Origin: Halobiforma lacisalsi AJ5
GTDB lineage: Archaea > Halobacteriota > Halobacteria > Halobacteriales > Natrialbaceae
Reading direction: 5' to 3'
Length of the DNA: 64,000 nucleotides
Assembly (NCBI RefSeq): GCF_000226975.2
Contig: NZ_CP019285.1
Span: forward strand, 2,914,001-2,978,000
The translations under genes and the position numbers were made by a program. Under the pieces are notes generated by a model that made no database searches, was not told the origin of the DNA, and was given only the letters and a program-made list of their open reading frames with translations. Every line of letters starts with the position of its first letter. The first letter of the stretch is position 1. Shown in pieces: positions 1 through 64,000 of this stretch.

Positions 1-476
1 GTTAGTAGCGAGCGTTTCGTTATAGATGTTACTAGTGAAATTACCGTGATTCAGTTGGTGGTTGTTATTTTTGACATGCCTTGTTGAACGCAAGACAGCG
101 TCGGGGTAGGATCGATCCTGCACAGTCACATAGTGTCAAAGGCGGGTTCTTAGATTGACCTCCTTCACGCCCTGAAGAACGTGGAATCCACCCATCGGAT
201 TTCCGCCGAGTGTGGCGTTCGAGGTTCCAACCCGCACTCAAGGGGAACCAGAGACACTCTGGCGAAACTCTCGTTTTCCCCCTGTCTAGGGCTGTGGCCC
301 GGCCAATGAGGCTCCATCGAATACCATGTCATCGCCGTCTGAGAATAGACCGCGTTCGTCATCGCCCCTTATCTGTTCGGGGCCGGCATCTCACGGTATT
401 CGTAGCATTCCATGGTACTCAGGGCCGCACAAGCGAGAAGAACGATCGGTACAGGTAGAGAACCCATCTCCGCAAG
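1..476. other. no convincing gene
   Basis: Only short overlapping open frames occur here. None has a recognisable motif, and they overlap one another on both strands. The stretch is less GC-rich at its left edge (about 1-80) than the genes that follow. I see no tRNA, repeat array or transposon end in it. A decayed gene cannot be excluded. Confidence 0.5.
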
Positions 477-480
477 ATGT

Positions 481-523
481 GGGAAGATTACTATATAGTC
501 GGGAAGAATTTTACATCTTCCCG
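481..523. promoter_or_regulatory. promoter/operator of AbrB-PIN pair
   Basis: A perfect 8-bp inverted repeat, CGGGAAGA (500-507) and TCTTCCCG (516-523), lies 20 bp upstream of the antitoxin ATG. A direct copy of the half-site (GGGAAGA, 481-487) sits before a TATA-like CTATATAG (491-498). This is the layout expected if the antitoxin represses its own promoter. The binding itself is inferred. Confidence 0.55.
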
Positions 524-542
524 TACAACAGGTAATCGCGCC

Positions 543-809
543 ATGTCAAAGTCGACAGATGAACGGGGCCGGATCTACCTCCCGAAAGACGTCCGAGAGC
601 GGTTCGGTGACCAGTATCGTATCGTCGAACTCCCGAGCCACGTCGCGCTCTTTCCCGTCGACGAGGACCCACTAGAGGGGCTCCGAGCTGCCGTTGGCGA
701 TGCCTTTGAGGGGACGGAAGACGCCGATCTGAAAGCAGACGCGCGCGAGGCGATCGCCCGAGAGGTTCGGGAGGAAACGGACGGCCGGTCGCAGGACGAT
801 GAGGAGTGA
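543..809 (+). CDS. AbrB/SpoVT-type antitoxin
   Basis: An 88-residue protein with an N-terminal swapped-hairpin AbrB-like domain (MSKSTDERGRIYLPKDVRER, then FGDQYRIVEL) and a charged C-terminal tail (about residues 50-88) that probably wraps the toxin. I chose the ATG at 543 because the AbrB fold begins right there and the upstream in-frame extension runs through the inverted-repeat operator. The PIN-domain gene starts 3 bp downstream of its stop, so the two form a VapBC-like operon. The antitoxin is expected to neutralise the PIN RNase and to repress the operon. Family assignment is by motif only. Confidence 0.82.
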   Translation: MSKSTDERGRIYLPKDVRERFGDQYRIVELPSHVALFPVDEDPLEGLRAAVGDAFEGTEDADLKADAREAIAREVREETDGRSQDDEE

Positions 810-812
810 ACT

Positions 813-1214
813 GTGTACGTCGAAACTGACTTTCTCACAGCACTAGTGAAGGAGGACGACTGGCTTCAGGATGCCGTAATCCGCGCCCTCGAAGAGCGCG
901 ATGACATTCATACCTCGATACTCGCATATGCCGAGGTTCTGGTGTTGTTCTACGACCATGAGACTGCCGAGTACGAAATCGATGCGCCGCGGGCGATTAC
1001 CAACCTGCTCGAACTGGTTCCTATCGTGCCGAACGAACACGAGGACGCGGTTCTGGCCGCTGCGGCGTTCCTCGACGAGTACGATCTCACCCCGTTCGAC
1101 GCACTTCACGCCGGACTCGTCACCGTCGGCGACGAATGCGTTCTTACGACCGAACAGGATTACGACACGGTCGGTCTCGACCGGACACCGTTAAAACCTG
1201 TATCTTCCGAGTGA
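813..1214 (+). CDS. vapC: VapC-type PIN-domain toxin
   Basis: A 133-residue PIN-domain ribonuclease, the usual VapC length. The acidic metal-binding residues expected of the fold are visible: D6 (ETDFLTAL), E41 (AYAEVLVL), D96 (TPFDALHAG) and D116 (TTEQDYD). The start is a GTG at 813, almost abutting the antitoxin stop, which suggests coupled translation. VapC toxins cleave RNA (often tRNA or rRNA) when freed from the antitoxin; the target here is unknown. All catalytic acids are present, so it is probably active. Confidence 0.85.
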   Translation: MYVETDFLTALVKEDDWLQDAVIRALEERDDIHTSILAYAEVLVLFYDHETAEYEIDAPRAITNLLELVPIVPNEHEDAVLAAAAFLDEYDLTPFDALHAGLVTVGDECVLTTEQDYDTVGLDRTPLKPVSSE

Positions 1215-1227
1215 ATCGTTTCGGAGA

Positions 1228-1357
1228 GATATCCAGTGTCTACAGAATCTGGCAGGGCAGTCCAGCCAGCGCACGCCGCTGGCTCAGACGCTTCAGACAA
1301 CATTACAACCACGATCGACCGAATCAAGCGCTGAATGGCCGAACACCAGCCGAGTAG
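1228..1357 (+). pseudogene. transposase C-terminal remnant
   Basis: The last 30 or so codons before the stop at 1355-1357 read ARRWLRRFRQHYNHDRPNQ followed by ALNGRTPAE. This is the characteristic tail of rve-type DDE transposases, whose C-terminus carries a YYNxxRPHQAL-like motif. The rest of the gene is missing: the upstream frame runs into the end of the PIN gene. It is a leftover of an insertion sequence. Confidence 0.6.
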
Positions 1358-1412
1358 GTGCTGAACTAGACCGTGCCATCGACAATATCTGATACCGTAC
1401 TGATCACAGCTT

Positions 1413-1634
1413 TCACCACCACGATTCTTCAACCTCTACCGAGTCAGGGAGCCGATCCCGATCGACAGTGTCGTAGCAGTTTACGCACTGGACAACGTTT
1501 TTAGTCCGACCGGTATCAGCCCAGCTGTGATCACCGCCTTCATCGTACGGATCGATTGGAGTTCGATTCTTCCGTTGCACACTTTGATCCTCGATCTCAG
1601 CTGAATCGGGGTGACGTGCCCTTGTGACGGTCAT
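1413..1634 (-). CDS. small hypothetical protein
   Basis: A 73-codon open frame whose product ends in VQCVNCYDTVDRDRLPDSVE. The single CxxC pair and acidic tail resemble half of a zinc-binding site, but no second CxxC is present. Its start lies 47 bp from the end of the ISH11-like element. I do not recognise a family; it may be a truncated gene or a chance frame. Confidence 0.3.
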   Translation of the reverse strand: MTVTRARHPDSAEIEDQSVQRKNRTPIDPYDEGGDHSWADTGRTKNVVQCVNCYDTVDRDRLPDSVEVEESWW

Positions 1635-1681
1635 GTAACATCGGTTGTACTGAACTGCGCCGTACTGGTTGTATTTGACCT

Positions 1682-2750
1682 GAGGGTGTCATAGAACGAT
1701 TACCACACCAAAGAGCAGGGTGAATGCTGAGATGGTATGGCCTCAGCGACCCTGCAAGATGATCCTTCGGTAGAGTCGTTCTTCAATGTCGCGGAGACCG
1801 AGACGCTAGCGTTGTTCGAGCACCTCTCCTTCGAGTTTCTCGAAGAGTTCGACGTGTTCGCCCCGGCGCAGACGGGGCGAACACGAGAGCATGAACCACC
1901 AGAGTTGATGCGTGGCTTCCTCCACTGCTACTACAAGGACATCTACGGGATTCGTCCGGTTGAGCGAGAGCTTCGGAACACGGTTGTTTGGCTCAGCTGT
2001 GGGTTCGATCGACCGCCGTCCAGAGACGCGGTCGATCGCTTTCTCACCGACCTCGAACACGTCGTTGACGAGGTCTTTGGCCGACTCGTCGAGCAGGCCG
2101 CCCGCCGCGGCCTGCTCGACTTGACTTACTGCATCGATTCAACTGACGTGAGGGCGATGCCTGCCGATCAAGACGCGTCGAAGTGCTACGATCCAACCGA
2201 CGACGAGTACTACCACGGCTACGGCTGTACGATCGTCTCGACCGGACAAAAGATCCCGATTGCGGCGGAGTTCACAGAGAGTAAGCAAGCGCCAGAGGAG
2301 ACGGCGATGCGCGTCACGCGTGACGCGCTCGCCGTCTCCACACCGATCTGGATGCTTGGAGACAGCGCCTACGACACGCTCGACTGGCACGACCACCTGC
2401 TGGCCGCAGGGGTCGTGCCAGTCGCTCCGTACAACGCGCGAAACACCGACGAGCCGAAAGATATCGAGTACAGAGTCGAAGACCGCATCGACGAACACAG
2501 CGAAGACGTTCAACTGAAGCAATCCACGTTGGATGAGACGTACAACCGCCGTACGGGGGTTGAACGAACCAACGAATCAGTCAAGGACTGCGGCCTCGGG
2601 CGAACGCACGCCCGAGGCCGCGTCCACGCACGAGCGCAGGTGTTCCTCGCACTCTGTCTGCGCCTCGTGGTCGCCATCACCAACTATGAACGCGGAGACA
2701 ATCCGGGAAGCACCATCATCACGGTGTGAGAAGAGTTCTATGACACCCTC
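1682..2750 (+). mobile_element. ISH11-like insertion sequence, complete
   Basis: Perfect 16-bp terminal inverted repeats (GAGGGTGTCATAGAAC at 1682-1697 and its complement at 2735-2750) bound a 1069-bp element. It is flanked by an 8-bp direct repeat TTTGACCT (1674-1681 and 2751-2758), a target-site duplication. The single transposase gene fills most of it. Length and architecture resemble ISH11 of the IS4/IS5 superfamily; the exact name needs ISfinder. A second copy lies at 16094-17601 in the opposite orientation. Confidence 0.92.
1737..2729 (+). CDS. DDE transposase of ISH11-like element
   Basis: A 330-residue transposase with an RNase H-like catalytic core. Likely catalytic acids are D134 (CIDSTD), D209 (LGDSAYDT) and E276 (GVERTNE), the DDE spacing of the IS4/IS5 superfamily with the typical Y/R-rich region before the last acid. 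The N-terminal 130 residues are probably DNA-binding. The gene is intact and lies between perfect terminal repeats, so the element is probably still mobile. The protein is identical, where both are present, to the broken copy near 16-17.5 kb. Confidence 0.92.
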   Translation: MASATLQDDPSVESFFNVAETETLALFEHLSFEFLEEFDVFAPAQTGRTREHEPPELMRGFLHCYYKDIYGIRPVERELRNTVVWLSCGFDRPPSRDAVDRFLTDLEHVVDEVFGRLVEQAARRGLLDLTYCIDSTDVRAMPADQDASKCYDPTDDEYYHGYGCTIVSTGQKIPIAAEFTESKQAPEETAMRVTRDALAVSTPIWMLGDSAYDTLDWHDHLLAAGVVPVAPYNARNTDEPKDIEYRVEDRIDEHSEDVQLKQSTLDETYNRRTGVERTNESVKDCGLGRTHARGRVHARAQVFLALCLRLVVAITNYERGDNPGSTIITV

Positions 2751-2758
2751 TTTGACCT

Positions 2759-3939
2759 AGTTGTGTTTGGGACTTCGTGTAGGATCGAATCTCACGGTGG
2801 GATCCCGGCAGTCTGTGGGGAGAGTGGATTCACGTCGCTTCGAGAGGGAATGCACACGCTCTGTACAATAGCTCACAGCATTCTGCCTGCCAGCTTTCCG
2901 AAACACACTGCTGTAATTAGTATGGGTTAATTTCTCACCTAGTATGAGTAGGATGGGTGCTATTCCATCCTAAATCCCGTGACGGGGGTGGCCCATACTA
3001 CTCAGCACCGATTGGATATAATAACAAGACAATATTGGACTGGCTGTGACGAAGACAACAGGAGTGCCGCTGGCCACCACGGAGGGAGAGCGTTCAGACA
3101 GAGATGGCGAACCAACCCTTGAAAGAAGTGATCCGAAACCAATCCTGAACGGATAGGAATTCTCTCGAGTAGACCGGAACGAACCGTCCAGTCTCCGCTA
3201 CTGCTCCCGACAGAAAACCGGAGTACCCCGATCCTGTTCGGAATACCCCGGTTTCAGAACTCTCGAGTTGATCTGGACGAGAGTTACCCACCCCAGGGGA
3301 GTCCGTAACGACCGACTCGCGCAGGCCCCGACAGGCCATTGCTACCGGAAGAACTCGTGTCCCGGTATAGTCTCTGACCCGACGGCTACGCCGAGACCGC
3401 TCGAGAAGAAGATTCCCTCTCGAGTCACCGACGTTGATCCGATATCGAGCAACAGGTCCCGTCACTCAGTGACTGGCACAACCACCCAAAAATGAGATAT
3501 AATATCTATTCGGGAGGAGGACAAAACCGGTCCGATAGAGGGCCCCATTCGATTTGATCCCGTCTGGGACCCCGCGCTATCGCTGAGAAATTCCTGTTTG
3601 GCCTGGCCAGTTCTCTGAGGTCCCCTCACGGAGGAGATAGTTTGCTGTTCGTAACGCACCGCTGTTGCAGTAGTGGCGTTGTTGTTATTATATTCAATCG
3701 GTCTCAGGTAGTATGGCCTGCCTCCGTCCTGCGGTTTAGTGTAGTATACTATGGGAGAGACACAGCCTAGTTGCCAGTAGTGGTCAGGGTAGTCGGGCGC
3801 TAGTGTAGTTACTATATCACGGGACTAGTCAGATACCAGTTATTTATTGGGAGGGGCTAACTGGATGATCTCAGCTGAGAGCACTGGGGGGTATCGCTCA
3901 CTGGTCGACCCAGAGAGAGGAAAATCGGTGTCGCCGATC
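2759..3939. other. 1.2-kb gene-poor stretch with nested inverted repeats
   Basis: No frame here has a recognisable motif; the longest, a 123-codon minus-strand frame at 3094-3465, is Arg/Ser-rich and looks like non-coding read-through. Two inverted repeats nest: TAGTATGGG (2918-2926) with CCCATACTA (2992-3000), and inside them TAGGATGG (2949-2956) with CCATCCTA (2965-2972). The right part (3660-3850) is AT-rich. It could hold a regulatory RNA, or be debris left beside the insertion sequence. Confidence 0.4.
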
Positions 3940-4740
3940 TCAACAGTGGTTGGCTTCCTGATATCCAGCGCGGACCTGATCGAGAATATCGACTCCCATG
4001 GCTGTCATACCGAACGAGATGAATCCCCAGAAGATCCCCGCAGCCAGTGTTGGACCGACCGCCCCAAACAGTGGTGTCTCAACGTATACTGCCGTTAGTG
4101 CCACACCAACGATCAGGGCTTTGAGACCCAGATCCCACGTATTCCCGAGCCATGCAAGATATCCAGATACGGACCGAATCTGGGGTCGAACAGTTTGACG
4201 GAGGCCAGGCACTATCCGCGCCTCGAGTTCGTCCCTCGGGGTCGGGTCGTCTAGGGTGATACGGTCGAGGATATTATCGGGATTATCCGGCTGAAACGCT
4301 GGCGCGATGTCTTTTCCCTCTGGAAGCCCGAACTTTATTTTCTTCCCGTCGTTGACCCTCTCGACAATACCAGCATCAACTAGGTTGTCGACGGCATTCC
4401 AGTAGGTATTGTACGCTGGCCCGCGCTCATACCCGATTTGCCACTGCTTGTGCTGATCGATAATCTTCCCTAGCTGATGGCATCGCCGGTTTGTTCTAGC
4501 TATCAGTAACTGCAGCAAGCAGAAAACGGTTACCCGGTAGAGATCCCGTCCGTTCAGTCCCTTACAGAATTTGCCCGTATCCTCCGCCAGCGTTCCAAAG
4601 ATGTCTTCGAACGCTACGTCATTTTCCTCGAGTACTTCATATACCCAGTCCGGAAGTACAGTGTCTGCATCGAGGCTAGCTGGGCGGTCAATATTTATTT
4701 CTTCGTTACTATCGCCGGATTTTGGTTGTCTTTCTGTCAT
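3940..4740 (-). CDS. membrane-anchored hypothetical protein
   Basis: A 266-residue protein with a soluble N-terminal part and two hydrophobic segments near the C-terminus (about residues 205-220 and 230-250). Residues of about 100-150 (NTYWNAVDNLVDAGIVERV, then a K-rich wing) look like a winged helix. I start at the ATG whose product begins MTERQPKSGDSN; the longer frame upstream has low-complexity sequence unlike a haloarchaeal protein. It is divergent from the cassette at 4930. A membrane-tethered DNA- or protein-binding sensor is possible, but no function can be assigned. Confidence 0.6.
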   Translation of the reverse strand: MTERQPKSGDSNEEINIDRPASLDADTVLPDWVYEVLEENDVAFEDIFGTLAEDTGKFCKGLNGRDLYRVTVFCLLQLLIARTNRRCHQLGKIIDQHKQWQIGYERGPAYNTYWNAVDNLVDAGIVERVNDGKKIKFGLPEGKDIAPAFQPDNPDNILDRITLDDPTPRDELEARIVPGLRQTVRPQIRSVSGYLAWLGNTWDLGLKALIVGVALTAVYVETPLFGAVGPTLAAGIFWGFISFGMTAMGVDILDQVRAGYQEANHC

Positions 4741-4929
4741 ATAGCTCCGGGGTCGTAACGGGAGGCAATAAAAATTGGTGCTGCATGAACGATCATCTAG
4801 TGACCGCGCCGATTTCTCACCCTTCTCTGCCAACACGCAGGTGCACCAGCAGGACACACCCACACAGACCGGCGCATCGATCACAGCTACTGGCTGCGTA
4901 GACAGGCACCTGCGCATCGCGAACCACGA

Positions 4930-5613
4930 ATGAGAGTACCAGAACCCACGGATACTGGCCGTAGTCATCGAAAGCTTTGCGAAAAAGCGGCCAGATACTT
5001 CGAAGCCGACCGAGATACTGACACTCCCCGGCTCGAGCAGACGCCCAAGACGATCGAGCCGGGGACGATACTGTACCGGACCGACGCGGGCGTCCAGCAA
5101 ACGGAATCGCCGTCAAGAGCCGTCGACGCTCTGTTGTCGGAACTCACGTCGGAGATCGACGACGAGGCGGACGCCGTCGAGGTCTACGTTGGCACTCGAG
5201 CAACGGCGGGGAGACTCATCGAAGCAGTTTCCAGAACCGAGCTGTTCCGCAAGACAGTCGTCCGGATCTACGTCGAAGAGCAAGGGACGTACACGCGATA
5301 CGTTCCCCCATACATCGACAAAGAGTCGCGGCCGAGTCGGATCTACACAGCGACGCTCCAGTTGTTTATCGACGAGTTCCTCGCAGAGACAACGGATCGG
5401 ACGGAAGCAGTGCCACTGGAGGAACTCTACGAACAGTTCTGTTGTTGGTGTCGGAACGTCACCGCAACCGCTGTACCGAGCCGACCTGGCTTTGGTCGAC
5501 TCCTGGCCGCAGAAGGGCTCGAAACGGGTCCGCGAGGAGAAGACAGAACTCGCTACGTACTGAACTACACGATCGCACCACCGACCACGACCAGCACCGG
5601 TAACGAGCAGTAG
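4930..5613 (+). CDS. cassette gene 1: small relative of the two large paralogues
   Basis: A 227-residue protein of unknown function. Its C-terminal half (about residues 135-190: IYTATLQLFIDEFLAE, then VPLEELYEQFCCW and PSRPGFGRLL) matches in layout the C-terminal modules of the two large downstream proteins, which read YKRALETFLETYT...FERFLTWYDG and ASKAFVELVTV...LRRRFKAWYT. The module resembles the winged-helix tails of plasmid or virus replication proteins, where a helix is followed by FxxWY and a short second helix. It is first in a same-strand run with the gene at 5641 (27-bp gap), so co-transcription is likely. Confidence 0.65.
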   Translation: MRVPEPTDTGRSHRKLCEKAARYFEADRDTDTPRLEQTPKTIEPGTILYRTDAGVQQTESPSRAVDALLSELTSEIDDEADAVEVYVGTRATAGRLIEAVSRTELFRKTVVRIYVEEQGTYTRYVPPYIDKESRPSRIYTATLQLFIDEFLAETTDRTEAVPLEELYEQFCCWCRNVTATAVPSRPGFGRLLAAEGLETGPRGEDRTRYVLNYTIAPPTTTSTGNEQ

Positions 5614-5640
5614 CAACCGGCTCCACTCATCTCCACTTTT

Positions 5641-7809
5641 ATGATGCAACAGGTCAATCGAATGCCGGCGATCGACAGTATACCGGACGACCGGACTCCG
5701 GCGGTCGCGCGCCACGGTGCGATCCACTGTTGTCAAAGCGGCCTTGGTGAGTCGTCGCTTCGCCTTTCCGGGGCCCTTGCGGGACCGTTGTGCGAGGCGA
5801 TTACGAACGCGAGTACGGCCGTCCCGGAACTGGCCTCGGTCGAACTGCTCGTCCTGACGGGAGAACGAACGGCGACCCTCGTTGTTCACGGTAGCCAGAC
5901 AGCGGAACACAACACGGGCTGGCTGGCCGATGGTGCCGGTGAAGCCGGCTCCGGACGGACTGCCGGCGGAGACGAGCTGGCAGCGCTGCTGCAACGACGG
6001 CTTCCGGACTGGTACGGAATCGAGCGAGGGACCCTCGTACTCGATCTCATCGGTATCGCTGCCGCACCGACGAGTCGACTCGTCTACACGGACGAGCCAC
6101 CGTCGGGGTCGGCACTCGAGTCGCTGTTCCGGGAGATCGTCGCCCGGAATCACAAGCATAATATCCCGACGGTCGGTCAACTGCTCGTTCAACGGGAGTC
6201 GACGGACCGGTTTCGGGTGACCGCGCGCGTCGCCGACATCGGTCGGGCGGAACGACCGCTTGGCCGTCACGGACTCGCAGCGTCGCTCGACGCCTCACCC
6301 AGTTGTCCGATCGATCGCACCACGCCGGACGGGATCACCTCGAGTCGACGCCTGGCAGACGATTACTGGGAGCGGAACGTTCCACACAGCAGCCGATTTC
6401 CCGGGCTGATGACCAGCCCCGGGACCACGAACGCTTTAGCGGCGCTGATGTCGTTGGGGTTCCGGGACAGTACCCACGAGTATGCAGCACTGTTGCAGGG
6501 CCGGCCGGCAGCGGACCCCTACGAACCGTTTCCGGTCGACCCTACGTTGGCGCTGTCGACTGCCGAACTCGAAGCGATACTTGACGTGACGCCCCACTAC
6601 GAGACGTGTCGCTGGCCGGCGAAACCGACTCGCTTTGCCCCGCGATTCATCCGCGAGACCGTACGAACGCAAGCGGCCGGAACGGACCACGAGGAGCTTC
6701 TTCGCGGTCCACATCCCGCTATGACGGAACTCGGCGTCCAGACCGGCGGTTCGCTCAGGGCGTTTACCGGCGGCTGGCTCGAAGAGACCGGCTATCACGC
6801 TGAGACACTCGATGAGCGGTCGCGAGGCGATCCCCACTTCCGGGGCCACCCGAACGACGATGCCGACGACGGGCCTGTCGTGCTGGTCGATCCCAACGGC
6901 GAGAGTTCGGACCAGGTCGTTGGAACAGCGGGCGAACTCATCATGGCGGCAAACCGTGCGCTGCGAGAGGGGTCACATCTGCTGGTCGTTACACCTTCAC
7001 GGGAGACAGCCCAGTGGGCCCGTGACGTCCTCGAAGTCCCGTATGCGAGCCGCCGTACTCGCGACGTTCAGCAGGTGTACAGTATTCCCGCGTTCGTCTA
7101 CACTGGTGACGGCGACATCGTCGTTACCGAGCGCGAGTCGCAACCGCTGTACTGGACCGTCTCCGACGGACAGCGATCTCTGTACGTCGGTGATCGGTGC
7201 CTGGCGTCAGGGCCGGTCACAGCGCCGCTCTCGTCGTATACGTTCGAGACGCCACGGCTGACCAAGCGCGGGGACTCGATGATCGTATTGAACGACGATC
7301 GAAGCGTCCGTGAGCGGCGGCCGTCGCTGGCAGCGTGTGCGACCGACTATCGGGCTGTGCGTCGTCCAGTACTGCCGATCCAGCCGCTGTTCTGTACGGA
7401 CGTGACGGTCGCGTATCGGGCGGGGAGTTCGCTCGTCGAACCGATCCGCTCGCAACGCTGGGACGACGGGAGGACGCTGGAGTCTCGACGACGTCACTAC
7501 AAGCGCGCCCTCGAGACGTTCCTCGAGACGTACACGGTCGGCGTTTCCGCTCAGAGCAGCAGGACGGCCCCGCGGTTCTTCGAGCGCTTTCTGACCTGGT
7601 ACGACGGGCGGATCACGTGGCCGGTACCCACTCGGGACCGACTCTCCCGAGCGCTACCGAACTGGGTGCACGCTCGGACGGATACGAGAGAACCGGTCGT
7701 ACTGGAAAATCGCTCCTGGTGGCTTCCAGTTGCGGATCTCCCGCTCGCGATTGCTCACGGCCGGTCTTCGGATGCATCGGCTCACCACGACCGATCAGCG
7801 ACTGAGTGA
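5641..7809 (+). CDS. cassette gene 2: large paralogue lacking nuclease residues
   Basis: A 722-residue protein of unknown function, colinear with the 799-residue product of cassette gene 3. Shared landmarks in order are a TSRL...LLVQ block (about 140-200), HEYAALLQGRP (about 280), an alpha/beta block ending HLLVVTPSR (about 405-455), FETPRLTKRGDS (about 535-545), and the C-terminal helix with FERFLTWYDG (about 645). Where gene 3 has its acidic nuclease-like motif this protein reads VVLVDPNGESSDQV, so the metal-binding acids are gone. It may be a structural or regulatory partner. ATG codons at 5641 and 5644 are both possible starts. Confidence 0.7.
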   Translation: MMQQVNRMPAIDSIPDDRTPAVARHGAIHCCQSGLGESSLRLSGALAGPLCEAITNASTAVPELASVELLVLTGERTATLVVHGSQTAEHNTGWLADGAGEAGSGRTAGGDELAALLQRRLPDWYGIERGTLVLDLIGIAAAPTSRLVYTDEPPSGSALESLFREIVARNHKHNIPTVGQLLVQRESTDRFRVTARVADIGRAERPLGRHGLAASLDASPSCPIDRTTPDGITSSRRLADDYWERNVPHSSRFPGLMTSPGTTNALAALMSLGFRDSTHEYAALLQGRPAADPYEPFPVDPTLALSTAELEAILDVTPHYETCRWPAKPTRFAPRFIRETVRTQAAGTDHEELLRGPHPAMTELGVQTGGSLRAFTGGWLEETGYHAETLDERSRGDPHFRGHPNDDADDGPVVLVDPNGESSDQVVGTAGELIMAANRALREGSHLLVVTPSRETAQWARDVLEVPYASRRTRDVQQVYSIPAFVYTGDGDIVVTERESQPLYWTVSDGQRSLYVGDRCLASGPVTAPLSSYTFETPRLTKRGDSMIVLNDDRSVRERRPSLAACATDYRAVRRPVLPIQPLFCTDVTVAYRAGSSLVEPIRSQRWDDGRTLESRRRHYKRALETFLETYTVGVSAQSSRTAPRFFERFLTWYDGRITWPVPTRDRLSRALPNWVHARTDTREPVVLENRSWWLPVADLPLAIAHGRSSDASAHHDRSATE

Positions 7810-7821
7810 TCGACCACGACC

Positions 7822-8025
7822 ATGTCCATCCGCGATACCCCACGAACGGGATCGATCGAAGTGCTGGCCCCTCTGGTCCGAACGACCGGGCTGAGGGAAG
7901 CTACCGGCCTCTCCTCGAAACGCGGTCTCCAGGCCAGCCCACGACTCGGATCTCACTCTGGTCAGCGGGCGTGGCAGTCGTATCGAACGCCGATCAACGC
8001 TCCGAAAACAGAAGATCACAAATAA
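7822..8025 (+). CDS. possible small linker gene
   Basis: A 67-codon frame fills the gap between two large cassette genes; its TAA is immediately followed by the ATG of the next gene. The product is basic and Ser/Arg/Gly-rich, unlike neighbouring acidic proteins, and has no motif. It may simply be leader sequence of the following gene. Confidence 0.3.
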   Translation: MSIRDTPRTGSIEVLAPLVRTTGLREATGLSSKRGLQASPRLGSHSGQRAWQSYRTPINAPKTEDHK

Positions 8026-10425
8026 ATGCAATCACCTAACGGATCAATACGGTACATCGACAGTAACGACGACTTCCGGTACTGTCGGCCCAATGCAGTT
8101 CGCTTGATGTTCCCCGGCCATGCCGACGAGGATCGTCGACTAGACCGATTGCTGCAACTCGATGACGTCGCCGAGGACATCCTCGAGGAGTACGGTATCG
8201 ACATGCTCGAGCTCCTGACGTGGCCCGGAGAGGTCCAACAGGAGTATTTCCTCATCGGCCACAGTACGGAGATGACCCACACTCAGAGTCTCGAGGAACT
8301 GGACGACGAACCGCAGGAGTCTGATGCGGACGCCCCATCGGCTGCGCGTGAAAGCGAGACGACCCTTGACGCGTATACTGACGGTGGAGATGCCGACGAG
8401 GATGACGGCGGGGATCCCGAGGAGGCTGGTAGTGAGGATCCTGATGAGACAGATGGTGAATCGACGTCGGCTATCAGTTCCGAACAGCCGGTCTCGAGCG
8501 ACAGTGATGGAAAACGGGACACGCGAGCACAGCGGATCAAACAGATCGTCGACGACCACTTCGAGGGTGAAATCGGAACCCAGATCTGTACCATCGATCT
8601 CGCGCCGCTCGGGGAGATGCCGGTTCCGACGAGTCGCCTGCTGCAGCCGACGAACCTGTCGTTCGACCCCGTCGAAACGTCACAGAAGGCTGCGACGGTC
8701 GAACTCGTCACGACGCTCAACGAGGACCGCGTTCCGTTTGTCCACCAGTGTCTGTTAGAGCCGGCCGGCTCATCGAACCCGCACGACTTTCTTGTCTCGG
8801 CACGACTCGCGCCGTTTGGAACCGGGCACGGAATCGTCACCGAAGCCGACCTCGAAAAGCACCTCGCTGCGGACAACCAGTATCGGATCTCGGAGTACGT
8901 TCCGGGTCCAGCAACCGATAACTGGGCGCTGCCGATCAAACCACATCGACGATACGCCGACCAGCAGAGTACCCATCCGTCCAAACTCGAGCAACTCGAT
9001 GAGATGAGTCTCCGGGACGGGTCGATCGAGGAGGTTGCAGTGGGCTCCCCGGATTATCGGGCACTGCTTGCCGGCCGCGTCCACAACGATGATCGCTACG
9101 AGCAACTCTTCGGCGCTTATGGACGCATTCCGATTTCCAAAGCCGACTTGCCGCATTTCTTCACAGCGGTGCCCGCGTACTTCGAGGTGAGTTCGTTTGG
9201 CCAACTGACTACCACAGACGAACCGGAGATCACGACCGAAGAACTCGGCAGTGAAAGTCCGGGGACGCGACAGTCTTACGGGCTCGAACTACCCGGCGAT
9301 ACGACCGCAGTGACCGACGACTCCGATGAAGAGTCGGATCGTCACAAGGAATTGGTCAACAAACGAATCGAATTTTTGCTCCGTCACGGTCACGAGATCG
9401 TTGCCGTTGATCAGGACGTCATCGACGTGGATATTCCGGATCACGATCCGACGACGACGCAGTATCTTGACGGTGAATCCCGGCCGGATATCGTGAGCAA
9501 AACGGACGGCGTTGTCCACTTCCACGAAATCGAAGTCGCGAACAAGACGAAGCCGGCAGCGCTCATCACGAACCTCGCACGGGCTGCCTATCACGGCCAT
9601 CAGGTGCATATCGTCACTGAAACCCGCGCTGAGGCAAAGAGCAAGCTGTGGACGACGAATCCCGAGGCCAAAGAGGGCCCCGTCAGCATGCCGTTTAAGG
9701 ATACTGACGGAGAGTGGACGGTCCTGTACACCCAGCGCAAGGCTGTGCATCGAGCTGCTGACGATGTCTGGTATCTCCTTCCCCGCGAGTTGTCCGAAGC
9801 TACGTGGCGATTGACGCCCGACGACAGGTTGCAGTTGGTCGGCCCGGACGGCTCGATACTCGCCGAGGGCGACGCGGAACAGTCGGTTGATGCGTTCGAG
9901 TTCAATACGCCACGCGTCCGAAAGGAAGGGGACGAGTGGGTCCTCGAGTCGGCCTCCGGTGAAGTACTCCGGCGCCGATCCACGAAAGGTGCAGCCGCGA
10001 GCGGCTATTCGTTCATCCGGAAGCCACTCGTCCCGACGCGATTCGAGTACCTCGAGAACACGACCGTCGAATTCCAGTCGAACAACGGCTTCACCATCTT
10101 CGAAAAGCCGCCGCTGTGGGAGCAACCCCAGCAAAGCGCCTCGATTCGCTACGAGGAAGCGAGCAAAGCGTTCGTCGAGTTGGTCACAGTCGAACGTGAG
10201 GGGGCTGAGATTCCGATCCCCGAGCTGCGACGGCGGTTCAAGGCGTGGTATACGGAACAAACTGATCTCAAAGAGCCCAACGAAACGTGGTTCGGACGAG
10301 CGCTGCGGGCCTACTTCGAGGTCGATGCCACCGACGACCACAACAAGACGCTGGTCGACCGAAGGTTCCGGTTCTCGGAAGGGCTGGTGTCGCCGGATCT
10401 GTCGTTTATCGAGGATGAAGGCTGA
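8026..10425 (+). CDS. cassette gene 3: large paralogue with PD-(D/E)XK-like motif
   Basis: A 799-residue protein. An acidic, Ser-rich insert (about residues 95-165) separates a short N-terminal domain from a part colinear with cassette gene 2. A restriction-endonuclease-like core lies at about 445-535: RIEFLLRHGHEIVAV, then RPDIV (D488), then HEIEVANKTK (E501, E503), then a helix and HQVHIVTET. That order (helix, PD, ExE/ExK strand, helix, strand) suits a PD-(D/E)XK nuclease with Glu in place of Lys. The tail shares FNTPRVRKEGDE and a winged-helix-like end with its sibling. Nuclease activity is inferred from motif and fold order only. Confidence 0.7.
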   Translation: MQSPNGSIRYIDSNDDFRYCRPNAVRLMFPGHADEDRRLDRLLQLDDVAEDILEEYGIDMLELLTWPGEVQQEYFLIGHSTEMTHTQSLEELDDEPQESDADAPSAARESETTLDAYTDGGDADEDDGGDPEEAGSEDPDETDGESTSAISSEQPVSSDSDGKRDTRAQRIKQIVDDHFEGEIGTQICTIDLAPLGEMPVPTSRLLQPTNLSFDPVETSQKAATVELVTTLNEDRVPFVHQCLLEPAGSSNPHDFLVSARLAPFGTGHGIVTEADLEKHLAADNQYRISEYVPGPATDNWALPIKPHRRYADQQSTHPSKLEQLDEMSLRDGSIEEVAVGSPDYRALLAGRVHNDDRYEQLFGAYGRIPISKADLPHFFTAVPAYFEVSSFGQLTTTDEPEITTEELGSESPGTRQSYGLELPGDTTAVTDDSDEESDRHKELVNKRIEFLLRHGHEIVAVDQDVIDVDIPDHDPTTTQYLDGESRPDIVSKTDGVVHFHEIEVANKTKPAALITNLARAAYHGHQVHIVTETRAEAKSKLWTTNPEAKEGPVSMPFKDTDGEWTVLYTQRKAVHRAADDVWYLLPRELSEATWRLTPDDRLQLVGPDGSILAEGDAEQSVDAFEFNTPRVRKEGDEWVLESASGEVLRRRSTKGAAASGYSFIRKPLVPTRFEYLENTTVEFQSNNGFTIFEKPPLWEQPQQSASIRYEEASKAFVELVTVEREGAEIPIPELRRRFKAWYTEQTDLKEPNETWFGRALRAYFEVDATDDHNKTLVDRRFRFSEGLVSPDLSFIEDEG

Positions 10426-10497
10426 AGACGGCGGTCATCTCTCGAGGAACCCCATTCGTGGGTGATTCCAATTCTACTCCCAGCTGTACGTCGTGTC

Positions 10498-10935
10498 TTA
10501 CTCCTCGGGATCCTCAACAAGGTCCGGACCGGTAGTCTCAGATTCGGTCTTGCCGTTCTTGTCGATACTCGGGACGTGGTCTTCCCATCCCGGTTCAGCA
10601 TACGCATCGTCATCGGGAGCTGCTTCAAAGAGTCGGACTGCAGCATCGACTGATTCAAGCCGATTTTTCAGGTGTTCTGCGCGATCGGGATCAACGTAGT
10701 ACGTTCCCTTATCGTGTTCGACGAGTTCCTCCTCGGAGAGATGAGTCAGGGTTTTGGACGCGTTTGCCTCGCTGATGTCTGTACGGGACGCGATTTCAAA
10801 CGGACTATATCTCACTCCTCGGTTCCGAACGAGGAAGCCGAGCGCATCGTACTCGTCAGTTTCCGGGGTTACCAAGAACGGATCGCTATCCTGAGAGTCC
10901 CCCATATCGCAATTAGAGTTTTGGATTACATCCAT
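10498..10935 (-). CDS. winged-helix (MarR-like) regulator
   Basis: About 145 residues. The central part (ALGFLVRNRGVRYSPFEIAS, DISEANASKTLTHLSEEELV, then EHDKGTYYVDPD) is a clear winged helix with a turn-wing-strand end. The C-terminal tail is acidic and low in hydrophobics. The start is uncertain: ATGs give products beginning MDVIQNSN (10935) or MGDSQDSD (10905). The longer frame further upstream is unlikely because it overlaps the divergent AbrB gene. It is divergent from that toxin-antitoxin remnant and may regulate it. Confidence 0.7.
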   Translation of the reverse strand: MDVIQNSNCDMGDSQDSDPFLVTPETDEYDALGFLVRNRGVRYSPFEIASRTDISEANASKTLTHLSEEELVEHDKGTYYVDPDRAEHLKNRLESVDAAVRLFEAAPDDDAYAEPGWEDHVPSIDKNGKTESETTGPDLVEDPEE

Positions 10936-10995
10936 GTAAAATGACCCGCAACTATCAGTACCATCGTTAAGCGTCTGGATATGATATGAATATGT

Positions 10996-11268
10996 GTGAC
11001 TGGGGCAGAAAAACGGAAAGTCGGGGAGCATGGGCAGGTGACACTTCCTAAACGATTCCGAGACGAGTTCGATATTCGAGGCGGCGACGAGGTAACAATC
11101 CGCGCTGAGGGTAACAAAATCGTTATCGAGAAACCGATCTCACGCGAGGACCTCGCCGAAGGCTACCGTCGGCGCGCCGAACAGCATCAAGATCTCGCCG
11201 ACGAGTTGGACGCGGTCTCGCAGGAAGCAGATGACCATCTCGGCGATATTCCTGACTGGGAGGCGTAG
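10996..11268 (+). CDS. AbrB-type antitoxin
   Basis: 90 residues with a typical SpoVT/AbrB domain (KVGEHGQVTLPKRFRDEFDI, then GGDEVTIRAEGNKIVIEKPI) and a helical, acidic C-terminus that would bind a toxin. The start is a GTG at 10996; an ATG just upstream is out of frame. Nine bases downstream begins a MazF-like frame that is broken by a frameshift, so the antitoxin appears to have outlived an active toxin. Confidence 0.82.
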   Translation: MTGAEKRKVGEHGQVTLPKRFRDEFDIRGGDEVTIRAEGNKIVIEKPISREDLAEGYRRRAEQHQDLADELDAVSQEADDHLGDIPDWEA

Positions 11269-11277
11269 GAGAGAGCA

Positions 11278-11560
11278 ATGCACATCCGACGCGGTGATAT
11301 CGCCATCGTTGAGTTAGATCCACCCACGCGGATCAGAACAGCACGGTACACGGCCGTGTCTCGTCATCCAGAACGACGTCGGAAACGAGAATGCTCCGAC
11401 AACTGTCGTCGTTCCGTTTACGTCATCGTTCGACGGCGCGTTGCAGAACGACATCCTCGAGATACGTTTCTCTAGTGACGTCACGCATCTCTTTGCACTC
11501 GTTTGTATACTGGTTAACCAACTCCAGACGATGGACGACAACGTCTTCATCGACCATCAG
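11278..11560 (+). pseudogene. frameshifted MazF/PemK-like toxin
   Basis: The frame starts MHIRRGDIAIVELDPPTR, the conserved MazF opening. At about 11336 the reading frame must shift for the protein to continue GSEQHGTRPCLVIQNDVGNE, then APTTVVVPFTSSF, the core MazF strands. The later region (about FSSDVT to LVNQLQTMDD) is also degraded, and the original end is lost beneath the convergent gene at 11557. MazF toxins are endoribonucleases of the SH3-like fold; this copy should be inactive unless the shift is a sequencing error. Confidence 0.75.
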
Positions 11561-12003
11561 ACGTCACCCTTGGCGAGCCGGTCGATAAATTCGCGTCGTC
11601 GTCGGTCCCGTTCATCGCTCGAGGCGTCGACCTGCCGTTCGAGTCGTCGCTCGTCTGCCGCTTTCGTCTCGAAATCACCGTACAGCAGCTGTCCGTCCCG
11701 AAGCGCGTTCAGTGCGACAGTCTCGGGAAGCGCCTCGAGATCACTCACGTCCACGAACGGGTCGGCATACGACTGCAGCGCGCTGTCGATGCGATTGCGC
11801 CGGCGAAACCGCTCGCGTCTCGAGAGTTCGTCGGGGAACCGCACACAGACGTCGAGATCCGAGGCGTCGGTCTCCGCGCCGGTCGCGTACGATCCGAATA
11901 GCACCGCATACTGAACGGCAGCGTCCGCAAACACCGATCGGAACCCCTCGAGATCGACGCGACCGTCGATATCGTCGTCCGAAACGCGAGCGTCGTCTCG
12001 CAT
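11557..12003 (-). CDS. orphan MNT-type nucleotidyltransferase
   Basis: 148 residues with a minimal nucleotidyltransferase core: G37-S38 (FGSYATGAETDASDLDV) and catalytic-type D49 and D51 in the GSx(10)DxD pattern. Such proteins are usually antitoxins that modify a HEPN toxin. No HEPN gene is adjacent: downstream is the broken mazF and upstream the IS605-type element. The partner has probably been lost. Confidence 0.75.
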   Translation of the reverse strand: MRDDARVSDDDIDGRVDLEGFRSVFADAAVQYAVLFGSYATGAETDASDLDVCVRFPDELSRRERFRRRNRIDSALQSYADPFVDVSDLEALPETVALNALRDGQLLYGDFETKAADERRLERQVDASSDERDRRRREFIDRLAKGDV

Positions 12004-12028
12004 GTGTACAGCTACGCGGGATACTGTC

Positions 12029-13490
12029 TTATACGCTGAACAGGCGCAATACCACGGCCTTCAGGCCGTGGATACGCGCCGTCATACAGTGACGCCTTCC
12101 ACCGAGACCGACAGGGCTGGATATTCCACGCCAAACACAGCCATTAATACTCTATATTCCATAACTGGTTATGAACACAGTACGATGCTGGAGACAACCC
12201 GCACTTACGTCGCACGCATCACGAACCACAGTCAGGTTCGTGACGACCTTGACCAATGCGGGTTCTCCGCATCCAAACTGTGGAACGTCGGACGCTACTA
12301 CATCCAACAACGGTGGGATGAAGGCGGTGAGGTTCCCGACGAAGCCGAACTGAAATCGGAGTTGAAAGACCATGAACGCTATAGTGACCTGCATTCTCAG
12401 TCAAGTCAGCGAGTTCTCGAAGAGCTTGCTGAGGCGTTCACCGGCTGGTATAACTCCGACGACGGCAATAACCCACCGGGTTACCGGAAACGTGGCGACC
12501 AACACCCGCGCTCCACCGTGACGTGGAAGCAGAAAGGCATCAAGCACGACGACAAGCACAACCGTGTTCGCCTCTCGAAAGGTTGGAATCTGAAAGACGG
12601 ACGGTCTGACTTCATCCTCGCAGAGTACGAAACCCGTCCCGACGTAGAAGTCGAGAACATCCAGCAGGTGCGTGCTGTCTGGAACGGCGACGAGTGGGAA
12701 CTCCACCTCGTCTGCAAGAAAGAGATTCCCGTCGAGGACGCACCCGGCGAAAAGACAGCGGGTATTGACCTCGGTATCAACAACTACCTCGCCATCGACT
12801 ACGAAGACGGGGCGAGTGAACTGTATCCGGGGAACGGACTGAAACAGGACAAGCACTACTTCACCCGCGAGGAGTACCAGACCGAAGGCGAGAACGGGCC
12901 ATCGAAACGCGCGCGGAAAGCCCGACGGAAACTCTCCCGGCGTAAAGACCACTTCCTCCACACCCTCTCGAAACACATCGTTCAACGGTGCACAGACGAA
13001 GGTGTGGAGAAGATAGCGGTTGGCGACCTCAGCGACATCCGCGAAGACGAGAACGGCGACTCGCGGAACTGGGGCCAGTCGGGGAACAAGAAACTCCACG
13101 GATGGGAATTCGACCGATTCGTTCGTCTGCTTGAATACAAGGCCGAGGAACATGGAATCCTCGTTGACCGTGTAGACGAGGAGAACACCTCGAAGACGTG
13201 TTCGTGTTGTGGGCAGATTCGGGACAGCAACCGTGTGGAGCGCGGTCTGTACGTCTGTGACTCATGTGAGACGACGATGAACGCAGACGTGAATGGCGCG
13301 GTGAACATCCGCAGAAAGATAACTCAGAGTCCCCCAACGGGGGATATGAGTAACGGCTGGTTGGCACAGCCCGGAGTCTTCCTGTTCGACCGCGAGAGCG
13401 GACGGTTCACACCGAGAGAACAGGAAGTCTGCAAACCGTAATATCCCAACGCTCGGGATTCCTCCGCCTTCAGGCGGAGGAGGATGTCAA
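12029..13490 (+). mobile_element. IS200/IS605-type (IS1341-like) element with tnpB
   Basis: The left end has a hairpin with 8-bp stem CCACGGCC/GGCCGTGG and loop TTCA (12052-12071). The right end has stem CCTCCGCC/GGCGGAGG with the same loop (13461-13480), after the tnpB stop. No terminal inverted repeats or target duplication are seen, as usual for this family. The same end sequences recur, with compensating stem changes, in the tnpB-less element at 48983-49497. No tnpA (Y1 transposase) is present. Boundaries are estimated from the shared sequence. Confidence 0.8.
12185..13441 (+). CDS. tnpB: TnpB-family RNA-guided nuclease-like protein
   Basis: 418 residues. RuvC-I aspartate is D195 (GIDLGINNY), RuvC-III aspartate D368 (NADVNGAVN), and a four-cysteine zinc finger (CSCCGQ...CDSC) lies between RuvC-II and RuvC-III. 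At RuvC-II the protein reads IAVGDLSDIRED: Gly280 stands where the usual Glu is, with D281, E287 and D288 close by. Start ATG 12185 follows the left-end hairpin, and the N-terminal MLETTRTYVARI fits the family. TnpB normally uses a right-end RNA to guide DNA cleavage; activity here depends on whether a neighbouring acid replaces the missing Glu. Confidence 0.85.
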   Translation: MLETTRTYVARITNHSQVRDDLDQCGFSASKLWNVGRYYIQQRWDEGGEVPDEAELKSELKDHERYSDLHSQSSQRVLEELAEAFTGWYNSDDGNNPPGYRKRGDQHPRSTVTWKQKGIKHDDKHNRVRLSKGWNLKDGRSDFILAEYETRPDVEVENIQQVRAVWNGDEWELHLVCKKEIPVEDAPGEKTAGIDLGINNYLAIDYEDGASELYPGNGLKQDKHYFTREEYQTEGENGPSKRARKARRKLSRRKDHFLHTLSKHIVQRCTDEGVEKIAVGDLSDIREDENGDSRNWGQSGNKKLHGWEFDRFVRLLEYKAEEHGILVDRVDEENTSKTCSCCGQIRDSNRVERGLYVCDSCETTMNADVNGAVNIRRKITQSPPTGDMSNGWLAQPGVFLFDRESGRFTPREQEVCKP

Positions 13491-13510
13491 ATCATCGGCT
13501 CTGCGACGAG

Positions 13511-13651
13511 TGTGCGCTTCGCGAGGATTCAGTCGCACTCTGTAGTCAACTTCGGACTGTCTCGATCGAACATCGAATCGTGGATGTGATTGGGTCCGTT
13601 CCGGACGAGCGCATGGACAAGGTCGATACGGCACTCGAGTACCGTCTCTGA
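13511..13651 (+). pseudogene. MazF C-terminal fragment
   Basis: Immediately after the right end of the IS605-type element an open frame reads EDSVALCSQLRTVSIEHRIV, then DVIGSVPDERMDKVDTALEY, ending at TGA 13649-13651. This is the conserved C-terminal third of MazF/PemK toxins. The N-terminal part is absent. It is distinct from the mazF at 11278, which still has its own version of this region, so two mazF genes have decayed here. Confidence 0.65.
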
Positions 13652-13696
13652 TTATCGACTTCCCTGAAATCAAGGCGGAGCGCCATCGGTATCACG

Positions 13697-14233
13697 ATGC
13701 GAAAGCGGATGCAGAACGCCGGGAAGTCATCGTTCGACCGGACGTTCGAGCAAAAAGAGGAGCGGTTTGTCCACGATCAACTCCACAAACTCTCTCAGCA
13801 GGTTGTGGAGTGGGTGTCGCAGTTCGAGAAGCCCGCTATTGTCTTTGAAGATCTCAAAGACATGCGGGACTCAATTGACTACGGCACGCGGATGAACCGT
13901 CGCCTCCACAGCCTCCCGTTCCGTAAACTTCGTGAGTTCATCACGTACAAAGCCGCATTCCAAGGCATCCCGCCCAACGAGATCAACCCAGAGTACACGA
14001 GTCAAGCGTGTTCGAGGACTGCGTGTGAGCATACGACTCGTGCAAACCGTGACAAGAAGCGTTTCAAGTGTGTTGAATGTGGGCGACAAGACCACGCTGA
14101 CCGGAACGCAGCTATCAACATCGCCAAGAAAGGGTTGAAGAAACTGGATAGAAATGTGCCTGCTCTCAACACCCTTCCGCAAGTCATGAAGGTGCGACGG
14201 CAGACATCGGGGCCGTCGACGCCCCAACCGTGA
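13697..14233 (+). pseudogene. tnpB: 5'-truncated tnpB
   Basis: 178 codons cover the C-terminal part of a TnpB: the RuvC-II glutamate in IVFEDLKDMRD, a zinc finger (CSRTACEH...CVECGRQ) and the RuvC-III aspartate in HADRNAAINIAKKG. The RuvC-I region and N-terminus are missing. Related sequence (KAERHRYH) continues a few codons upstream of the first ATG. A right-end hairpin follows at 14300-14323. It is a different subfamily from the tnpB just upstream. Confidence 0.75.
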
Positions 14234-14299
14234 CCCACGAGACCGTCAGAGGCCACCATGCCGATGGTGTCGCGGGTGTGTCAGACTAATCCACGGGAA

Positions 14300-14323
14300 G
14301 CCACGGGCCACTGCGCCCGTGGC
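14300..14323. repeat. right-end hairpin of truncated IS605-type element
   Basis: A 9-bp stem GCCACGGGC/GCCCGTGGC with loop CACTGC lies 66 bp after the truncated tnpB stop. Its place and shape match the right-end structures of other IS200/IS605-type elements in this window, and it marks the end of the broken copy. Confidence 0.65.
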
Positions 14324-14769
14324 AGTTCACGATTCGACTGAGTTCTCGGATTTCGTAACTTGACTCTGGGGAACCAGCTAGTACGTTGGGAACGTCTGCT
14401 CTCGCTTTTCGGCTAAAGGCCGCTAGCTGTCAATTGGAAAGGAAATTACAGTCGTGGTTCCCTGATGGGAACTCTCACTTCCCATGGCAATTCTTAGTTT
14501 CCACTCAGAGGAGATTCTATCGGTCAACTAAGGTTGAAGACTGGACATGCTACGGTTGGGTGGGTCAGTTCGACAGAGAGGCAGACTCAACTGATCGGCT
14601 CTAGATCTTCGAAGACCATTCTACTCATAATTTCCTTGGTCAGTTCGACGGTTAACTGCCGCCTCTTGCCTGAAGGCAGGAAAACTCCTAGCACGAGAAA
14701 CCCGGCCTGCTGAAGCAACCGGAGAGGTTTCATCCTGTCGAGCACCGCCACCCAACCCGAACTATTTTC
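14324..14769. other. gene-free stretch with one solo hairpin
   Basis: One 72-codon frame (14386-14604) has no motif and is Ser/Trp-rich, so I do not call it. At 14665-14680 a 6-bp stem CTTGCC/GGCAGG with loop TGAA (one G-T pair) resembles the end hairpins of IS605-type elements, suggesting another eroded end. Nothing else is visible. Confidence 0.4.
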
Positions 14770-14784
14770 ATGATGGGCAAATTA

Positions 14785-14799
14785 TTGCATAATATGCAA
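14785..14799. promoter_or_regulatory. palindrome over the HTH-MNT start
   Basis: TTGCATA-A-TATGCAA is a perfect 7-bp inverted repeat around one base. It overlaps the ATG at 14794. A palindrome on the start of a gene that encodes its own helix-turn-helix suggests autoregulation, and favours this start over the ATGs at 14770/14773. Confidence 0.5.
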
Positions 14800-15474
14800 G
14801 GTGCGAGGGTGCTTTTTGACTTCCCATTTCCGGAAGAACGAATCTTCCGATACCAAGCGATGCAGGATATCCTTCATCATCTCGCCAACAATCCCTTCGA
14901 AGGGTTTACACAGCAAGAACTCGCGTCGATTACGGGCGCGGACGTATCGTCGATTTCGCGTTCGGTCAAACTCCTCGAGAAGTCGGGCGTCATCGAGGTG
15001 AGCGAGCAGCACCCCGCCCAAATCACGATCGACATAGATCATCTTCAGCGACCGGAACCGGTATTCATGATCCCACAGTCCGAATTCTGCAAGCCAGTCC
15101 AAGCCTATCTCAATGAACTCGAGATACGCATCCAAGAGAGCGAGGAACTTGACGAACTCGTTGGAGTCATTCTCTTTGGGAGCGTAGCACGCGGAACAGC
15201 AGACCGTCGCAGTGACATTGACCTCCTCGTCATCGTTGACGGAGATCTGACCTATGGACGGCGTATTTGTACGTCTGTCGCGCGTGATATAGAGGAGGAA
15301 TCGTTCGACGGTCACCGATACGAGTTTGAGGTTCTTGTCGAAACGCCGGATACCGCTGTTTCCCACGGCGGAGAGCTGAAAGAGATATTCGACGAAGGGC
15401 TAGTACTCGACCGTTCTGACCAACTACAGGAGTTACGCCAGAACATATACGCCTCGTCTGGAGGGGATGTGTAG
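14794..15474 (+). CDS. HTH-nucleotidyltransferase fusion (MNT antitoxin-like)
   Basis: 226 residues from ATG 14794. An N-terminal winged helix (about 18-70: ILHHLANNPFEGFTQQELAS, VSSISRSVKLLEKSGVIEV) precedes a minimal nucleotidyltransferase domain with G129-S130 and D141/D143 (FGSVARGTADRRSDIDLLV). The HEPN gene begins 2 bp after its stop, forming an MNT/HEPN module. In related systems the MNT protein modifies the HEPN toxin to neutralise it; here the fused HTH probably also controls transcription. In-frame ATGs at 14770 and 14773 are alternatives. Confidence 0.82.
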   Translation: MQGARVLFDFPFPEERIFRYQAMQDILHHLANNPFEGFTQQELASITGADVSSISRSVKLLEKSGVIEVSEQHPAQITIDIDHLQRPEPVFMIPQSEFCKPVQAYLNELEIRIQESEELDELVGVILFGSVARGTADRRSDIDLLVIVDGDLTYGRRICTSVARDIEEESFDGHRYEFEVLVETPDTAVSHGGELKEIFDEGLVLDRSDQLQELRQNIYASSGGDV

Positions 15475-15476
15475 CC

Positions 15477-15971
15477 ATGCCGATTAACCACGACGACATT
15501 GAGCCGGAGTTGTCGAACGCACAGGAGGCGTTCCGTCGTGGGGGGCAAACTCCCGAGGAAGGGCTAGACGTTTCGAGTGCTGATCTCGTCCAACTTCGGA
15601 AGGCGTGTCGACTTCTCTCCGGGGCAGAGCGATTGCTCGAAGACGGCTATTACACGCTCACGATTGAAGCCGGCTTCACGTCGATCGAACGAACGCTGCT
15701 CTTCTGGTTGATTACAGAGGGACATCACGATCCATCCCAGCCGCCACAATCACACACCACCGCGATCAATCGAAGCGCCGAAGTCGGATTCATCACTGAC
15801 GAAGTTGCGACAGAACTCGAAGATCTCTGGAACGAAAACCGTGCACACACGTACTACCAGGATGGGATGGCTACTGATGATCGTGCAGATACGATGGTCG
15901 CGCTCGCCGACGAGATCCATTCACAGATCATCAATCTCGTTGGACAATCTCACGAATGCATCTGTGAGTGA
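15477..15971 (+). CDS. HEPN-domain toxin-like protein
   Basis: 164 residues, mostly helical. The region LWNENRAHTYYQDGMA (about 117-132) corresponds to the RNase motif of HEPN proteins, usually R-x4-6-H. Here H124 is present but the position five residues before it is N119, and R122 lies only two residues away. It may be an atypical active site or an inactive homologue. The tight spacing to the MNT gene (2 bp) supports a toxin/antitoxin pair. Confidence 0.7.
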   Translation: MPINHDDIEPELSNAQEAFRRGGQTPEEGLDVSSADLVQLRKACRLLSGAERLLEDGYYTLTIEAGFTSIERTLLFWLITEGHHDPSQPPQSHTTAINRSAEVGFITDEVATELEDLWNENRAHTYYQDGMATDDRADTMVALADEIHSQIINLVGQSHECICE

Positions 15972-16114
15972 TGTCGGTGAACAATACGGCGCGCTTTGGA
16001 GCGTAATGAGCCTGTTCTTGCTGCCGACAGCCAGTTCGGGAATATCTCCGGAGTCACCCGTGAAAGCTACTGCTGATCAGGATTGACCTATTCGAGGGTG
16101 TCATAGAACTCTTC

Positions 16115-16742
16115 TCACACCGTGATGATGGTGCTTCCCGGATTGTCTCCGCGTTCATAGTTGGTGATGGCGACCACGAGGCGCAGACAGAGTGCGAGGA
16201 ACACCTGCGCTCGTGCGTGGACGCGGCCTCGGGCGTGCGTTCGCCCGAGGCCGCAGTCCTTGACTGATTCGTTGGTTCGTTCAACCCCCGTACGGCGGTT
16301 GTACGTCTCATCCAACGTGGATTGCTTCAGTTGAACGTCTTCGCTGTGTTCGTCGATGCGGTCTTCGACTCTGTACTCGATATCTTTCGGCTCGTCGGTG
16401 TTTCGCGCGTTGTACGGAGCGACTGGCACGACCCCTGCGGCCAGCAGGTGGTCGTGCCAGTCGAGCGTGTCGTAGGCGCTGTCTCCAAGCATCCAGATCG
16501 GTGTGGAGACGGCGAGCGCGTCACGCGTGACGCGCATCGCCGTCTCCTCTGGCGCTTGCTTACTCTCTGTGAACTCCGCCGCAATCGGGATCTTTTGTCC
16601 GGTCGAGACGATCGTACAGCCGTAGCCGTGGTAGTACTCGTCGTCGGTTGGATCGTAGCACTTCGACGCGTCTTGATCGGCAGGCATCGCCCTCACGTCA
16701 GTTGAATCGATGCAGTAAGTCAAGTCGAGCAGGCCGCGGCGG
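16115..16742 (-). pseudogene. ISH11-like transposase, 3' part
   Basis: Encodes the catalytic half of the transposase (from LLDLTYCIDSTD to the C-terminus), including all three DDE residues. It is separated from its 5' part by the IS630 fragment and would need a new start, for example at 16723. Identical in protein to the intact copy over this span. Confidence 0.85.
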
Positions 16743-17180
16743 AGCGACCGCTGGTTCGAATCGATGAACCAGCGGTCGGCTTCTATGCACTCAACGGCGA
16801 GAGCATCGTCTCATTCCCGGAAGATCAGACGAAAGAACGAATCTGCGACTGTCTCGAAAGGATACGCGAGCAGAATCCCGGCAAGCGGATTCTGCTCGTC
16901 TTGGACAATCTCTTCTCGCACACGTGCGAATACACGCGTAAGCGAGCGTCCCAACTCGGTATCGATCTCGTATTCTTGCCGGTTGGATCGCCAGACCTCA
17001 ACCCAATCGAATCGGTCTGGAAGAGTTTGAAGTGGGAAATATCTCCGCTAATCGTCGAGAGCGCGGAAGAGTTCCGCGCTCTCGTCAGTACTGTCTTCGA
17101 GAGATTGACTGCTCGTGTGAGCTTCGCTGGCAACTGGATCAAGCAGTTCCTCGACTTGCAAAAGTTATCTTGAGTACTAG
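16743..17180 (+). mobile_element. one-ended IS630-family fragment
   Basis: The plus-strand frame up to the stop at 17171-17173 encodes the C-terminal part of an IS630-type transposase: RILLVLDNLFSHTCEYTRKR, then LPVGSPDLNPIESVWKSLKW (second Asp and Glu of the DDE triad). The first catalytic Asp and N-terminus are absent. The right end TAGTACTCAAGATAACTTTT (read on the minus strand from 17180) looks like a genuine element end. The left junction at 16743 has no matching inverted repeat. Two or three G residues are shared at both junctions; ISH11-like sequence is otherwise uninterrupted. Confidence 0.75.
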
Positions 17181-17546
17181 GGCGGCCTGCTCGACGAGTC
17201 GGCCAAAGACCTCGTCAACGACGTGTTCGAGGTCGGTGAGAAAGCGATCGACCGCGTCTCTGGACGGCGGTCGATCGAACCCACAGCTGAGCCAAACAAC
17301 CGTGTTCCGAAGCTCTCGCTCAACCGGACGAATCCCGTAGATGTCCTTGTAGTAGCAGTGGAGGAAGCCACGCATCAACTCTGGTGGTTCATGCTCTCGT
17401 GTTCGCCCCGTCTGCGCCGGGGCGAACACGTCGAACTCTTCGAGAAACTCGAAGGAGAGGTGCTCGAACAACGCTAGCGTCTCGGTCTCCGCGACATTGA
17501 AGAACGACTCTACCGAAGGATCATCTTGCAGGGTCGCTGAGGCCAT
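17181..17546 (-). pseudogene. ISH11-like transposase, 5' part
   Basis: Encodes about the first 122 residues (MASATLQDDPSVESFF to RLVEQAA), identical to the intact copy, then runs into the IS630 fragment. It lacks every catalytic acid. It is the N-terminal DNA-binding part of a broken transposase. Confidence 0.85.
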
Positions 17547-17860
17547 ACCATCTCAGCATTCACCCTGCTCTTTGGTGTGGTAATCGTTCTATGACACCCT
17601 CCTATTCGGTAGTCCACTGACTGGTTACTGGCGAAAGGTGGGGGTACTGTCGTTGCTGACCATCATAGTACCACCCTCCAGTGACAGCTGTTGTCTACCG
17701 GTGGAGCAAGACTTTCTGTCCCTGAATGTGACCGCCGAGGACCACTCGAGAGACACCTACAGCTACCGATACCACGTTACCACCCGCATATCGCTTGGAA
17801 CTGGAGTCGTCCTACAGAGAGGTACCTCTCTCGAGGAGTGAGTTTCCGGCGTGGACAGCG

Positions 17861-18754
17861 CTATCCGTGGACGTCATCTGTCTCTGGATGCTCTCTATTT
17901 GGTCCTCCTTCACCGGGAAGTTCAGCATCAACGGGGATCACCAACCGCCGCTCGGTGTACTCGAGGCCGTTCTTGCGCTCCTGTCGTCGTCGGACGGCTA
18001 ACCGGTTCTTCGAGAGATCTAACATCGCGTCGATCACTCTCGAGACCAACTTCTTCGCGTAGCTCTCGCTGATGCCGGTCTCCTGTCGGCGAATCCAGTG
18101 TTTGAGATCACTGGCTTTGACGTACTCGTCGATATCCTTGCACCCACTCTCCCACGGGTTGTCTCCAACGCTCGAGTCAGTTCGTGCCTGCCAGAGTTTT
18201 GCGGCTAACCGTGTCGGGAGGGCGTTCGCCGCCGAGCGGCGCATTTCCTCGTCCATGCGCGCGAGCTGCTGGATCGGAAGGAGGTCGCCGTAGGCAAGCG
18301 AGACGTTGCCGCCACGTTCGAGCGGATCCACACTTTCGGGTAGGCGGTAGTAGGCCTGTCCGTCGGCTTTCGTGATGCGCTCGAGGCGACCATCCACGAC
18401 GTCGACGGCGTGTTCGTCGATCGTCTCGACGCGGAGATGCGCGCCTTTCTCGAGTTCGCGGCTCTGGAGTTCCGCGATGCGTGCTTTGTTCGCGTTGGCT
18501 TTCTTCAGGGCTGCCTTGGCCAAGCTCTCGAGGCGTGTGGTTTCGGACTCGAGGTCGTCGACGCGGTCCTCGAGTTCGCTAGTTCGCTCCTGGAGGTGAT
18601 CCCGATCCGCTTCGAGTTGCTCGATGCGTTCGTCTTTACGCTCGAGATCCGTCTCGAGTCGGTCGATCCGGTCGCGAAGCTGCTGGAACTCCGCGGCAAG
18701 CTCGGTCGTGGTTTCGGTCGGTGCATCTGCTGTTGGAGTCGTGTTCGACGACAT
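17861..18754 (-). CDS. coiled-coil plus winged-helix-like protein
   Basis: 297 residues. Residues about 20-110 form a heptad-rich coiled coil (ELAAEFQQLRDRIDRLETDL and following). A conserved middle region (about 115-200) precedes a helical C-terminal domain (DIDEYVKASDLKHWIRRQET, then SYAKKLVSRVIDAMLDLSKN) that may bind DNA. I start at the ATG giving MSSNTTPTADAP (18754). It lies 194 bp downstream of the nuclease-like gene and may share its transcript. Such proteins occur on haloarchaeal mobile elements; function unknown. Confidence 0.7.
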   Translation of the reverse strand: MSSNTTPTADAPTETTTELAAEFQQLRDRIDRLETDLERKDERIEQLEADRDHLQERTSELEDRVDDLESETTRLESLAKAALKKANANKARIAELQSRELEKGAHLRVETIDEHAVDVVDGRLERITKADGQAYYRLPESVDPLERGGNVSLAYGDLLPIQQLARMDEEMRRSAANALPTRLAAKLWQARTDSSVGDNPWESGCKDIDEYVKASDLKHWIRRQETGISESYAKKLVSRVIDAMLDLSKNRLAVRRRQERKNGLEYTERRLVIPVDAELPGEGGPNREHPETDDVHG

Positions 18755-18948
18755 TGGAATGCGTAGCGATAGCTCTCGAGAGGGTTGTTCACGAGCGATA
18801 CGGTCCGAAAGCAACGGTGGCCCGGCAACCGACAGCCTGAACACTCGCTGGGGTGACCGGTCCCTAGCTCACAGAGAACGGGAGTCGCTCCGAGTGAGAG
18901 ACGGCCGAAATCGGTGCCGAGTTACCGGATTGGGGAATGTGGCCTCCG

Positions 18949-19554
18949 TTACTCACCTCCGCCGGTGTTCTCTTCACCTTCGTCGTCCTCGATCGGCCGA
19001 TACTCGTGAGTCCGTCCGGAGGGCTCGTATCCCGGTACGTAGGTGAACTGGGAGTTCGGCTTGTCGTGAAACACGAAGGGAAGACGGCCCCGCTGTTCGC
19101 GGCCGGTCATCCGATACCGATACTCGAAGAGATCGTCCGAAGGTCCCAGCGCGTTCGGGGCTGGCAGATCGCCACGATGCAGGTCCTCGAGAGTGAGCAC
19201 ACGGACTTCCCACTTGCGGGCGATTTCCTCGGCGCGCTCGGTCAGTTCGGTCGTGTGACACAGGACCGGCATCGCACCGCAGGTAAAGGCGAGCATACAG
19301 AGTCGGAAGAGTTCGTCTTCCGTGACGAGGCGGCTGTCCCAGTCTTTGCACTCGGCGAGCAGCCAGTCGGTGGGCCGATCCCGTTTCTCCTTGCGCTGAG
19401 CGGCGACGTCGATCTCGAGGCCATACACGGAGACCCGCGTTGCGGCGCTGTAGCCCCACCGACGCATCGCCTGTTCGAGCTGGTATTCGAGCCAGCGCCC
19501 GTCGCCGTTCCCTCGTCCCTCCGTTTCCTCGCGCGGCGGGCCGTCGCTACTCAT
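18949..19554 (-). CDS. PD-(D/E)XK (Mrr/RecB-like) nuclease-like protein
   Basis: 201 residues. The core shows a helix (RWLEYQLEQAMRRWGYSAAT), then D49 (GLEIDVAA), then E68-x-K70 (LLAECKDWD), then a helix and a strand (GAMPVLCH): the D...ExK layout of restriction-endonuclease-like folds. The C-terminal 60 residues are acidic and variable. Its start overlaps the stop of the upstream gene by 8 bp, so translation is probably coupled. It is the only member of this operon with a predicted catalytic site; DNA is the likely substrate. Confidence 0.75.
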   Translation of the reverse strand: MSSDGPPREETEGRGNGDGRWLEYQLEQAMRRWGYSAATRVSVYGLEIDVAAQRKEKRDRPTDWLLAECKDWDSRLVTEDELFRLCMLAFTCGAMPVLCHTTELTERAEEIARKWEVRVLTLEDLHRGDLPAPNALGPSDDLFEYRYRMTGREQRGRLPFVFHDKPNSQFTYVPGYEPSGRTHEYRPIEDDEGEENTGGGE

Positions 19555-20569
19555 CGGCGACACCCCCCGTTGCTGGGTCGTCGGCGGCTCCGGCAGCGTC
19601 GGTCAGCAGCGCGCGAAGCTCCTCGAGTTCGGTGCGCGCACGGTCGAACGTGAGATGCACCTGCCGGCGCTCGAGGCTGCCGGTTTCCCGTTTCGACGTC
19701 GTGTGCAGGGCCTCGAGTCGCTCCTCGAGGTGAGCGAGGATCTCGGCGTACGTCTCCCACTCGGTATCGCCCTCCGCAGCGGTGGGGGACCACTCGTCGG
19801 TTCGTGGCGGATCCAACAGCGTCCGTCGCGCTCGCAAGAGCGCCTCCTGGAGCGTGTGCAAGCGACGTCTGACCGTCGTTCGGGCGTCCGCGGACAGCGC
19901 CGCGTCGTCGTCGACCGTGTCTGTGATCGCCTGGACCGTGTGGATCGTCGGCTCGAGGTCCGTGTAGTCTCCGTCGGGTGGCGTCCCCGTCGGCTCGATG
20001 GCGTCGGCGGTTTCCTCGCCCGTGCGGGTGTCGAGGATCTCGTACTTGCGGTGTGGACCGGCCCGCGGACGAACCATGATCGGCTCGTCGGCGACGGTCT
20101 CCGGAATCCTCGTGATGTGGGCGAGCAGGCGCGGATCGGTCTCCTCGAGTCCCGGTTCCGGAATCCGGAGCTCACGTCTCCCCTGGCCGTCCTCGACCAA
20201 AAGGAAGCCAGTGTAGCCCACCAGATACGACGGGATGTCGAATCCGTCGTCGGTGAGCTCGACTTCCTCGACAGGGAACTCGAGCGTAGTGAGATCGGTG
20301 AGCCGGCCGAGACTGCAGGTCCCCGCGGTCGTGACCTCCGAGACGGTGAGTTCGCTGTGATCGGCCGCCGGCACGAGTGCGAGCGTTCGCTCGTCGGTTT
20401 CGATTTGTCTGTAGGCCGTCCTGGGTTCGTAGTCGGTGATGATGCCTGTCGTCGTGGTTTTGTCTGTGTCGGTTGTGGGATCCCAGGTGAGTTCGATGCG
20501 TGCTCCGGGTGGCAGCGTTCGAAGCTGACTCAGCAGGGCCTGTGGGGTCGGCTCCGTCTCGTCCGTCAT
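19547..20569 (-). CDS. operon paralogue B, unknown function
   Basis: 340 residues from ATG 20569, which overlaps the previous stop as ATGA. It is colinear with the protein encoded immediately upstream. Both contain a beta-rich first half with VGYTGFLLVEDGQGRR (VGYTGILTIEDRYGRR in the sibling) followed by RIPEPGLEETDPRLLAHI (RIPAPGLEDHDDRLLARI). The second half is helical with predicted coiled coil (about 220-330). No catalytic motif is visible. Adjacent duplication and retention suggest a heteromeric complex with the downstream nuclease; that is inference. Confidence 0.72.
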   Translation of the reverse strand: MTDETEPTPQALLSQLRTLPPGARIELTWDPTTDTDKTTTTGIITDYEPRTAYRQIETDERTLALVPAADHSELTVSEVTTAGTCSLGRLTDLTTLEFPVEEVELTDDGFDIPSYLVGYTGFLLVEDGQGRRELRIPEPGLEETDPRLLAHITRIPETVADEPIMVRPRAGPHRKYEILDTRTGEETADAIEPTGTPPDGDYTDLEPTIHTVQAITDTVDDDAALSADARTTVRRRLHTLQEALLRARRTLLDPPRTDEWSPTAAEGDTEWETYAEILAHLEERLEALHTTSKRETGSLERRQVHLTFDRARTELEELRALLTDAAGAADDPATGGVADE

Positions 20570-21642
20570 CGATCGACACCTCCGGCAGTCGACGGGGCCT
20601 TCGAACGGTCGGACGGGACACACAGCAGCCTCCGGATCGCGTTGGTTTGACTGCGACACCACAGCAACCGTTCCCCGAGACGGGCGTCCGCGTCCGCCGA
20701 GAGTTCCGGAACTCGAGCACGCCGTTCGTAGAGGTGACGAACGACGTCGTCGATCCGATCGAGGAGGGGCTCGTACCCTGTTCCCGAGGGCATCTCGAGT
20801 TCCGGATCGACCGGAACCGTCGTCTCGAACAGCCGCTGCTGGAGCGTGACGGTCGTCGACCGGAGCGCGTTCACGTGATGGCGAAGCTGGGATCGAGTCC
20901 GACACTCAAGGGCTGGATCGGTGCTGCTCCGCCGGGAGAGTTCCAGCACGAGTCGCCCGAGTTCCGCGAGAACGGGCTCGAGGTCGTCGGCGTCGAGCGC
21001 CCGCGGCGGTGTGTGTCGGCAGGGAATCTCGAAGTCGAGAGCCGGATCGGGGTCGCGGTCGAGATCGGTCGTCCTCTCGGTCGAAGCGGTGGTCCGATCG
21101 TCGACGAGTTCGTACGTGCGATGCAGGTCGCCGGCTGTGACCGTCACTTCGAGGGCGTCGTAGGACGGCGCAAGCGACCGGCCGGCGATGCGGGCCAGCA
21201 GTCGATCGTCGTGGTCTTCGAGGCCTGGGGCAGGAATCCGTCGGTACCGTCGACCGTATCGATCCTCGATCGTCAGGATGCCGGTATAACCGACGAGGTC
21301 GTCCGGGACGACGACGCCGGCGTCGGTGATTCGGAGCCGGTCGCTCGGACGCGACCTGAACTCGACGGCACGAAGCACGCCGAGTCGGGTCACTGCCGTT
21401 TCGGAGACCGACGCGACTTCGATCTCCGAATTCGTGAGCGTGAGCTGCAGGAGATCCGGTCGCCGATCCGGCTCGAGCTGGCAAACGCCGGCCGTTCGAT
21501 CGACGTCGGTGACGGTCCCGCGAGTGGTCGTGGTGAGGTCGGCGTCGTTCTGCCAGCGAAGCCACACGCGCGTCGAGGGCGTGGCTGCGGTGATCGCGTT
21601 GATCAGGTCGACGGACTCCGCGGTCGACGACTTACTCGTCAT
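20566..21642 (-). CDS. operon paralogue A, unknown function
   Basis: 358 residues, starting MTSKSSTAESVD at 21642 and overlapping the upstream gene by about 11 bp. Same architecture as paralogue B: a beta-rich half (TTTTRGTVTDVDRTAG; DDLVGYTGILTIEDRYGRR) and a helical half (LEPVLAELGRLVLELSRR; LQQRLFETTV). Sequence between the shared motifs differs strongly, so the duplication is old. No enzyme signature is seen. Confidence 0.72.
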   Translation of the reverse strand: MTSKSSTAESVDLINAITAATPSTRVWLRWQNDADLTTTTRGTVTDVDRTAGVCQLEPDRRPDLLQLTLTNSEIEVASVSETAVTRLGVLRAVEFRSRPSDRLRITDAGVVVPDDLVGYTGILTIEDRYGRRYRRIPAPGLEDHDDRLLARIAGRSLAPSYDALEVTVTAGDLHRTYELVDDRTTASTERTTDLDRDPDPALDFEIPCRHTPPRALDADDLEPVLAELGRLVLELSRRSSTDPALECRTRSQLRHHVNALRSTTVTLQQRLFETTVPVDPELEMPSGTGYEPLLDRIDDVVRHLYERRARVPELSADADARLGERLLWCRSQTNAIRRLLCVPSDRSKAPSTAGGVDR

Positions 21643-22102
21643 CGTCCGCACCTCGCTCGTCGATCGATTTGCGGTCGAACGCGATCGGATCCGGCCCGAG
21701 ATGGGTTACCTGTCCGTTGCCGCGGCGAGTGAGCATCGCCACTCCACCGTCGCTGACGGTCCCGTCGTCCGTCTGGCGACGGAAGGTCAGCAGGAGGGGA
21801 TCGACCTGTGCGCGAACCTCCCGGAGGCGACGCTTCGCCTCCCGCTTGGTGTCGTCGTCGAGCGCCTCGCTGGCGGCGATCTCCTGGAGAAGGTCGTGTG
21901 CCAGAGTGTCGATCCCTTCGAGGATCTCGACGTACGCGTCGTACGGTGGCTCGCACGCGGGGTCGGAGGTGGGCTCGGGGATTCGGTGGTCGTCGGCGGT
22001 TTCGAGAAGCGTCTCGAGGACGGTTTCGACGTCTTCGTCGGTGTACTGCTCGAGGGCGGCCAGCGTCTCTGCAGTCAGGGGAATGGACTTCGGTTCTTCC
22101 AT
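21632..22102 (-). CDS. first gene of nuclease operon, unknown function
   Basis: 156 residues. The N-terminus (SIPLTAETLAALEQYTDEDV, ETVLETLLETAD) looks like a short RHH or helical DNA-binding segment; the rest is a helical bundle (YVEILEGIDTLAHDLLQEIA). It is the promoter-proximal gene of a tightly overlapping minus-strand set and lies next to a duplicated operator-like sequence, so it could be the local repressor. Confidence 0.6.
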   Translation of the reverse strand: MEEPKSIPLTAETLAALEQYTDEDVETVLETLLETADDHRIPEPTSDPACEPPYDAYVEILEGIDTLAHDLLQEIAASEALDDDTKREAKRRLREVRAQVDPLLLTFRRQTDDGTVSDGGVAMLTRRGNGQVTHLGPDPIAFDRKSIDERGADDDE

Positions 22103-22107
22103 TGTTC

Positions 22108-22151
22108 TATAGTCCTATAGTTCAGCCGTAGTGTCGTATAGTCCTATAGTT
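22108..22151. promoter_or_regulatory. duplicated 15-bp operator-like repeat
   Basis: TATAGTCCTATAGTT occurs twice exactly (22108-22122 and 22137-22151), 29 bp apart start to start, between the divergent operon (start 22102) and the small gene at 22205. Each unit contains two CTATAG-like halves. The position fits repressor sites or a duplicated promoter for the nuclease operon. Confidence 0.6.
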
Positions 22152-22204
22152 GTTCGGGACTGGCGTTCAATAGGATTATACCGGTCGGCCGGTCTTGCTC
22201 GAGT

Positions 22205-22330
22205 ATGGCCGACGATATCACGACCATCCAGGTCACCGAGGAGACGTGGCGACAGCTGAACGTGCGCAAGAACCCCGGCGAGACGTTCGACGACGTGATC
22301 CAGCGCCTGCTCGAGGAGGCCGACGGCTGA
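22205..22330 (+). CDS. 41-residue antitoxin-like protein
   Basis: Begins MADDITTIQVTEETWRQLNV and ends FDDVIQRLLEEADG. A beta strand, a helix starting TEETWRQL, then a second helix is the pattern of short VapB-like/RHH antitoxin proteins common in haloarchaea. No toxin follows it on the same strand. It is divergent from the nuclease operon across the duplicated operator and may bind it. Confidence 0.6.
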   Translation: MADDITTIQVTEETWRQLNVRKNPGETFDDVIQRLLEEADG

Positions 22331-22340
22331 GAGGGATCGT

Positions 22341-22817
22341 TCAATCATCGTCGGCCGGGACCTCCGGTGAGGTGGTGAACTGCGACCGTTCGTACGGCGT
22401 TTCCGAGAGGGGTTTGATCTCCGGGAGCCCGGATCTCTGGAGTACATTGGTGAGTTCGTCTGTAGTGATCGACTTCCAGGTCCGGTGCTGGTCGGTGTAC
22501 TGTCGGAGATCACCGTCGACGGAGGCGACGACGTCGGGTGAGGTGGTACCGAACGCGAGGACGACGGGGTCGTCAGTGGTCCACGTGTTCTGGATGTGAG
22601 TTGTGAGGGTCTCGAGTGTCGGCGGTGTCGTTGGTGTGTCGAGGGTCGTGGTCGTCTCGATGGTTGGGGTGTCGGTCGGTTCGGAGCCGGTGACGCGCCA
22701 CTCGCGGCCGGTCCAGACCGACTCGATGCGGTGCCAAGTGTCGTCCCCGCGCTTGAATGTGTATCGTCGTGGCGGGCCGTGGGTCGGTCGCCACTGGAGG
22801 GTGAGGCGGTCGGTCAT
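22341..22817 (-). CDS. hypothetical protein, Thr-rich
   Basis: 158 residues; it starts inside the 3' end of the upstream winged-helix gene (4-bp overlap). The N-terminal part (LQWRPTHGPPRRYTFKRGDD) has a beta pattern, and the middle is a Thr/Pro-rich linker. No known domain recognised. Probably made together with the regulator-like protein upstream. Confidence 0.55.
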   Translation of the reverse strand: MTDRLTLQWRPTHGPPRRYTFKRGDDTWHRIESVWTGREWRVTGSEPTDTPTIETTTTLDTPTTPPTLETLTTHIQNTWTTDDPVVLAFGTTSPDVVASVDGDLRQYTDQHRTWKSITTDELTNVLQRSGLPEIKPLSETPYERSQFTTSPEVPADDD

Positions 22818-23266
22818 CGGCGGATCACCTCCTCGAGTCTGGTATAGAGTTGTTCGAGATCGCCTGGGATGATTGGGCGCTCGAGATGGAGGACGAGCTG
22901 GTCGGTGTAGCAGGTGGTGACGAGATACTGTGTATACGCCTCAAGGAGGTGCCGTCCCTGCTGGGTTAGGTAGTACGTCTGATTTTTGGATTCGATTACG
23001 TCGTCCGCATGGAGATCGTTGAGAGACTGCTGGATATGGTTATTGAGAAGTTCGTCGTATTGATTCTCGAGGCTTGTCTTGATAGTCGGTTGGTCTGGGC
23101 AGTGGGTCGTCTTCTCGAGTGATGCGACCGTTGCGAGGAGATCGCGTTGTAGTCCAGAGAGGGCTGTCCAGGCTGTATTGGTTGATGTTGGGGCCTGGTT
23201 GGTGATTATGGGCGATGCATCTGTCTGGTCGGGGCATTCAAGGCCCCGTGAATCGTTTTCGAACAT
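22814..23266 (-). CDS. winged-helix regulator-like protein
   Basis: 150 residues from ATG 23266 (product MFENDSRG). Residues about 35-120 read as helices followed by a wing (LQRDLLATVASLEKTTH; HIQQSLNDLHADDVIESKNQ; TYYLTQQGRHLLEAYTQYL), similar to PadR/PhiH1-type proteins. The C-terminal LERPIIPGDLEQLYTRLEEV may be a dimerisation helix. It lies divergent from another winged-helix gene at 23497. The upstream GTG-initiated extension is less likely. Confidence 0.6.
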   Translation of the reverse strand: MFENDSRGLECPDQTDASPIITNQAPTSTNTAWTALSGLQRDLLATVASLEKTTHCPDQPTIKTSLENQYDELLNNHIQQSLNDLHADDVIESKNQTYYLTQQGRHLLEAYTQYLVTTCYTDQLVLHLERPIIPGDLEQLYTRLEEVIRR

Positions 23267-23496
23267 GCTTCCGTAGCGTAGGTACGGGAGCCACGATGGA
23301 TCCGGTGTCACAGCACCGGGTCCCGTTACGTTCCTCCTAGCCCCATATGATCGGGGACATGAGTCTCCCGTTAACTGATTATTCAGTAGGATCCCTAATA
23401 AATCTTCTCACCTATTAGTGATCTTGCGATCAGCTATTGTTGATTAGCATTTCGTGTATCGATACCTGTATGAATTGGCCCAGATGTATTGGGACT

Positions 23497-23772
23497 ATGC
23501 GTCAACCCGATAGTTGGATGCAGTTGCCAACAGATGAAAGAATACTCGAGGCACTGCATTCATCGGGTATGGTCCTCTCTCCGGCTGTGATTAGCAAGAA
23601 TATCGATCGGAGCAGAGAAGAGGTGACTAGACGTCTTTCTGTTCTTGTCGAGTACGGGCTTGTCACACGAGTCGAACGCGGGTATTACGAAATTTCTAAA
23701 TTTGGTGAACAGTATCTCGAAGGGAACCTCAATGCTAGTGAGTTGGATCCCGACGACGATTTAGAGCAGTAA
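23497..23772 (+). CDS. PhiH1-repressor-like winged-helix protein
   Basis: 91 residues. TDERILEALHSSGMVLSPAV, ISKNIDRSREEVTRRLSVLV, EYGLVTRVERGYYEISKFGE make a textbook winged helix of the family that includes the phage PhiH1 repressor. I chose ATG 23497 (MRQPDSWMQLPTDERI), the usual family start; the longer frame adds Cys/Met-rich sequence. Target genes unknown. Confidence 0.75.
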   Translation: MRQPDSWMQLPTDERILEALHSSGMVLSPAVISKNIDRSREEVTRRLSVLVEYGLVTRVERGYYEISKFGEQYLEGNLNASELDPDDDLEQ

Positions 23773-23860
23773 ATCCAGGTTTTGTCTAATAGATAGTGCC
23801 TCTGAGAAGGTGTAGCTCAGAGCGAAAACGTGATGAACCCGTGGCCGCACCTGATGGGCA

Positions 23861-26308
23861 ATGACTGACGACGCCGACCCGCAGGCCGTCGCGGAGGCGA
23901 CCACTTCGTTCCTCGCGGACCGCGACGACGGGGAACAGGCGCTCGAGGCCGTCTTCGAGGTCGACGTGGCGTCGGAGACGTGGACGTTCGACGATGTGGC
24001 ACTCAATTCCGGGACGTTCAGGGAGCTGATTTCTCGCGGAATCGTGGAGAAGGCCGACGGCGAGTATCGGGTGGCGGACATCGAGACGGTGAGGGCCGTC
24101 CTCGCCGGGGAAGAGGTTACGTCGATGGGAGCAACGGACCGCGGATTTGCCCTCGACTACGAAGTCGATCTCCGGGCGCTCTCGGCGCTGGTCGGCGCAT
24201 TGGTTGTCGTCGCCGTGGCTCGCATGCTCTCCTACGGGAGCGTCTTTCAGCGCGGGTACGTCGTGTCGCCGGGGAACGATCCCTACTACTTTCGCTACTG
24301 GCTGGAAGATCGACTTACCGAGTCGTCGGGGCTGACGGATTAAGGCGTGTTCGTGGATGCACCGCACGGTATCTCGGGGCGGCGTCCGGCCACGCACGCG
24401 ACCAACTGGTTTTTCGCCGAGTTGCTCGGCGGTGGGCAGGGAGCGGCCGATACGGTCGCTGCGTGGCTGCCCGTCGTCGCGTCGGTCGCGCTCGGACTGC
24501 TGATCTACAAGCTCGCCGTGTTGCTCACGCGAGACGTGCGCGTCGGTGTAGCATCGGTACTCGTCTTCGCCGTGATGCCCGTCAATGCGGTGTACACGAG
24601 CCTCGGTTTCCTTGATCACAATCTGCATCAGTACTTCTGGCTCGGAGTGACGCTGCTGTCGCTGGGCTGGCTTGCCGTCGATCTACAACGGCAGTCCGTA
24701 GGCGGCAACGGCGGACAGGACCACGATTGTGTCTATGGGCATCTTCGAGCACCTGCGACGTGGGTCGTCGCTATCGTCTTCGGAATCTCGGTCGCCGCCG
24801 GTACGCACGCCTGGGGCGGTTCGCCGTTACTGCTGATTCCTCTTGCTGGCTATATCGCGTTGCGGGCTGCGATGGACGCTCGAGAAAACATCTCTCCGGT
24901 CCTCGCGGCGCTTCCCGTCCTTGGCGGCCTGCTTATCGGAAGTACGATCTCGATCGCGTTGAACGTCCGCTGGGGCTGGCACGCGCAGTTCGTCTCGATG
25001 ACGCCCGCGATGGTGTTGGCCGGCGGGCTCGTTGTGACAGCTGCCGGGGAGTTATGGCGCCGGCTCGAGATCCACCTCGGCGGGTTGCTGGCCGTCGAGG
25101 CGCTCGTCGCGGTCGCCGGGTTGTACGCCTTCCGTCGGTTGCGTCCCGAAGACTAGCTGGAAGCCAGGTCGTGGATCGACGATCTGATCGCTCGAGACTT
25201 CGCGACCGAAACCGGGTCGCTGTTCTCGACGGAGTACGCCGTCTTCTTCGGACCGCTGTACCAGCTCGGCGTCGGCTTCTACCTCGGCCTGGCCGTGCTC
25301 GGATTCGTCGCCTGGGTCGTGTATCGGCGGTACGAACCCGGCTGGCTGCTCGTCGGGACCTACGTCGGGTATCTCCTCGTGCTGGCCGGCATTCAGGTAC
25401 GGTTCGCCGGGCAACTCGCGATTCCGCTCGCGATTCTGGGCGGCTTCGGCGTCGTCTACGTGCTCTCGGCGGTGGACCTGGCGTGACGGCCAGCGTTGCT
25501 TCGCGGCACGTCGCCGACGGGTAACCGTGCGGGCGCGCCATCAGTCGCCTCCGACGGCGGGCAACTCGAGCCCTCGATCTCGCTGCCGGATCGACGGGCG
25601 ACGGTCTACGTCGTCGGGATCGGACTGCTGGTGTTCGGACTCAGCTTGGTCTACGTACCTAGCCTGATCGCCGATACTACTTACAGCGATGGGGAAGTGG
25701 CGGCGCTCGAGGCGATCGACGAGCACGCCGCAGCGAACGAGCGGGCGTATCCGGAGAATTATGTGCTGAGCGAATGGGGCGACAGCCGGATGTACAATCA
25801 CTTCGTGAACGGGGAGTCAGAGAGGTACGGCTACGCGCAAAGTAATTATGAGGAGTTCATCACGGATTCTGATGCCGACAGCTGGTACGACCAGTTCGAG
25901 GGTCGCGTCGGCTACGTCGTCGTGACCAGCGTTGATAGCGAGATGCCGGCCGAGAGAACGTACTCGCAGTTGTTTGACGAGTATGGTGCTGGTGGGAACG
26001 AAACAGATGGCGTCGCACACTATCAGACGCTTTTCGTTGACGACGACGTTGTCGCATATGCAGTTGTTCCCGGTGCAACCCTCGAAGTGTCTGGCAAGTC
26101 GGGTGAGGAAGTGTCTCTCGAGATGGAGGTATCTGTGTCCGGCGAATCGTTCATGTACGTGCGCCAGACCGTTATTGGCGACAATGGGCAAGGAACAGTG
26201 ACTGTTCCCTATGGTGGTGAGTACTCGGTCGGCAACAAGACGGTAACTGTTACCGAGGAGGATGTGCTAACCGGGCAGGCGGTTACTGTCGCAAAGAACA
26301 GTTCATGA
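23861..26308 (+). pseudogene. aglB: aglB-like oligosaccharyltransferase with three in-frame stops
   Basis: One continuous frame of 815 codons is colinear with the intact 824-residue AglB-type protein at 53320-55794, apart from stops at 24341 (TAA), 25154 (TAG) and 25484 (TGA). No frameshift separates the pieces. Conserved features remain: the N-terminal domain (ETWTFDDVALNSGTF), the first loop motif SPGNDPYYFRYW, many membrane segments, and the WGDSRMYNHFVNGE motif equivalent to the STT3 WWDYG region. At the second stop the intact gene has Trp (RPEDW), and at the third probably Arg (DLAR). Most likely a recently silenced copy; readthrough or reinitiation is possible but unsupported. Confidence 0.85.
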
Positions 26309-26516
26309 CCAGGAGTGATCGGGCGCTCGAGTGGATGATAAACTGGTTAGAAGCGCACGCGGCTATGAGGTTAGGTGTAGCTTCGAGGACTCTTTGACCC
26401 ATGCCCAGTCGAAAATTCAACTATATAATTAAATACAACAACAAACAAGGTAATTATAATACAGATATTATTGTTGGGGTAGGAATTCCTCTTAAACTAG
26501 AATAGCTGTTGAATGG

Positions 26517-28028
26517 CTATCGGGCAATTTCAACCAATGTAGTTATATACTTCTCAATTGAGTTTGGAAGCTGTTGGATAATTTTATTAACTTCGCTTTT
26601 GTGAATTATTTCGAATTTGATCATCAAGGTTGCGTAGACCATAAATCCAATGGGGGGAACAATTAATAGAGAAAGAAGAGATGAGTCAATTACTGAGGAA
26701 ACACCGAAAATAACTACGCCGGCGATCATGGCAACAGTTGTAATCCTCCAAAATCGAAGATCAGCTATCGGATTATAGCCTATTTGTCGTGCTGCATATA
26801 TATGGAGGATCATCATAGAACCATAGCCAATACTTGTTGCGATTGCAGCACCTACCATTTCATATCGAGGAATAAGTAAGATATTTAGACAAAGATTCAC
26901 TAACGCGGCAGTTCCAGTTGCTACAATTAAGATCGGAAGTTCTCCTTTCCCTTGACCTACTGCGAATATCGGGCGAGCAAGTGAAAATCCAATGACACCT
27001 GGAAGCAGGAGAAGGAGCGGAAGGACGACTGGTTCAAATTCGGATCCAAAATAAAAGGGAACAAAATCGTCAGCAAGTACTGCGAGGCCAATCGCGAGTA
27101 AGATAACAAGTGAGAGATTATGCCGAGTTATTTGGGAAACCATCATTGTAATTCGATCTGTCCGCCCTTTTGCCCAAAGTTCTGATGTAGAATGTAAGAG
27201 AACCATCTGCAGTGCGTTAGGAACAAACCATAGGAACTCGGCAATGGTGAGCGCAGCACGGTAATACCCGGTAGCTTCGCTACCGGCTAGTGGCCTTAAC
27301 AGGAGAATATCAATATGGTATAGCGAAGAAGTGAGTAATATCAGAATGACACTGAGACCATTAAATGAGAGTAATTCTTGTTTTGGAAAGTCAGGAGGGG
27401 TTTTATCGAAAATTTTCCTAAGGTTGATTCGATTGGATAATATTCTAAATGCTAGAAATGAAACAGTGAGACTAGCAATGACATGACCTGTGAGAATACC
27501 GACAACTCCATGTCCAAAATAAGTAAGTGAGAGTCCTATAAGAGCAAAGATTACTTTTCTCAGTATATTAAGCGGTTCACTTTGGTTTTCGAATCCAAGT
27601 CCCATTAGTCCTCCACGAGCAAGCGAGTACGTTTGACGGATTATGATTAAACTACTGAGAAGATAAAAATAGACGGTAAATTCTGGACTGAACAATTGTT
27701 TGGAGAAACCTGCCCATGAGAAAACAGCATAGATGATGGACACAAATATTGCTAGTCCAAACGCAATACGGAGATAAAATCCAAAGACATATTCGGTCCA
27801 ATTCGGGTGATCTCTTTCCTCTGCAATGTACTTTCGCATTCCATCGAAAATTCCCGCATTAGCGAGAACCATGGTGACTCCTAAAACGGAAAGGAGGAAC
27901 GCGTAATCGCCGTATTGGGCGCTACCAAGTAAGCGGACGAGAATGGGTGTTGTTAGTAACCCAATGAGGAGTACAGTGACTTTTGCTCCAAGGATTGAGA
28001 TGAATCCTCGGAGCACATTCGTTCGCAT
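26517..28028 (-). CDS. Wzx-type polysaccharide/lipid-linked glycan flippase
   Basis: 503 residues with about 12-14 hydrophobic segments across the whole length, the size and pattern of MATE/MVF-superfamily flippases. The opening GFISILGAKVTVLLIGLLTT and the ATGYYRAALTIAEFLWFVPN region are typical of the polysaccharide biosynthesis protein family. It would move the lipid-linked glycan to the outer face. Its 12-bp distance from the methyltransferase gene upstream suggests one transcript. The gene is clearly AT-richer than the flanking regions. Confidence 0.85.
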   Translation of the reverse strand: MRTNVLRGFISILGAKVTVLLIGLLTTPILVRLLGSAQYGDYAFLLSVLGVTMVLANAGIFDGMRKYIAEERDHPNWTEYVFGFYLRIAFGLAIFVSIIYAVFSWAGFSKQLFSPEFTVYFYLLSSLIIIRQTYSLARGGLMGLGFENQSEPLNILRKVIFALIGLSLTYFGHGVVGILTGHVIASLTVSFLAFRILSNRINLRKIFDKTPPDFPKQELLSFNGLSVILILLTSSLYHIDILLLRPLAGSEATGYYRAALTIAEFLWFVPNALQMVLLHSTSELWAKGRTDRITMMVSQITRHNLSLVILLAIGLAVLADDFVPFYFGSEFEPVVLPLLLLLPGVIGFSLARPIFAVGQGKGELPILIVATGTAALVNLCLNILLIPRYEMVGAAIATSIGYGSMMILHIYAARQIGYNPIADLRFWRITTVAMIAGVVIFGVSSVIDSSLLSLLIVPPIGFMVYATLMIKFEIIHKSEVNKIIQQLPNSIEKYITTLVEIAR

Positions 28029-28040
28029 TCTCCTTTACAG

Positions 28041-28874
28041 CTATCTCGACGCTCGTAAAAAGAATTCGCTTCCGCGTGAGGAAATCTTGGTAACATCGAA
28101 TCCAGATTCCTCAAGGAATACATGCACCTCAGATGCGCTATCTCCGAATTTAGGAAGTTTCTCTGGATGGACCTCAATATATGCGAGCCGAACATGATTT
28201 CGGAACGTCTCACTTAAACCACGGAGTACTAACATCTCTGCACCTTCGACATCAATCTTCATGACCGTTGGATTCGGCAGTCCGTGTCGGTCAATTATTG
28301 TATCACCTCGAGCCATCTTAACTTCGATCGTTTCTGTCTCTTGGTCGGTAGCAATCATGTGCTCGCCTTCTCCCGCTTCGTTACCTGAAAGTGATAGATC
28401 AATTGTTCCATCAGAATCTGAGAGAGCTATATCTATAACATTGGCATCAGTATTATTTAATTTGATATTCTCACGTAGCCTATCTACATTCTGTGGTTCC
28501 GGTTCGAAGGCGACAATCTGTCCTGGTCCGAGTTTTGAGGCAATAAAACAGGTATAGGTGCCGACGTTCGCACCTACATCGTAAACTATGTCATCTGGCT
28601 CAAGAGAGCAGAGTAAATCCTCTAAGATCGATTCTTCCCCAGAAAGATCGCGAAAACGAATAAACTCAGTATAATTATTAATCTTGAATTTTGCCGTTTG
28701 GTTTGAAACTGTATATCCCTGTATATTGTTTGAAAGTCGATAAACTAACTTCCAGTATGGGCCTGAAAGATAATTATTAAGGCCTGTATGTCGAACTGCT
28801 TGACGGAGATGGCCTCTATAAATCCTGTCCCTCGCTTTACGTAGCAATGACCCTAAATTCAAAAATTTGGTCAT
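28041..28874 (-). CDS. FkbM-family methyltransferase
   Basis: 277 residues from ATG 28874. The SAM-binding motif VYDVGANVGTYT (about 98-109), acidic end of strand 2 (VAFEPEP) and the family motif MKIDVEGAEMLVLRGL near residue 210 identify a class I, FkbM-type O-methyltransferase. In glycan clusters these methylate sugar hydroxyls. The first 40 residues are basic and may contact a membrane or partner. The sugar acceptor cannot be deduced. Confidence 0.85.
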   Translation of the reverse strand: MTKFLNLGSLLRKARDRIYRGHLRQAVRHTGLNNYLSGPYWKLVYRLSNNIQGYTVSNQTAKFKINNYTEFIRFRDLSGEESILEDLLCSLEPDDIVYDVGANVGTYTCFIASKLGPGQIVAFEPEPQNVDRLRENIKLNNTDANVIDIALSDSDGTIDLSLSGNEAGEGEHMIATDQETETIEVKMARGDTIIDRHGLPNPTVMKIDVEGAEMLVLRGLSETFRNHVRLAYIEVHPEKLPKFGDSASEVHVFLEESGFDVTKISSRGSEFFLRASR

Positions 28875-28964
28875 AGTTATTCGGATATCAACCAACACTC
28901 ATCAGTTAATCGTTTTGCTCTTGAATTGAAGCCATCATAACCCCTGCACATCAGAACACAAACA

Positions 28965-29858
28965 CTAAAAGTATTGATAAATGGGTTTAATCATATCCCT
29001 CAGAGCCGGGTATTGTTTTAATTTTTTATCTATATGGTGTACAATAATAATTTTCCAATTATAATCCTTAGGTTGATAATCGTGATAGGGGGTTTTACTT
29101 AAATAGTCCCACCAATCTTGTTTGAATGGACGAACAGTTCTGTAATACCAAGGCTTGTTACCTCCAGTAAAATGAACTATTTTCGGGTCCAGTTCGTGGT
29201 CACTTTCATCATATTTCTCTATCCATTCTTGCATCATGTTGTATTTTGGGTGAAATGTTTTCCAAAACCCTTCTTCATGAATGATCTCATTCAATATCTT
29301 TTGGAGCGGCAATCGCATGTTATGGTTTTCTTCAATATATTCAAGGCATTTTTCTTCGATCTCACATTCCCTCCATTTTTCCAAGTTGATTAACATCACT
29401 CCTGTATTATACCATAAATTATCAATCGATAATCCTTCAAAAGGGGAAATGAGTTCTAAATGAGGCACAGCTCCAATCATAGCTCCCTCCAATTCTTTAT
29501 TCATCAGATCACCAATTGAACTAACTATTAATGTATCACAATCAATGTATAGAACTTTATTTATATCCTCTGGCAGTAGTGTACCTAATAGTATCCGGTA
29601 GTAAATACCTTTAGTCAAATGCCTTGGTTCAGGATAATCAGCAAACAGATCGTCATTTATAGTAATATAATTTATATTTATGCCGCCGTGAACATCGTGT
29701 AAATAATCAATATTCTCGTCAAACATTTCATTTTTCTCATTACATATTATATATATGTTAGCATTTATCGATCTATTATTTTCCAATAAAGAGTATATTG
29801 AATTATATAACGGGATCCAATAATTTTCATCAGTTGCATATACTATGTTCTTGGTCAT
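28965..29858 (-). CDS. glycosyltransferase family 8
   Basis: 297 residues with the GT8 landmarks: NIVYATDENYW at the N-terminus (nucleotide-sugar binding), the metal-binding DxD at D106/D108 (LYIDCDTL), YNTGVMLINL, and HFTGGNKPWYY near residue 230. GT8 enzymes are retaining transferases that use UDP-glucose or UDP-galactose. The gene is strongly AT-rich (many AAT, ATA, TTA codons), unlike haloarchaeal genes and a sign of transfer. It is cytoplasmic and would extend the lipid-linked glycan. Confidence 0.85.
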   Translation of the reverse strand: MTKNIVYATDENYWIPLYNSIYSLLENNRSINANIYIICNEKNEMFDENIDYLHDVHGGININYITINDDLFADYPEPRHLTKGIYYRILLGTLLPEDINKVLYIDCDTLIVSSIGDLMNKELEGAMIGAVPHLELISPFEGLSIDNLWYNTGVMLINLEKWRECEIEEKCLEYIEENHNMRLPLQKILNEIIHEEGFWKTFHPKYNMMQEWIEKYDESDHELDPKIVHFTGGNKPWYYRTVRPFKQDWWDYLSKTPYHDYQPKDYNWKIIIVHHIDKKLKQYPALRDMIKPIYQYF

Positions 29859-29899
29859 TTCTTATGCTGCATACAAGTGATTCAAAAGTACTTCGTTGT

Positions 29900-30360
29900 A
29901 ACGGATCCACTTTCACTCTATTGGATCGTCTAGTTAGGGCGGTTGAGAACCGAGCAAGTCGTAGAGTCTTGGACATGCAACTCACAGGCCTGCTCAACGG
30001 GTCTTACGCGACGAATTTAGGAGAATTTATGCTCATGGTTGATTCTTAATGCAATGGTTGGACGACGAAGCGCCGATCCTGCCGCTGAATTTGTTCACAG
30101 ATTAACCGAGATAGACGATCTCTCCGAGGTGTGATTTTCATCGAATGCTACGGCTATCGGCCTGCTCCCTCGACCCGGACTGAGCTTGACCATGTCGAGA
30201 GACCTGATTGAAAGTGGTTTCATACTCTCAAAATACGGATCGACCATCCTTGTGGGTGGCCAATTGGGCCAGCGGCAGAGAAACAGTTCCTACACTACTA
30301 CAAGACACAATCATCATATAGTGCTAAATTAGACAGCGCCCTGAAGGGAGTTTTACTTTA
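29900..30360 (+). pseudogene. decayed transposase-like sequence
   Basis: Translated pieces in different plus-strand frames resemble one transposase: RLVRAVENRASRRVLDMQLT near 29930, then KWFHTLKIRIDHPCGWP and KQFLHYYKTQ near 30210-30310. The last two echo the end of rve-type transposases (TLKMRID...FxHYYNxQRPHQ). Stops and shifts separate them, so nothing is functional. Confidence is limited because the pieces are short. Confidence 0.4.
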
Positions 30361-30396
30361 AGATAGCCAACTCCGAACTCACTTCCGACCTATAAG

Positions 30397-31722
30397 TCAA
30401 ACTTTGGAATCTTTTCGAACACTGGCATGGACAGTAGTTGCCCATATAGTAACAAATAGCGTAATAATGCGCTGGTTATAAACTATCTGATCTGTGATAC
30501 CATATAATATTGCAGCTGCTACCAGCCCAATTGAAACTGACGCGAGTAATTTATCTATAGAATCCCCATTACCATTTCCGTGTAATACTAACGTGGATCT
30601 TCGCACAATCGCTGCATAAAAGAGTGTGAAAACAAAAGCGCCACTAATCCCATATCGAAATATAATTGAAATCCATTCACCATCAGTTCCTCCAAACTCT
30701 TTGAAATATAACCAATTTGGCCCATGACCTATAAAATAGGTTACTGTGTTACTTTCAAAATTTCTAAATAGATCCCTCCAAATTTCGAAGCGAATTCCTA
30801 GTGTAGAGAGATCACGAACTTGGAGCAATACATTATATCTATTCGGGAGAAATCCGAAGTATAGGAGTAGGGTAAACAAGATAATTCCGAAGATTACGAA
30901 AAATAGTATCTTTCCAATCCCTTCATTTTCAGAATAGAACATTAATGCAAATGATATAGCTAAGGCTGCAATAAGAGCAATTAATCCCGTTCGTGACTGC
31001 GTGAATACTAATGTGAAAAAACCAACCATTGTTGTAAATATACACAAACAAACGAGCCATGAGTTATAATTCCTATTGTAGTAATGGTGATAAAGGAGTG
31101 AGGTTGAAATTACTATTCCAGGAACTAGCAAAATCGCAAACCTATTTGGATTTACAGCTGTTCCAAAAATACGTGTTTGATTAATAAGGGTATCCACATG
31201 GACTCCTGCGTAATATCTTACAAAAGGAACTGCCTCTGGACCTAGGTAAAGAATAAGACCGGATTGAATCAGACTTAGTAGTGATGCCAAAAGCGTGAAT
31301 AAAACAATTAATAATGTTATATGGTAACGGTGGCGAGGTTCCTCTGTCAAATAATAAATAAAAACAATTATTGCAATTATTCTTAGCGGGTGTAATAATT
31401 CAGTTACTGACTGGGGTGCAACTGGAATATTGAGGAACACTGATTGATATACCATACATATACTAATAAATATTATAAAGGGGACCAAATACAGGGCTAA
31501 TCGTGGAACGACAAGATGGGAGTATGAAAACTGTACTGGTAAGGCTATACCCGCGAGAAATAGTAGTATAATTAGATCTTCAGGGCGGAAAACTGAGAGG
31601 ACTGGTATAAAAAATACTAGCCCTAAAAATAATAATTTAATGTTATAGGATATAGTTTCATTTAAGTATTTTTCTGAGTTATGTTCCGAAACTTCCATTG
31701 AATTATCTTTTCTCATAAACAT
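30397..31722 (-). CDS. O-antigen ligase/polymerase-type membrane protein (Wzy-like)
   Basis: 441 residues with roughly 10-12 membrane segments and a large loop (about 150-200 and 320-360). TQSRTGLIALIAALA is the conserved signature of the O-antigen ligase/Wzy superfamily, and the loop GHGPNWLYFKEFGGTDGEWI is characteristic of the later periplasmic loop. It could polymerise repeat units or transfer glycan to a lipid or protein. It overlaps the upstream glycosyltransferase gene by 10 bp. AT-rich. Confidence 0.8.
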   Translation of the reverse strand: MFMRKDNSMEVSEHNSEKYLNETISYNIKLLFLGLVFFIPVLSVFRPEDLIILLFLAGIALPVQFSYSHLVVPRLALYLVPFIIFISICMVYQSVFLNIPVAPQSVTELLHPLRIIAIIVFIYYLTEEPRHRYHITLLIVLFTLLASLLSLIQSGLILYLGPEAVPFVRYYAGVHVDTLINQTRIFGTAVNPNRFAILLVPGIVISTSLLYHHYYNRNYNSWLVCLCIFTTMVGFFTLVFTQSRTGLIALIAALAISFALMFYSENEGIGKILFFVIFGIILFTLLLYFGFLPNRYNVLLQVRDLSTLGIRFEIWRDLFRNFESNTVTYFIGHGPNWLYFKEFGGTDGEWISIIFRYGISGAFVFTLFYAAIVRRSTLVLHGNGNGDSIDKLLASVSIGLVAAAILYGITDQIVYNQRIITLFVTIWATTVHASVRKDSKV

Positions 31723-32816
31723 TCTTTTAGTAATTCTTCATACTTTTGAACTGCGCGTTCAATAGTAAATTCAGTAGCACGTTCGTGAAGTCTGGCGTAG
31801 TTCTCTGAATTCTTAAGAGAATTAGATATTGCATTTGCGAGTGCTATTTCATCACCAACAGGAACCAATGTACCATAAGTCCCACCGTCCAGGACTTCTG
31901 ATGGGCCATACGGACAATCAGTTGATACTACTGGTGTACCTGTCCCCAATGCTTCAATTAGCACTAGAGATAATCCCTCTATTTTCGAAGATAATACAAA
32001 TAGATCAGAGTGATACATATAATCAAATGGGTCCTTGATAAATCCAGGCATCCATATATGCTCAGACACCCCTAACTGGTCTGCTAGATCTTTATACTTT
32101 TCTGTAAGTTCTCCTTCTCCTAATAAGACTAATCGCGCATTATGTTCTGGCGGCAGTTTAGCAAATGATTTTATTAATGTTGTATAGTCCTTTTGTTCAA
32201 CATGCCTCCCTGCACTCATTATAGTGGAGACATTCTCATTTCTAAACCAAGGATGTGCTGGCTGATCATAATCCTTCCCAATAAACTCTTTTTCGAAAAC
32301 AGGATTATAAATCGTCTTAACTTCAGTTTGCGGAAGGTTCGCCCATTTACACACATCTTTTGTGGTCCCCTTAGAGACACCAACAATATGGTCTGCATAT
32401 TTATAAGTTATCTGTGCCAAAATCCGATCTCGCTTCGCTGTTAATGAATTTTTCTTTGATAGCGTTGTATGCTCTGTGACCAAAGTGACAGCTGGATCAC
32501 CAGCTATTTTGTTCGCTATGATTGATAGGATATTAGCTTGAGTCATAATAGATATTATTGTATCTGGCTTAGTGCTGTGTATATAACGAACTAGAGATTG
32601 TAAACTCCACCGAGCTCTTTCTACACCAAGGTCTACAGTATTTACTCTGTTAGGTATATCTTCTACCATCTTCCCCTGCCTATTTAATAAAACCATATCT
32701 ACATCGTAACCTAAATCGGAAAACCCTTTAGATAAATTGATTGCAACCCTCTCTGCACCACCAATAGCAAGGTTTCCAATGAATATGGTTATCTTTATGT
32801 TTGATTTCTTTTCCAT
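31713..32816 (-). CDS. glycosyltransferase family 4
   Basis: 367 residues with a GT-B fold. The N-terminal half has NLAIGGAERVAINLSKGFSD; the C-terminal half has ARLVLLGEGELTEKYKDLAD and the donor-site EGLSLVLIEALGTGTPVVS (the EX7E motif of retaining GT4 enzymes). Acts in the cytoplasm on a lipid-linked glycan; donor unknown. First gene of the pair with the Wzy-like protein. AT-rich. Confidence 0.88.
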   Translation of the reverse strand: MEKKSNIKITIFIGNLAIGGAERVAINLSKGFSDLGYDVDMVLLNRQGKMVEDIPNRVNTVDLGVERARWSLQSLVRYIHSTKPDTIISIMTQANILSIIANKIAGDPAVTLVTEHTTLSKKNSLTAKRDRILAQITYKYADHIVGVSKGTTKDVCKWANLPQTEVKTIYNPVFEKEFIGKDYDQPAHPWFRNENVSTIMSAGRHVEQKDYTTLIKSFAKLPPEHNARLVLLGEGELTEKYKDLADQLGVSEHIWMPGFIKDPFDYMYHSDLFVLSSKIEGLSLVLIEALGTGTPVVSTDCPYGPSEVLDGGTYGTLVPVGDEIALANAISNSLKNSENYARLHERATEFTIERAVQKYEELLKECL

Positions 32817-33336
32817 TATTGGATCAACCTAATTTTATAGAAGTACACGTTCTATTGGGTATTGAACTCTTCAAATACTGCTATCTGCCTGGTAACCTAT
32901 TATTGTTTGGGTTCTGAGATAGCATTCTACATCTGGATTGAGTCGACGATATTGTCGTAACTTGCTTAACGTCGAATTCAGGCACTGTTTAGTTCTGGAC
33001 CTCTCAACAGGTTTTCCGTTGGAGTTTGAACGTTCGCCCTACTTTTCCCATGAATTATGAATCTGGTCGATATTCATTTGAGAATGTGTAGTACCATACA
33101 GTCAAGACCATTCGCCCTTGATCTCGTTAGTGGTTTCATCAACGAACCTACCGTCGGTATTGCCATCTGCGAATCGCGTTCGCTGTTACCAACTCATGGA
33201 TCTAGTTCAAACCATTCGTAAAAACATTCAATGTTCTAAATCCACTGTATCGTTGTCGCTGAGCTGGTCTGGGATCATCAATTAAGTTAACTTCGCTACT
33301 CAGTCTATTGAATTGGATAGTATATTCAATAATGAT
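32817..33336 (-). pseudogene. non-coding stretch with possible transposase debris
   Basis: No intact frame. On the minus strand near 33106-33180 a short translated piece reads RFADGNTDGRFVDETTNEIK followed by GEWS, which resembles the catalytic VDET...GEW region of haloarchaeal IS6-like transposases. The remaining sequence is not alignable by eye. It may be the relic that brought in one of the flanking glycosyltransferase genes. Confidence 0.28.
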
Positions 33337-34464
33337 CTATACAACTGATTGGAATAGTTTATGGGTGTCTTTAACTGTTTTTTCCCAGGAAAAGTCCCGT
33401 GCCCGATGTTTTCCATCTTTAGCTAACTGTTCTTGTAGTTCTTCACTTGTGAGTATTTTCTCAAGACTTTTCATGAGATCTGTTGGATCATCTGGATCAA
33501 ATAGAAGTGCTGCGTCGTCAACGATCTCAGGAATAGCACTTGTTCTTGAAGCTATTACCGGGGTTTCCGCAGCCATTGATTCCACTAATGGATGTCCAAA
33601 GGTCTCTAGTTTTGAAGGTAATACTGAGACAGTAGCATGAGAAAACAGATATGGTATAGCTTGGTAATCTATGCGACCTAAAAAGACGATATCATCCCCA
33701 ATACCATGTTCCTGAACCAAATCCATTAATGAATTGAAATATGACGGTTTTGGTGTGCCTCCAGCAATAACAAGTGGGTGTTTTTTTTGCAGATCCGTCG
33801 GAAGTTTGGCAAAGCCGTTAATTAGGGCTTCGTAGTTTTTATGAGGATATATCGTCGATACACATAATATATACCCAGGTTCTTTATTAGCTATGTTTTT
33901 CACCTTGTCATCTTGTGGCACAATAGGCTCAGAAAACATATCTACATCAATACCGTGGTATATTAAGGTACACTTTTCAGAATCAATGTCAATAGATGAT
34001 TGTACGAGGTTCTGGAAATATTCAGATACAAAGATTACTTTAGATGATCGACGAGCAGATAATTTAGCGAGACTACGGTGTACGAGATGCCTCAACTGAA
34101 GCTTTAGACTTCGTGACCGATCTACTGCATATGGATTCGGATTTCGGAATGCAATAATGGTTGGACATGGTGATATCAGTGTTGTAATATCTGTGGGTGA
34201 ATATAAAATATCAATATTATATTTTTGTAAATGTAAGGGAAAAAGCAACTGCTCATATAGTAGGCGTAGTAGAATAAAATTCACTGGAAATTTTATTTCT
34301 ATATATTCTATATTACCTTCATCTATTTCAGGGATATCTGACTGGTTACTAGAAACAAAAATGTAATATTGGTCATCTGTCTCTGCCAGTCGAGGAAGTA
34401 CATTTTTTAAATAGGTTGTACCTCCCCCCCTATTGAATGGTAGTCCGTTGACTGCTATATTCAT
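33337..34464 (-). CDS. glycosyltransferase family 4
   Basis: 375 residues, GT-B fold. Starts MNIAVNGLPFNRGGGTTYLK (acceptor/donor loop with GGG), and contains GYILCVSTIYPHKNYEALI and the donor-site stretch LETFGHPLVESMAAETPVIA with two glutamates in the EX7E arrangement, then TSAIPEIVDDAALLFDPDDP. The last motif is common in mannosyl- and rhamnosyl-type enzymes, but the donor cannot be named. Cytoplasmic. Confidence 0.88.
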   Translation of the reverse strand: MNIAVNGLPFNRGGGTTYLKNVLPRLAETDDQYYIFVSSNQSDIPEIDEGNIEYIEIKFPVNFILLRLLYEQLLFPLHLQKYNIDILYSPTDITTLISPCPTIIAFRNPNPYAVDRSRSLKLQLRHLVHRSLAKLSARRSSKVIFVSEYFQNLVQSSIDIDSEKCTLIYHGIDVDMFSEPIVPQDDKVKNIANKEPGYILCVSTIYPHKNYEALINGFAKLPTDLQKKHPLVIAGGTPKPSYFNSLMDLVQEHGIGDDIVFLGRIDYQAIPYLFSHATVSVLPSKLETFGHPLVESMAAETPVIASRTSAIPEIVDDAALLFDPDDPTDLMKSLEKILTSEELQEQLAKDGKHRARDFSWEKTVKDTHKLFQSVV

Positions 34465-34505
34465 ATGATATGGTTGTCTACTAAATAGCTAAATATCCAT
34501 TGGTA

Positions 34506-35882
34506 TCACTCATATTCTTGAATTAGAAGTTTCTTCTTTCCTGACTCAGTTAAATCTATACTTTCCACGAAATTTATTTCAATATTGAAATCCTCGCCAA
34601 GCTTTCCTTGTAAATCATCAATAATTTCATCAGGATCTACGGCAGTTGAATCACTGTGTGGTTCAATCCTAATGGTGATTTCGCCAGGATTTTCCTGATA
34701 GAACTGGATCGAGCTCACTCCATCAAGAGTACTTCCATGCATTGTATAATAGATAGTATGTATTGGCACCTCGTTTGATTCGTCAATGAAGATAGTTCTT
34801 TCTTTCTCCTCTCGTCCTTGGAGGGATTCCACGGTTCGATACTCACGTCCGCAAGGGCAGTCTCCAACTGATCCTTTGATTGCATAGTCCCCTGTTCGAT
34901 ATCGAATGAATGGCATTGACTTATTCAAGAATCCTGTAGCAACGATTTCTCCTCGTTCTCCGATCGAGACCTCTTGTCCATCATCATCCAAAATTTCTGT
35001 AACCCCATACTGTGGATAAAAGTGGTAGTCATTTGAGTACTCACATTCTGCGGCAAGTGCGACTTTCTCAGATTGTCCATAGTGCGAAAACAATCTTGTA
35101 TTGAACGTATCTTCAATTATCTCGCGCTGTGTTTGATAGACATTTTCAGATGCTGCCAAGACAGCAGTAATATTTGGCAGGTGTTTTGAATTATCTTGAG
35201 ATAATTTTGCGAACTTAGTGATTGCAGAGGGATATCCATGAATGTAGTCAGGATTTATATTTTGGATTTTTTGTATATAGTGATCTATGGTGTTTGAATT
35301 CAAATGGAAAGGGGAAAACTCATAAGTATTATATATTGGATTATATTCCCAATATTTTTCTCTATCGGTGTTTTCATAATTGTTTCCTTTGAAAGTGATC
35401 ATCTGGTCTCCAGGAGAGTATCCTACTCGTCGCCATCCATGCATAATGAACGCCCATTCGGCGCCGTATGCGGAATCATCCAAAAGAAATGAAAAGGGTT
35501 TACCTGAGGTACCTCCTGTAGTTACGTTATGCGTGCTTTTCGGATTAAGTGATTCGGACTTAAATTCATATTTATTTTCCCTGAGTAAGTCTTTGTCTAC
35601 AATCGGAAATTCTTTGAGATTTAGAAAGGGATCATCATGAGATAATTCGATATTATGGTAATAGGGCACGTTCTCTACTGCATGTTGAAGTAGATCTTGG
35701 AGTTGCTCTCGTTGATATGCATTTAATTGTTCATGAGACCACATTTCTGACTGATCCAAGAACGAATATGTATCAGAAAAATTACTCCCTCCGAGACGAT
35801 ACTTAATAGGTATATATTCAATTGGCTTTCGAAAGATCTCTGGGGTACGACGATAGAGTGTCCGAATATGATTGAGTGTCAT
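34506..35882 (-). CDS. CapK/PaaK-like AMP-forming ligase
   Basis: 458 residues of the phenylacetate-CoA ligase/CapK family. The phosphate-binding loop TTGGTSGKPFSFLLDDS (about 118-134), YGQSEKVALAAEC (adenine-binding region) and PFIRYRTGDYA (ribose-binding D) are all present. A CPCGRE stretch follows, as in many CapK proteins. In capsule clusters such proteins are thought to activate an acyl or amino-acid decoration of the glycan. Substrate unknown. Its start codon abuts a 5-bp tandem repeat. Confidence 0.82.
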   Translation of the reverse strand: MTLNHIRTLYRRTPEIFRKPIEYIPIKYRLGGSNFSDTYSFLDQSEMWSHEQLNAYQREQLQDLLQHAVENVPYYHNIELSHDDPFLNLKEFPIVDKDLLRENKYEFKSESLNPKSTHNVTTGGTSGKPFSFLLDDSAYGAEWAFIMHGWRRVGYSPGDQMITFKGNNYENTDREKYWEYNPIYNTYEFSPFHLNSNTIDHYIQKIQNINPDYIHGYPSAITKFAKLSQDNSKHLPNITAVLAASENVYQTQREIIEDTFNTRLFSHYGQSEKVALAAECEYSNDYHFYPQYGVTEILDDDGQEVSIGERGEIVATGFLNKSMPFIRYRTGDYAIKGSVGDCPCGREYRTVESLQGREEKERTIFIDESNEVPIHTIYYTMHGSTLDGVSSIQFYQENPGEITIRIEPHSDSTAVDPDEIIDDLQGKLGEDFNIEINFVESIDLTESGKKKLLIQEYE

Positions 35883-35902
35883 ATTATATTATATTATATT
35901 AT
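35883..35902. repeat. 5-bp tandem repeat before the CapK-like gene
   Basis: About four copies of a TATAT-type unit (ATTAT register) lie immediately upstream of the start codon of the CapK-like gene, followed by more AT-only sequence. It coincides with where a TATA box or start region would be, so copy-number slippage could alter expression. Confidence 0.6.
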
Positions 35903-35923
35903 TTAATATTATTCCAACGTCTC

Positions 35924-38050
35924 TTATAATTCTCGATCAATTTCCGTCGGTGTGTCGGTCATCATCGAATCCTGGATCGCGAACGTCAAGAGCGAAGATT
36001 CAACGATATCTCGTATCGGAATAGGTGCCGATAATCCATTTTGAATCGCATCAGCAAACTTTTGAAATTCGGTTTCAAATCCTTTTGATTGACCTAACCC
36101 GAGACGACCAGTCTTGAAGTCATTAATTCTAAATGTCTCTCCCTGATGAAATATCTCAATAGACTCTTTTCCTTCTGATTCCTTGCCCAATGTTGTATAC
36201 GTGATCGTTCCAGTTGAACCGTCCTGGAACTTGATGATCGATTGTACGTTCTGCGGGGTTGGCGAATCATTAGGAATGTTTGGCCCGACAGCATACACTC
36301 GCTCAGGATCAGATCCCGAAAAGAATTGAAGAAGATCCACGAAGTGACATACTTCTCCGACGATACGGCCGCCTCCCTCTTCGGGATCGATCGTCCAGTG
36401 ATCAGATGGAACAGGCCCAGCATTGATACGGTATTGTGCCATGAAGGGTGCACTCCGACTCGAAAGCTGATCTTTGATTTTTCTCGCTGGTTCAGAAAAC
36501 CGTCGGTTATAGCCAACCATAAGCCGCCCACAGGATGCTTGCTCTGCGTCGACGACCGCTTGCAACTCTTCCCGATCCAGTGCTGGGGGTTTCTCGACGT
36601 GAACATCTTTCCCTGCTTCAAGCGCTTTGACGGCGATTTCCGCGTGAAGATTGTGCCGCGTCGCAACTACTACGAGATCGATTGACTCGTCTTCGATGAT
36701 TTCCTCATAGTCTGTTGTGACGTACTCGGCATCGTACTTCTCTCCGACTGTCTTTCCACTTATCCCCGTCGCTGAAGCAACTGCCGTGATGCTCAAATCA
36801 TCGATCTTCGAGATTGTTGGTAACAATGTACTGGTCGCAAAGTTCCCGGCTCCAATCATCCCGACCGATAGCTGCCCACTCATGGGGCGCTTTGAAACTG
36901 ATTCGAGATCGAGCCGTCGATTCTGTTTCCTATGCCGTGACTCGTATTTTAGCACGATACCAGTATAATCACCACCGTCTAGTATCAGGTCGTACGCTTC
37001 CAGTGCGTCGTTGAACGGGAAAGTGTGGGAGACAAGATTATCGAGATTGACCCTACCTTCCTCAAGGAGCCGGACGAACTCTGCCATATTTCGGTTTTCC
37101 GTCCACCGGACGTGTCCGATCGGATACTCGTGTCCTTTCTCCTCGTACTCCCGGTCATACCGGCCGGGGCCGTACGAGCGAGAGACGCGGAAATCCAGTT
37201 CCTTCTCGTAATACTGCTCTCTTGGAATGTCCATCCCCACGTCACCGACGACAGAAACCCGTCCCCTCTCTCGGACGATATCGCCGGCCATCTCTACTGG
37301 CTGAGCCGAATCCGTTGCCGCCGCGATGATCACGCCGTCGACACCTGGACCACCACTGAACGCTTCCGCCACCTGTTCCACATCGTCAACTCCGATTACG
37401 GCCCCTGTTGTGAGTTCCGTCGCTTCCTCGACCTTCGACGGATCGATATCGATTCCAAACACAGGATGACCATAGGCGGACAATAGCTGTGTTGTGAGTC
37501 GACCGACCAGACCGAGCCCGATCACCGCGATCTTCTCACCCGGCGTCGGGTCGAGCCGGCGAATCCCCTGCAGCGCGATCGCTCCAACCGTCGTGAAGGC
37601 CGCATCTCGGAGCTCAACCGAGTCGGGGACCTGGACACAGAGGTTCTCCGGGACGTGGTTGACCTCTGCGTGAGTCGCGTATTCAGCACCACCGCAGGCG
37701 ACGCGATCTCCGACCGAGAGACCCGTCACATCGTCGCCGACGTTGATCACCCGCCCGGAGCAACTGTAACCGAGAGGAAGGGGCTTGTCAAGGCGGGATT
37801 TCACCGATCGATACGTGGCCTGAAGTCCATCTCTTCTAGCCTTTTCAATAGCCTGTTTCACGAGGTCTGGACGTTCTTTGGCTTTTCCTAAGAGACTCTT
37901 TTTTGCCAGATCGATCAGCATCTGCTCGGTTCCGGCACTAACAAGTGAATACCGAGTGTCGACAAGAACTCCGTTCGAGGAGACACGCGGGTCTGGAACC
38001 TCGACAAGTTCCAACTCGCCGCTGTCAAAGTTCTGCTGGAGTTGCCGCAT
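35924..38050 (-). CDS. bi-domain oxidoreductase (MDR dehydrogenase + Gfo/Idh/MocA)
   Basis: 708 residues from ATG 38050 (MRQLQQNFDSGELELVEV). Residues 1-350 are a medium-chain, alcohol-dehydrogenase-like domain (GYSCSGRVINVGDDVTGLSV; IAVIGLGLVGRLTTQLLSAY). Residues 370-700 are a Gfo/Idh/MocA domain (VGMIGAGNFATSTLLP; VEKPPALDREEL, the conserved EKP). Such fusions occur in bacterial capsule and O-antigen clusters next to heparinase II/III-like proteins, exactly as here. The likely role is oxidation or epimerisation of a sugar precursor. Confidence 0.85.
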   Translation of the reverse strand: MRQLQQNFDSGELELVEVPDPRVSSNGVLVDTRYSLVSAGTEQMLIDLAKKSLLGKAKERPDLVKQAIEKARRDGLQATYRSVKSRLDKPLPLGYSCSGRVINVGDDVTGLSVGDRVACGGAEYATHAEVNHVPENLCVQVPDSVELRDAAFTTVGAIALQGIRRLDPTPGEKIAVIGLGLVGRLTTQLLSAYGHPVFGIDIDPSKVEEATELTTGAVIGVDDVEQVAEAFSGGPGVDGVIIAAATDSAQPVEMAGDIVRERGRVSVVGDVGMDIPREQYYEKELDFRVSRSYGPGRYDREYEEKGHEYPIGHVRWTENRNMAEFVRLLEEGRVNLDNLVSHTFPFNDALEAYDLILDGGDYTGIVLKYESRHRKQNRRLDLESVSKRPMSGQLSVGMIGAGNFATSTLLPTISKIDDLSITAVASATGISGKTVGEKYDAEYVTTDYEEIIEDESIDLVVVATRHNLHAEIAVKALEAGKDVHVEKPPALDREELQAVVDAEQASCGRLMVGYNRRFSEPARKIKDQLSSRSAPFMAQYRINAGPVPSDHWTIDPEEGGGRIVGEVCHFVDLLQFFSGSDPERVYAVGPNIPNDSPTPQNVQSIIKFQDGSTGTITYTTLGKESEGKESIEIFHQGETFRINDFKTGRLGLGQSKGFETEFQKFADAIQNGLSAPIPIRDIVESSLLTFAIQDSMMTDTPTEIDREL

Positions 38051-38140
38051 TATATCACCTCTTTCGTCTTCTGTGGTTTTTGTGTTATCATTTGTATATC
38101 GTACCAATTGAAAACCGTAATTCGAGTCCGGTCGAGATCA

Positions 38141-39907
38141 TCAGTCCAGTTCCGAAAGATGAACTCCATATGTTCCCGGGGTCTCTCGAGACACTACAAT
38201 CACCGGTCTAGACTGTGCCTCACCATATTCCGGATAGTACGGAGCTGTATCGATGTCGACTTCGGCGTAATCGAATATCTCTACTTCCACTATCGGTGTT
38301 CCGTTAGCATCTTCTATAGTAACACATTCGTTATTTTGGTCAAAATAGGTTTCACACTCGGGGTGAACGTGAAAACGACTTACAACCGGTCCCTCCTCGG
38401 AGTTGATCTGATCAGTAATACGCCATCGATCCGATTCTGATTCAATCTGCCGTTCATGTTCATACCTCGGTCGACCGATACCGCCAATTTCGTAAGCCAT
38501 TCGTAGGCGGTTATTCTTCTGATACTCTACTTCCGGACCGAAACTTCCCAACAACCAGAACGAAGATGCTAGTCGAACTGGCTCTGTGTCGCCGACCTGG
38601 ACCGTGTTATGACTCCGAACGCTTCGAGCACGTTGTCTACGGGGACCGGCCGCGTATTCGAACACACCCGTGTCCGTTAATACCCGCTTGCCGTCCACCC
38701 ACAGACAGACCTGTCCGGGATGAACGTGAGCATGCCCAGGAAGATGTGGAACCGTTATCTCATGCGCAGCGACGAGCAGGCGAGTGTCGTCATTTCCGAA
38801 CCAGTAAAATCCTGATTCTGGGAGTGATTTCTCGTGCGTCTGCTTATTGTGATCCAAACTGGCCTCAATTCCAACACTTTTCGCATATGCAAGACACGAC
38901 GAAAGGGGAAGTGCCTCCCCGAACACGGAATCGTTGAAAAGAGGTATCCGATCATCCGGCGGCTGAAGCCGTTCTAGGAACTCAATTCCGTCGTTTGCGG
39001 CACTCCGAATTTTCTCGGATCCGTCGCCAATTGACTCCAGCAGATCCACTGCCGTTAGGAACCGCTGGCAAACGATAAGGTGATACATCGGACTTCGTTC
39101 GATATGCCCACCGTCTTTGAAGAACTGGGTCTCGGCAGCCCGTTCGAAGATCCGACGCCCCTGCTTCCACAAGGTCGGCTCGTCGGCGTACACTCCGGCT
39201 ACAACGAGCGCAACGGCATTCTCAACGAGATGGTTCCCTCCCACTCCGTGTTCAACGTTGTCCGAGAGGAAGACTGCGTTCTTGTAAACGAATCGCCGGA
39301 TTTCCTTGCGAAATTCTTTGTCGAGATGCTCTGCGAACAAGGAATCGTACCGCGCCCAATTTAGGATGCGGAGACAGACCGAGTGAGGCATCCAGTATCG
39401 TCTTAAATACCGGGTGTCGGTGGCGATCGGATGGTCGCCTATCCAGTCATCGAGCCACGCCCGATGGACTGCAATATCGTCGTCAGAAATCTTTGAAGGA
39501 TCGTGAGACGACAACCAAACCGGCTCGAGATGCTCGAACCCCCAGCACTTGAGCTTCCAGTGAAGCGACTGCTCTAGCACTCTCGGCGCATCTACTGACA
39601 CGGCTTTCCCACCCTCAAACGATACCGTTTCGTTGAGGAACGTGATTTCCCCGCCGATAGCTACTTCTGCCTCCCTCGCGTACTCATCTCGCTTCTCAGC
39701 GGTGCTCTCCTGGAGACGAACGGTATTTTGACGAATCGGCTCAGTACGGGGCGTGAAATCCTTGGGAATCCGAGTTTCGTACCGAGCGTCGACATCTATC
39801 GGCAAGCGTGACAACACTGACGACTTGGCAGTACGAGTTATGATTCCAAACAACTGTCTCGGCTGTTTATTGAGTGCAGTCCCGAGGAGCGTTAAGTAAT
39901 CTGTCAT
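38141..39907 (-). CDS. heparinase II/III-like protein
   Basis: 588 residues. The first two thirds are an alpha/alpha toroid (RYLRRYWMPHSVCLRILNWA; NHLVENAVALVVAGVYADEP; DGGHIERSPMYHLIV) and the last third a beta sandwich (LPGHAHVHPGQVCLWVDGKR; DTGVFEYAAGPRRQRARSVR; SHNTVQVGD). The H-rich HAHVHPG and RxxxSHNTV stretches match the heparinase II/III C-terminal domain. Family members cleave uronate-containing polysaccharides; in biosynthetic clusters they may trim or edit the glycan. No signal peptide is evident, so its site of action is unclear. Confidence 0.85.
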   Translation of the reverse strand: MTDYLTLLGTALNKQPRQLFGIITRTAKSSVLSRLPIDVDARYETRIPKDFTPRTEPIRQNTVRLQESTAEKRDEYAREAEVAIGGEITFLNETVSFEGGKAVSVDAPRVLEQSLHWKLKCWGFEHLEPVWLSSHDPSKISDDDIAVHRAWLDDWIGDHPIATDTRYLRRYWMPHSVCLRILNWARYDSLFAEHLDKEFRKEIRRFVYKNAVFLSDNVEHGVGGNHLVENAVALVVAGVYADEPTLWKQGRRIFERAAETQFFKDGGHIERSPMYHLIVCQRFLTAVDLLESIGDGSEKIRSAANDGIEFLERLQPPDDRIPLFNDSVFGEALPLSSCLAYAKSVGIEASLDHNKQTHEKSLPESGFYWFGNDDTRLLVAAHEITVPHLPGHAHVHPGQVCLWVDGKRVLTDTGVFEYAAGPRRQRARSVRSHNTVQVGDTEPVRLASSFWLLGSFGPEVEYQKNNRLRMAYEIGGIGRPRYEHERQIESESDRWRITDQINSEEGPVVSRFHVHPECETYFDQNNECVTIEDANGTPIVEVEIFDYAEVDIDTAPYYPEYGEAQSRPVIVVSRETPGTYGVHLSELD

Positions 39908-39920
39908 CGTCTACTCGACC

Positions 39921-41183
39921 CTATACCTGATACACGTCGAATCCGGTCCTTTCCCATCGATCCCGATCCAACATAGCGCGAGTATCTATCATCACCTTTC
40001 CCTGCATTCGACTTGCGAAAGCCTCTGGAGAGAGCGCACCATAGTCAGGATGATCCGTCACGAGTACGGCAGCATCGGCCCCATCCAGACCCCCCTTGAT
40101 CGAGAATAGCTCGTACTCGACATCGTTGCCGTCGACGTACGGATCCGTCAACCGAACGTCGTCGACCCCCTTCTCACGCAACTGTTCGGCGATCACGAGT
40201 GACGGGGTTTCTCGAATATCCGACACGCCACCTTTATAAGCGACACCAAGTAGCGTCACCGTCGTCCCTTCCAGTTCACCGAGCGCTGCTTCCAGCAACT
40301 GTTCAATGAACCCGACCATCCCGTCGTTTACTGTTCGGGCAGTCTCGATCAACATCGGGACGTCGTTGCCGTGTGTCAAGAACAATGGATCAATCGGGAT
40401 ACAGTGTCCCCCGACGCCGGGACCAGGATGAAGAATGTCTACACGCGGGTGTTCGTTCGCGAGCGCGATCGATTCTCGCGAATCGATTCCGAATTCGTGG
40501 GATAGCTTTGCTACTTCATTTGCAAACGCGATATTGACATCCCGATAAGCGTTCTGGATGAGCTTGACAAACTCCGCAGTAGTAGCATTTGTCGTTCGGA
40601 TATCTCCCGAAACGAAGGAGTCATACAGCGCGACGAGCCGATCCGGAGACCGACCACCGACAGTACCAATTAGCCGATCATTCCCACGGAGCTCTGTCAG
40701 CGTATTCCCAGGTAACACAGTCTCTGGACTGTATCCTAGCAAAACATCCTCAGATGCCGATAACCCCGAACGTTCGATGACTTCTCGAAGTCGACCTGCT
40801 GTCGTCCCAGGTGGGACCGTCGAAGAGAGAACCACCGCGTCCCCCGGTTGCAGCAACTCTGCGACCGCCTCTCCCGCTGCCTCGACATACGAAAGATCGG
40901 TTCGATCGAGGTCCCGATCGTAGGGTGTCGGCACGCAAACCACGTGGAAATCCGCCGGCTCTGGATCACCAACTATCGATAGACCGTCATCGAGTGCGCG
41001 GCTGACAAAACGTTCGAGGTCTGGTTCCTCGAACGAGAATTGCTTGTACTCGAGCTTCTGTCGGTGATCTGGATCGGCGTCGAACCCGGCGACCTCGTAG
41101 CCGGAGTTCGCAAACATCGCCGCCGTTGGCAACCCGACATACCCGAGGCCATGGACACATATGGTTGGACCGTTGTCTGTCAT
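39921..41183 (-). CDS. wecC: UDP-N-acetyl-D-mannosamine dehydrogenase
   Basis: 420 residues of the UDP-sugar 6-dehydrogenase family: Rossmann motif CVHGLGYVGLPTAAMFANSG at the N-terminus, VSSTVPPGTT, NAYRDVNIAFANEVAKL, and the catalytic-cysteine motif GPGVGGHCIPIDP (about residue 250). It oxidises UDP-ManNAc to UDP-ManNAcA with NAD+. The adjacent UDP-GlcNAc 2-epimerase supplies the substrate, which supports ManNAcA over glucuronate. Ten bp separate them. Confidence 0.88.
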   Translation of the reverse strand: MTDNGPTICVHGLGYVGLPTAAMFANSGYEVAGFDADPDHRQKLEYKQFSFEEPDLERFVSRALDDGLSIVGDPEPADFHVVCVPTPYDRDLDRTDLSYVEAAGEAVAELLQPGDAVVLSSTVPPGTTAGRLREVIERSGLSASEDVLLGYSPETVLPGNTLTELRGNDRLIGTVGGRSPDRLVALYDSFVSGDIRTTNATTAEFVKLIQNAYRDVNIAFANEVAKLSHEFGIDSRESIALANEHPRVDILHPGPGVGGHCIPIDPLFLTHGNDVPMLIETARTVNDGMVGFIEQLLEAALGELEGTTVTLLGVAYKGGVSDIRETPSLVIAEQLREKGVDDVRLTDPYVDGNDVEYELFSIKGGLDGADAAVLVTDHPDYGALSPEAFASRMQGKVMIDTRAMLDRDRWERTGFDVYQV

Positions 41184-41192
41184 GTGTTTCGA

Positions 41193-42281
41193 TTACTCTC
41201 GGTCGTATTCGAGCGCGTCAAGAATTTGTTCAGCCGACGTTCCGTCCCCGAAGGGGTTCTCCCACTCGGATTCTACTGTGATCATCTCCCGAGTACCCTC
41301 AGCTATGTCGTCGGGTTCAACGCCGACGATTCGGTTCGCATCAACCTCGACAGTCTCTGGCCGCTCAGTGTTGTCTCGGAGCGTCACACAGGGCGTCTGT
41401 AGGATACAAGTTTCTTCTTGCACTCCGCCAGAGTCAGTAAAGACGATCGTCGCTTCGTCTTCCAATACGAGGAAATCGAGGAAGTCCTGTGGCTCCATGA
41501 TTCGGATCGCTTCCGGTACATCAATGTCAAACTCTGCGATCCGCTTCTTTGCCCGGGGGTGTATCGGATACACAACCGGAAGTTCCTGCTCCCGAGCTGC
41601 CTTCGCTACCCCCTCAAGCAGCGAAATAAATCTATCTCGGTTGTCGACGTTTTCGGCCCTGTGGGCCGTCAATAATCCAAACTCTTCTTCGACCCCTAAT
41701 TCCGATAGCACACAGCTCTGTTCATGGGCTATTTCGGCATTTTGCATTACAGCATCGACGATCGTGTTTCCGGTAACAGTAATCCAGTCGTCGGGTAAAC
41801 CTTCAGAAAGAAGCTGTTGTCGGGAAGTCTCTGTCGGTGGGAACAGGTAATCAGCGGAGTGGTCAGCCAACCGTCGGTTGATTTCCTCAGGCATTTCTCG
41901 GTCAAAGCTTCGGAGACCAGCCTCAACGTGACCAACTTCGATTCCCTCTATTTTCGTAGCCGCAATTGTTCCCGCTAGCACTGAGTTAGTATCGCCTTGC
42001 ACTAGCACGACGTCAGGTTGCTCTTCTTCCAGGACAGATTCAATCTCCACAATCATTTCCCCAGTCTGCTTTCCCTGGCTTCCCGACCCGACCGATAGAT
42101 TGTACTCCGGTGCTGGTAACTCCAGCTGTTCAAAAAACACCGAATCGAGTTCGTCGGAGTAGTGCTGTCCAGTATGGATAAGCGAGAACGGTACGTCCCG
42201 TTGTTGGCAGGCGCGAATGACCGGAGAGAGCTTAATGATCTCTGGTCTCGTACCCAGTATGAAGCTAAGATCAGATGACAT
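41193..42281 (-). CDS. wecB: UDP-N-acetylglucosamine 2-epimerase
   Basis: 362 residues from ATG 42281. The opening SDLSFILGTRPEIIKLSPVI, HVEAGLRSFDREMPEEINRR, and DSGGVQEETCILQTPCVTLR are the family landmarks of the non-hydrolysing epimerase (GT-B-like fold). It converts UDP-GlcNAc to UDP-ManNAc for the dehydrogenase downstream. Cytoplasmic. The pathway product, UDP-ManNAcA, would be a building block of the surface glycan. Confidence 0.9.
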   Translation of the reverse strand: MSSDLSFILGTRPEIIKLSPVIRACQQRDVPFSLIHTGQHYSDELDSVFFEQLELPAPEYNLSVGSGSQGKQTGEMIVEIESVLEEEQPDVVLVQGDTNSVLAGTIAATKIEGIEVGHVEAGLRSFDREMPEEINRRLADHSADYLFPPTETSRQQLLSEGLPDDWITVTGNTIVDAVMQNAEIAHEQSCVLSELGVEEEFGLLTAHRAENVDNRDRFISLLEGVAKAAREQELPVVYPIHPRAKKRIAEFDIDVPEAIRIMEPQDFLDFLVLEDEATIVFTDSGGVQEETCILQTPCVTLRDNTERPETVEVDANRIVGVEPDDIAEGTREMITVESEWENPFGDGTSAEQILDALEYDRE

Positions 42282-42361
42282 ATCTCTGAGCTTTCGTCGT
42301 GTCACTGGATCCGTTGATTGGACTTAAAAATTGGTATTCATTACGGCCAGGTCTTCTAGAG

Positions 42362-43558
42362 TCAACGGTCAACCGTTGCCAGATACTCTTCCGCAATTGT
42401 GTCCCAGTCGAAGTGTTTGACGACGTAGTCTCGTCCCGAAGCAGCGAATTCTTCCCTTACAGCGGGATTGTCCCTGAGCTGTTCCGCTGCTGCAGTCAAT
42501 TCCTCAGCGTTGCCAGGTTCCATAACAATCCCAGCTTCCCCCTCTGTGAGAATGCGTTCGGCCTCACCATGGACACCCAAGATTACGGGAAGGCTTGCTG
42601 CCATCGACTCCAACAATTTTGAGGGGATTACGGTCTCGAAGACCTCGCGAGGCTTCAAGTGGACAAGTGCAACGTCCGAATGCTCTAGTATCGCCGGAAC
42701 TTCCTCCTTCGGTCGGCGTCCCGTGAACACGACGTTCTCGAGGTTTCGAGCCTGGGACTCGAGTTCCTCACGTTCAGCACCGTCGCCAACGATCACGAAC
42801 TGAACGTTCTCCAGTTGTGGGGCTGCCTCTAGAACGACCGATAGTCCGTGGGCTCGTCCGATCGTACCGACGTACGAGATCGTAAATTCATCATCAAGTT
42901 CGTCGACTACCTGAGAATCCCTTTCTTCAGTCTGGTAGAAATCGAGATCGATTCCGTTCGGATGGTATGCAATTTTCGATCGGTCTACTCCGGTCTCAAC
43001 GATCGGGTCGATGAACGCCCGCGACACCACGACAAGGCGATCGGATCGGCGGTACAAGAACTCAACCGTGCGTTCCAACGTCCAAATGATAATCTCATTA
43101 TCGAAGTCACTGACGGCCAGAATCGACTCGGGCCACAGGTCACGAACCTCGAAGACGAACGTAGCTCGTTTGACACGGGCAATAATCCATGCTGATACCC
43201 CCGTAAGTGGTTGTGGAGACGTTGCAACCACAACTGTTGGCGAAGTATACCGTAGGCCGACAACTATCGAGAGAAGCATGAACCAGACAAACTTCAGGCT
43301 ACGTCGGATTAAATTCCCACTGGAGGACGTGATCGTCTTGGTGTAATAGACATCAACGTCACCTCGTTTTTCGTGGTGCAGCCAATCATTGTCATAGCCA
43401 TCGTAGATCTCTCCCTCTGGGTAATCCGGTGCAGACGTCAGGACCGTCACCGACGCCTCGTCTGACCACCGTCTGGTCAATTCGTCCCACCGAGTCTGAG
43501 AAGCGCCCGTTTCGGGCGGAAAGTACTGAGTCACGACGAGAATCGAGTCGTCAGTCAT
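42362..43558 (-). CDS. WbuB-like glycosyltransferase family 4
   Basis: 398 residues from ATG 43558 (MTDDSILVVTQYFPPETGAS). The opening with PETGAxQTR, the membrane-associated stretch ending SAWIIARVKRATFVFEVRDL, WPESI, and the donor site VFETVIPSKLLESMAASLPV are those of WbuB-type enzymes, which commonly transfer an N-acetylated 6-deoxy sugar to a lipid-linked acceptor. One hydrophobic segment (about 85-110) suggests membrane association. The upstream extension belongs to another gene read out of frame. Confidence 0.85.
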   Translation of the reverse strand: MTDDSILVVTQYFPPETGASQTRWDELTRRWSDEASVTVLTSAPDYPEGEIYDGYDNDWLHHEKRGDVDVYYTKTITSSSGNLIRRSLKFVWFMLLSIVVGLRYTSPTVVVATSPQPLTGVSAWIIARVKRATFVFEVRDLWPESILAVSDFDNEIIIWTLERTVEFLYRRSDRLVVVSRAFIDPIVETGVDRSKIAYHPNGIDLDFYQTEERDSQVVDELDDEFTISYVGTIGRAHGLSVVLEAAPQLENVQFVIVGDGAEREELESQARNLENVVFTGRRPKEEVPAILEHSDVALVHLKPREVFETVIPSKLLESMAASLPVILGVHGEAERILTEGEAGIVMEPGNAEELTAAAEQLRDNPAVREEFAASGRDYVVKHFDWDTIAEEYLATVDR

Positions 43559-43598
43559 TCCGTATATACGTAACCAGATCCAGACTACTTCGGTATTG

Positions 43599-43950
43599 TT
43601 ATTCTGAGGTTTGAAGAGACTGATATGAGGTAAATCGAATCTCGTCTGGATCCTCTGCGAGTAACGGTTCGAGTAGTTCGTCCTCCCACTCAAGCCATGG
43701 CTCCGGGTACTCTTTTTTTGCTTTTGGGTTACTGACTGGCCCCCATAGTGCTTCCCATGCTTCTCGGCTTTCATATTGCCAGACCGCTGTATACTGATCG
43801 ACACGTGCACCTTTGATACCACTCAGGAACCAATAGTCGTACAGACCAGGAAGATCAAATAAGTTCCGCGATTCCGCCTCGACTACTGCGGCCTCAAATT
43901 CCTCTGGGGAAACGTCTGGTGCGAGTTCGTACTCATATACTGACGATCAT
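43599..43950 (-). pseudogene. small gene with +1/-1 frameshift at its start
   Basis: Minus-strand frame 43946-43599 encodes about 112 residues (YEYELAPDVSPEEFEAAVVE; LFDLPGLYDYWFLSGIKGAR; VDQYTAVWQYESREAWEALW; ending IRFTSYQSLQTSE) but has no start codon. An ATG at 43950, overlapping the stop of the upstream sugar transferase gene by one base, reads MIVSI then stop; dropping one base would join it as MIVS-YEYELAP. The product looks like a small alpha/beta-barrel (Dabb/EthD-like) protein. Either a real frameshift or a sequence error. Confidence 0.6.
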
Positions 43951-45410
43951 CATTCATCCCTCTGTGACAGCCGAAGCGTTTTCCATATGTCCTCGAGTAC
44001 ACCCCAGATCTGCCTGACCACGATCTTCAGATCGAACCAGAACGACTGTCGCCGAATGTACTCGAGGTCGTAGCGCAACTTCTCCCGGGGCGCAGTACTA
44101 GTAACGTCGTTAATCTGCGCCAATCCGGTCAACCCGGGTTTCACGAACCACCGTTTCCGCCAGGCGGGCGCGTCGGCCTCCAACAGGACTTCCTCTTCGG
44201 TCCACGCAGCTCGCGGCCCGACGACGCTCATATCCCCGACAAAAATAGACCACAACTGCGGCAGCTCGTCCAAATGCGTCCGGCGCAACACACACCCGAC
44301 GCGCGTGATCCGATCGTTTTCCTCGTCATCAGACGGCGTCGCCGACTCACCCTCTGGAATCATCGTCCGAAATTTATACACCGGAAACGTCTCACCGAAC
44401 CCTGCAGTCCGATCCTGACTGTAGAGCACGGGGCCCGGACTATCGACCGTGATCGCAACCGCAATCACGCCCATCAGCGGCGCGAACGCCACCATGCCGA
44501 CCCCCGCGAACACGACGTCGAACAGCCGTTTCCCCAGGTGGTCCAGCGGATCCCACGGCTCGACGTCGACGTCGACTAGCTCCCCAACTGCACCCTCCGA
44601 CACCAGTACGCTGTCTGCGTACTCCCGGTGGACCTTCGCGTCGACGCCGTGCTCGTGACAGACGTCCAGGGCCCCGAAGAACTCCGCGCGGTCGGCGTGG
44701 CGAAACGCCAGCACGACGGTGTCGACGTCGAACTCGAGCAAGGCATCTTCCAGCCGCGACAGCCCGCCGATCCGGTCCAGCGACTCGAGATGTGGACGCC
44801 CGACGCCCGTACTCTCAGCCGCCGAGTCCACAGCCACACCACCGTCCGCAGCCGGCTCGAGCGACGCCAGTTCGTCGCGAACGCCAACGACGGAGGGACA
44901 GAGATACCCCAGCACGGGCGCGTCGATCGACGGCGTGATCTCCTCGATCTGTTCCAGATCGTCTCCAACGACGAGCACGCGCTCCGACCCGTCGGTCGGC
45001 CGACGCCGGATCCAGACGAACCAGCCCGGAATCGCCACCGACAGCAGGCCGAACGTCATCACCAGCGTCGCCCGCGGGAGCCGATACGAGTAGTTGAAAT
45101 AGCCAAGCGTCGCGAGCGCGAACGCGGCCACCAGGACCCGCTGTTGCGCCAGAAAGACGGTGTCGAGTACCCGTCGGGGCTGGGGCTTGTAGAGGGGCAC
45201 CAGCGCCCCGGCGACCGCGAGCACGCTCAACGCGATCGCCCAGTAGAGCCCCTCGCCGGATAGCACGGTCAGCTCGAGACGGTTGAACACGGGGACGTAC
45301 GTCGTAAACAGGGACTGCGAGAGCTCGTGGTTCGCGGCGAGTACCGCCCCGACGGTCAACGTGACGACGCCGAGGGCACTCACTACCCGGTACCGCCAGC
45401 CCGTAAACAT
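43950..45410 (-). CDS. polyprenyl-phosphate sugar-1-phosphate transferase
   Basis: 486 residues. Four to five N-terminal membrane segments (about 10-140), a Rossmann-like middle (ERVLVVGDDLEQIEEITPSI) and a C-terminal bacterial sugar-transferase domain (KRLFDVVFAGVGMVAFAPLM; PVLYSQDRTAGFGETFPVYK; KFRTMIPEGE; RRTHLDELPQLWSIFVGDMS; VVGPRAAWTEEE; LTGLAQIND). It moves a sugar phosphate from a nucleotide sugar to the lipid carrier, the first step of glycan assembly. A close paralogue lies at 56610-58067. Confidence 0.9.
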   Translation of the reverse strand: MFTGWRYRVVSALGVVTLTVGAVLAANHELSQSLFTTYVPVFNRLELTVLSGEGLYWAIALSVLAVAGALVPLYKPQPRRVLDTVFLAQQRVLVAAFALATLGYFNYSYRLPRATLVMTFGLLSVAIPGWFVWIRRRPTDGSERVLVVGDDLEQIEEITPSIDAPVLGYLCPSVVGVRDELASLEPAADGGVAVDSAAESTGVGRPHLESLDRIGGLSRLEDALLEFDVDTVVLAFRHADRAEFFGALDVCHEHGVDAKVHREYADSVLVSEGAVGELVDVDVEPWDPLDHLGKRLFDVVFAGVGMVAFAPLMGVIAVAITVDSPGPVLYSQDRTAGFGETFPVYKFRTMIPEGESATPSDDEENDRITRVGCVLRRTHLDELPQLWSIFVGDMSVVGPRAAWTEEEVLLEADAPAWRKRWFVKPGLTGLAQINDVTSTAPREKLRYDLEYIRRQSFWFDLKIVVRQIWGVLEDIWKTLRLSQRDE

Positions 45411-45646
45411 TCGTGCGATGACACACCCACGAGCGGCATAATATATTTCATATTATATCGAGAGAATGCAAGAACGAAAGATGAACTGTGGCCCGAACGG
45501 TACAATTCGGCGTGTATGATGCTCAACGTCGCTGAAACGGACGGTTGGAACTCTCGAGATTCAACTTTGCGCACGCACGGCATCGCATCCTCAACCAAAA
45601 TAAAAAGTTTCTGACCTGATTTAGAATCTATGTAGCCTGAGCGGCT

Positions 45647-46480
45647 ATGGAGCCAACAAACAACGAAGAAACTCAACGAAAAAGCCTGTCGACACGTGAG
45701 TCACAGACACTGTCACGGCTCGCAAACGAGAGCCGACAGATCATCTCTATCAGTGACATCGCGAACGTTCTCGACATCCCGCGGAAGTCTGCCAAGGACA
45801 TGGCGTACGCGCTCAAGGAGAAAGGATGGCTGGAGCGGATCGTGCACGGGAAGTATCTCATCCTGCCGCTCGCTGCGGGGGAGAACGGCGTGTATACCGA
45901 ACACGAGTTCGTGATCGCATCCGCACTCGTGGAGCCGATGTACATCGGGTACTGGAGCGCGCTGAATCACCACGGACTCACGAAGCAGATGTCCCGCACG
46001 GTGTACATCGTAACGACAGAGCGCGCGAAAGAGCGCGAAATACACGGGCTGACGTATCGACCGGTGTCGGTCACTGAGCAGAAACTCTTCGGCTATCAAC
46101 CGACTGCAGTCGGGTCGAACCAGGTGGATATTTCGAGCATCGAGAAGACGCTGGTCGATTGTGCCGACCACCCGGAGTTCTGTGGCGGAATCGGCGAGGT
46201 TGCGAAAGCAATACAGAATGCTGTTGAAACACGATGTTCGTGGGAACGAGTCGTTGAGTACCTACGGCGGGTTGGGAATGGTGCCGCAACGAAACGAATC
46301 GTGTACCTCGCGGATCAGTTGGACATCGAGCTTCCGGAGTACTGGGACCTCGTCGAGAGTTTCACGACTGGCTATCCACTGCTCGATCCAACGAGAGAAG
46401 CGAAGGGCACCCGTGATAGCAAGTACCAGCTCCGCCTAAACGTCACCTCCGAATCGTTCCTTCCGGACGACCTCTCATGA
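45647..46480 (+). CDS. AbiEi-like type IV antitoxin
   Basis: 277 residues with an N-terminal winged helix (RESQTLSRLANESRQIISIS; DIANVLDIPRKSAKDMAYAL; KEKGWLERIVHGKYLILP) and the AbiEi C-terminal region (EHEFVIASALVEPMYIGYWS; ALNHHGLTKQMSRTVYIVTT; SSIEKTLVDCADHPEFCGG). AbiEi proteins repress the operon and counter an AbiEii nucleotidyltransferase toxin. An ATG overlaps its stop (ATGA at 46477), but that frame ends after under 30 codons, so the toxin is missing. Confidence 0.78.
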   Translation: MEPTNNEETQRKSLSTRESQTLSRLANESRQIISISDIANVLDIPRKSAKDMAYALKEKGWLERIVHGKYLILPLAAGENGVYTEHEFVIASALVEPMYIGYWSALNHHGLTKQMSRTVYIVTTERAKEREIHGLTYRPVSVTEQKLFGYQPTAVGSNQVDISSIEKTLVDCADHPEFCGGIGEVAKAIQNAVETRCSWERVVEYLRRVGNGAATKRIVYLADQLDIELPEYWDLVESFTTGYPLLDPTREAKGTRDSKYQLRLNVTSESFLPDDLS

Positions 46481-46557
46481 TTGGAACGCTTGCGTCGGGC
46501 CGGCCCGCAGACTCAAGCGATACTCCGTTTCGGTCAACTCCACACACAGGCCGACGA

Positions 46558-46587
46558 TGGCCATGAAAGATTTTTCATCCATGGCCA
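46558..46587. promoter_or_regulatory. operator-like nested inverted repeat
   Basis: TGGCCATG (46558-46565) and CATGGCCA (46580-46587) are perfect complements, with ATGAAA/TTTCAT (46563-46568/46573-46578) nested inside. It lies 21 bp upstream of the antitoxin start at 46609. Likely the autoregulatory site of the RHH/PIN pair. Confidence 0.55.
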
Positions 46588-46608
46588 CAAATTAACTCAT
46601 GAGATAGA

Positions 46609-46893
46609 ATGACTCATATCCAGACTGAGGTCCCTGATGATGAATATGAACGGCTCCGCCAGATCGCAGAACAACGTGATTTATCGATACGAGAAGCACT
46701 AAGAGAAGCCACAGCAACGTGGATTGAACAACAGGAGCAAGTTGATACCACGGACGACCTGTTCCGCTCCGTCGATAACCTTCGAGAACGGTCGTCCGAT
46801 CATAATCGGACAACACTTCGTGATGAAGACGATCTTGTCGAAGCATGGAAAAGTGATACTGAAAATGTGACGCTTCAGGAGCCAGATGAATGA
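46609..46893 (+). CDS. VapB-like antitoxin (RHH type)
   Basis: 94 residues. The first 45 (THIQTEVPDDEYERLRQIAE; QRDLSIREALREATATWIEQ) form a ribbon-helix-helix DNA-binding domain; the remainder is a polar toxin-binding tail. Its stop overlaps the PIN gene start (ATGA at 46890), and an inverted repeat lies upstream. Confidence 0.8.
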   Translation: MTHIQTEVPDDEYERLRQIAEQRDLSIREALREATATWIEQQEQVDTTDDLFRSVDNLRERSSDHNRTTLRDEDDLVEAWKSDTENVTLQEPDE

Positions 46894-47387
46894 CCGGGGT
46901 CGAAACAGCTATTGGGACGATCACCCCCGGTCATTTCGATAGCAATGATGGATCCGTTCCGCGAACGTGTGTTCTTGGTCCGAAGTTTTTATACGCATTG
47001 TACAATCCTGATGAAGAGTTTCATGATATCGCGTACGCCTTTCTGACATTTGTTCGCGAGGAACAACTACCGTATCGTCGATTCGTTGTCAACGAACATA
47101 TCATCGATGAGGCTGCAACTCGACTCAAGAAACGAGCGGATATGACCTGTGTGACTTCATTTCTTTCAGCAATCGAAACGAGTGAGTTTTTCGATATTGT
47201 ATCTCTTGGTGCAGAAACGTTCGAACACGTCCGAGAGAGATTCAGGGATTGGGATGACAACGCTGCCTCGTTCACGGACTTCACAATCGGAGTACAGATG
47301 GAACGTCGCGGGTTTGAACACATTATGACGTTTGATTCTGACCTTGAGATGTTCGATGTAGCTGTCCATCCACCACTTCAGCGGTGA
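46890..47387 (+). CDS. PIN-domain protein lacking the first catalytic Asp
   Basis: 165 residues with the PIN fold: a first strand and helix CVLGPKFLYALYNPDEEFHD, E in NEHIIDEAATRL, DNAASFTDFTIGVQM and IMTFDSDLEMF. The first strand normally ends in Asp (as in VDTNxLYAL); here the residues are GPK. The other three acids remain. Translation is coupled to the antitoxin through ATGA. RNase activity may be lost or weakened, so it may be an inactivated toxin still held by its antitoxin. Confidence 0.78.
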   Translation: MTGVETAIGTITPGHFDSNDGSVPRTCVLGPKFLYALYNPDEEFHDIAYAFLTFVREEQLPYRRFVVNEHIIDEAATRLKKRADMTCVTSFLSAIETSEFFDIVSLGAETFEHVRERFRDWDDNAASFTDFTIGVQMERRGFEHIMTFDSDLEMFDVAVHPPLQR

Positions 47388-47403
47388 TTCCGTCTGTGAA
47401 TCG

Positions 47404-47424
47404 CCTCGGGGTCAAGCCCCGGGG
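47404..47424. repeat. solo IS605-type end hairpin
   Basis: CCTCGGGG-TCAAG-CCCCGGGG forms an 8-bp stem with one T-G pair. It is nearly the reverse complement of the right-end hairpin of the element at 51860-53300. No tnpB is attached. It sits 25 bp upstream of the UPF0175 gene and may also act as a terminator for the PIN gene. Confidence 0.55.
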
Positions 47425-47448
47425 CATTCTCCTATACCGCTTGTAAAC

Positions 47449-47751
47449 GTGCCATCGATTAGCGCCCGTATTCCCGACGAAGACGAGGAAGCGTTGATCG
47501 ACGTCGCCGAACTGCTTGACGAGGACAAGAGTACGGTCATTCGGAAGGCGCTTCGAGAGGAGTTGACCGAACTTCGCGTTCGACGAGCGATCGAACGGTA
47601 CCAGTCGGGCGACGTCTCGGCGAACCAGGCGGCTCGAATCGCGGGCGTTGGTATTGCGGAGTGGCTCGAGATTGCCCGCGATCGAAATCTCACCACCCAG
47701 CTCTCGCCCGATGATCTCGAGGGCGATGCAGATCGCGCTCGAGAGTTATGA
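47449..47751 (+). CDS. UPF0175-family antitoxin-like protein, orphan
   Basis: 100 residues from a GTG start. An RHH-like N-terminus (PSISARIPDEDEEALIDVAE; DKSTVIRKALREELTELR) is followed by the UPF0175 motif (RAIERYQSGDVSANQAARIA; GVGIAEWLEIARDRN). Members usually precede a DUF3368 PIN toxin, as at 62388-63169. Here the next 130 bp hold no PIN gene; the converging epimerase gene follows instead. Confidence 0.75.
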   Translation: MPSISARIPDEDEEALIDVAELLDEDKSTVIRKALREELTELRVRRAIERYQSGDVSANQAARIAGVGIAEWLEIARDRNLTTQLSPDDLEGDADRAREL

Positions 47752-47881
47752 CATCCACGAACGGAAGATGAAGTGTACGTCGCCGGAGAATCTCCGATAA
47801 ATACGACCCTCAGTACAGATGCGAACGAGAGGCGACGGAGCGGGGAGAAATCGCTCGAGCAGTTCGACGAGGATCTACCGA

Positions 47882-48868
47882 TCAGGAGTTTCGCACGAGC
47901 GGATCGTACCACTCCTGATTTGCCCGATACCAGTCGATGAACGTCGAGACCCCCTGGCGGATATCGACCGCGGGTTCGTATCCCAGGAGCTCGTTGGCCT
48001 TCGAGATGTCGGCGTGAGTGTGTTCGGCGTCGCCCTCTCGCGGATCGGTGTACTCGAGCTCGAGCGACGGATCGATCTCGTCCCGAACGACTTCGGCGAG
48101 CGTCTGGATGTCGATGTTGTCGGTCGAGCCGACGTTCAGGATCTCGCCGTCGGCACTGTCGTCCTCCAGAAGCTGTGCGTTGACCCGCTTGACGTCGTCG
48201 ACGTAGGTGAAGTCCCGCGTCTGCGTCCCGTCGCCGTAGATGACCGGCGGCTCGCCGTGCAGACATCGCGAGACGAAGTTCGTCATCGCCATGTTCGGCC
48301 GCATCCGCGGGCCGTATACGGTGAAGTATCGTAGCGCGACGGTCGGCAGTCCGTAGACCTCGTTGTACACTCGAGCGTACTGTTCAGACGCCAGCTTCGA
48401 GACGCCGTACGGCGAGACGGGCGTCGTGGGGTGGTCCTCGTCGTACGGCAGGTACTCGGGCTTGCCGTAGACCGACGACGAGGACGCGAGCACGACGCGC
48501 TCAACATCGTGCCGCCGAGCCGCCTCGAGCAGCGTCATCGTGCCGTCGACGTTGTACTCGTTGACCTTCTCCGGTTGTTCGACGCTCTTGCGGACGCCCG
48601 CCTGGGCGGCCTGGTGATAGACGACGTCCGCCCCGGCAACCAGGTCGTCGACCTGTTCCTCGTCGGTGATCGAGCCGTCGACCAACTCGTACGAGCCCCC
48701 GGCTGCCTCGGCAGCGTTCCGTGCCGCCTCGACGTTCCGGTCTTTGATCCCGAGGTCGTAGTACGGTTCGAAGTTGTCGAGCACGACCACGTCGTGCCCC
48801 TCGCCGGCGAAGTGTTCGGCGAGGTGGCCGCCGATGAAGCCGGCACCGCCAGTGACGAGAATCTGCAT
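47882..48868 (-). CDS. NAD-dependent nucleotide-sugar epimerase (GalE-like)
   Basis: 328 residues, extended short-chain dehydrogenase fold: GGAGFIGGHLAEHF at the N-terminus (GxxGxxG), S/T at about 131 (LASSSSVYG), Y154 and K158 (SPYGVSKLASEQ), and RYFTVYGPRMRPNMAMTNFV. Likely a UDP-glucose or UDP-glucuronate 4-epimerase; the VYGPRMRPNMA stretch is shared by uronate 4-epimerases. ATGs at 48868 and 48877 are both possible. It is separated from the main glycan cluster by toxin-antitoxin genes. Confidence 0.85.
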   Translation of the reverse strand: MQILVTGGAGFIGGHLAEHFAGEGHDVVVLDNFEPYYDLGIKDRNVEAARNAAEAAGGSYELVDGSITDEEQVDDLVAGADVVYHQAAQAGVRKSVEQPEKVNEYNVDGTMTLLEAARRHDVERVVLASSSSVYGKPEYLPYDEDHPTTPVSPYGVSKLASEQYARVYNEVYGLPTVALRYFTVYGPRMRPNMAMTNFVSRCLHGEPPVIYGDGTQTRDFTYVDDVKRVNAQLLEDDSADGEILNVGSTDNIDIQTLAEVVRDEIDPSLELEYTDPREGDAEHTHADISKANELLGYEPAVDIRQGVSTFIDWYRANQEWYDPLVRNS

Positions 48869-48982
48869 TGCTGTCATCTCTGCTAGCCACCGTCAAAAAT
48901 AACGTGGCTCGGACTCGGTGACTGCATCCCAAGAGTTCACGGTTGTTTCACCGATCAAGGGCACTAATCAATCGTCGGCAGT

Positions 48983-49497
48983 TTGACATCCTCCTCCGCG
49001 TGAACGCGGAGGAATCCCGAGCGGTGGGAGTTTCAGGTTTGCAACCACGGACGCCGCCACTTCACGGGAGTTCGCGTCTAACCCAGTCGTCGTGGTCGGT
49101 GGCTGTCTAGCCGTGCCAAGCGGCTGTTACTCCTATCCTCAGCATCGTCGGCGTTCGTGGTTGTTTTTGCCCGGCGAACGCCGAGTCAGCGTCAACAGAC
49201 TCGGAGGTATCGTTGGGCTTGCTGGAACAGACGGCACGCGACTGCACTCTTCTGGAATGCGGTGTTCACCGTCTGGCTTTCGGATACTGCCTCGTTACGT
49301 GGGCGGACAGGCCGCCTCCGACGGTCGTTCGGAATCCGCTCCGTTCCGACCTGACCTTACCATCGTATAGCGGTTCTTGACACTTGAACGTACGGATTGG
49401 AAACTCGACTATGCAATTGTCGGTGGAACGTATCACCAAGTGACGGCGCGTATCCACGGCGTGAACGCCGTGGTATTGCGCCTGGTCAGCGTATAAA
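48983..49497 (-). mobile_element. tnpB-less IS605-type element
   Basis: On the minus strand it begins with the same left end as the 12.0-kb element (TATACGCTGACCAGGCGCAA, then stem CCACGGCG/CGCCGTGG at 49454-49473) and finishes with the same right end (stem CCTCCGCG/CGCGGAGG, 48993-49012, then GGATGTCAA). The interior, about 440 bp, has no tnpB; it is a short non-coding relic. This resembles palindrome-associated elements (PATEs) of haloarchaea, moved in trans. Confidence 0.75.
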
Positions 49498-49906
49498 AAG
49501 TCTCGGCTGGAGGAAGTATGTCTGACTTTAATTTCACTATGGTTGGAAAAGCTATTTTATCGGCCAGATCGCACCCGGAATCCCGAAAACGAGGAGGAAG
49601 ATTGCCAATGGCGTTTCCATATTCCGACCTACCAGTGGCAAGTAATAACTCTTTTGAGGCAACTTTTCAGGCCAGCAGTCGTTTCAGACCCCGACCATGA
49701 GTACGCCGACCGGTCCGAGCGCCGGACTCGAACACTCTCGACTGGAGACGTCGTCCACGAACCTGAAGACTGCTGGTTCATCTCTTCACCGTCCGGTACG
49801 GTTCACGAACGCGAGGAGTGTGACGGCGAGGACCTCGAGCAGTACATCGACGACGAGGGAGGAAGAACCGATGCGTGACGGAGAACGAGGGGCGGCAGCC
49901 TCGGTG
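49498..49906. other. unassigned stretch with a possible small gene
   Basis: A 111-codon plus-strand frame (49543-49878) ends in an acidic tail (CWFISSPSGTVHEREECDGE, DLEQYIDDEGGRTDA) that looks haloarchaeal, but its first half is not. It may be the 3' end of a gene cut by the nearby element. Nothing else is recognisable. Confidence 0.3.
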
Positions 49907-50419
49907 TCAGGCTTCCTCGAACAACGAACGAGCTCGCTGCACGTAACTGTTCGCGCCCCAGCTCCGAGCGTCGCTAATCTCCTCGAGGAGCAGCCGCGCA
50001 TCAGCAGCTGATAGTTGTTCAGTGCGAACGGGAACCGAGAGCAGTGTCGGTGTCGTGACGAGCCGAGTATCAGCGAGTGAGGCGTGGATCAAGCCAAGTT
50101 GATTGAACTCGTCACAGAGAAAGAGCGCAGCATCGAGATCGTTCGCGAGCGTGACCGCCGCGTTTTCACCGTCATCGAGCGGGAACTCGGCATCGAGGTC
50201 AACCGACTGTGTCGTGAATGACTCCGCCTGGTCGAGTACGGCGGATGCGGCGTGCCCATGGACGTCATCGTACGAGGCGATCTCTTGAAGCTCATCGATG
50301 ACCGCCGTTGGGACGACGACCTCGTACCGGGATAGACAGAGTGTGAGTGGATCGGGGTCGTCGTCAGTAACGATCCCGAGACTCACGAGGGCAGAGGCGT
50401 CTGCGATAAGCCGCGACAT
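49907..50419 (-). CDS. VapC-type PIN-domain toxin
   Basis: 170 residues. The PIN acids are visible: D in LIADASALVSLG, E in VVPTAVIDELQEIA, DDGENAAVTLAND and LFLCDEFNQLGLIH. It starts immediately after the antitoxin stop. Somewhat longer than classic VapC, as in DUF3368-like haloarchaeal members. Probably an active RNase. Confidence 0.78.
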   Translation of the reverse strand: MSRLIADASALVSLGIVTDDDPDPLTLCLSRYEVVVPTAVIDELQEIASYDDVHGHAASAVLDQAESFTTQSVDLDAEFPLDDGENAAVTLANDLDAALFLCDEFNQLGLIHASLADTRLVTTPTLLSVPVRTEQLSAADARLLLEEISDARSWGANSYVQRARSLFEEA

Positions 50420-50722
50420 CTATGCGTCGGCGACCTCGTCGATGAAGTCCTCGTCCAACTGCTGTTTCAACACTCGGAGGTTTGCCGCCTCTTCGGCACC
50501 GACGAGCGCTTTGAGCTGCTCGAAATTGATCTCGTCGTCGTAATAGGCGGCGGCGATCTCCTGGGTGAGTGCGTCGTCGTGAGCGGCGTCTTGGAGATAC
50601 TCCCGAAGCGCGGTCACGAGAACGTCTGTTCGGTCTTCCCCGAGGACTGCAGCCAGTGCGTCGGCGCGGTCGATAAGCCGATTGGGGGCCCGAAACTGCA
50701 CGCGCTTCTTATCGGTACTCAT
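50420..50722 (-). CDS. RHH-type antitoxin
   Basis: 100 residues from ATG 50722 (MSTDKKRVQFRAPNRLIDRA). The RHH domain covers about residues 5-50 (DRADALAAVLGEDRTDVLVT; ALREYLQDAA), followed by helices that would contact the PIN toxin encoded next. A longer frame upstream crosses the repeated operator and is rejected. Confidence 0.75.
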   Translation of the reverse strand: MSTDKKRVQFRAPNRLIDRADALAAVLGEDRTDVLVTALREYLQDAAHDDALTQEIAAAYYDDEINFEQLKALVGAEEAANLRVLKQQLDEDFIDEVADA

Positions 50723-50724
50723 GA

Positions 50725-50778
50725 TGTGTACATTGTGAGCCAGCACACTTAGACGTTTCCGTGTGTACAACGTGAGCC
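50725..50778. promoter_or_regulatory. direct-repeat operator of the RHH/PIN pair
   Basis: TGTGTACATTGTGAGCC (50725-50741) recurs as TGTGTACAACGTGAGCC (50762-50778), two mismatches, 37 bp apart, directly upstream of the antitoxin start. GTGTAC itself is nearly palindromic. A typical site for an RHH autorepressor. Confidence 0.6.
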
Positions 50779-50917
50779 TCATTCGGCCGAGCGTCACTCG
50801 TCCACGAGATGCTCCTCGAGGTCGTGCGTCCAGTACGTCGCGAGCGTACCTAGACTACAGTGCTCGCACAGTTGCAACGGTGCTGTTTCATTAACGACGC
50901 CGGCTTCGGCTACTACC

Positions 50918-50939
50918 GTATATACGAGACCATATATGG
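50918..50939. promoter_or_regulatory. two palindromes upstream of a winged-helix gene
   Basis: GTATATAC (50918-50925) and CCATATATGG (50930-50939) are perfect palindromes about 50-70 bp before the start at 50988. Both are TATA-like, so they could be promoter and operator for the PhiH1-repressor-like gene. Confidence 0.4.
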
Positions 50940-50987
50940 CCATAATCGGAAATAACAGGTGTGGCAGGTAATTGTTAGAGAGGATAG

Positions 50988-51299
50988 ATGAAATTGCGGC
51001 AACCGACAGACTTCCTCATCCTGGAAGCACTGGCTGAGCATGGTCGAAATGTCGCCCCGAATCTCGCTCATCACACCGGAAAAAGTCGTAAAAATATCAA
51101 CACACGGCTGCCGGTGCTCACAGATTATGGCCTCGTCAAAAAGATCGGTCCGAAAAACAAGTCAGGCCTCTATGAGATCACGCCGCGAGGTGAAACCGCT
51201 ATTCGGATGCAAGATCTCTACCGGGAGGTCGATGATTTCGAAATTATCCTCGAGGAAGCAGTCCCTAACCAAAAACAGCAGTCAGCGGCAACTGACTGA
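50988..51299 (+). CDS. PhiH1-repressor-like winged-helix protein
   Basis: 103 residues: TDFLILEALAEHGRNVAPNL, HTGKSRKNINTRLPVLTDYG, LVKKIGPKNKSGLYEITPRG form a complete winged helix, followed by a helix (YREVDDFEIILEEAV). Same family as the gene at 23497. It probably represses itself or a nearby promoter. Confidence 0.78.
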   Translation: MKLRQPTDFLILEALAEHGRNVAPNLAHHTGKSRKNINTRLPVLTDYGLVKKIGPKNKSGLYEITPRGETAIRMQDLYREVDDFEIILEEAVPNQKQQSAATD

Positions 51300-51450
51300 G
51301 TAACGCAGTTCCCCGACTTGTCGTGACTCTCGCCGCATTTCAATCAGGATTTCAGCAACTCGCTCCGGCTCTTCAGTTGCGAGTTGCAGCGTCGCGTCGT
51401 GCAATTCGCGTTTCTGAGCATTACACGAAGCCACGACTTACCGCTTCCAG

Positions 51451-51834
51451 TTATCGCTCACTCCGGTGTTCTCGAGGGTCAACTGCGATTTCATTCCAGT
51501 CCCTCCTCCACGGAGTTTCGTCATCGTCCTCGTGAGCGGCTAAAGTGGTCCCTGCATGTCCGGTTGCGGCATCAACGCTCTGGTCGTGGTCACTGATCCG
51601 CCAATAGTTTCCGTGGTGATCCACCCGGCCACGCTCCCACAATCGGACGAGTGTCAGCTGGACGGTGGTTTGTTTCGCGTCTGTCCACTTGGCGTTCTCG
51701 TCCTGCGTGAACGCTTTATCGGCGTGCTCGCGAAGGAAGTTGAGGATCTTTGCGGGATCCGTTCCTCGTACCGAACCAACGCCCCCGTTCTCTTCGTTTC
51801 TGATTTCCTCGAACCGGTCTTTGCTGATGGGCAT
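51451..51834 (-). CDS. winged-helix protein of unknown role
   Basis: 127 residues from ATG 51834 (MPISKDRFEEIRNEENGGVG). TDPAKILNFLREHADKAFTQ and TTVQLTLVRLWERGRVDHHG, then NYWRIS, make a winged helix; the C-terminus is acidic. The IS605-type element inserted about 25 bp upstream of its start. Downstream (51300-51440, minus) a start-less frame reads LQLATEEPERVAEILIEMRR, perhaps a broken partner. Confidence 0.65.
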   Translation of the reverse strand: MPISKDRFEEIRNEENGGVGSVRGTDPAKILNFLREHADKAFTQDENAKWTDAKQTTVQLTLVRLWERGRVDHHGNYWRISDHDQSVDAATGHAGTTLAAHEDDDETPWRRDWNEIAVDPREHRSER

Positions 51835-51859
51835 ATTCACAGAATAATCGAGGCGGATG

Positions 51860-53300
51860 CCACGGGGCTTGACCCCGTGGAGGAAGCCGACACTCAATGA
51901 AACTCATTACGCTCGATAGCAAGGCCAACTCCTCACTCTACACCTAAATTTTTATTAGGCAATACACGCAAATGTGAACCACAGATGGACGACAGCGCGC
52001 CACGACGCACCGTCCCCATCAAACTCGCTGTACCACAAGAGCGTCGTGGCGACCTCCATCAAACCAAAACCCAATTCCTGCACTGCACCAACTGCACCAG
52101 CGAGTGGGCGTGGCGCTACGACGACTACTGCATCACCAGTAAGAACAAAGCCGAAAACGCCCTCTACGACGAGCTACGTGAGGAAACCAACCTCACTGCC
52201 AACCTCGTCCAGAAAGGCATCCGACGCGCCATCGAAGCCGTCGATGCAGGCGTCGAAAAGTTGAAGAAAGGCGAGAAAACGAGTCAACCCAAGTTCGACT
52301 CGTGGAGCGTCGTCTACGACAAGCGGAGTGCGACGTTCAACGCCGACCACGCCACGCTCTCCACTCCAAACGGTAGAGTTACCTGCGAATACGTTCTCCC
52401 GCCCGAAGACGAGCGCGAGGACACGCCGTTCGGACGGTACTACGAGAGCGACGACTGGGATGCGTCGAGTGCCACACTTCAGTACGGCGAGCAGGACGAC
52501 ACGTTCTACCTGCACGTCACGCTGAAGAATCCCGACTACGAGGTTGACGGGACGGAACGCCAAGAAAGCGAGTCACGTGATGACACCACCGAGAACGGAG
52601 TGGTTCTCGGCGTGGACTTGAACGTGACTGGCGCGTTCGCCGTCACCAGTACTGGGGAGTTCATCGGCAGTGCAGACTACCTCACCCACAAACGTGACCA
52701 GTACGAGCAGCGCCGCAAACGCCTGCAACAGACGGGTACACGGTCAGCGCACCTGACGATTCAGTCCATCGGTAGCCGCTTCTCGGATTGGTCGCTGGAC
52801 TGGTTGCACAACCGCGCCAACGACCTCATCGCGGAAGCCCAAGACGCAGATGTGGACGGCATCATTTTCGAGAATCTTGACCACATCCGCGAGAACATCG
52901 CCGACGGGTCGAAGTTCCAGCAGTGGGCCTACGCGAAGTTCGTGGAACTCGTGAAGTACAAGGTCGAATCCACGACGTTGTTCGTGGATACGGTGAATCC
53001 TGCGTACACGAGTCAGAGGTGTTCGCACTGTGGGTTTACTCACGAGGACAATCGCGACGACAAGGAGTTCAAGTGTCAGTCGTGTGGGTACGAGGTGAAC
53101 GCAGATTACAACGCGGCGAAGAACATCGCCAACCGATACTGCGGGTATATCCATCGCGGGCAGAAGTCTCGCGGTGGATGGGCCGCCAGTCAACTGGCCC
53201 TCAAGTCAGGGACGTTGAACGTGAACGGCGACTACACGCCTGCCGAGTTACTCGGTTAGAACGGGAGTCCACTGACAAGCCTCGGGGCTTGACCCCGAGG
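51860..53300 (+). mobile_element. IS605-type element with intact tnpB
   Basis: Left hairpin CCACGGGG-CTTGA-CCCCGTGG (51860-51880) and right hairpin CCTCGGGG-CTTGA-CCCCGAGG (53280-53300) bracket a complete tnpB. No tnpA. The outer limits are estimated from the hairpins. Different subfamily from the 12-kb element; the right hairpin matches the solo structure at 47404. Confidence 0.8.
51985..53259 (+). CDS. tnpB: TnpB, catalytic residues intact
   Basis: 424 residues. RuvC acids D211 (GVDLNVTGAF), E296 (IIFENLDHIREN) and D374 (NADYNAAKNIA) are present, with a zinc finger (CSHCGFTHEDNRDDKEFKCQ, SCGYEV) between the last two. The N-terminus MDDSAPRRTVPIKLAVP suits the family. TnpB uses RNA made from the element's right end to guide DNA cleavage and keep the element in place. 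Confidence 0.9.
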   Translation: MDDSAPRRTVPIKLAVPQERRGDLHQTKTQFLHCTNCTSEWAWRYDDYCITSKNKAENALYDELREETNLTANLVQKGIRRAIEAVDAGVEKLKKGEKTSQPKFDSWSVVYDKRSATFNADHATLSTPNGRVTCEYVLPPEDEREDTPFGRYYESDDWDASSATLQYGEQDDTFYLHVTLKNPDYEVDGTERQESESRDDTTENGVVLGVDLNVTGAFAVTSTGEFIGSADYLTHKRDQYEQRRKRLQQTGTRSAHLTIQSIGSRFSDWSLDWLHNRANDLIAEAQDADVDGIIFENLDHIRENIADGSKFQQWAYAKFVELVKYKVESTTLFVDTVNPAYTSQRCSHCGFTHEDNRDDKEFKCQSCGYEVNADYNAAKNIANRYCGYIHRGQKSRGGWAASQLALKSGTLNVNGDYTPAELLG

Positions 53301-53319
53301 TAGTTGACACAGTAGTTTG

Positions 53320-55794
53320 TCATTCAACTGTAACTGTCTCCCCATTCTCGACGTCCTCCTCCGAAACCTCGAGTGTCTCTCCGTCAACACTGTACTCGCC
53401 GGGGTACGGCACCGTTACTGCGAGCGAACCGTCCTCGTCGGTCGTCACCTCCCGTTCGTATACGATCGTTTCACCGGAAACCTCGTGTTCGGTTTCGACC
53501 GTCACGGTCTCTTCGGGCTCGAGCTCGGCCGTCACGTTCGCGCCGGGAACGACGGCAAACGCGGTCGCCTCGTCGTCAACGTGAAGCACCTGGTAGTGCT
53601 CGAGCGGGTCGGTTCCGTTGCCGCCGGCACCGAGCTCGCCGTGGAGTTGGTTCATCGCGGTCCCAGCGGGAATCTCCTCCCGGTCGCCGGTGATAACGAC
53701 GTAGCCGACCCGGCCGTCGAACCGGTCGTACCAGCTGTCGGGCTCCTCGGCGGCCAGGAACTCGTCGTATGTGTTGGCGGCATAGCCGTAACTCTGGGAC
53801 TCCCCGTTGACGAAGTAGTTGTACATCCGGTTGTCGCCCCACTGGCTCAACACGAAGGTGTCGGGGTACTCCCGGTCGACCTGAGTGGCGTGCTCGTCGA
53901 TGGCGTCGACGGCCGCCACCTCCGCGTCGCTGTATGCTGTTTGTGCGCTCAGCGACGGCACGAACAGCAGGCTCAGCCCACAGATCAGCAGGGCGACCCA
54001 GGCCAGCGTCGCGAGCTGTCGCCAGTCACGGGGCACGACGACGCTCGGCTCCGGTTCGCCCCCGTCGGCCGCGGCGTCGCGTCGCCCGGCCCCGAGTCCG
54101 CGAGGCTCGGCCTCGTCCGATTCGCGGAATCGCCTGGGCACACGAGCCAGATCGATCCACGCCAGCAGGTAGACCAGCCCCAGACCGCCGAGTACCGACA
54201 GGGGAATCGCCAACTGTGCCGCGAACCGCACCTGGAAGGCGGCCAGGACGAGCCAGAAGACGGTGTAGATCGACAGCAGTAGCCAGCCCGGCTCGTACCG
54301 GCGATACGCGATCCAGCAGGCCCAGCCGAGCACGGCGAGGGCGATGTAGAAGTTGAGGCCGAGTTGGGCCAGCGGCTCGAGGACGACCGAGTTCTTCGTC
54401 GCGAACAGCGAGCCGGTCTCGGTCGCCCCGAAGTGCTCGCGGAAGAACAGGTCGTCGGCTCGCTCCCAGAGCCGGGCCCAGTCCTCGGGGCGTACCGATC
54501 GGAAGGCAACGAGTCCAGCCGCCGCCAGCACCGCCTCGAGGCCGACCAGCCCGCCGATGGGCCAGTCAACGCGTCGCCAGGCCTCTCCCAGTCCGACGAC
54601 GGCCAGCGCGCCGACGGCCACCACGGCCGGGAGTATCCCGGTAAAGGACTCGTGCCAGCCCCAGCGGAAGTGCAGGAACGCCGAGAGCAGCGCACTCACG
54701 ACCAGCCCGGCCACGAGCGGTGCGTTCGCCAGCCCGGGGGACAGCCCGTCACGGGCGTCGATCGCGACCTTCAGCGCGACGTAGCCGGCCGCGGGGACGA
54801 ACAGCAGGATCGAGCCGCCCCAGGCGAACGCCGACAGCGGGAGCGCGACCCCGAGTGCAAGCGCGGCGACCCACGCCCACGGACACGCCAGGTGTTCGCG
54901 AGCGGCCGCACGGGGCTCCAGCCTGTCCCGCCGTCGCTGGACGTCGACCGCCAGCCACGCCAGCGCGAGCAACGTGACCCCGAGCCAGAAGTACTGGTGG
55001 AGCCGGTGCTCGAGGAAGCCGACGCCCGAGTAGACGGCGTGAACGGGCGCGAGCGCGAGCAGGACCACCGACGCGACGCCGACGCGGACGTCGTCGGTGA
55101 CGACGACGGCGAGCCAGTAGACGAGCACGCCGAGCGCGAGCGTCGCGACGACGGGGAGCCAGGCGGCGACCATGTCGGCGGCCCACTGGTCGCCGCCCAG
55201 CAGTTCCGCGAACCACCAGTTCGCGGCGTGGGTCAGCGGTCGTCTCCCCACGGCTCCGGCGGGCATCTCCGTAAGAATCGACCAATCCGTCAGCCCGTTC
55301 GACTCCGCTAACAGCTCCGACATCCAGTACCGGTAGTAGTACGGGTCGTTCCCCGGCGAGACGACCCGCCCCTCCCGAAACACCGATCGCACGTTCAACA
55401 GCCGCATCGCAACCAGAAAAACGAGCGCCCCCGCCAGGGCTCCGGCCGCCCGCGGGTCGAACGCGATCGGACTCGAGAGCGATACCGACAGCGACTCGTC
55501 CTCGCCCTCGCTCGAGTCAGCGGACAGTTCCCGACCCTCGAGCGCGGCCCGAACACCCTCACGACTCGCCACGCGATACTCGCCGTCGGTTTTCGCCACG
55601 AGATCCCGTGAGACGAGTTCCCCGAACGTTCCCGAATCGAGCGGCAGGTCGTCGAACGTCCAGGTTTCGTGCTCGGCGTCGACCTCGAGAAGCGTCTCGA
55701 GGATCGCCTCGCCGTCGTCGGCGTCGTCGCGGAAGGCGGCCGCCGCGTCGGCGACTACGGCGGGATCCCGTTCCGGTTCCGGGTCGTCGGCCAT
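53320..55794 (-). CDS. aglB: AglB-type oligosaccharyltransferase (STT3 family)
   Basis: 824 residues. A soluble N-terminal domain (about 1-95, winged-helix-like: ETWTFDDLPLDSGTFGELVS) precedes about 12 membrane segments and a C-terminal beta-rich domain. The first external loop has SPGNDPYYYRYW (D150, the acidic metal-binding position), and the soluble domain has VLSQWGDNRMYNYFVNGES, the counterpart of the STT3 WWDYG motif. It transfers lipid-linked glycan to Asn in N-x-S/T of surface proteins. The broken homologue lies at 23861-26308. Confidence 0.9.
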   Translation of the reverse strand: MADDPEPERDPAVVADAAAAFRDDADDGEAILETLLEVDAEHETWTFDDLPLDSGTFGELVSRDLVAKTDGEYRVASREGVRAALEGRELSADSSEGEDESLSVSLSSPIAFDPRAAGALAGALVFLVAMRLLNVRSVFREGRVVSPGNDPYYYRYWMSELLAESNGLTDWSILTEMPAGAVGRRPLTHAANWWFAELLGGDQWAADMVAAWLPVVATLALGVLVYWLAVVVTDDVRVGVASVVLLALAPVHAVYSGVGFLEHRLHQYFWLGVTLLALAWLAVDVQRRRDRLEPRAAAREHLACPWAWVAALALGVALPLSAFAWGGSILLFVPAAGYVALKVAIDARDGLSPGLANAPLVAGLVVSALLSAFLHFRWGWHESFTGILPAVVAVGALAVVGLGEAWRRVDWPIGGLVGLEAVLAAAGLVAFRSVRPEDWARLWERADDLFFREHFGATETGSLFATKNSVVLEPLAQLGLNFYIALAVLGWACWIAYRRYEPGWLLLSIYTVFWLVLAAFQVRFAAQLAIPLSVLGGLGLVYLLAWIDLARVPRRFRESDEAEPRGLGAGRRDAAADGGEPEPSVVVPRDWRQLATLAWVALLICGLSLLFVPSLSAQTAYSDAEVAAVDAIDEHATQVDREYPDTFVLSQWGDNRMYNYFVNGESQSYGYAANTYDEFLAAEEPDSWYDRFDGRVGYVVITGDREEIPAGTAMNQLHGELGAGGNGTDPLEHYQVLHVDDEATAFAVVPGANVTAELEPEETVTVETEHEVSGETIVYEREVTTDEDGSLAVTVPYPGEYSVDGETLEVSEEDVENGETVTVE

Positions 55795-55924
55795 TATGCC
55801 GTACCTCCGCTCGAACTATGATAAAAACTGTGAGTGCGGGCTCGTCCGCGGGCACAGTGCCGTCACCACGCAGTCGATACCGCTGCGTTCCGATGCTCCC
55901 TCTCCGTGAGAGCGGAGACGACCG

Positions 55925-56464
55925 TCACAGCTCGAACTCGAGTACGTCACCCGTCTGGACGTCCCGTTCGGCGGTCCACTCGTAGACGACCTCCAGGACG
56001 TACTGTGCCCTGTCGAAATAGACCTGCTCGGTCCCGTCCTCGTCCGGCCCGGGTGCTCGAGCCCGGTAGATACTCGTAATCGTCCGGTCGCTGTCGGCGA
56101 AGATGATGTCGATGGGGAAGTCCATATCCGGCATCGAAAACGTGAGATCCTGGACCTCGTCGTAGACGAAGAGCATCCCCCTGTCCTCGGGCAGCGTTTC
56201 GGTGTCGCTCAATCCGAGCGACTGGCGGTCCGACGTGTCCGCGATCGCCGCCGTGACTTCACCGAGTACGTCGTCATCGCCGTCGGTCACCTGCACGTCG
56301 GTCGTCTCGTAATCGGTGTGGATCTCCTGTGAGGAGTCCTCGGTCGTCTCCTCGTCCCCGACGAAGGTACCGGTACATCCCGCGAGCGAACTCATACCGA
56401 TGCCCGTAGCGATACCAGCCAAAACGGTTCGCCGGTCCGACCGTGGCGATCCCGAAGCGTCCAT
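55925..56464 (-). CDS. DUF192 lipoprotein
   Basis: 179 residues from ATG 56464. SDRRTVLAGIATGIGM then SSLAGC is a Tat-type signal with lipobox; residues about 60-175 are a DUF192 domain (ADTSDRQSLGLSDTETLPED; MLFVYDEVQDLTFSMPDMDF; PIDIIFADSDRTITSIYRA). The protein is probably anchored on the outer face of the membrane. Function of DUF192 is not known. Confidence 0.82.
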   Translation of the reverse strand: MDASGSPRSDRRTVLAGIATGIGMSSLAGCTGTFVGDEETTEDSSQEIHTDYETTDVQVTDGDDDVLGEVTAAIADTSDRQSLGLSDTETLPEDRGMLFVYDEVQDLTFSMPDMDFPIDIIFADSDRTITSIYRARAPGPDEDGTEQVYFDRAQYVLEVVYEWTAERDVQTGDVLEFEL

Positions 56465-56609
56465 TTCTGTAAAGGGAACCACAACGGAACTCAAAAACGT
56501 TTGTGACGGCTCTGCGGACTCTCATCTGAAATCGGATTTTCGCCCCCTCGAGTCACCAGCGAAAGCCGAGGGAATCGTTGGCTCCGGTCGAGACGAACCG
56601 GCGTTCGTG

Positions 56610-58067
56610 TCACCGACGAACCATCGCTATCACGTCCTCGAGTACGCTCCAGACCTGCCGAATGACGATCTTTACGTCCAGCCAGAACGACTGCTGGCGG
56701 ATGTACTCGAGGTCGTAGCGCAGCTTGGCGTTCGGGTTCGTGCTCTTCGCGTCGTTGATCTGTGCCAGGCCGGTCAGCCCGGGCTTGACGAACCAGCGCT
56801 TGCGCCAGGCCGGCGCGTCCTCCTCGAGCAGCAGTTCCTCCTCGGTCCACGCGGCCCGCGGTCCGACGACGCTCATATCGCCGACGAAAATCGACCACAG
56901 CTGGGGCAACTCGTCTAAATGAGTCCGACGTAACATGCGGCCGACTCGCGTGATCCGGTCGTTCTCCTCGTCCTCGGTCGGTGTCGCCGACTCGCCCTCC
57001 GGCACCATCGACCGGAACTTGTACACCGGGAAGGTCTCGCCGAAGCCGGCGGTCCGATCCTGACTGTACAGCACCGGCCCCGGACTATCCAGTTTGATCG
57101 CGACGGCGATCACGAGCATCAGCGGCGCGAACGCGACCAGCCCGACCGTCGCGAACACGATGTCGAAGAGTCGCTTCCCCAGATGGTCCAGCGGGTCCCA
57201 CGGCTCGAGATCGACATCCACTAGCTCCCCGACGTCGCTTTCGGAGACCAGCACGCTGTCGGCGTACTCCCGGTGGACTTTGGCCGCGACGCCGTGTTCG
57301 TGACAGACGTCCAGCGCCCCGAAAAACTCCGCGCGGTCCGCCTCCCGGAACGCCAGGACGACGGTATCGACGTCGTACTCGAGGAGGACGTCCTCGAGCC
57401 GCGAGAGGCCGCCGAGTCGGTCCAGCGAACCGATCCGATCGACGCCTCGACCCGCCGCCTCGACGGTCTCGGAGCCGTCGTACTCCAGCGCGAGCCCGCC
57501 GTCGGTCGCCAGCTCGGGGTTCTCCCGTTCGCGAATCCCCGCAACGATGGAGGGACAGAGATATCCGAGTACCGGCGCGTCGATCGCCGGCGCGATCCGG
57601 TCGATCTGCGCCAGGTCGTCGCCGACGATCAGCGTTCGGCCCTCGTCGTTCTGGGGCTGTCGGCGAATCCGGACGAACCAGGCGGGAATCGCGATCCCGA
57701 GCAGCGCGACGACCATGACGAGGGTCTGACGCGGGAGCCGGTGTGACCACTTGAAATAACCTAGAGCAGCCAGGGCGAGCCCGCCGACGAGCACTCGCTT
57801 TTGTGCGAGAAAGACGGTGTCCAGGACGCGCCGCGGCTGGGGTTTGTACAGCGGGAACAGCGCGCCACCGACGAAGGCGACGCTCAAGAGCACGGCCCAG
57901 CCGAGTGACCATCCCTCGAGCACCTGAGGCTCGAGTCGGTCGAACAGCGGCACGTGACTGGTGAACAACTCCTGTAGAACCGGGTGGTTCGCAAACACCA
58001 CCGCCAGCACGACTACCGCGACCGTGCCGGCGAACGCAACGATACGATACCGCCACCCGGTAAGCAT
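56610..58067 (-). CDS. polyprenyl-phosphate sugar-1-phosphate transferase
   Basis: 485 residues from ATG 58067 (MLTGWRYRIVAFAGTVAVVV). Same layout as the 43950-45410 product: membrane segments, a nucleotide-binding-like middle domain, and a C-terminal transferase domain (RLFDIVFATVGLVAFAPLML; PVYKFRSMVPEGE; RRTHLDELPQLWSIFVGDMS; LTGLAQINDAKSTNPNAKLR). The two paralogues are close, so they may prime the same or two alternative glycans. Confidence 0.9.
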   Translation of the reverse strand: MLTGWRYRIVAFAGTVAVVVLAVVFANHPVLQELFTSHVPLFDRLEPQVLEGWSLGWAVLLSVAFVGGALFPLYKPQPRRVLDTVFLAQKRVLVGGLALAALGYFKWSHRLPRQTLVMVVALLGIAIPAWFVRIRRQPQNDEGRTLIVGDDLAQIDRIAPAIDAPVLGYLCPSIVAGIRERENPELATDGGLALEYDGSETVEAAGRGVDRIGSLDRLGGLSRLEDVLLEYDVDTVVLAFREADRAEFFGALDVCHEHGVAAKVHREYADSVLVSESDVGELVDVDLEPWDPLDHLGKRLFDIVFATVGLVAFAPLMLVIAVAIKLDSPGPVLYSQDRTAGFGETFPVYKFRSMVPEGESATPTEDEENDRITRVGRMLRRTHLDELPQLWSIFVGDMSVVGPRAAWTEEELLLEEDAPAWRKRWFVKPGLTGLAQINDAKSTNPNAKLRYDLEYIRQQSFWLDVKIVIRQVWSVLEDVIAMVRR

Positions 58068-58405
58068 CTCGTAGGGTAGAGGGGGTACCAGGGGCATAAA
58101 TTTGTTGAAAATACCACTCGATCGCAATATGCTGCGTTTCCCGAACTGGTTAAATTATGTCCAGGCTCGGCTATTCGCCACCGTTCACTGCATCCGTCGT
58201 GGCCTTCTCACTCGCAACCGGACCCACAGAATTGCCGCTATCGGGGACCCTAGACCCGCCCAACCCGGTCATGAAACCGAACACAACGGGACTACCGTGA
58301 GAAATCCAGCGCCATAACTGTCTATTGGATGCTTCCCTCGGCTCTCGACCAATCACTATAACGACGTCAGAACGATTGTTGATATCCAGAGAGAACTAGA
58401 CGTCG
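58068..58405. other. intergenic, no gene seen
   Basis: Short frames only, none with motifs. The sequence just upstream of the sugar transferase is AT-richer (about 58095-58165) and may contain its promoter. Nothing else recognisable. Confidence 0.4.
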
Positions 58406-58912
58406 TTACCGGACTTCCGTCTCGGGAACGGAGGGAACCGCATCGTCCCACTCGAGCGAATCGAGTATCGTCAGGAGATGGTCCATTCGCTGGTCAAATA
58501 CGTTTAGGGGATGTGAATCGAGGAACCGAGCCTTCGACCGTTGGACGGTCTCGTTCCGATAGTCGATCTGAAAGTGGCACTCGCCAAGCTCCATGTGAGT
58601 CTCGTCTTGATGCCATCCGAGCATCAACTGTCGGTCAGGCTCAACCCACTGAATCTCGTAAAAATCGTAGGAGTGGTTCGGTGGAAAATCGACCGATATC
58701 TGTAACTCGGCCTCCTCGACCGCATAAGAACGATCGAGAAAGGCTGGCGCAGCAATCGTCGCCCGTACTCCAGTCTTGTTACCAGCCGACGTCTGATACC
58801 AGACCTGTTTGATTAGGCTATCGGCTGAGTCGGTTTGAGTCTGGAGCAGGTTATGGAGGCGGCCGAGTAACGTCCGTGTATCGAGATTCGCTCGGTTTGC
58901 GAGAAAAATCAT
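58406..58912 (-). CDS. partner of winged-helix protein, possible toxin
   Basis: 168 residues. Beta-rich core with SYDFYEIQWVEPDRQLMLGW, HQDETHMELGECHFQIDYRN and a C-terminal HPLNVFDQRMDHLLTILDSL. The alternating pattern with W/H residues resembles the TumE (DUF6516) group of toxin-like proteins, but I am not certain. It follows the winged-helix gene by 6 bp and is probably co-translated. Confidence 0.55.
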   Translation of the reverse strand: MIFLANRANLDTRTLLGRLHNLLQTQTDSADSLIKQVWYQTSAGNKTGVRATIAAPAFLDRSYAVEEAELQISVDFPPNHSYDFYEIQWVEPDRQLMLGWHQDETHMELGECHFQIDYRNETVQRSKARFLDSHPLNVFDQRMDHLLTILDSLEWDDAVPSVPETEVR

Positions 58913-58918
58913 CGATAC

Positions 58919-59473
58919 TCACTGGGAGATGGGGAGCGACGAATCGAAGGAATCGTTCTGTCCCGGGTGGAGAGACCGAGCGTCGTCGTACAGTTCCAGG
59001 GCGTGTTTCAGCAACCGTTTGTTGTCCTCACGACGTTCCCATTGCCGGAGCACACGGTTTCGGTGACGGATTTCCTCGCTGGAGTGACTGTCATCAGTCA
59101 GCGTCGATTCGAGATCCTCTCGTGATTCGACGTCGAACTCCGTTTTCCGCTCCTCGATTTCGTCCTGAACCCGTGCAATCTCTTCACGAAGTTCGTCACG
59201 AGTGTTGTTATTGATGAGTTCAGCCAACTCGTTGAAATAGCGTCGCTGGTAGTTCGGCGCGTATTTTGTATTGCCGTCCACCTCAACGGCTTGTATTTGT
59301 CCGAACTCGGCCAGCATTTCCAACTCGTCCTTTGCAGTCTGCCAGGAGGATATCTGCGCTTCTTCCCGGACCCATTCGACGGAGCGCGGTTGAGTAAGTG
59401 TCGTCGCGATTTTTCGAACGCGCTCGCGGGCCGAGAGGTCTTCAGTCCACGAATCGAGGCCCCGGTCGGTCAT
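58919..59473 (-). CDS. winged-helix protein (DUF7342-like)
   Basis: 184 residues. TDRGLDSWTEDLSARERVRK, ALTLTQPRSVEWVREEAQIS-type helices and ELEMLAEFGQIQAVEVDGNT form a winged helix; a long helix (LREEIARVQDEIEERKTEF) follows. The N-terminal GLDSWTEDLSARERVR is characteristic of a haloarchaeal family I know as DUF7342. It probably regulates, and perhaps neutralises, the downstream partner. Confidence 0.65.
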   Translation of the reverse strand: MTDRGLDSWTEDLSARERVRKIATTLTQPRSVEWVREEAQISSWQTAKDELEMLAEFGQIQAVEVDGNTKYAPNYQRRYFNELAELINNNTRDELREEIARVQDEIEERKTEFDVESREDLESTLTDDSHSSEEIRHRNRVLRQWERREDNKRLLKHALELYDDARSLHPGQNDSFDSSLPISQ

Positions 59474-59876
59474 GTGAACCGATACGCCTGTGGATCTATT
59501 ATATCTTGGGACGGATCACATATATACGAGATTAGTGTCTGTCGTTGTGCCAATAGTGGCAAACTCGAGTGACCAGTCTAAGGCGCCGTTCAGGAAGACA
59601 GTGGCTACAGAACGGGCGTATTCATCGGTCTCACCGAGTACGAAGCCGAACTGGACTGCCTCGTGGGGAGGACGTCCATGACGAGACTGATAACCTACCG
59701 CAGTACGAGCCCGAAAAGATTGCGAGCGACACCGAAGAAGAATTCACAGTCGAAGAAGGCGCTGCCTGTCGGTGAAAACACTCGAGGAGGCCACCAAAAC
59801 CGCCCTTGCACAGATTCGACCTCGGAGAACCCTCGGCTCAAGCGGGATACCCCCTGAGCCTTCTCTCCCTCGAGCG
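59474..59876 (+). pseudogene. non-coding stretch with gene fragment
   Basis: At about 59600-59775 two plus-strand frames together read GVFIGLTEYEAELDCLVG, then EDVHDETDNLPQYEPEKIAS and DTEEEFTVEEGAACR, ending at TGA 59773-59775. The acidic composition looks coding, but a frameshift and missing 5' part mark it as a remnant. Family unknown. Confidence 0.35.
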
Positions 59877-60665
59877 TTAGTCCGTCGTCGATTCGGGCGT
59901 CTGCTCGACCTCCGGCGACTCCGTTTCCTGCTGCGGCCCGCCGATCCGCCCCGACTCGCTCTGTAACCGGTCCTCCGCGCGGTCGCGATCCTCGGGATAG
60001 CCGACGTCGACGCGCCACCCCTCCATCCGGATCGCGTCGATCGTCCGGCCGGACTGGATCAGCAGATCGATCGCGTCCGGGAGTTCGTACTCGCCGCGGT
60101 CGCTCTGCTGGACGAGGTGACAGGCGTGGAAGATCGCCGGCGTGAACGTGTAGAAGCCGGTCATCACCAGGTTCGACGGCGGGTCGTCGGGCTTCTCCAT
60201 CACCTCGACGATCTCGCCGTACTCGTTGGTGTCGAGGACGCCGTACCGCGAGGCCTCTTCGTAGGGAACCTGCTCGACGAGGAAGGCCGCGTCGGCCCGA
60301 TCCTCCTGCTGGCGGTTGACCACGTCACCGAGGTTCGCCCGGAAGACGTTGTCCCCCAGCATCAGCATGAAATCGTCGTCGATGTACGGCTCCACCTGCA
60401 AGATTGCGTGAGCCAACCCCAGTTGCTCGCGCTGGTGAGCATAGGTGATCGGCACGCCCCTGTAGGAGTCCCCGTACCGATCCATGATCTGCTCTTTGAG
60501 GTAACCCACGACCACGATCAGCTCGTCCGCACCGATCTCGAGCAGGTTGTCGAACACGTCCTCGAGGATCGGCCGCCCGTCCACCTCGACGAGTACCTTC
60601 GGCTTGTCATCGGTGAGCGGCCGAAGGCGCGTCCCCTTGCCGGCCGATAAGACGACAGCTTGCAT
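59877..60665 (-). CDS. aglF: sugar-1-phosphate nucleotidyltransferase (AglF-like)
   Basis: 262 residues from ATG 60665. QAVVLSAGKGTRLRPLTDDK (residues 2-21) is the nucleotide-binding signature; KPKVLVEVDGRPIL, YAHQREQLGLAHAI, LMLGDNVF, and EKPDDPPSNLVMTGFYTF follow. It makes UDP- or dTDP-glucose from glucose-1-phosphate and NTP; AglF of Haloferax serves N-glycosylation. The acidic tail (about 230-262) is extra. The upstream extension (60878) lacks family similarity. Confidence 0.85.
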   Translation of the reverse strand: MQAVVLSAGKGTRLRPLTDDKPKVLVEVDGRPILEDVFDNLLEIGADELIVVVGYLKEQIMDRYGDSYRGVPITYAHQREQLGLAHAILQVEPYIDDDFMLMLGDNVFRANLGDVVNRQQEDRADAAFLVEQVPYEEASRYGVLDTNEYGEIVEVMEKPDDPPSNLVMTGFYTFTPAIFHACHLVQQSDRGEYELPDAIDLLIQSGRTIDAIRMEGWRVDVGYPEDRDRAEDRLQSESGRIGGPQQETESPEVEQTPESTTD

Positions 60666-61037
60666 GTGCGACCACCACCTCGAGTCGGGATAAATAGCTG
60701 ATCCCTGTAACTGCCGGATACCGATGTGTACATTCGGTTTACTCGAAGGGACTGCGGCCTCGGTAGCTGAACTGATCGGGGGTCCCGACCGGTGTCTCAC
60801 ACTCGACGTTGGTGGGCCTGAGATCGGTGAGGGAAGTCGCATTCCCGATTGGAATCGACCACTAGTGGTGAGTCGCAACCGGGAGATCTAGTACTAGGGA
60901 CGGTAATGTTGATCTTCGAATACTAGCGCGGGCGTCGAAAGTGTACAATAGGTGCGATTAGCACAATAGGTACCTATTCTGACCGAGAGCCGCGGTGTCG
61001 GACCGATTCGAACCAGTGCTCAGACCCGTCGCCGAAC
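60666..61037. other. intergenic, no gene seen
   Basis: No motif-bearing frame. ACAATAGGTGCGATTAGCAC and ACAATAGGTACC (about 60945-60973) form an imperfect direct repeat (CACAATAGGT/TACAATAGGT) of unknown meaning. The GATTCGAACC at about 61004 is not part of a foldable tRNA. Confidence 0.35.
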
Positions 61038-62288
61038 TCACGTGGAGGAATCGGTCGCCGTCACCGTCTTGAGGATTCGGAGTTCCTCCTCTTCGGAGAT
61101 GTGGTCGGCGGTGAGACACGCGTGGACGATCTTGTGTGCCAGTTCGGGATCCGAGAGTACGTCGTCGCTGTTCGGCCCGCCGTTCTCGCTCCCGGCAGTG
61201 TTCCCTCCAGCCGTCGGCTCGGGTTCGTCCTCCCGCGAGCCATCGACAGCGATCGTCTCCTCGAGCGACTCGATCCGCTCCGTGAGCCGCTCGAGTTCCC
61301 TCGCGAACTCCGCAAATTCCTCGCGGTTGACGGACTGCGCTGCTCCGTCGGCGTTGTCCGACCTTCCTTCGGAGTCGCTCCCGACGCTACCGTCGGACCC
61401 ACCGCTGCTCGAGTCGTCCCGAGACCGTCCATCGGTCGGTTCCGCGCTGCCTGCCGAGGTCTCGAGATCGGGGTCCGACTCACCGTCGCCGTCCGCCGAC
61501 GGCTCGTCGTCTCGCTCGGGGGACTCGGCTCCAGCAGTCCCATCGGATTCGGCCTCGAGGGCGGTGCGTTCGTCGCCACCGTCGACGGGTCCGTCCTCGA
61601 ACAGTGCCGCGACGAACTCGCGGCGTCGCGACCAGTCGAAGCCGTCGATCGCGTTCACCCGCTGGCTGATCGTCGCGCCGCTTACGCCGAGCGTGTCCGC
61701 CAGTTCGGCCTGAGTGGCGTCCGGACGCTTACGGACCTCCCGGAGCGTCTCGAGTTGCTTTTCGGTGAGGTCCTCGGGATCGATCGGCGGGTCGAGACGT
61801 GATTTGGCCTCGGTTTCGGCGGTTCCGTCGGAGTCGCTCATCGCTCGCTCGCGGTCGCGGTCCTCGTTGCCATCGTCACGTGGTTCGGATTCCGCACGTC
61901 CTGTACTCGCTTCCTCGTCCCGTCTTCGATTGCTGTCCTCCGTTGCCGGCTCGGGATCGGATTCGTCGGCCACTGGTGAGTTGGTCTCGGGTACACTCTC
62001 GACACCGTCGTCCTCCGACTCGTCGGCATCACCCACCCCAGTCTCGTCCTCGCTTTCGTCGATCTCGTCGCTGTCGGCGGCTCCCGGGTCGCCGTACTCC
62101 TCCAGCACCTGCTCGACGATCGAGGTGGTCGCGCCGCTTACGTCGTTCGCGATTTCCGCCATCGATGCGTCCGGACGCGACTCCGCGACGTCGAGGATTT
62201 TCTTGTGCAGGACTGCTCGAGGGACGGTATCGTCGTGGTCGCCGTTGCGGTCAGCGGACGTCGACGAGGTGTGCGTTTTCGATCCCAT
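61038..62288 (-). CDS. acidic protein with two winged-helix-like segments
   Basis: 416 residues. One HTH-like region near the N-terminus (HKKILDVAESRPDASMAEIA; NDVSGATTSIVEQVLEEYG) and one at about 170-215 (LTEKQLETLREVRKRPDATQ; AELADTLGVSGATISQRVNA) resemble each other, suggesting an internal duplication. Long Asp/Glu/Ser-rich linkers separate them. A short coiled coil (EFARELERLTERIESLEETI) precedes a conserved C-terminal helix pair (ELAHKIVHACLTADHISEEE). Haloarchaeal DNA-binding protein of unknown target. Confidence 0.75.
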   Translation of the reverse strand: MGSKTHTSSTSADRNGDHDDTVPRAVLHKKILDVAESRPDASMAEIANDVSGATTSIVEQVLEEYGDPGAADSDEIDESEDETGVGDADESEDDGVESVPETNSPVADESDPEPATEDSNRRRDEEASTGRAESEPRDDGNEDRDRERAMSDSDGTAETEAKSRLDPPIDPEDLTEKQLETLREVRKRPDATQAELADTLGVSGATISQRVNAIDGFDWSRRREFVAALFEDGPVDGGDERTALEAESDGTAGAESPERDDEPSADGDGESDPDLETSAGSAEPTDGRSRDDSSSGGSDGSVGSDSEGRSDNADGAAQSVNREEFAEFARELERLTERIESLEETIAVDGSREDEPEPTAGGNTAGSENGGPNSDDVLSDPELAHKIVHACLTADHISEEEELRILKTVTATDSST

Positions 62289-62387
62289 ACGGTTCTCGTT
62301 CGTGTCAGGGAATTCCAGCCTCGGCGTTATAATTTTCTCACGGAAAATACAATTACAGGCTCCAAGAAACGATTAGTCAATTAAGTA

Positions 62388-62879
62388 TTAATCCCCTAAT
62401 TCCCGGAGTTTTTGTTGTACTTGAGAGTACACTTTCGGATGAAGATTCATCCCTGAATCTACGAGGTCATACAAGACCTCGTTTGCTTCTGTGGAAGTCA
62501 ATACTCCTTCTTTCGTACATTTAAGCAACAACGTTGTCACCCACCAACACTCGACATCGTGACTCCGGGCAACCTCTATAAGACCCTTGTCGTTAGCGAG
62601 AAGAATTTCCTCTCCATCATCTGCCAGCAAAATTACTGACGCATCGGCTACCGCAACACCCTCCAACGATGCCACTTCCTCAGCTTCAGGAGGCGTCTCA
62701 CAAATCGAAACGTCATCAAGAAATGATTTAAGCGATGCAGTTCCTCGCTTCCCCTCGGTGAGAACTTCGTCTCTCACTCTCTCAGTTGTCCGTATCTCAT
62801 CGCAGGTGGCCGAGATGAGGTCAAGACGGCCCACCCACGAAAGCGGGATTAGCGCAGACGAATCAACAACAACCATCAA
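62388..62879 (-). CDS. DUF3368-type PIN toxin
   Basis: 163 residues. VVVDSSALIPLSWVGRLDLI, E in TERVRDEVLTEG, D in AVADASVILLADD and LLANDKGLIEVARSHDVE give the four acids of the PIN site. The extra C-terminal helices (LLLKCTKEGVLTSTEANEVL) are typical of DUF3368. It overlaps the antitoxin gene by 4 bp. Confidence 0.82.
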   Translation of the reverse strand: MMVVVDSSALIPLSWVGRLDLISATCDEIRTTERVRDEVLTEGKRGTASLKSFLDDVSICETPPEAEEVASLEGVAVADASVILLADDGEEILLANDKGLIEVARSHDVECWWVTTLLLKCTKEGVLTSTEANEVLYDLVDSGMNLHPKVYSQVQQKLRELGD

Positions 62880-63169
62880 ATTCGCCCGAGGTCTCGTTCG
62901 AGTTCGTCAGTTGTGTATCCGGTATCGATGCCCTCCTCGGCGGCGAGTGAAAGCATCTCAACATACGTTACGTCGGCAATTTCAGCCGCACGGCGAAGAG
63001 TGACTTTGTGTTCTCGAAGTTGGTCGAGTGCCTTCTCCTTCCGCCAGTCAGTAAGGCCGTCCCGAATGAGGCGGCGAAGAACCTCTGACCTGTCTGCGGC
63101 CATCTCTTGTTCAAGTTCTGCTAACAACTCTTCGTCGTCTTCAGGTATTCGAGTTGTGACGGTTTTCAT
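62876..63169 (-). CDS. UPF0175-family antitoxin
   Basis: 97 residues: an RHH-like start (KTVTTRIPEDDEELLAELEQ; DRSEVLRRLIRDGLTDWRK) and the UPF0175 module (LDQLREHKVTLRRAAEIADV; TYVEMLSLAAEEGIDTGYT). It is followed, with 4-bp overlap, by the DUF3368 PIN toxin, the arrangement missing at 47449. An array of CGTTACG repeats precedes it. Confidence 0.82.
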   Translation of the reverse strand: MKTVTTRIPEDDEELLAELEQEMAADRSEVLRRLIRDGLTDWRKEKALDQLREHKVTLRRAAEIADVTYVEMLSLAAEEGIDTGYTTDELERDLGRI

Positions 63170-63210
63170 CGTTACGATAGGATGCGTTACGTTACGTAAT
63201 AGACGTAACG
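63170..63210. promoter_or_regulatory. CGTTACG operator array
   Basis: Four copies of the 7-mer CGTTACG lie directly upstream of the UPF0175 start: 63170-63176, 63185-63191, 63190-63196 and, inverted, 63204-63210. The last two form CGTTACGT-AATAG-ACGTAACG, a perfect 8-bp inverted repeat. A probable autoregulatory site for the antitoxin. Confidence 0.65.
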
Positions 63211-63379
63211 AAATTCTTCCTGCGGAAATCTGTATAAAGAAATCGCGTTCCTACATACGTATGGATAGAGAATCAGTGAAGTGCGACAGAAAGGAAGAAG
63301 GTAAACGAAGAAAAGAGGTAGGCAAGACGACGATGAGAAGCCATCTGCAGGACCTCCTGACTCCCCCGACCCAATACCC

Positions 63380-64000
63380 ATGACTCGAGGCGTCGGCGTC
63401 ACCGAACTGCTCCGCGAGACGCTCCCGGAGTGGTCGGTCCCCCTATTCGAGTTCGTGGCGCTACTGGGTGACGAACTGCTCGTCGGCGCCGTCTTGCTGC
63501 TTCTCGCCTGTACGGACGCCTACCGGTCGTTCCGCCACGGCGATGATCGACTCCTCTCCGATCGCACGGCGTTCGTCCTGGCGGTCGTCCTCGGCGGGCT
63601 CGCGTTCACGCTCGCGTTGAAGTCCGCTTTCGGCCTTCCCCGGCCCCCGGCGTCGCTGCGGGCGATTCCCAAGGAAACGCCGGGCTTCCCGAGCGGCCAC
63701 ACGATGGCCGCGACGGTCTGCTGGACCGCGCTCGCGCTGTGGTCCACGCGGTGGACGCGCCGCCGTCGGCTCGCACTCGCGGCGGTCCCGATCGGTCTCG
63801 TCGCCGTCTCCCGGCTCGCGCTCGGGGTCCACTACCTCGTCGACGTCGTCGCCTCGATCGGTTTCGGCGTCGGCTACCTCATCCTCGCGGCGACACTCAC
63901 CGGCAAGGATCCGACGAAAGCGTTCGCCGGCGCGGCGATACTCGGTGTGGCCGCGCTCGTGGTCACCGGCGGCACCACGGACGGCTGGCTGGCGTTCGTC
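63380..64000 (+). CDS. PAP2-superfamily phosphatase, cut by window end
   Basis: At least 207 residues from ATG 63380 (MTRGVGVTELLRETLPEWSV); the frame is open to the end. The three PAP2 motifs are complete: KSAFGLPRPP, PSGHTMAATV, and SRLALGVHYLVDVV with catalytic His residues. Several membrane segments surround them. It may dephosphorylate polyprenyl diphosphate carrier or phospholipids. Carrier recycling would suit the neighbouring glycan genes, but that is inference. Confidence 0.88.
   Translation, partial: MTRGVGVTELLRETLPEWSVPLFEFVALLGDELLVGAVLLLLACTDAYRSFRHGDDRLLSDRTAFVLAVVLGGLAFTLALKSAFGLPRPPASLRAIPKETPGFPSGHTMAATVCWTALALWSTRWTRRRRLALAAVPIGLVAVSRLALGVHYLVDVVASIGFGVGYLILAATLTGKDPTKAFAGAAILGVAALVVTGGTTDGWLAFV

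Follow-up and report, generated by a model that had tools for sequence, protein, structure and literature searches.

Archaeal conjugative elements have been reported to lack recognisable relaxases (PMC3158045, PMC9905601). The N-terminal domains (NTDs) of VirB4 pair protomers and also contact VirB3, a small protein with two transmembrane (TM) helices that is encoded beside virB4 (PMC12857230). Haloarchaea possess coupling ATPases of 1000–1560 aa, annotated as 'type IV secretory system conjugative DNA transfer family protein' or as 'primase-like DNA-binding domain-containing protein', which are single proteins with a Walker A core, occur on plasmids and within operons for conjugation, and end in a nuclease-like and winged-helix tail with a PD...ExE signature. 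Other systems suitable for comparison are the heterodimeric nicking restriction endonuclease BspD6I, which has two unlike subunits that are both catalytic and act on one strand each, the winged helices of RFX proteins and of the C-termini of poxvirus D5 and phage primases, and the MOB relaxases.

We compared with these systems a cassette of three genes, S, T, and N, that lies in a window of 64,000 nucleotides from Halobiforma lacisalsi AJ5 (Table 1). The cassette is present in a single copy, on the 4.16-Mb main contig of this three-contig haloarchaeal genome. N and T resemble the nuclease-tailed coupling ATPases in a homologous tail and, more remotely, in the front half, but they have no motor, were found on genome contigs alone and in no plasmid record, and form twins of which one is active and the other inactive. 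The front half of N and T has a fold like that of the R388 VirB4/TrwK NTD (Z ~11, predicted model), whereas the domain that follows it is nuclease-like instead of an ATPase domain. BspD6I has a nuclease fold like that of N, although kinship in sequence was not detected. The C-terminal winged helices of N, T, and S are like those of D5, phage primases, and RFX, but no primase or helicase is attached to them. A nicking role at transfer is possibly common to the pair and the MOB relaxases, whose fold is different and to which no homology was found.

No curated family was reached by S, T, or N in Pfam, NCBIfam, or PADLOC, and the system protein models of PADLOC 2.0.0 matched neither these proteins nor the divergent neighbouring open reading frame. 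Searches of Pfam and NCBIfam revealed no known relaxase domain, no relative by sequence was found in the PDB, and the open PMC papers searched gave no description of the pair or of a nuclease-tailed coupling ATPase. A sequence-only reading of this DNA had placed three plus-strand open reading frames here and supposed an undescribed system; the frames are where it placed them, and no described family matches. The N/T pair of the cassette is real, undescribed, and co-inherited, and it consists of a nuclease and a pseudonuclease that are kin to conjugation ATPases.

Table 1. Features of the cassette and its divergent neighbour (nucleotide positions in the window).
Feature	Position	Strand	Description
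Divergent neighbour gene, 266 aa	3940..4740	-	N-terminal half winged-helix-like; two membrane helices in the C-terminal part
S, 227 aa	4930..5613	+	Small relative that starts with a weak, degenerate nuclease-like part and ends in a D5/primase-type winged helix
T, 722 aa	5641..7809	+	Motif-less twin
T residues 16-351	5686..6693	+	VirB4/TrwK NTD-like part (VIA, predicted model)
T residues 372-465	6754..7035	+	Degenerate nuclease-like domain without catalytic acids
N, 799 aa	8026..10425	+	Active-type twin
N residues 20-432	8083..9321	+	Front half, homologous to that of T by hhalign
N residues 83-164			Low-confidence acidic linker in the predicted model
N residues 437-541	9334..9648	+	Restriction-endonuclease-like core (VIA)
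N residues 486-519	9481..9582	+	RPD...HEIEV...K...N..R motif: D488, E501, E503, K509, N516, R519
N residues 703-783	10132..10374	+	RFX/D5-type winged helix (712-783 in the model)

T and N had been proposed to be colinear paralogues, and BLASTP and profile matches confirm this proposal. The blocks that it quoted are present in both proteins (HEYAALLQGRP at residue 279 and FETPRLTKRGD at 535 of T, and PDYRALLAGRV at 342 and FNTPRVRKEGD at 626 of N). BLASTP aligns the two over 626 residues (E 3e-16), and when they are compared as profiles with hhalign, the front halves match at E 3e-39 and the back halves at E 2e-38. The PD...ExE signature is confined to N, where RPD at 486 and HEIEV at 500 yield D488, E501, and E503, whereas T reads VDPNGESSDQV at 416. 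This is a PD-(D/E)XK signature in which E replaces K, and a lysine six residues further on (K509) is found in 26 of the 29 active-clade rows. When homologues were checked, all three acids proved to be conserved in the active clade, where D488, E501, E503, N516, and R519 are invariant in 29 of 29 rows; columns 488, 501, and 503 are scattered in all 22 motif-less T rows. The catalytic residues of N are strictly kept across members of 17%–95% identity.

The tree of 51 rows has a single split, which separates the active clade (29 rows) from the motif-less clade (22 rows), and the internal branching order matches between the two. The distance matrices of N and T correlate at 0.96 across the 21 loci in which both members are comparable and at 0.82 when the comparison is confined to nine divergent loci; in each case, none of 5000 permutations reached the observed value. 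The dN/dS values are 0.18–0.33 for T and 0.15–0.29 for N; T is under purifying selection and is therefore no pseudogene. Three loci (L055, L057, and L059) have, in the partner's place, a motif-less relative of only 330–350 aa, and decayed loci exist in which N is fragmented (L042) or interrupted by an insertion sequence (IS; L055). Together, the fold, the invariant acids, the two clades, the co-divergence, and the purifying selection strongly support the active/inactive nuclease pair that had been supposed. Judged by their sequences, N and T are ancient co-inherited paralogues, of which N alone has the conserved PD-(D/E)xE nuclease site.

Foldseek found no significant match in the PDB for the predicted models of N (pLDDT 74) or T (pLDDT 79.5, pTM 0.81), and the fold assignments rest for this reason on VIA alignments and the models. 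In the N model, residues 437-541 form a restriction-endonuclease-like alpha-beta core that covers the region where such a fold had been expected (445-535), and further strands extend to residue 695. This PD-(D/E)XK-type core reaches VIA Z scores of up to 8.5 over 82–117 residues, and the top rows are nearly all of the same fold, including XisH-type proteins (8.5 and 8.2), AF1548 (8.0), the R.BspD6I small subunit (7.7), and Hjc (~6). The winged helix of N matches the RFX DNA-binding domain 1dp7 (Z 8.2, 70 residues). The front half of T, as modelled, matches the VirB4 N-terminal domain fold, with Z scores of 10.4–11.0 to R388 TrwK/VirB4 chains (224–232 residues, rmsd 4.7–5.6) and of 9.2–10.3 to ESX-3 chains, while rows below the secretion-system chains score <5. 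Sequence profiles did not link the front half of N and T with haloarchaeal VirB4 itself, and the C-terminal P-loop ATPase of VirB4 type is absent from both proteins. The degenerate domain of T (372-465) shows an alpha/beta pattern in the predicted model. The start codon of N (8026) is uncertain, and conservation of N starts at about residue 20.

The nuclease pair of the sequence-only reading stands, but that reading had overlooked that N and T are kin to conjugation ATPases, and this kinship determines their likely function. Elsewhere among haloarchaea, and also in further lineages of the phylum, the N profile finds large proteins that end in the same nuclease and winged helix. Their Pfam matches identify them as coupling ATPases (TrwB_AAD_bind, T4SS-DNA_transf, TraG-D_C, and Pox_D5, PF03288), the Pox_D5 match falling on the module equivalent to the winged helix of N, and their genes adjoin VirB4 or TrbL genes. 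By hhalign, the coupling-ATPase tail matches the back half of N at E 1e-24 and that of T at E 2e-11, hmmsearch gives E values down to 5e-26, and most of the aligned tails keep PD and ExE. The front halves of N and T and the coupling-ATPase front give two collinear remote matches, which score 29.4 and 27.0 against 20.0 for the best of 30 column shuffles. A Walker A motif is absent from every N and T and occurs once in each coupling ATPase examined. The profile matches show homology between the nuclease/winged-helix half of N and T and the tail that archaeal conjugation coupling ATPases carry, and they reveal a remote collinearity of the two fronts. N and T thus resemble coupling ATPases that have no motor. 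On the simplest reading, such a motorless relative was duplicated and one of the two copies then silenced, although this direction of change is unproven. We consider this kinship and the paired-nuclease part of our explanation, taken together, to be quite probable.

Haloarchaeal coupling ATPases with a C-terminal PD...ExE nuclease-like domain and a winged helix were seen at L091-L097, L107, L109, and L122 and among hits H1-H30. Another family of the same phylum, outside the class group of the window genome, has shorter coupling ATPases (L100-L104, 830–937 aa) with a related ExE tail, a free-standing copy of which occurs at L104:2-376. The window genome's own coupling ATPase, located on contig C2 (L121:4366-8496), has a nuclease-like tail of its own kind (D...EAE), similar in general appearance but not reached by the N profile.

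As had been noticed from the sequence, S shares the C-terminal module of the larger proteins: the family profile matches S at residues 117-203 (E 1.4e-6), and S also matches phrog_1156, a phage-primase C-terminus (E 1.3e-6). The earlier description of a three-gene unit is only partly accurate, as the N/T pair forms the conserved core but S, which lies upstream of the pair in the window and in L032, L039, L040, L041, and L042, is absent from that place in several close relatives (L034, L035, and L037). S is an accessory protein. The same description overlooked the divergent winged-helix/two-TM gene that is conserved beside the pair. Homologues of this gene (32%–100% identity) divergently adjoin the pair in six loci, and five more loci have unrelated-looking neighbours of the same plan, HTH-like with TM segments. 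The divergent gene gave no family match, and roughly half of the loci lack a candidate for the membrane anchor. The product of the divergent gene is a candidate membrane anchor or regulator, and the parallel with VirB4 and VirB3 suggests, by analogy, a membrane dock for N and T.

Orc1/Cdc6 genes lie within 10 kb of 11 of the 33 pair loci, more often than expected (~1e-6 by a simple density model without island control, computed with 207 Orc1/Cdc6 genes, a count of about 203 leaving the result unchanged), and this closeness could reflect a mobile-element role. The loci sit in islands with toxin-antitoxin genes and IS. When 118 neighbour proteins were compared with PADLOC, most of the matches were TnpB/Cas12f-like and a few were of other kinds, and thus a defence island is not evident. 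Upstream of the cassette, no conserved origin-like repeat or palindromic DNA was found, and the only shared stretch is a 55-nt block in L034, L035, and L037.

A separate three-gene unit recurs within ~10 kb of the pair and encodes a protein of ~81 aa, an Mrr-like nuclease of ~217 aa, and a winged-helix protein of ~920–950 aa (L034:15658-19317, with equivalents in L036, L037, L049, L051, and L054); the window contains the first gene only (18949-19554). Elsewhere in the window, there is a surface polysaccharide cluster at 26000-42000 (flippase, heparinase-like, dehydrogenase, and glycosyltransferase-like open reading frames), GC content falls to 0.35 at 26-36 kb compared with 0.55–0.65 around it, and an AglB-like gene is located at 53320-55794.

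The cassette does lie between two insertion sequences, as the sequence-only reading stated, but these are incidental. Two 100%-identical inverted copies occupy ~1682-2750 and 16095-17608 of the window, and the right copy is interrupted by ~440 bp and has an 8-bp target duplication, CCTATTCG. In Halobiforma haloterrestris, the nearest named carrier, the same cassette is present in the same 13 kb while the right-hand site is empty, which rules out a composite transposon. Given the target duplication and the empty site in this relative, the flanking copies are recent.

N-like matches were obtained in 29 of the 391 genomes of the class, four of which represent coupling-ATPase fragments or unclear cases, leaving ~25 genomes and 33 loci. 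Alignment-based collection scans used a nine-row close set, as the multi-row alignment was too divergent. The cassette also has carriers in Halorubrum (H. coriense and H. ezzemoulense among them), Halovenus, and Natrialba. The pair is chromosomal in that the plasmid collection contains none of four N subfamilies, apart from one match that falls on a coupling ATPase; the nuclease-tailed ATPase was matched on 69 PLSDB plasmids, all typed 'non-mobilizable'. N was not found in phages or in viral contigs (IMG/VR), and a viral origin was rejected, with nothing in either of these sources and nothing clear in BFVD. A coupling ATPase is present in 15 of the 25 pair-carrying genomes and in 254 of the 366 others (p 0.37), so that co-occurrence with the pair shows no association, and the nearest one lies ~50 kb from the cassette. 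Defence, plasmid maintenance, and a mobile element had been offered as roles; the absence from plasmid records weakens the plasmid-borne role.

We propose that N and T would be joined by their VirB4-like front domains, just as the NTDs pair the protomers of VirB4, and that these domains would also attach the complex to the membrane, where the neighbouring protein with its two helices is the probable dock. DNA would be bound by the winged helices and cut or nicked by the single active site, in N, while T would serve to position and restrain. As a host-side barrier, the complex would recognise the DNA or the machinery of conjugative elements via the parts shared with their coupling ATPase and would cleave the transferred DNA. 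We infer this role with a probability of roughly 0.4, which is also our figure for the explanation as a whole. A barrier is favoured over mobilisation, restriction, and regulation because the pair is found off plasmids (69 of which carry the nuclease-tailed ATPase), phages, and viral contigs, and also because no coupling ATPase is nearby or associated with it at the genome level. It is doubtful that a motorless conjugation-ATPase relative acts as dedicated anti-conjugation immunity and that, in addition, the nuclease tail of the ATPases replaces the missing archaeal relaxase.

The main rival to the barrier is mobilisation, in which the pair would be a relaxase substitute for integrated plasmid-derived islands, nicking DNA at a site read by the winged helix and passing it via the VirB4-like domain to the type IV secretion machine of another element. 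The nuclease tail held in common with coupling ATPases, the VirB4-like front, the lack of recognisable relaxases in archaeal conjugative elements (PMC3158045, PMC9905601), the Orc1/Cdc6 enrichment near the loci, and the one active site per pair, which suits nicking, are consistent with such a nickase. However, the pair is on no plasmid record searched, unlike the nuclease-tailed ATPases, a coupling ATPase went undetected in 10 of the 25 genomes and is distant from the cassette, and the upstream DNA has no conserved origin-like repeat; we therefore regard mobilisation as rather unlikely. We also think it unlikely that the pair is a heteromeric restriction-like nuclease against viruses or any foreign DNA, with the conjugation-type domains as scaffold only. 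Patchy spread (~25 of 391 genomes), islands with toxin-antitoxin genes and IS, and the structural likeness to BspD6I speak for general restriction, but no methyltransferase or modification reader was recognised beside the pair, a PADLOC match is absent, and plain restriction needs no VirB4-like front half. A regulator or maintenance module that binds DNA and controls island replication or expression, its nuclease activity being minor, would agree with the winged helices of N, T, and S, the D5/primase-type match of S, and the Orc1/Cdc6 neighbours; the strict retention of all catalytic residues makes such a module improbable.

The N/T pair, which we tentatively read as a barrier, may serve to control or to process DNA that passes from cell to cell. 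The nuclease and winged-helix tail of the coupling ATPases is a candidate for the missing archaeal relaxase function, the start of DNA processing. The pair in the window is this tail module without the motor, doubled and with one copy silenced, and it connects the machinery of conjugation with a new, putative nuclease of two subunits. Whether hosts turn parts of transfer against transfer is a question that this pair opens to a clear genetic test.
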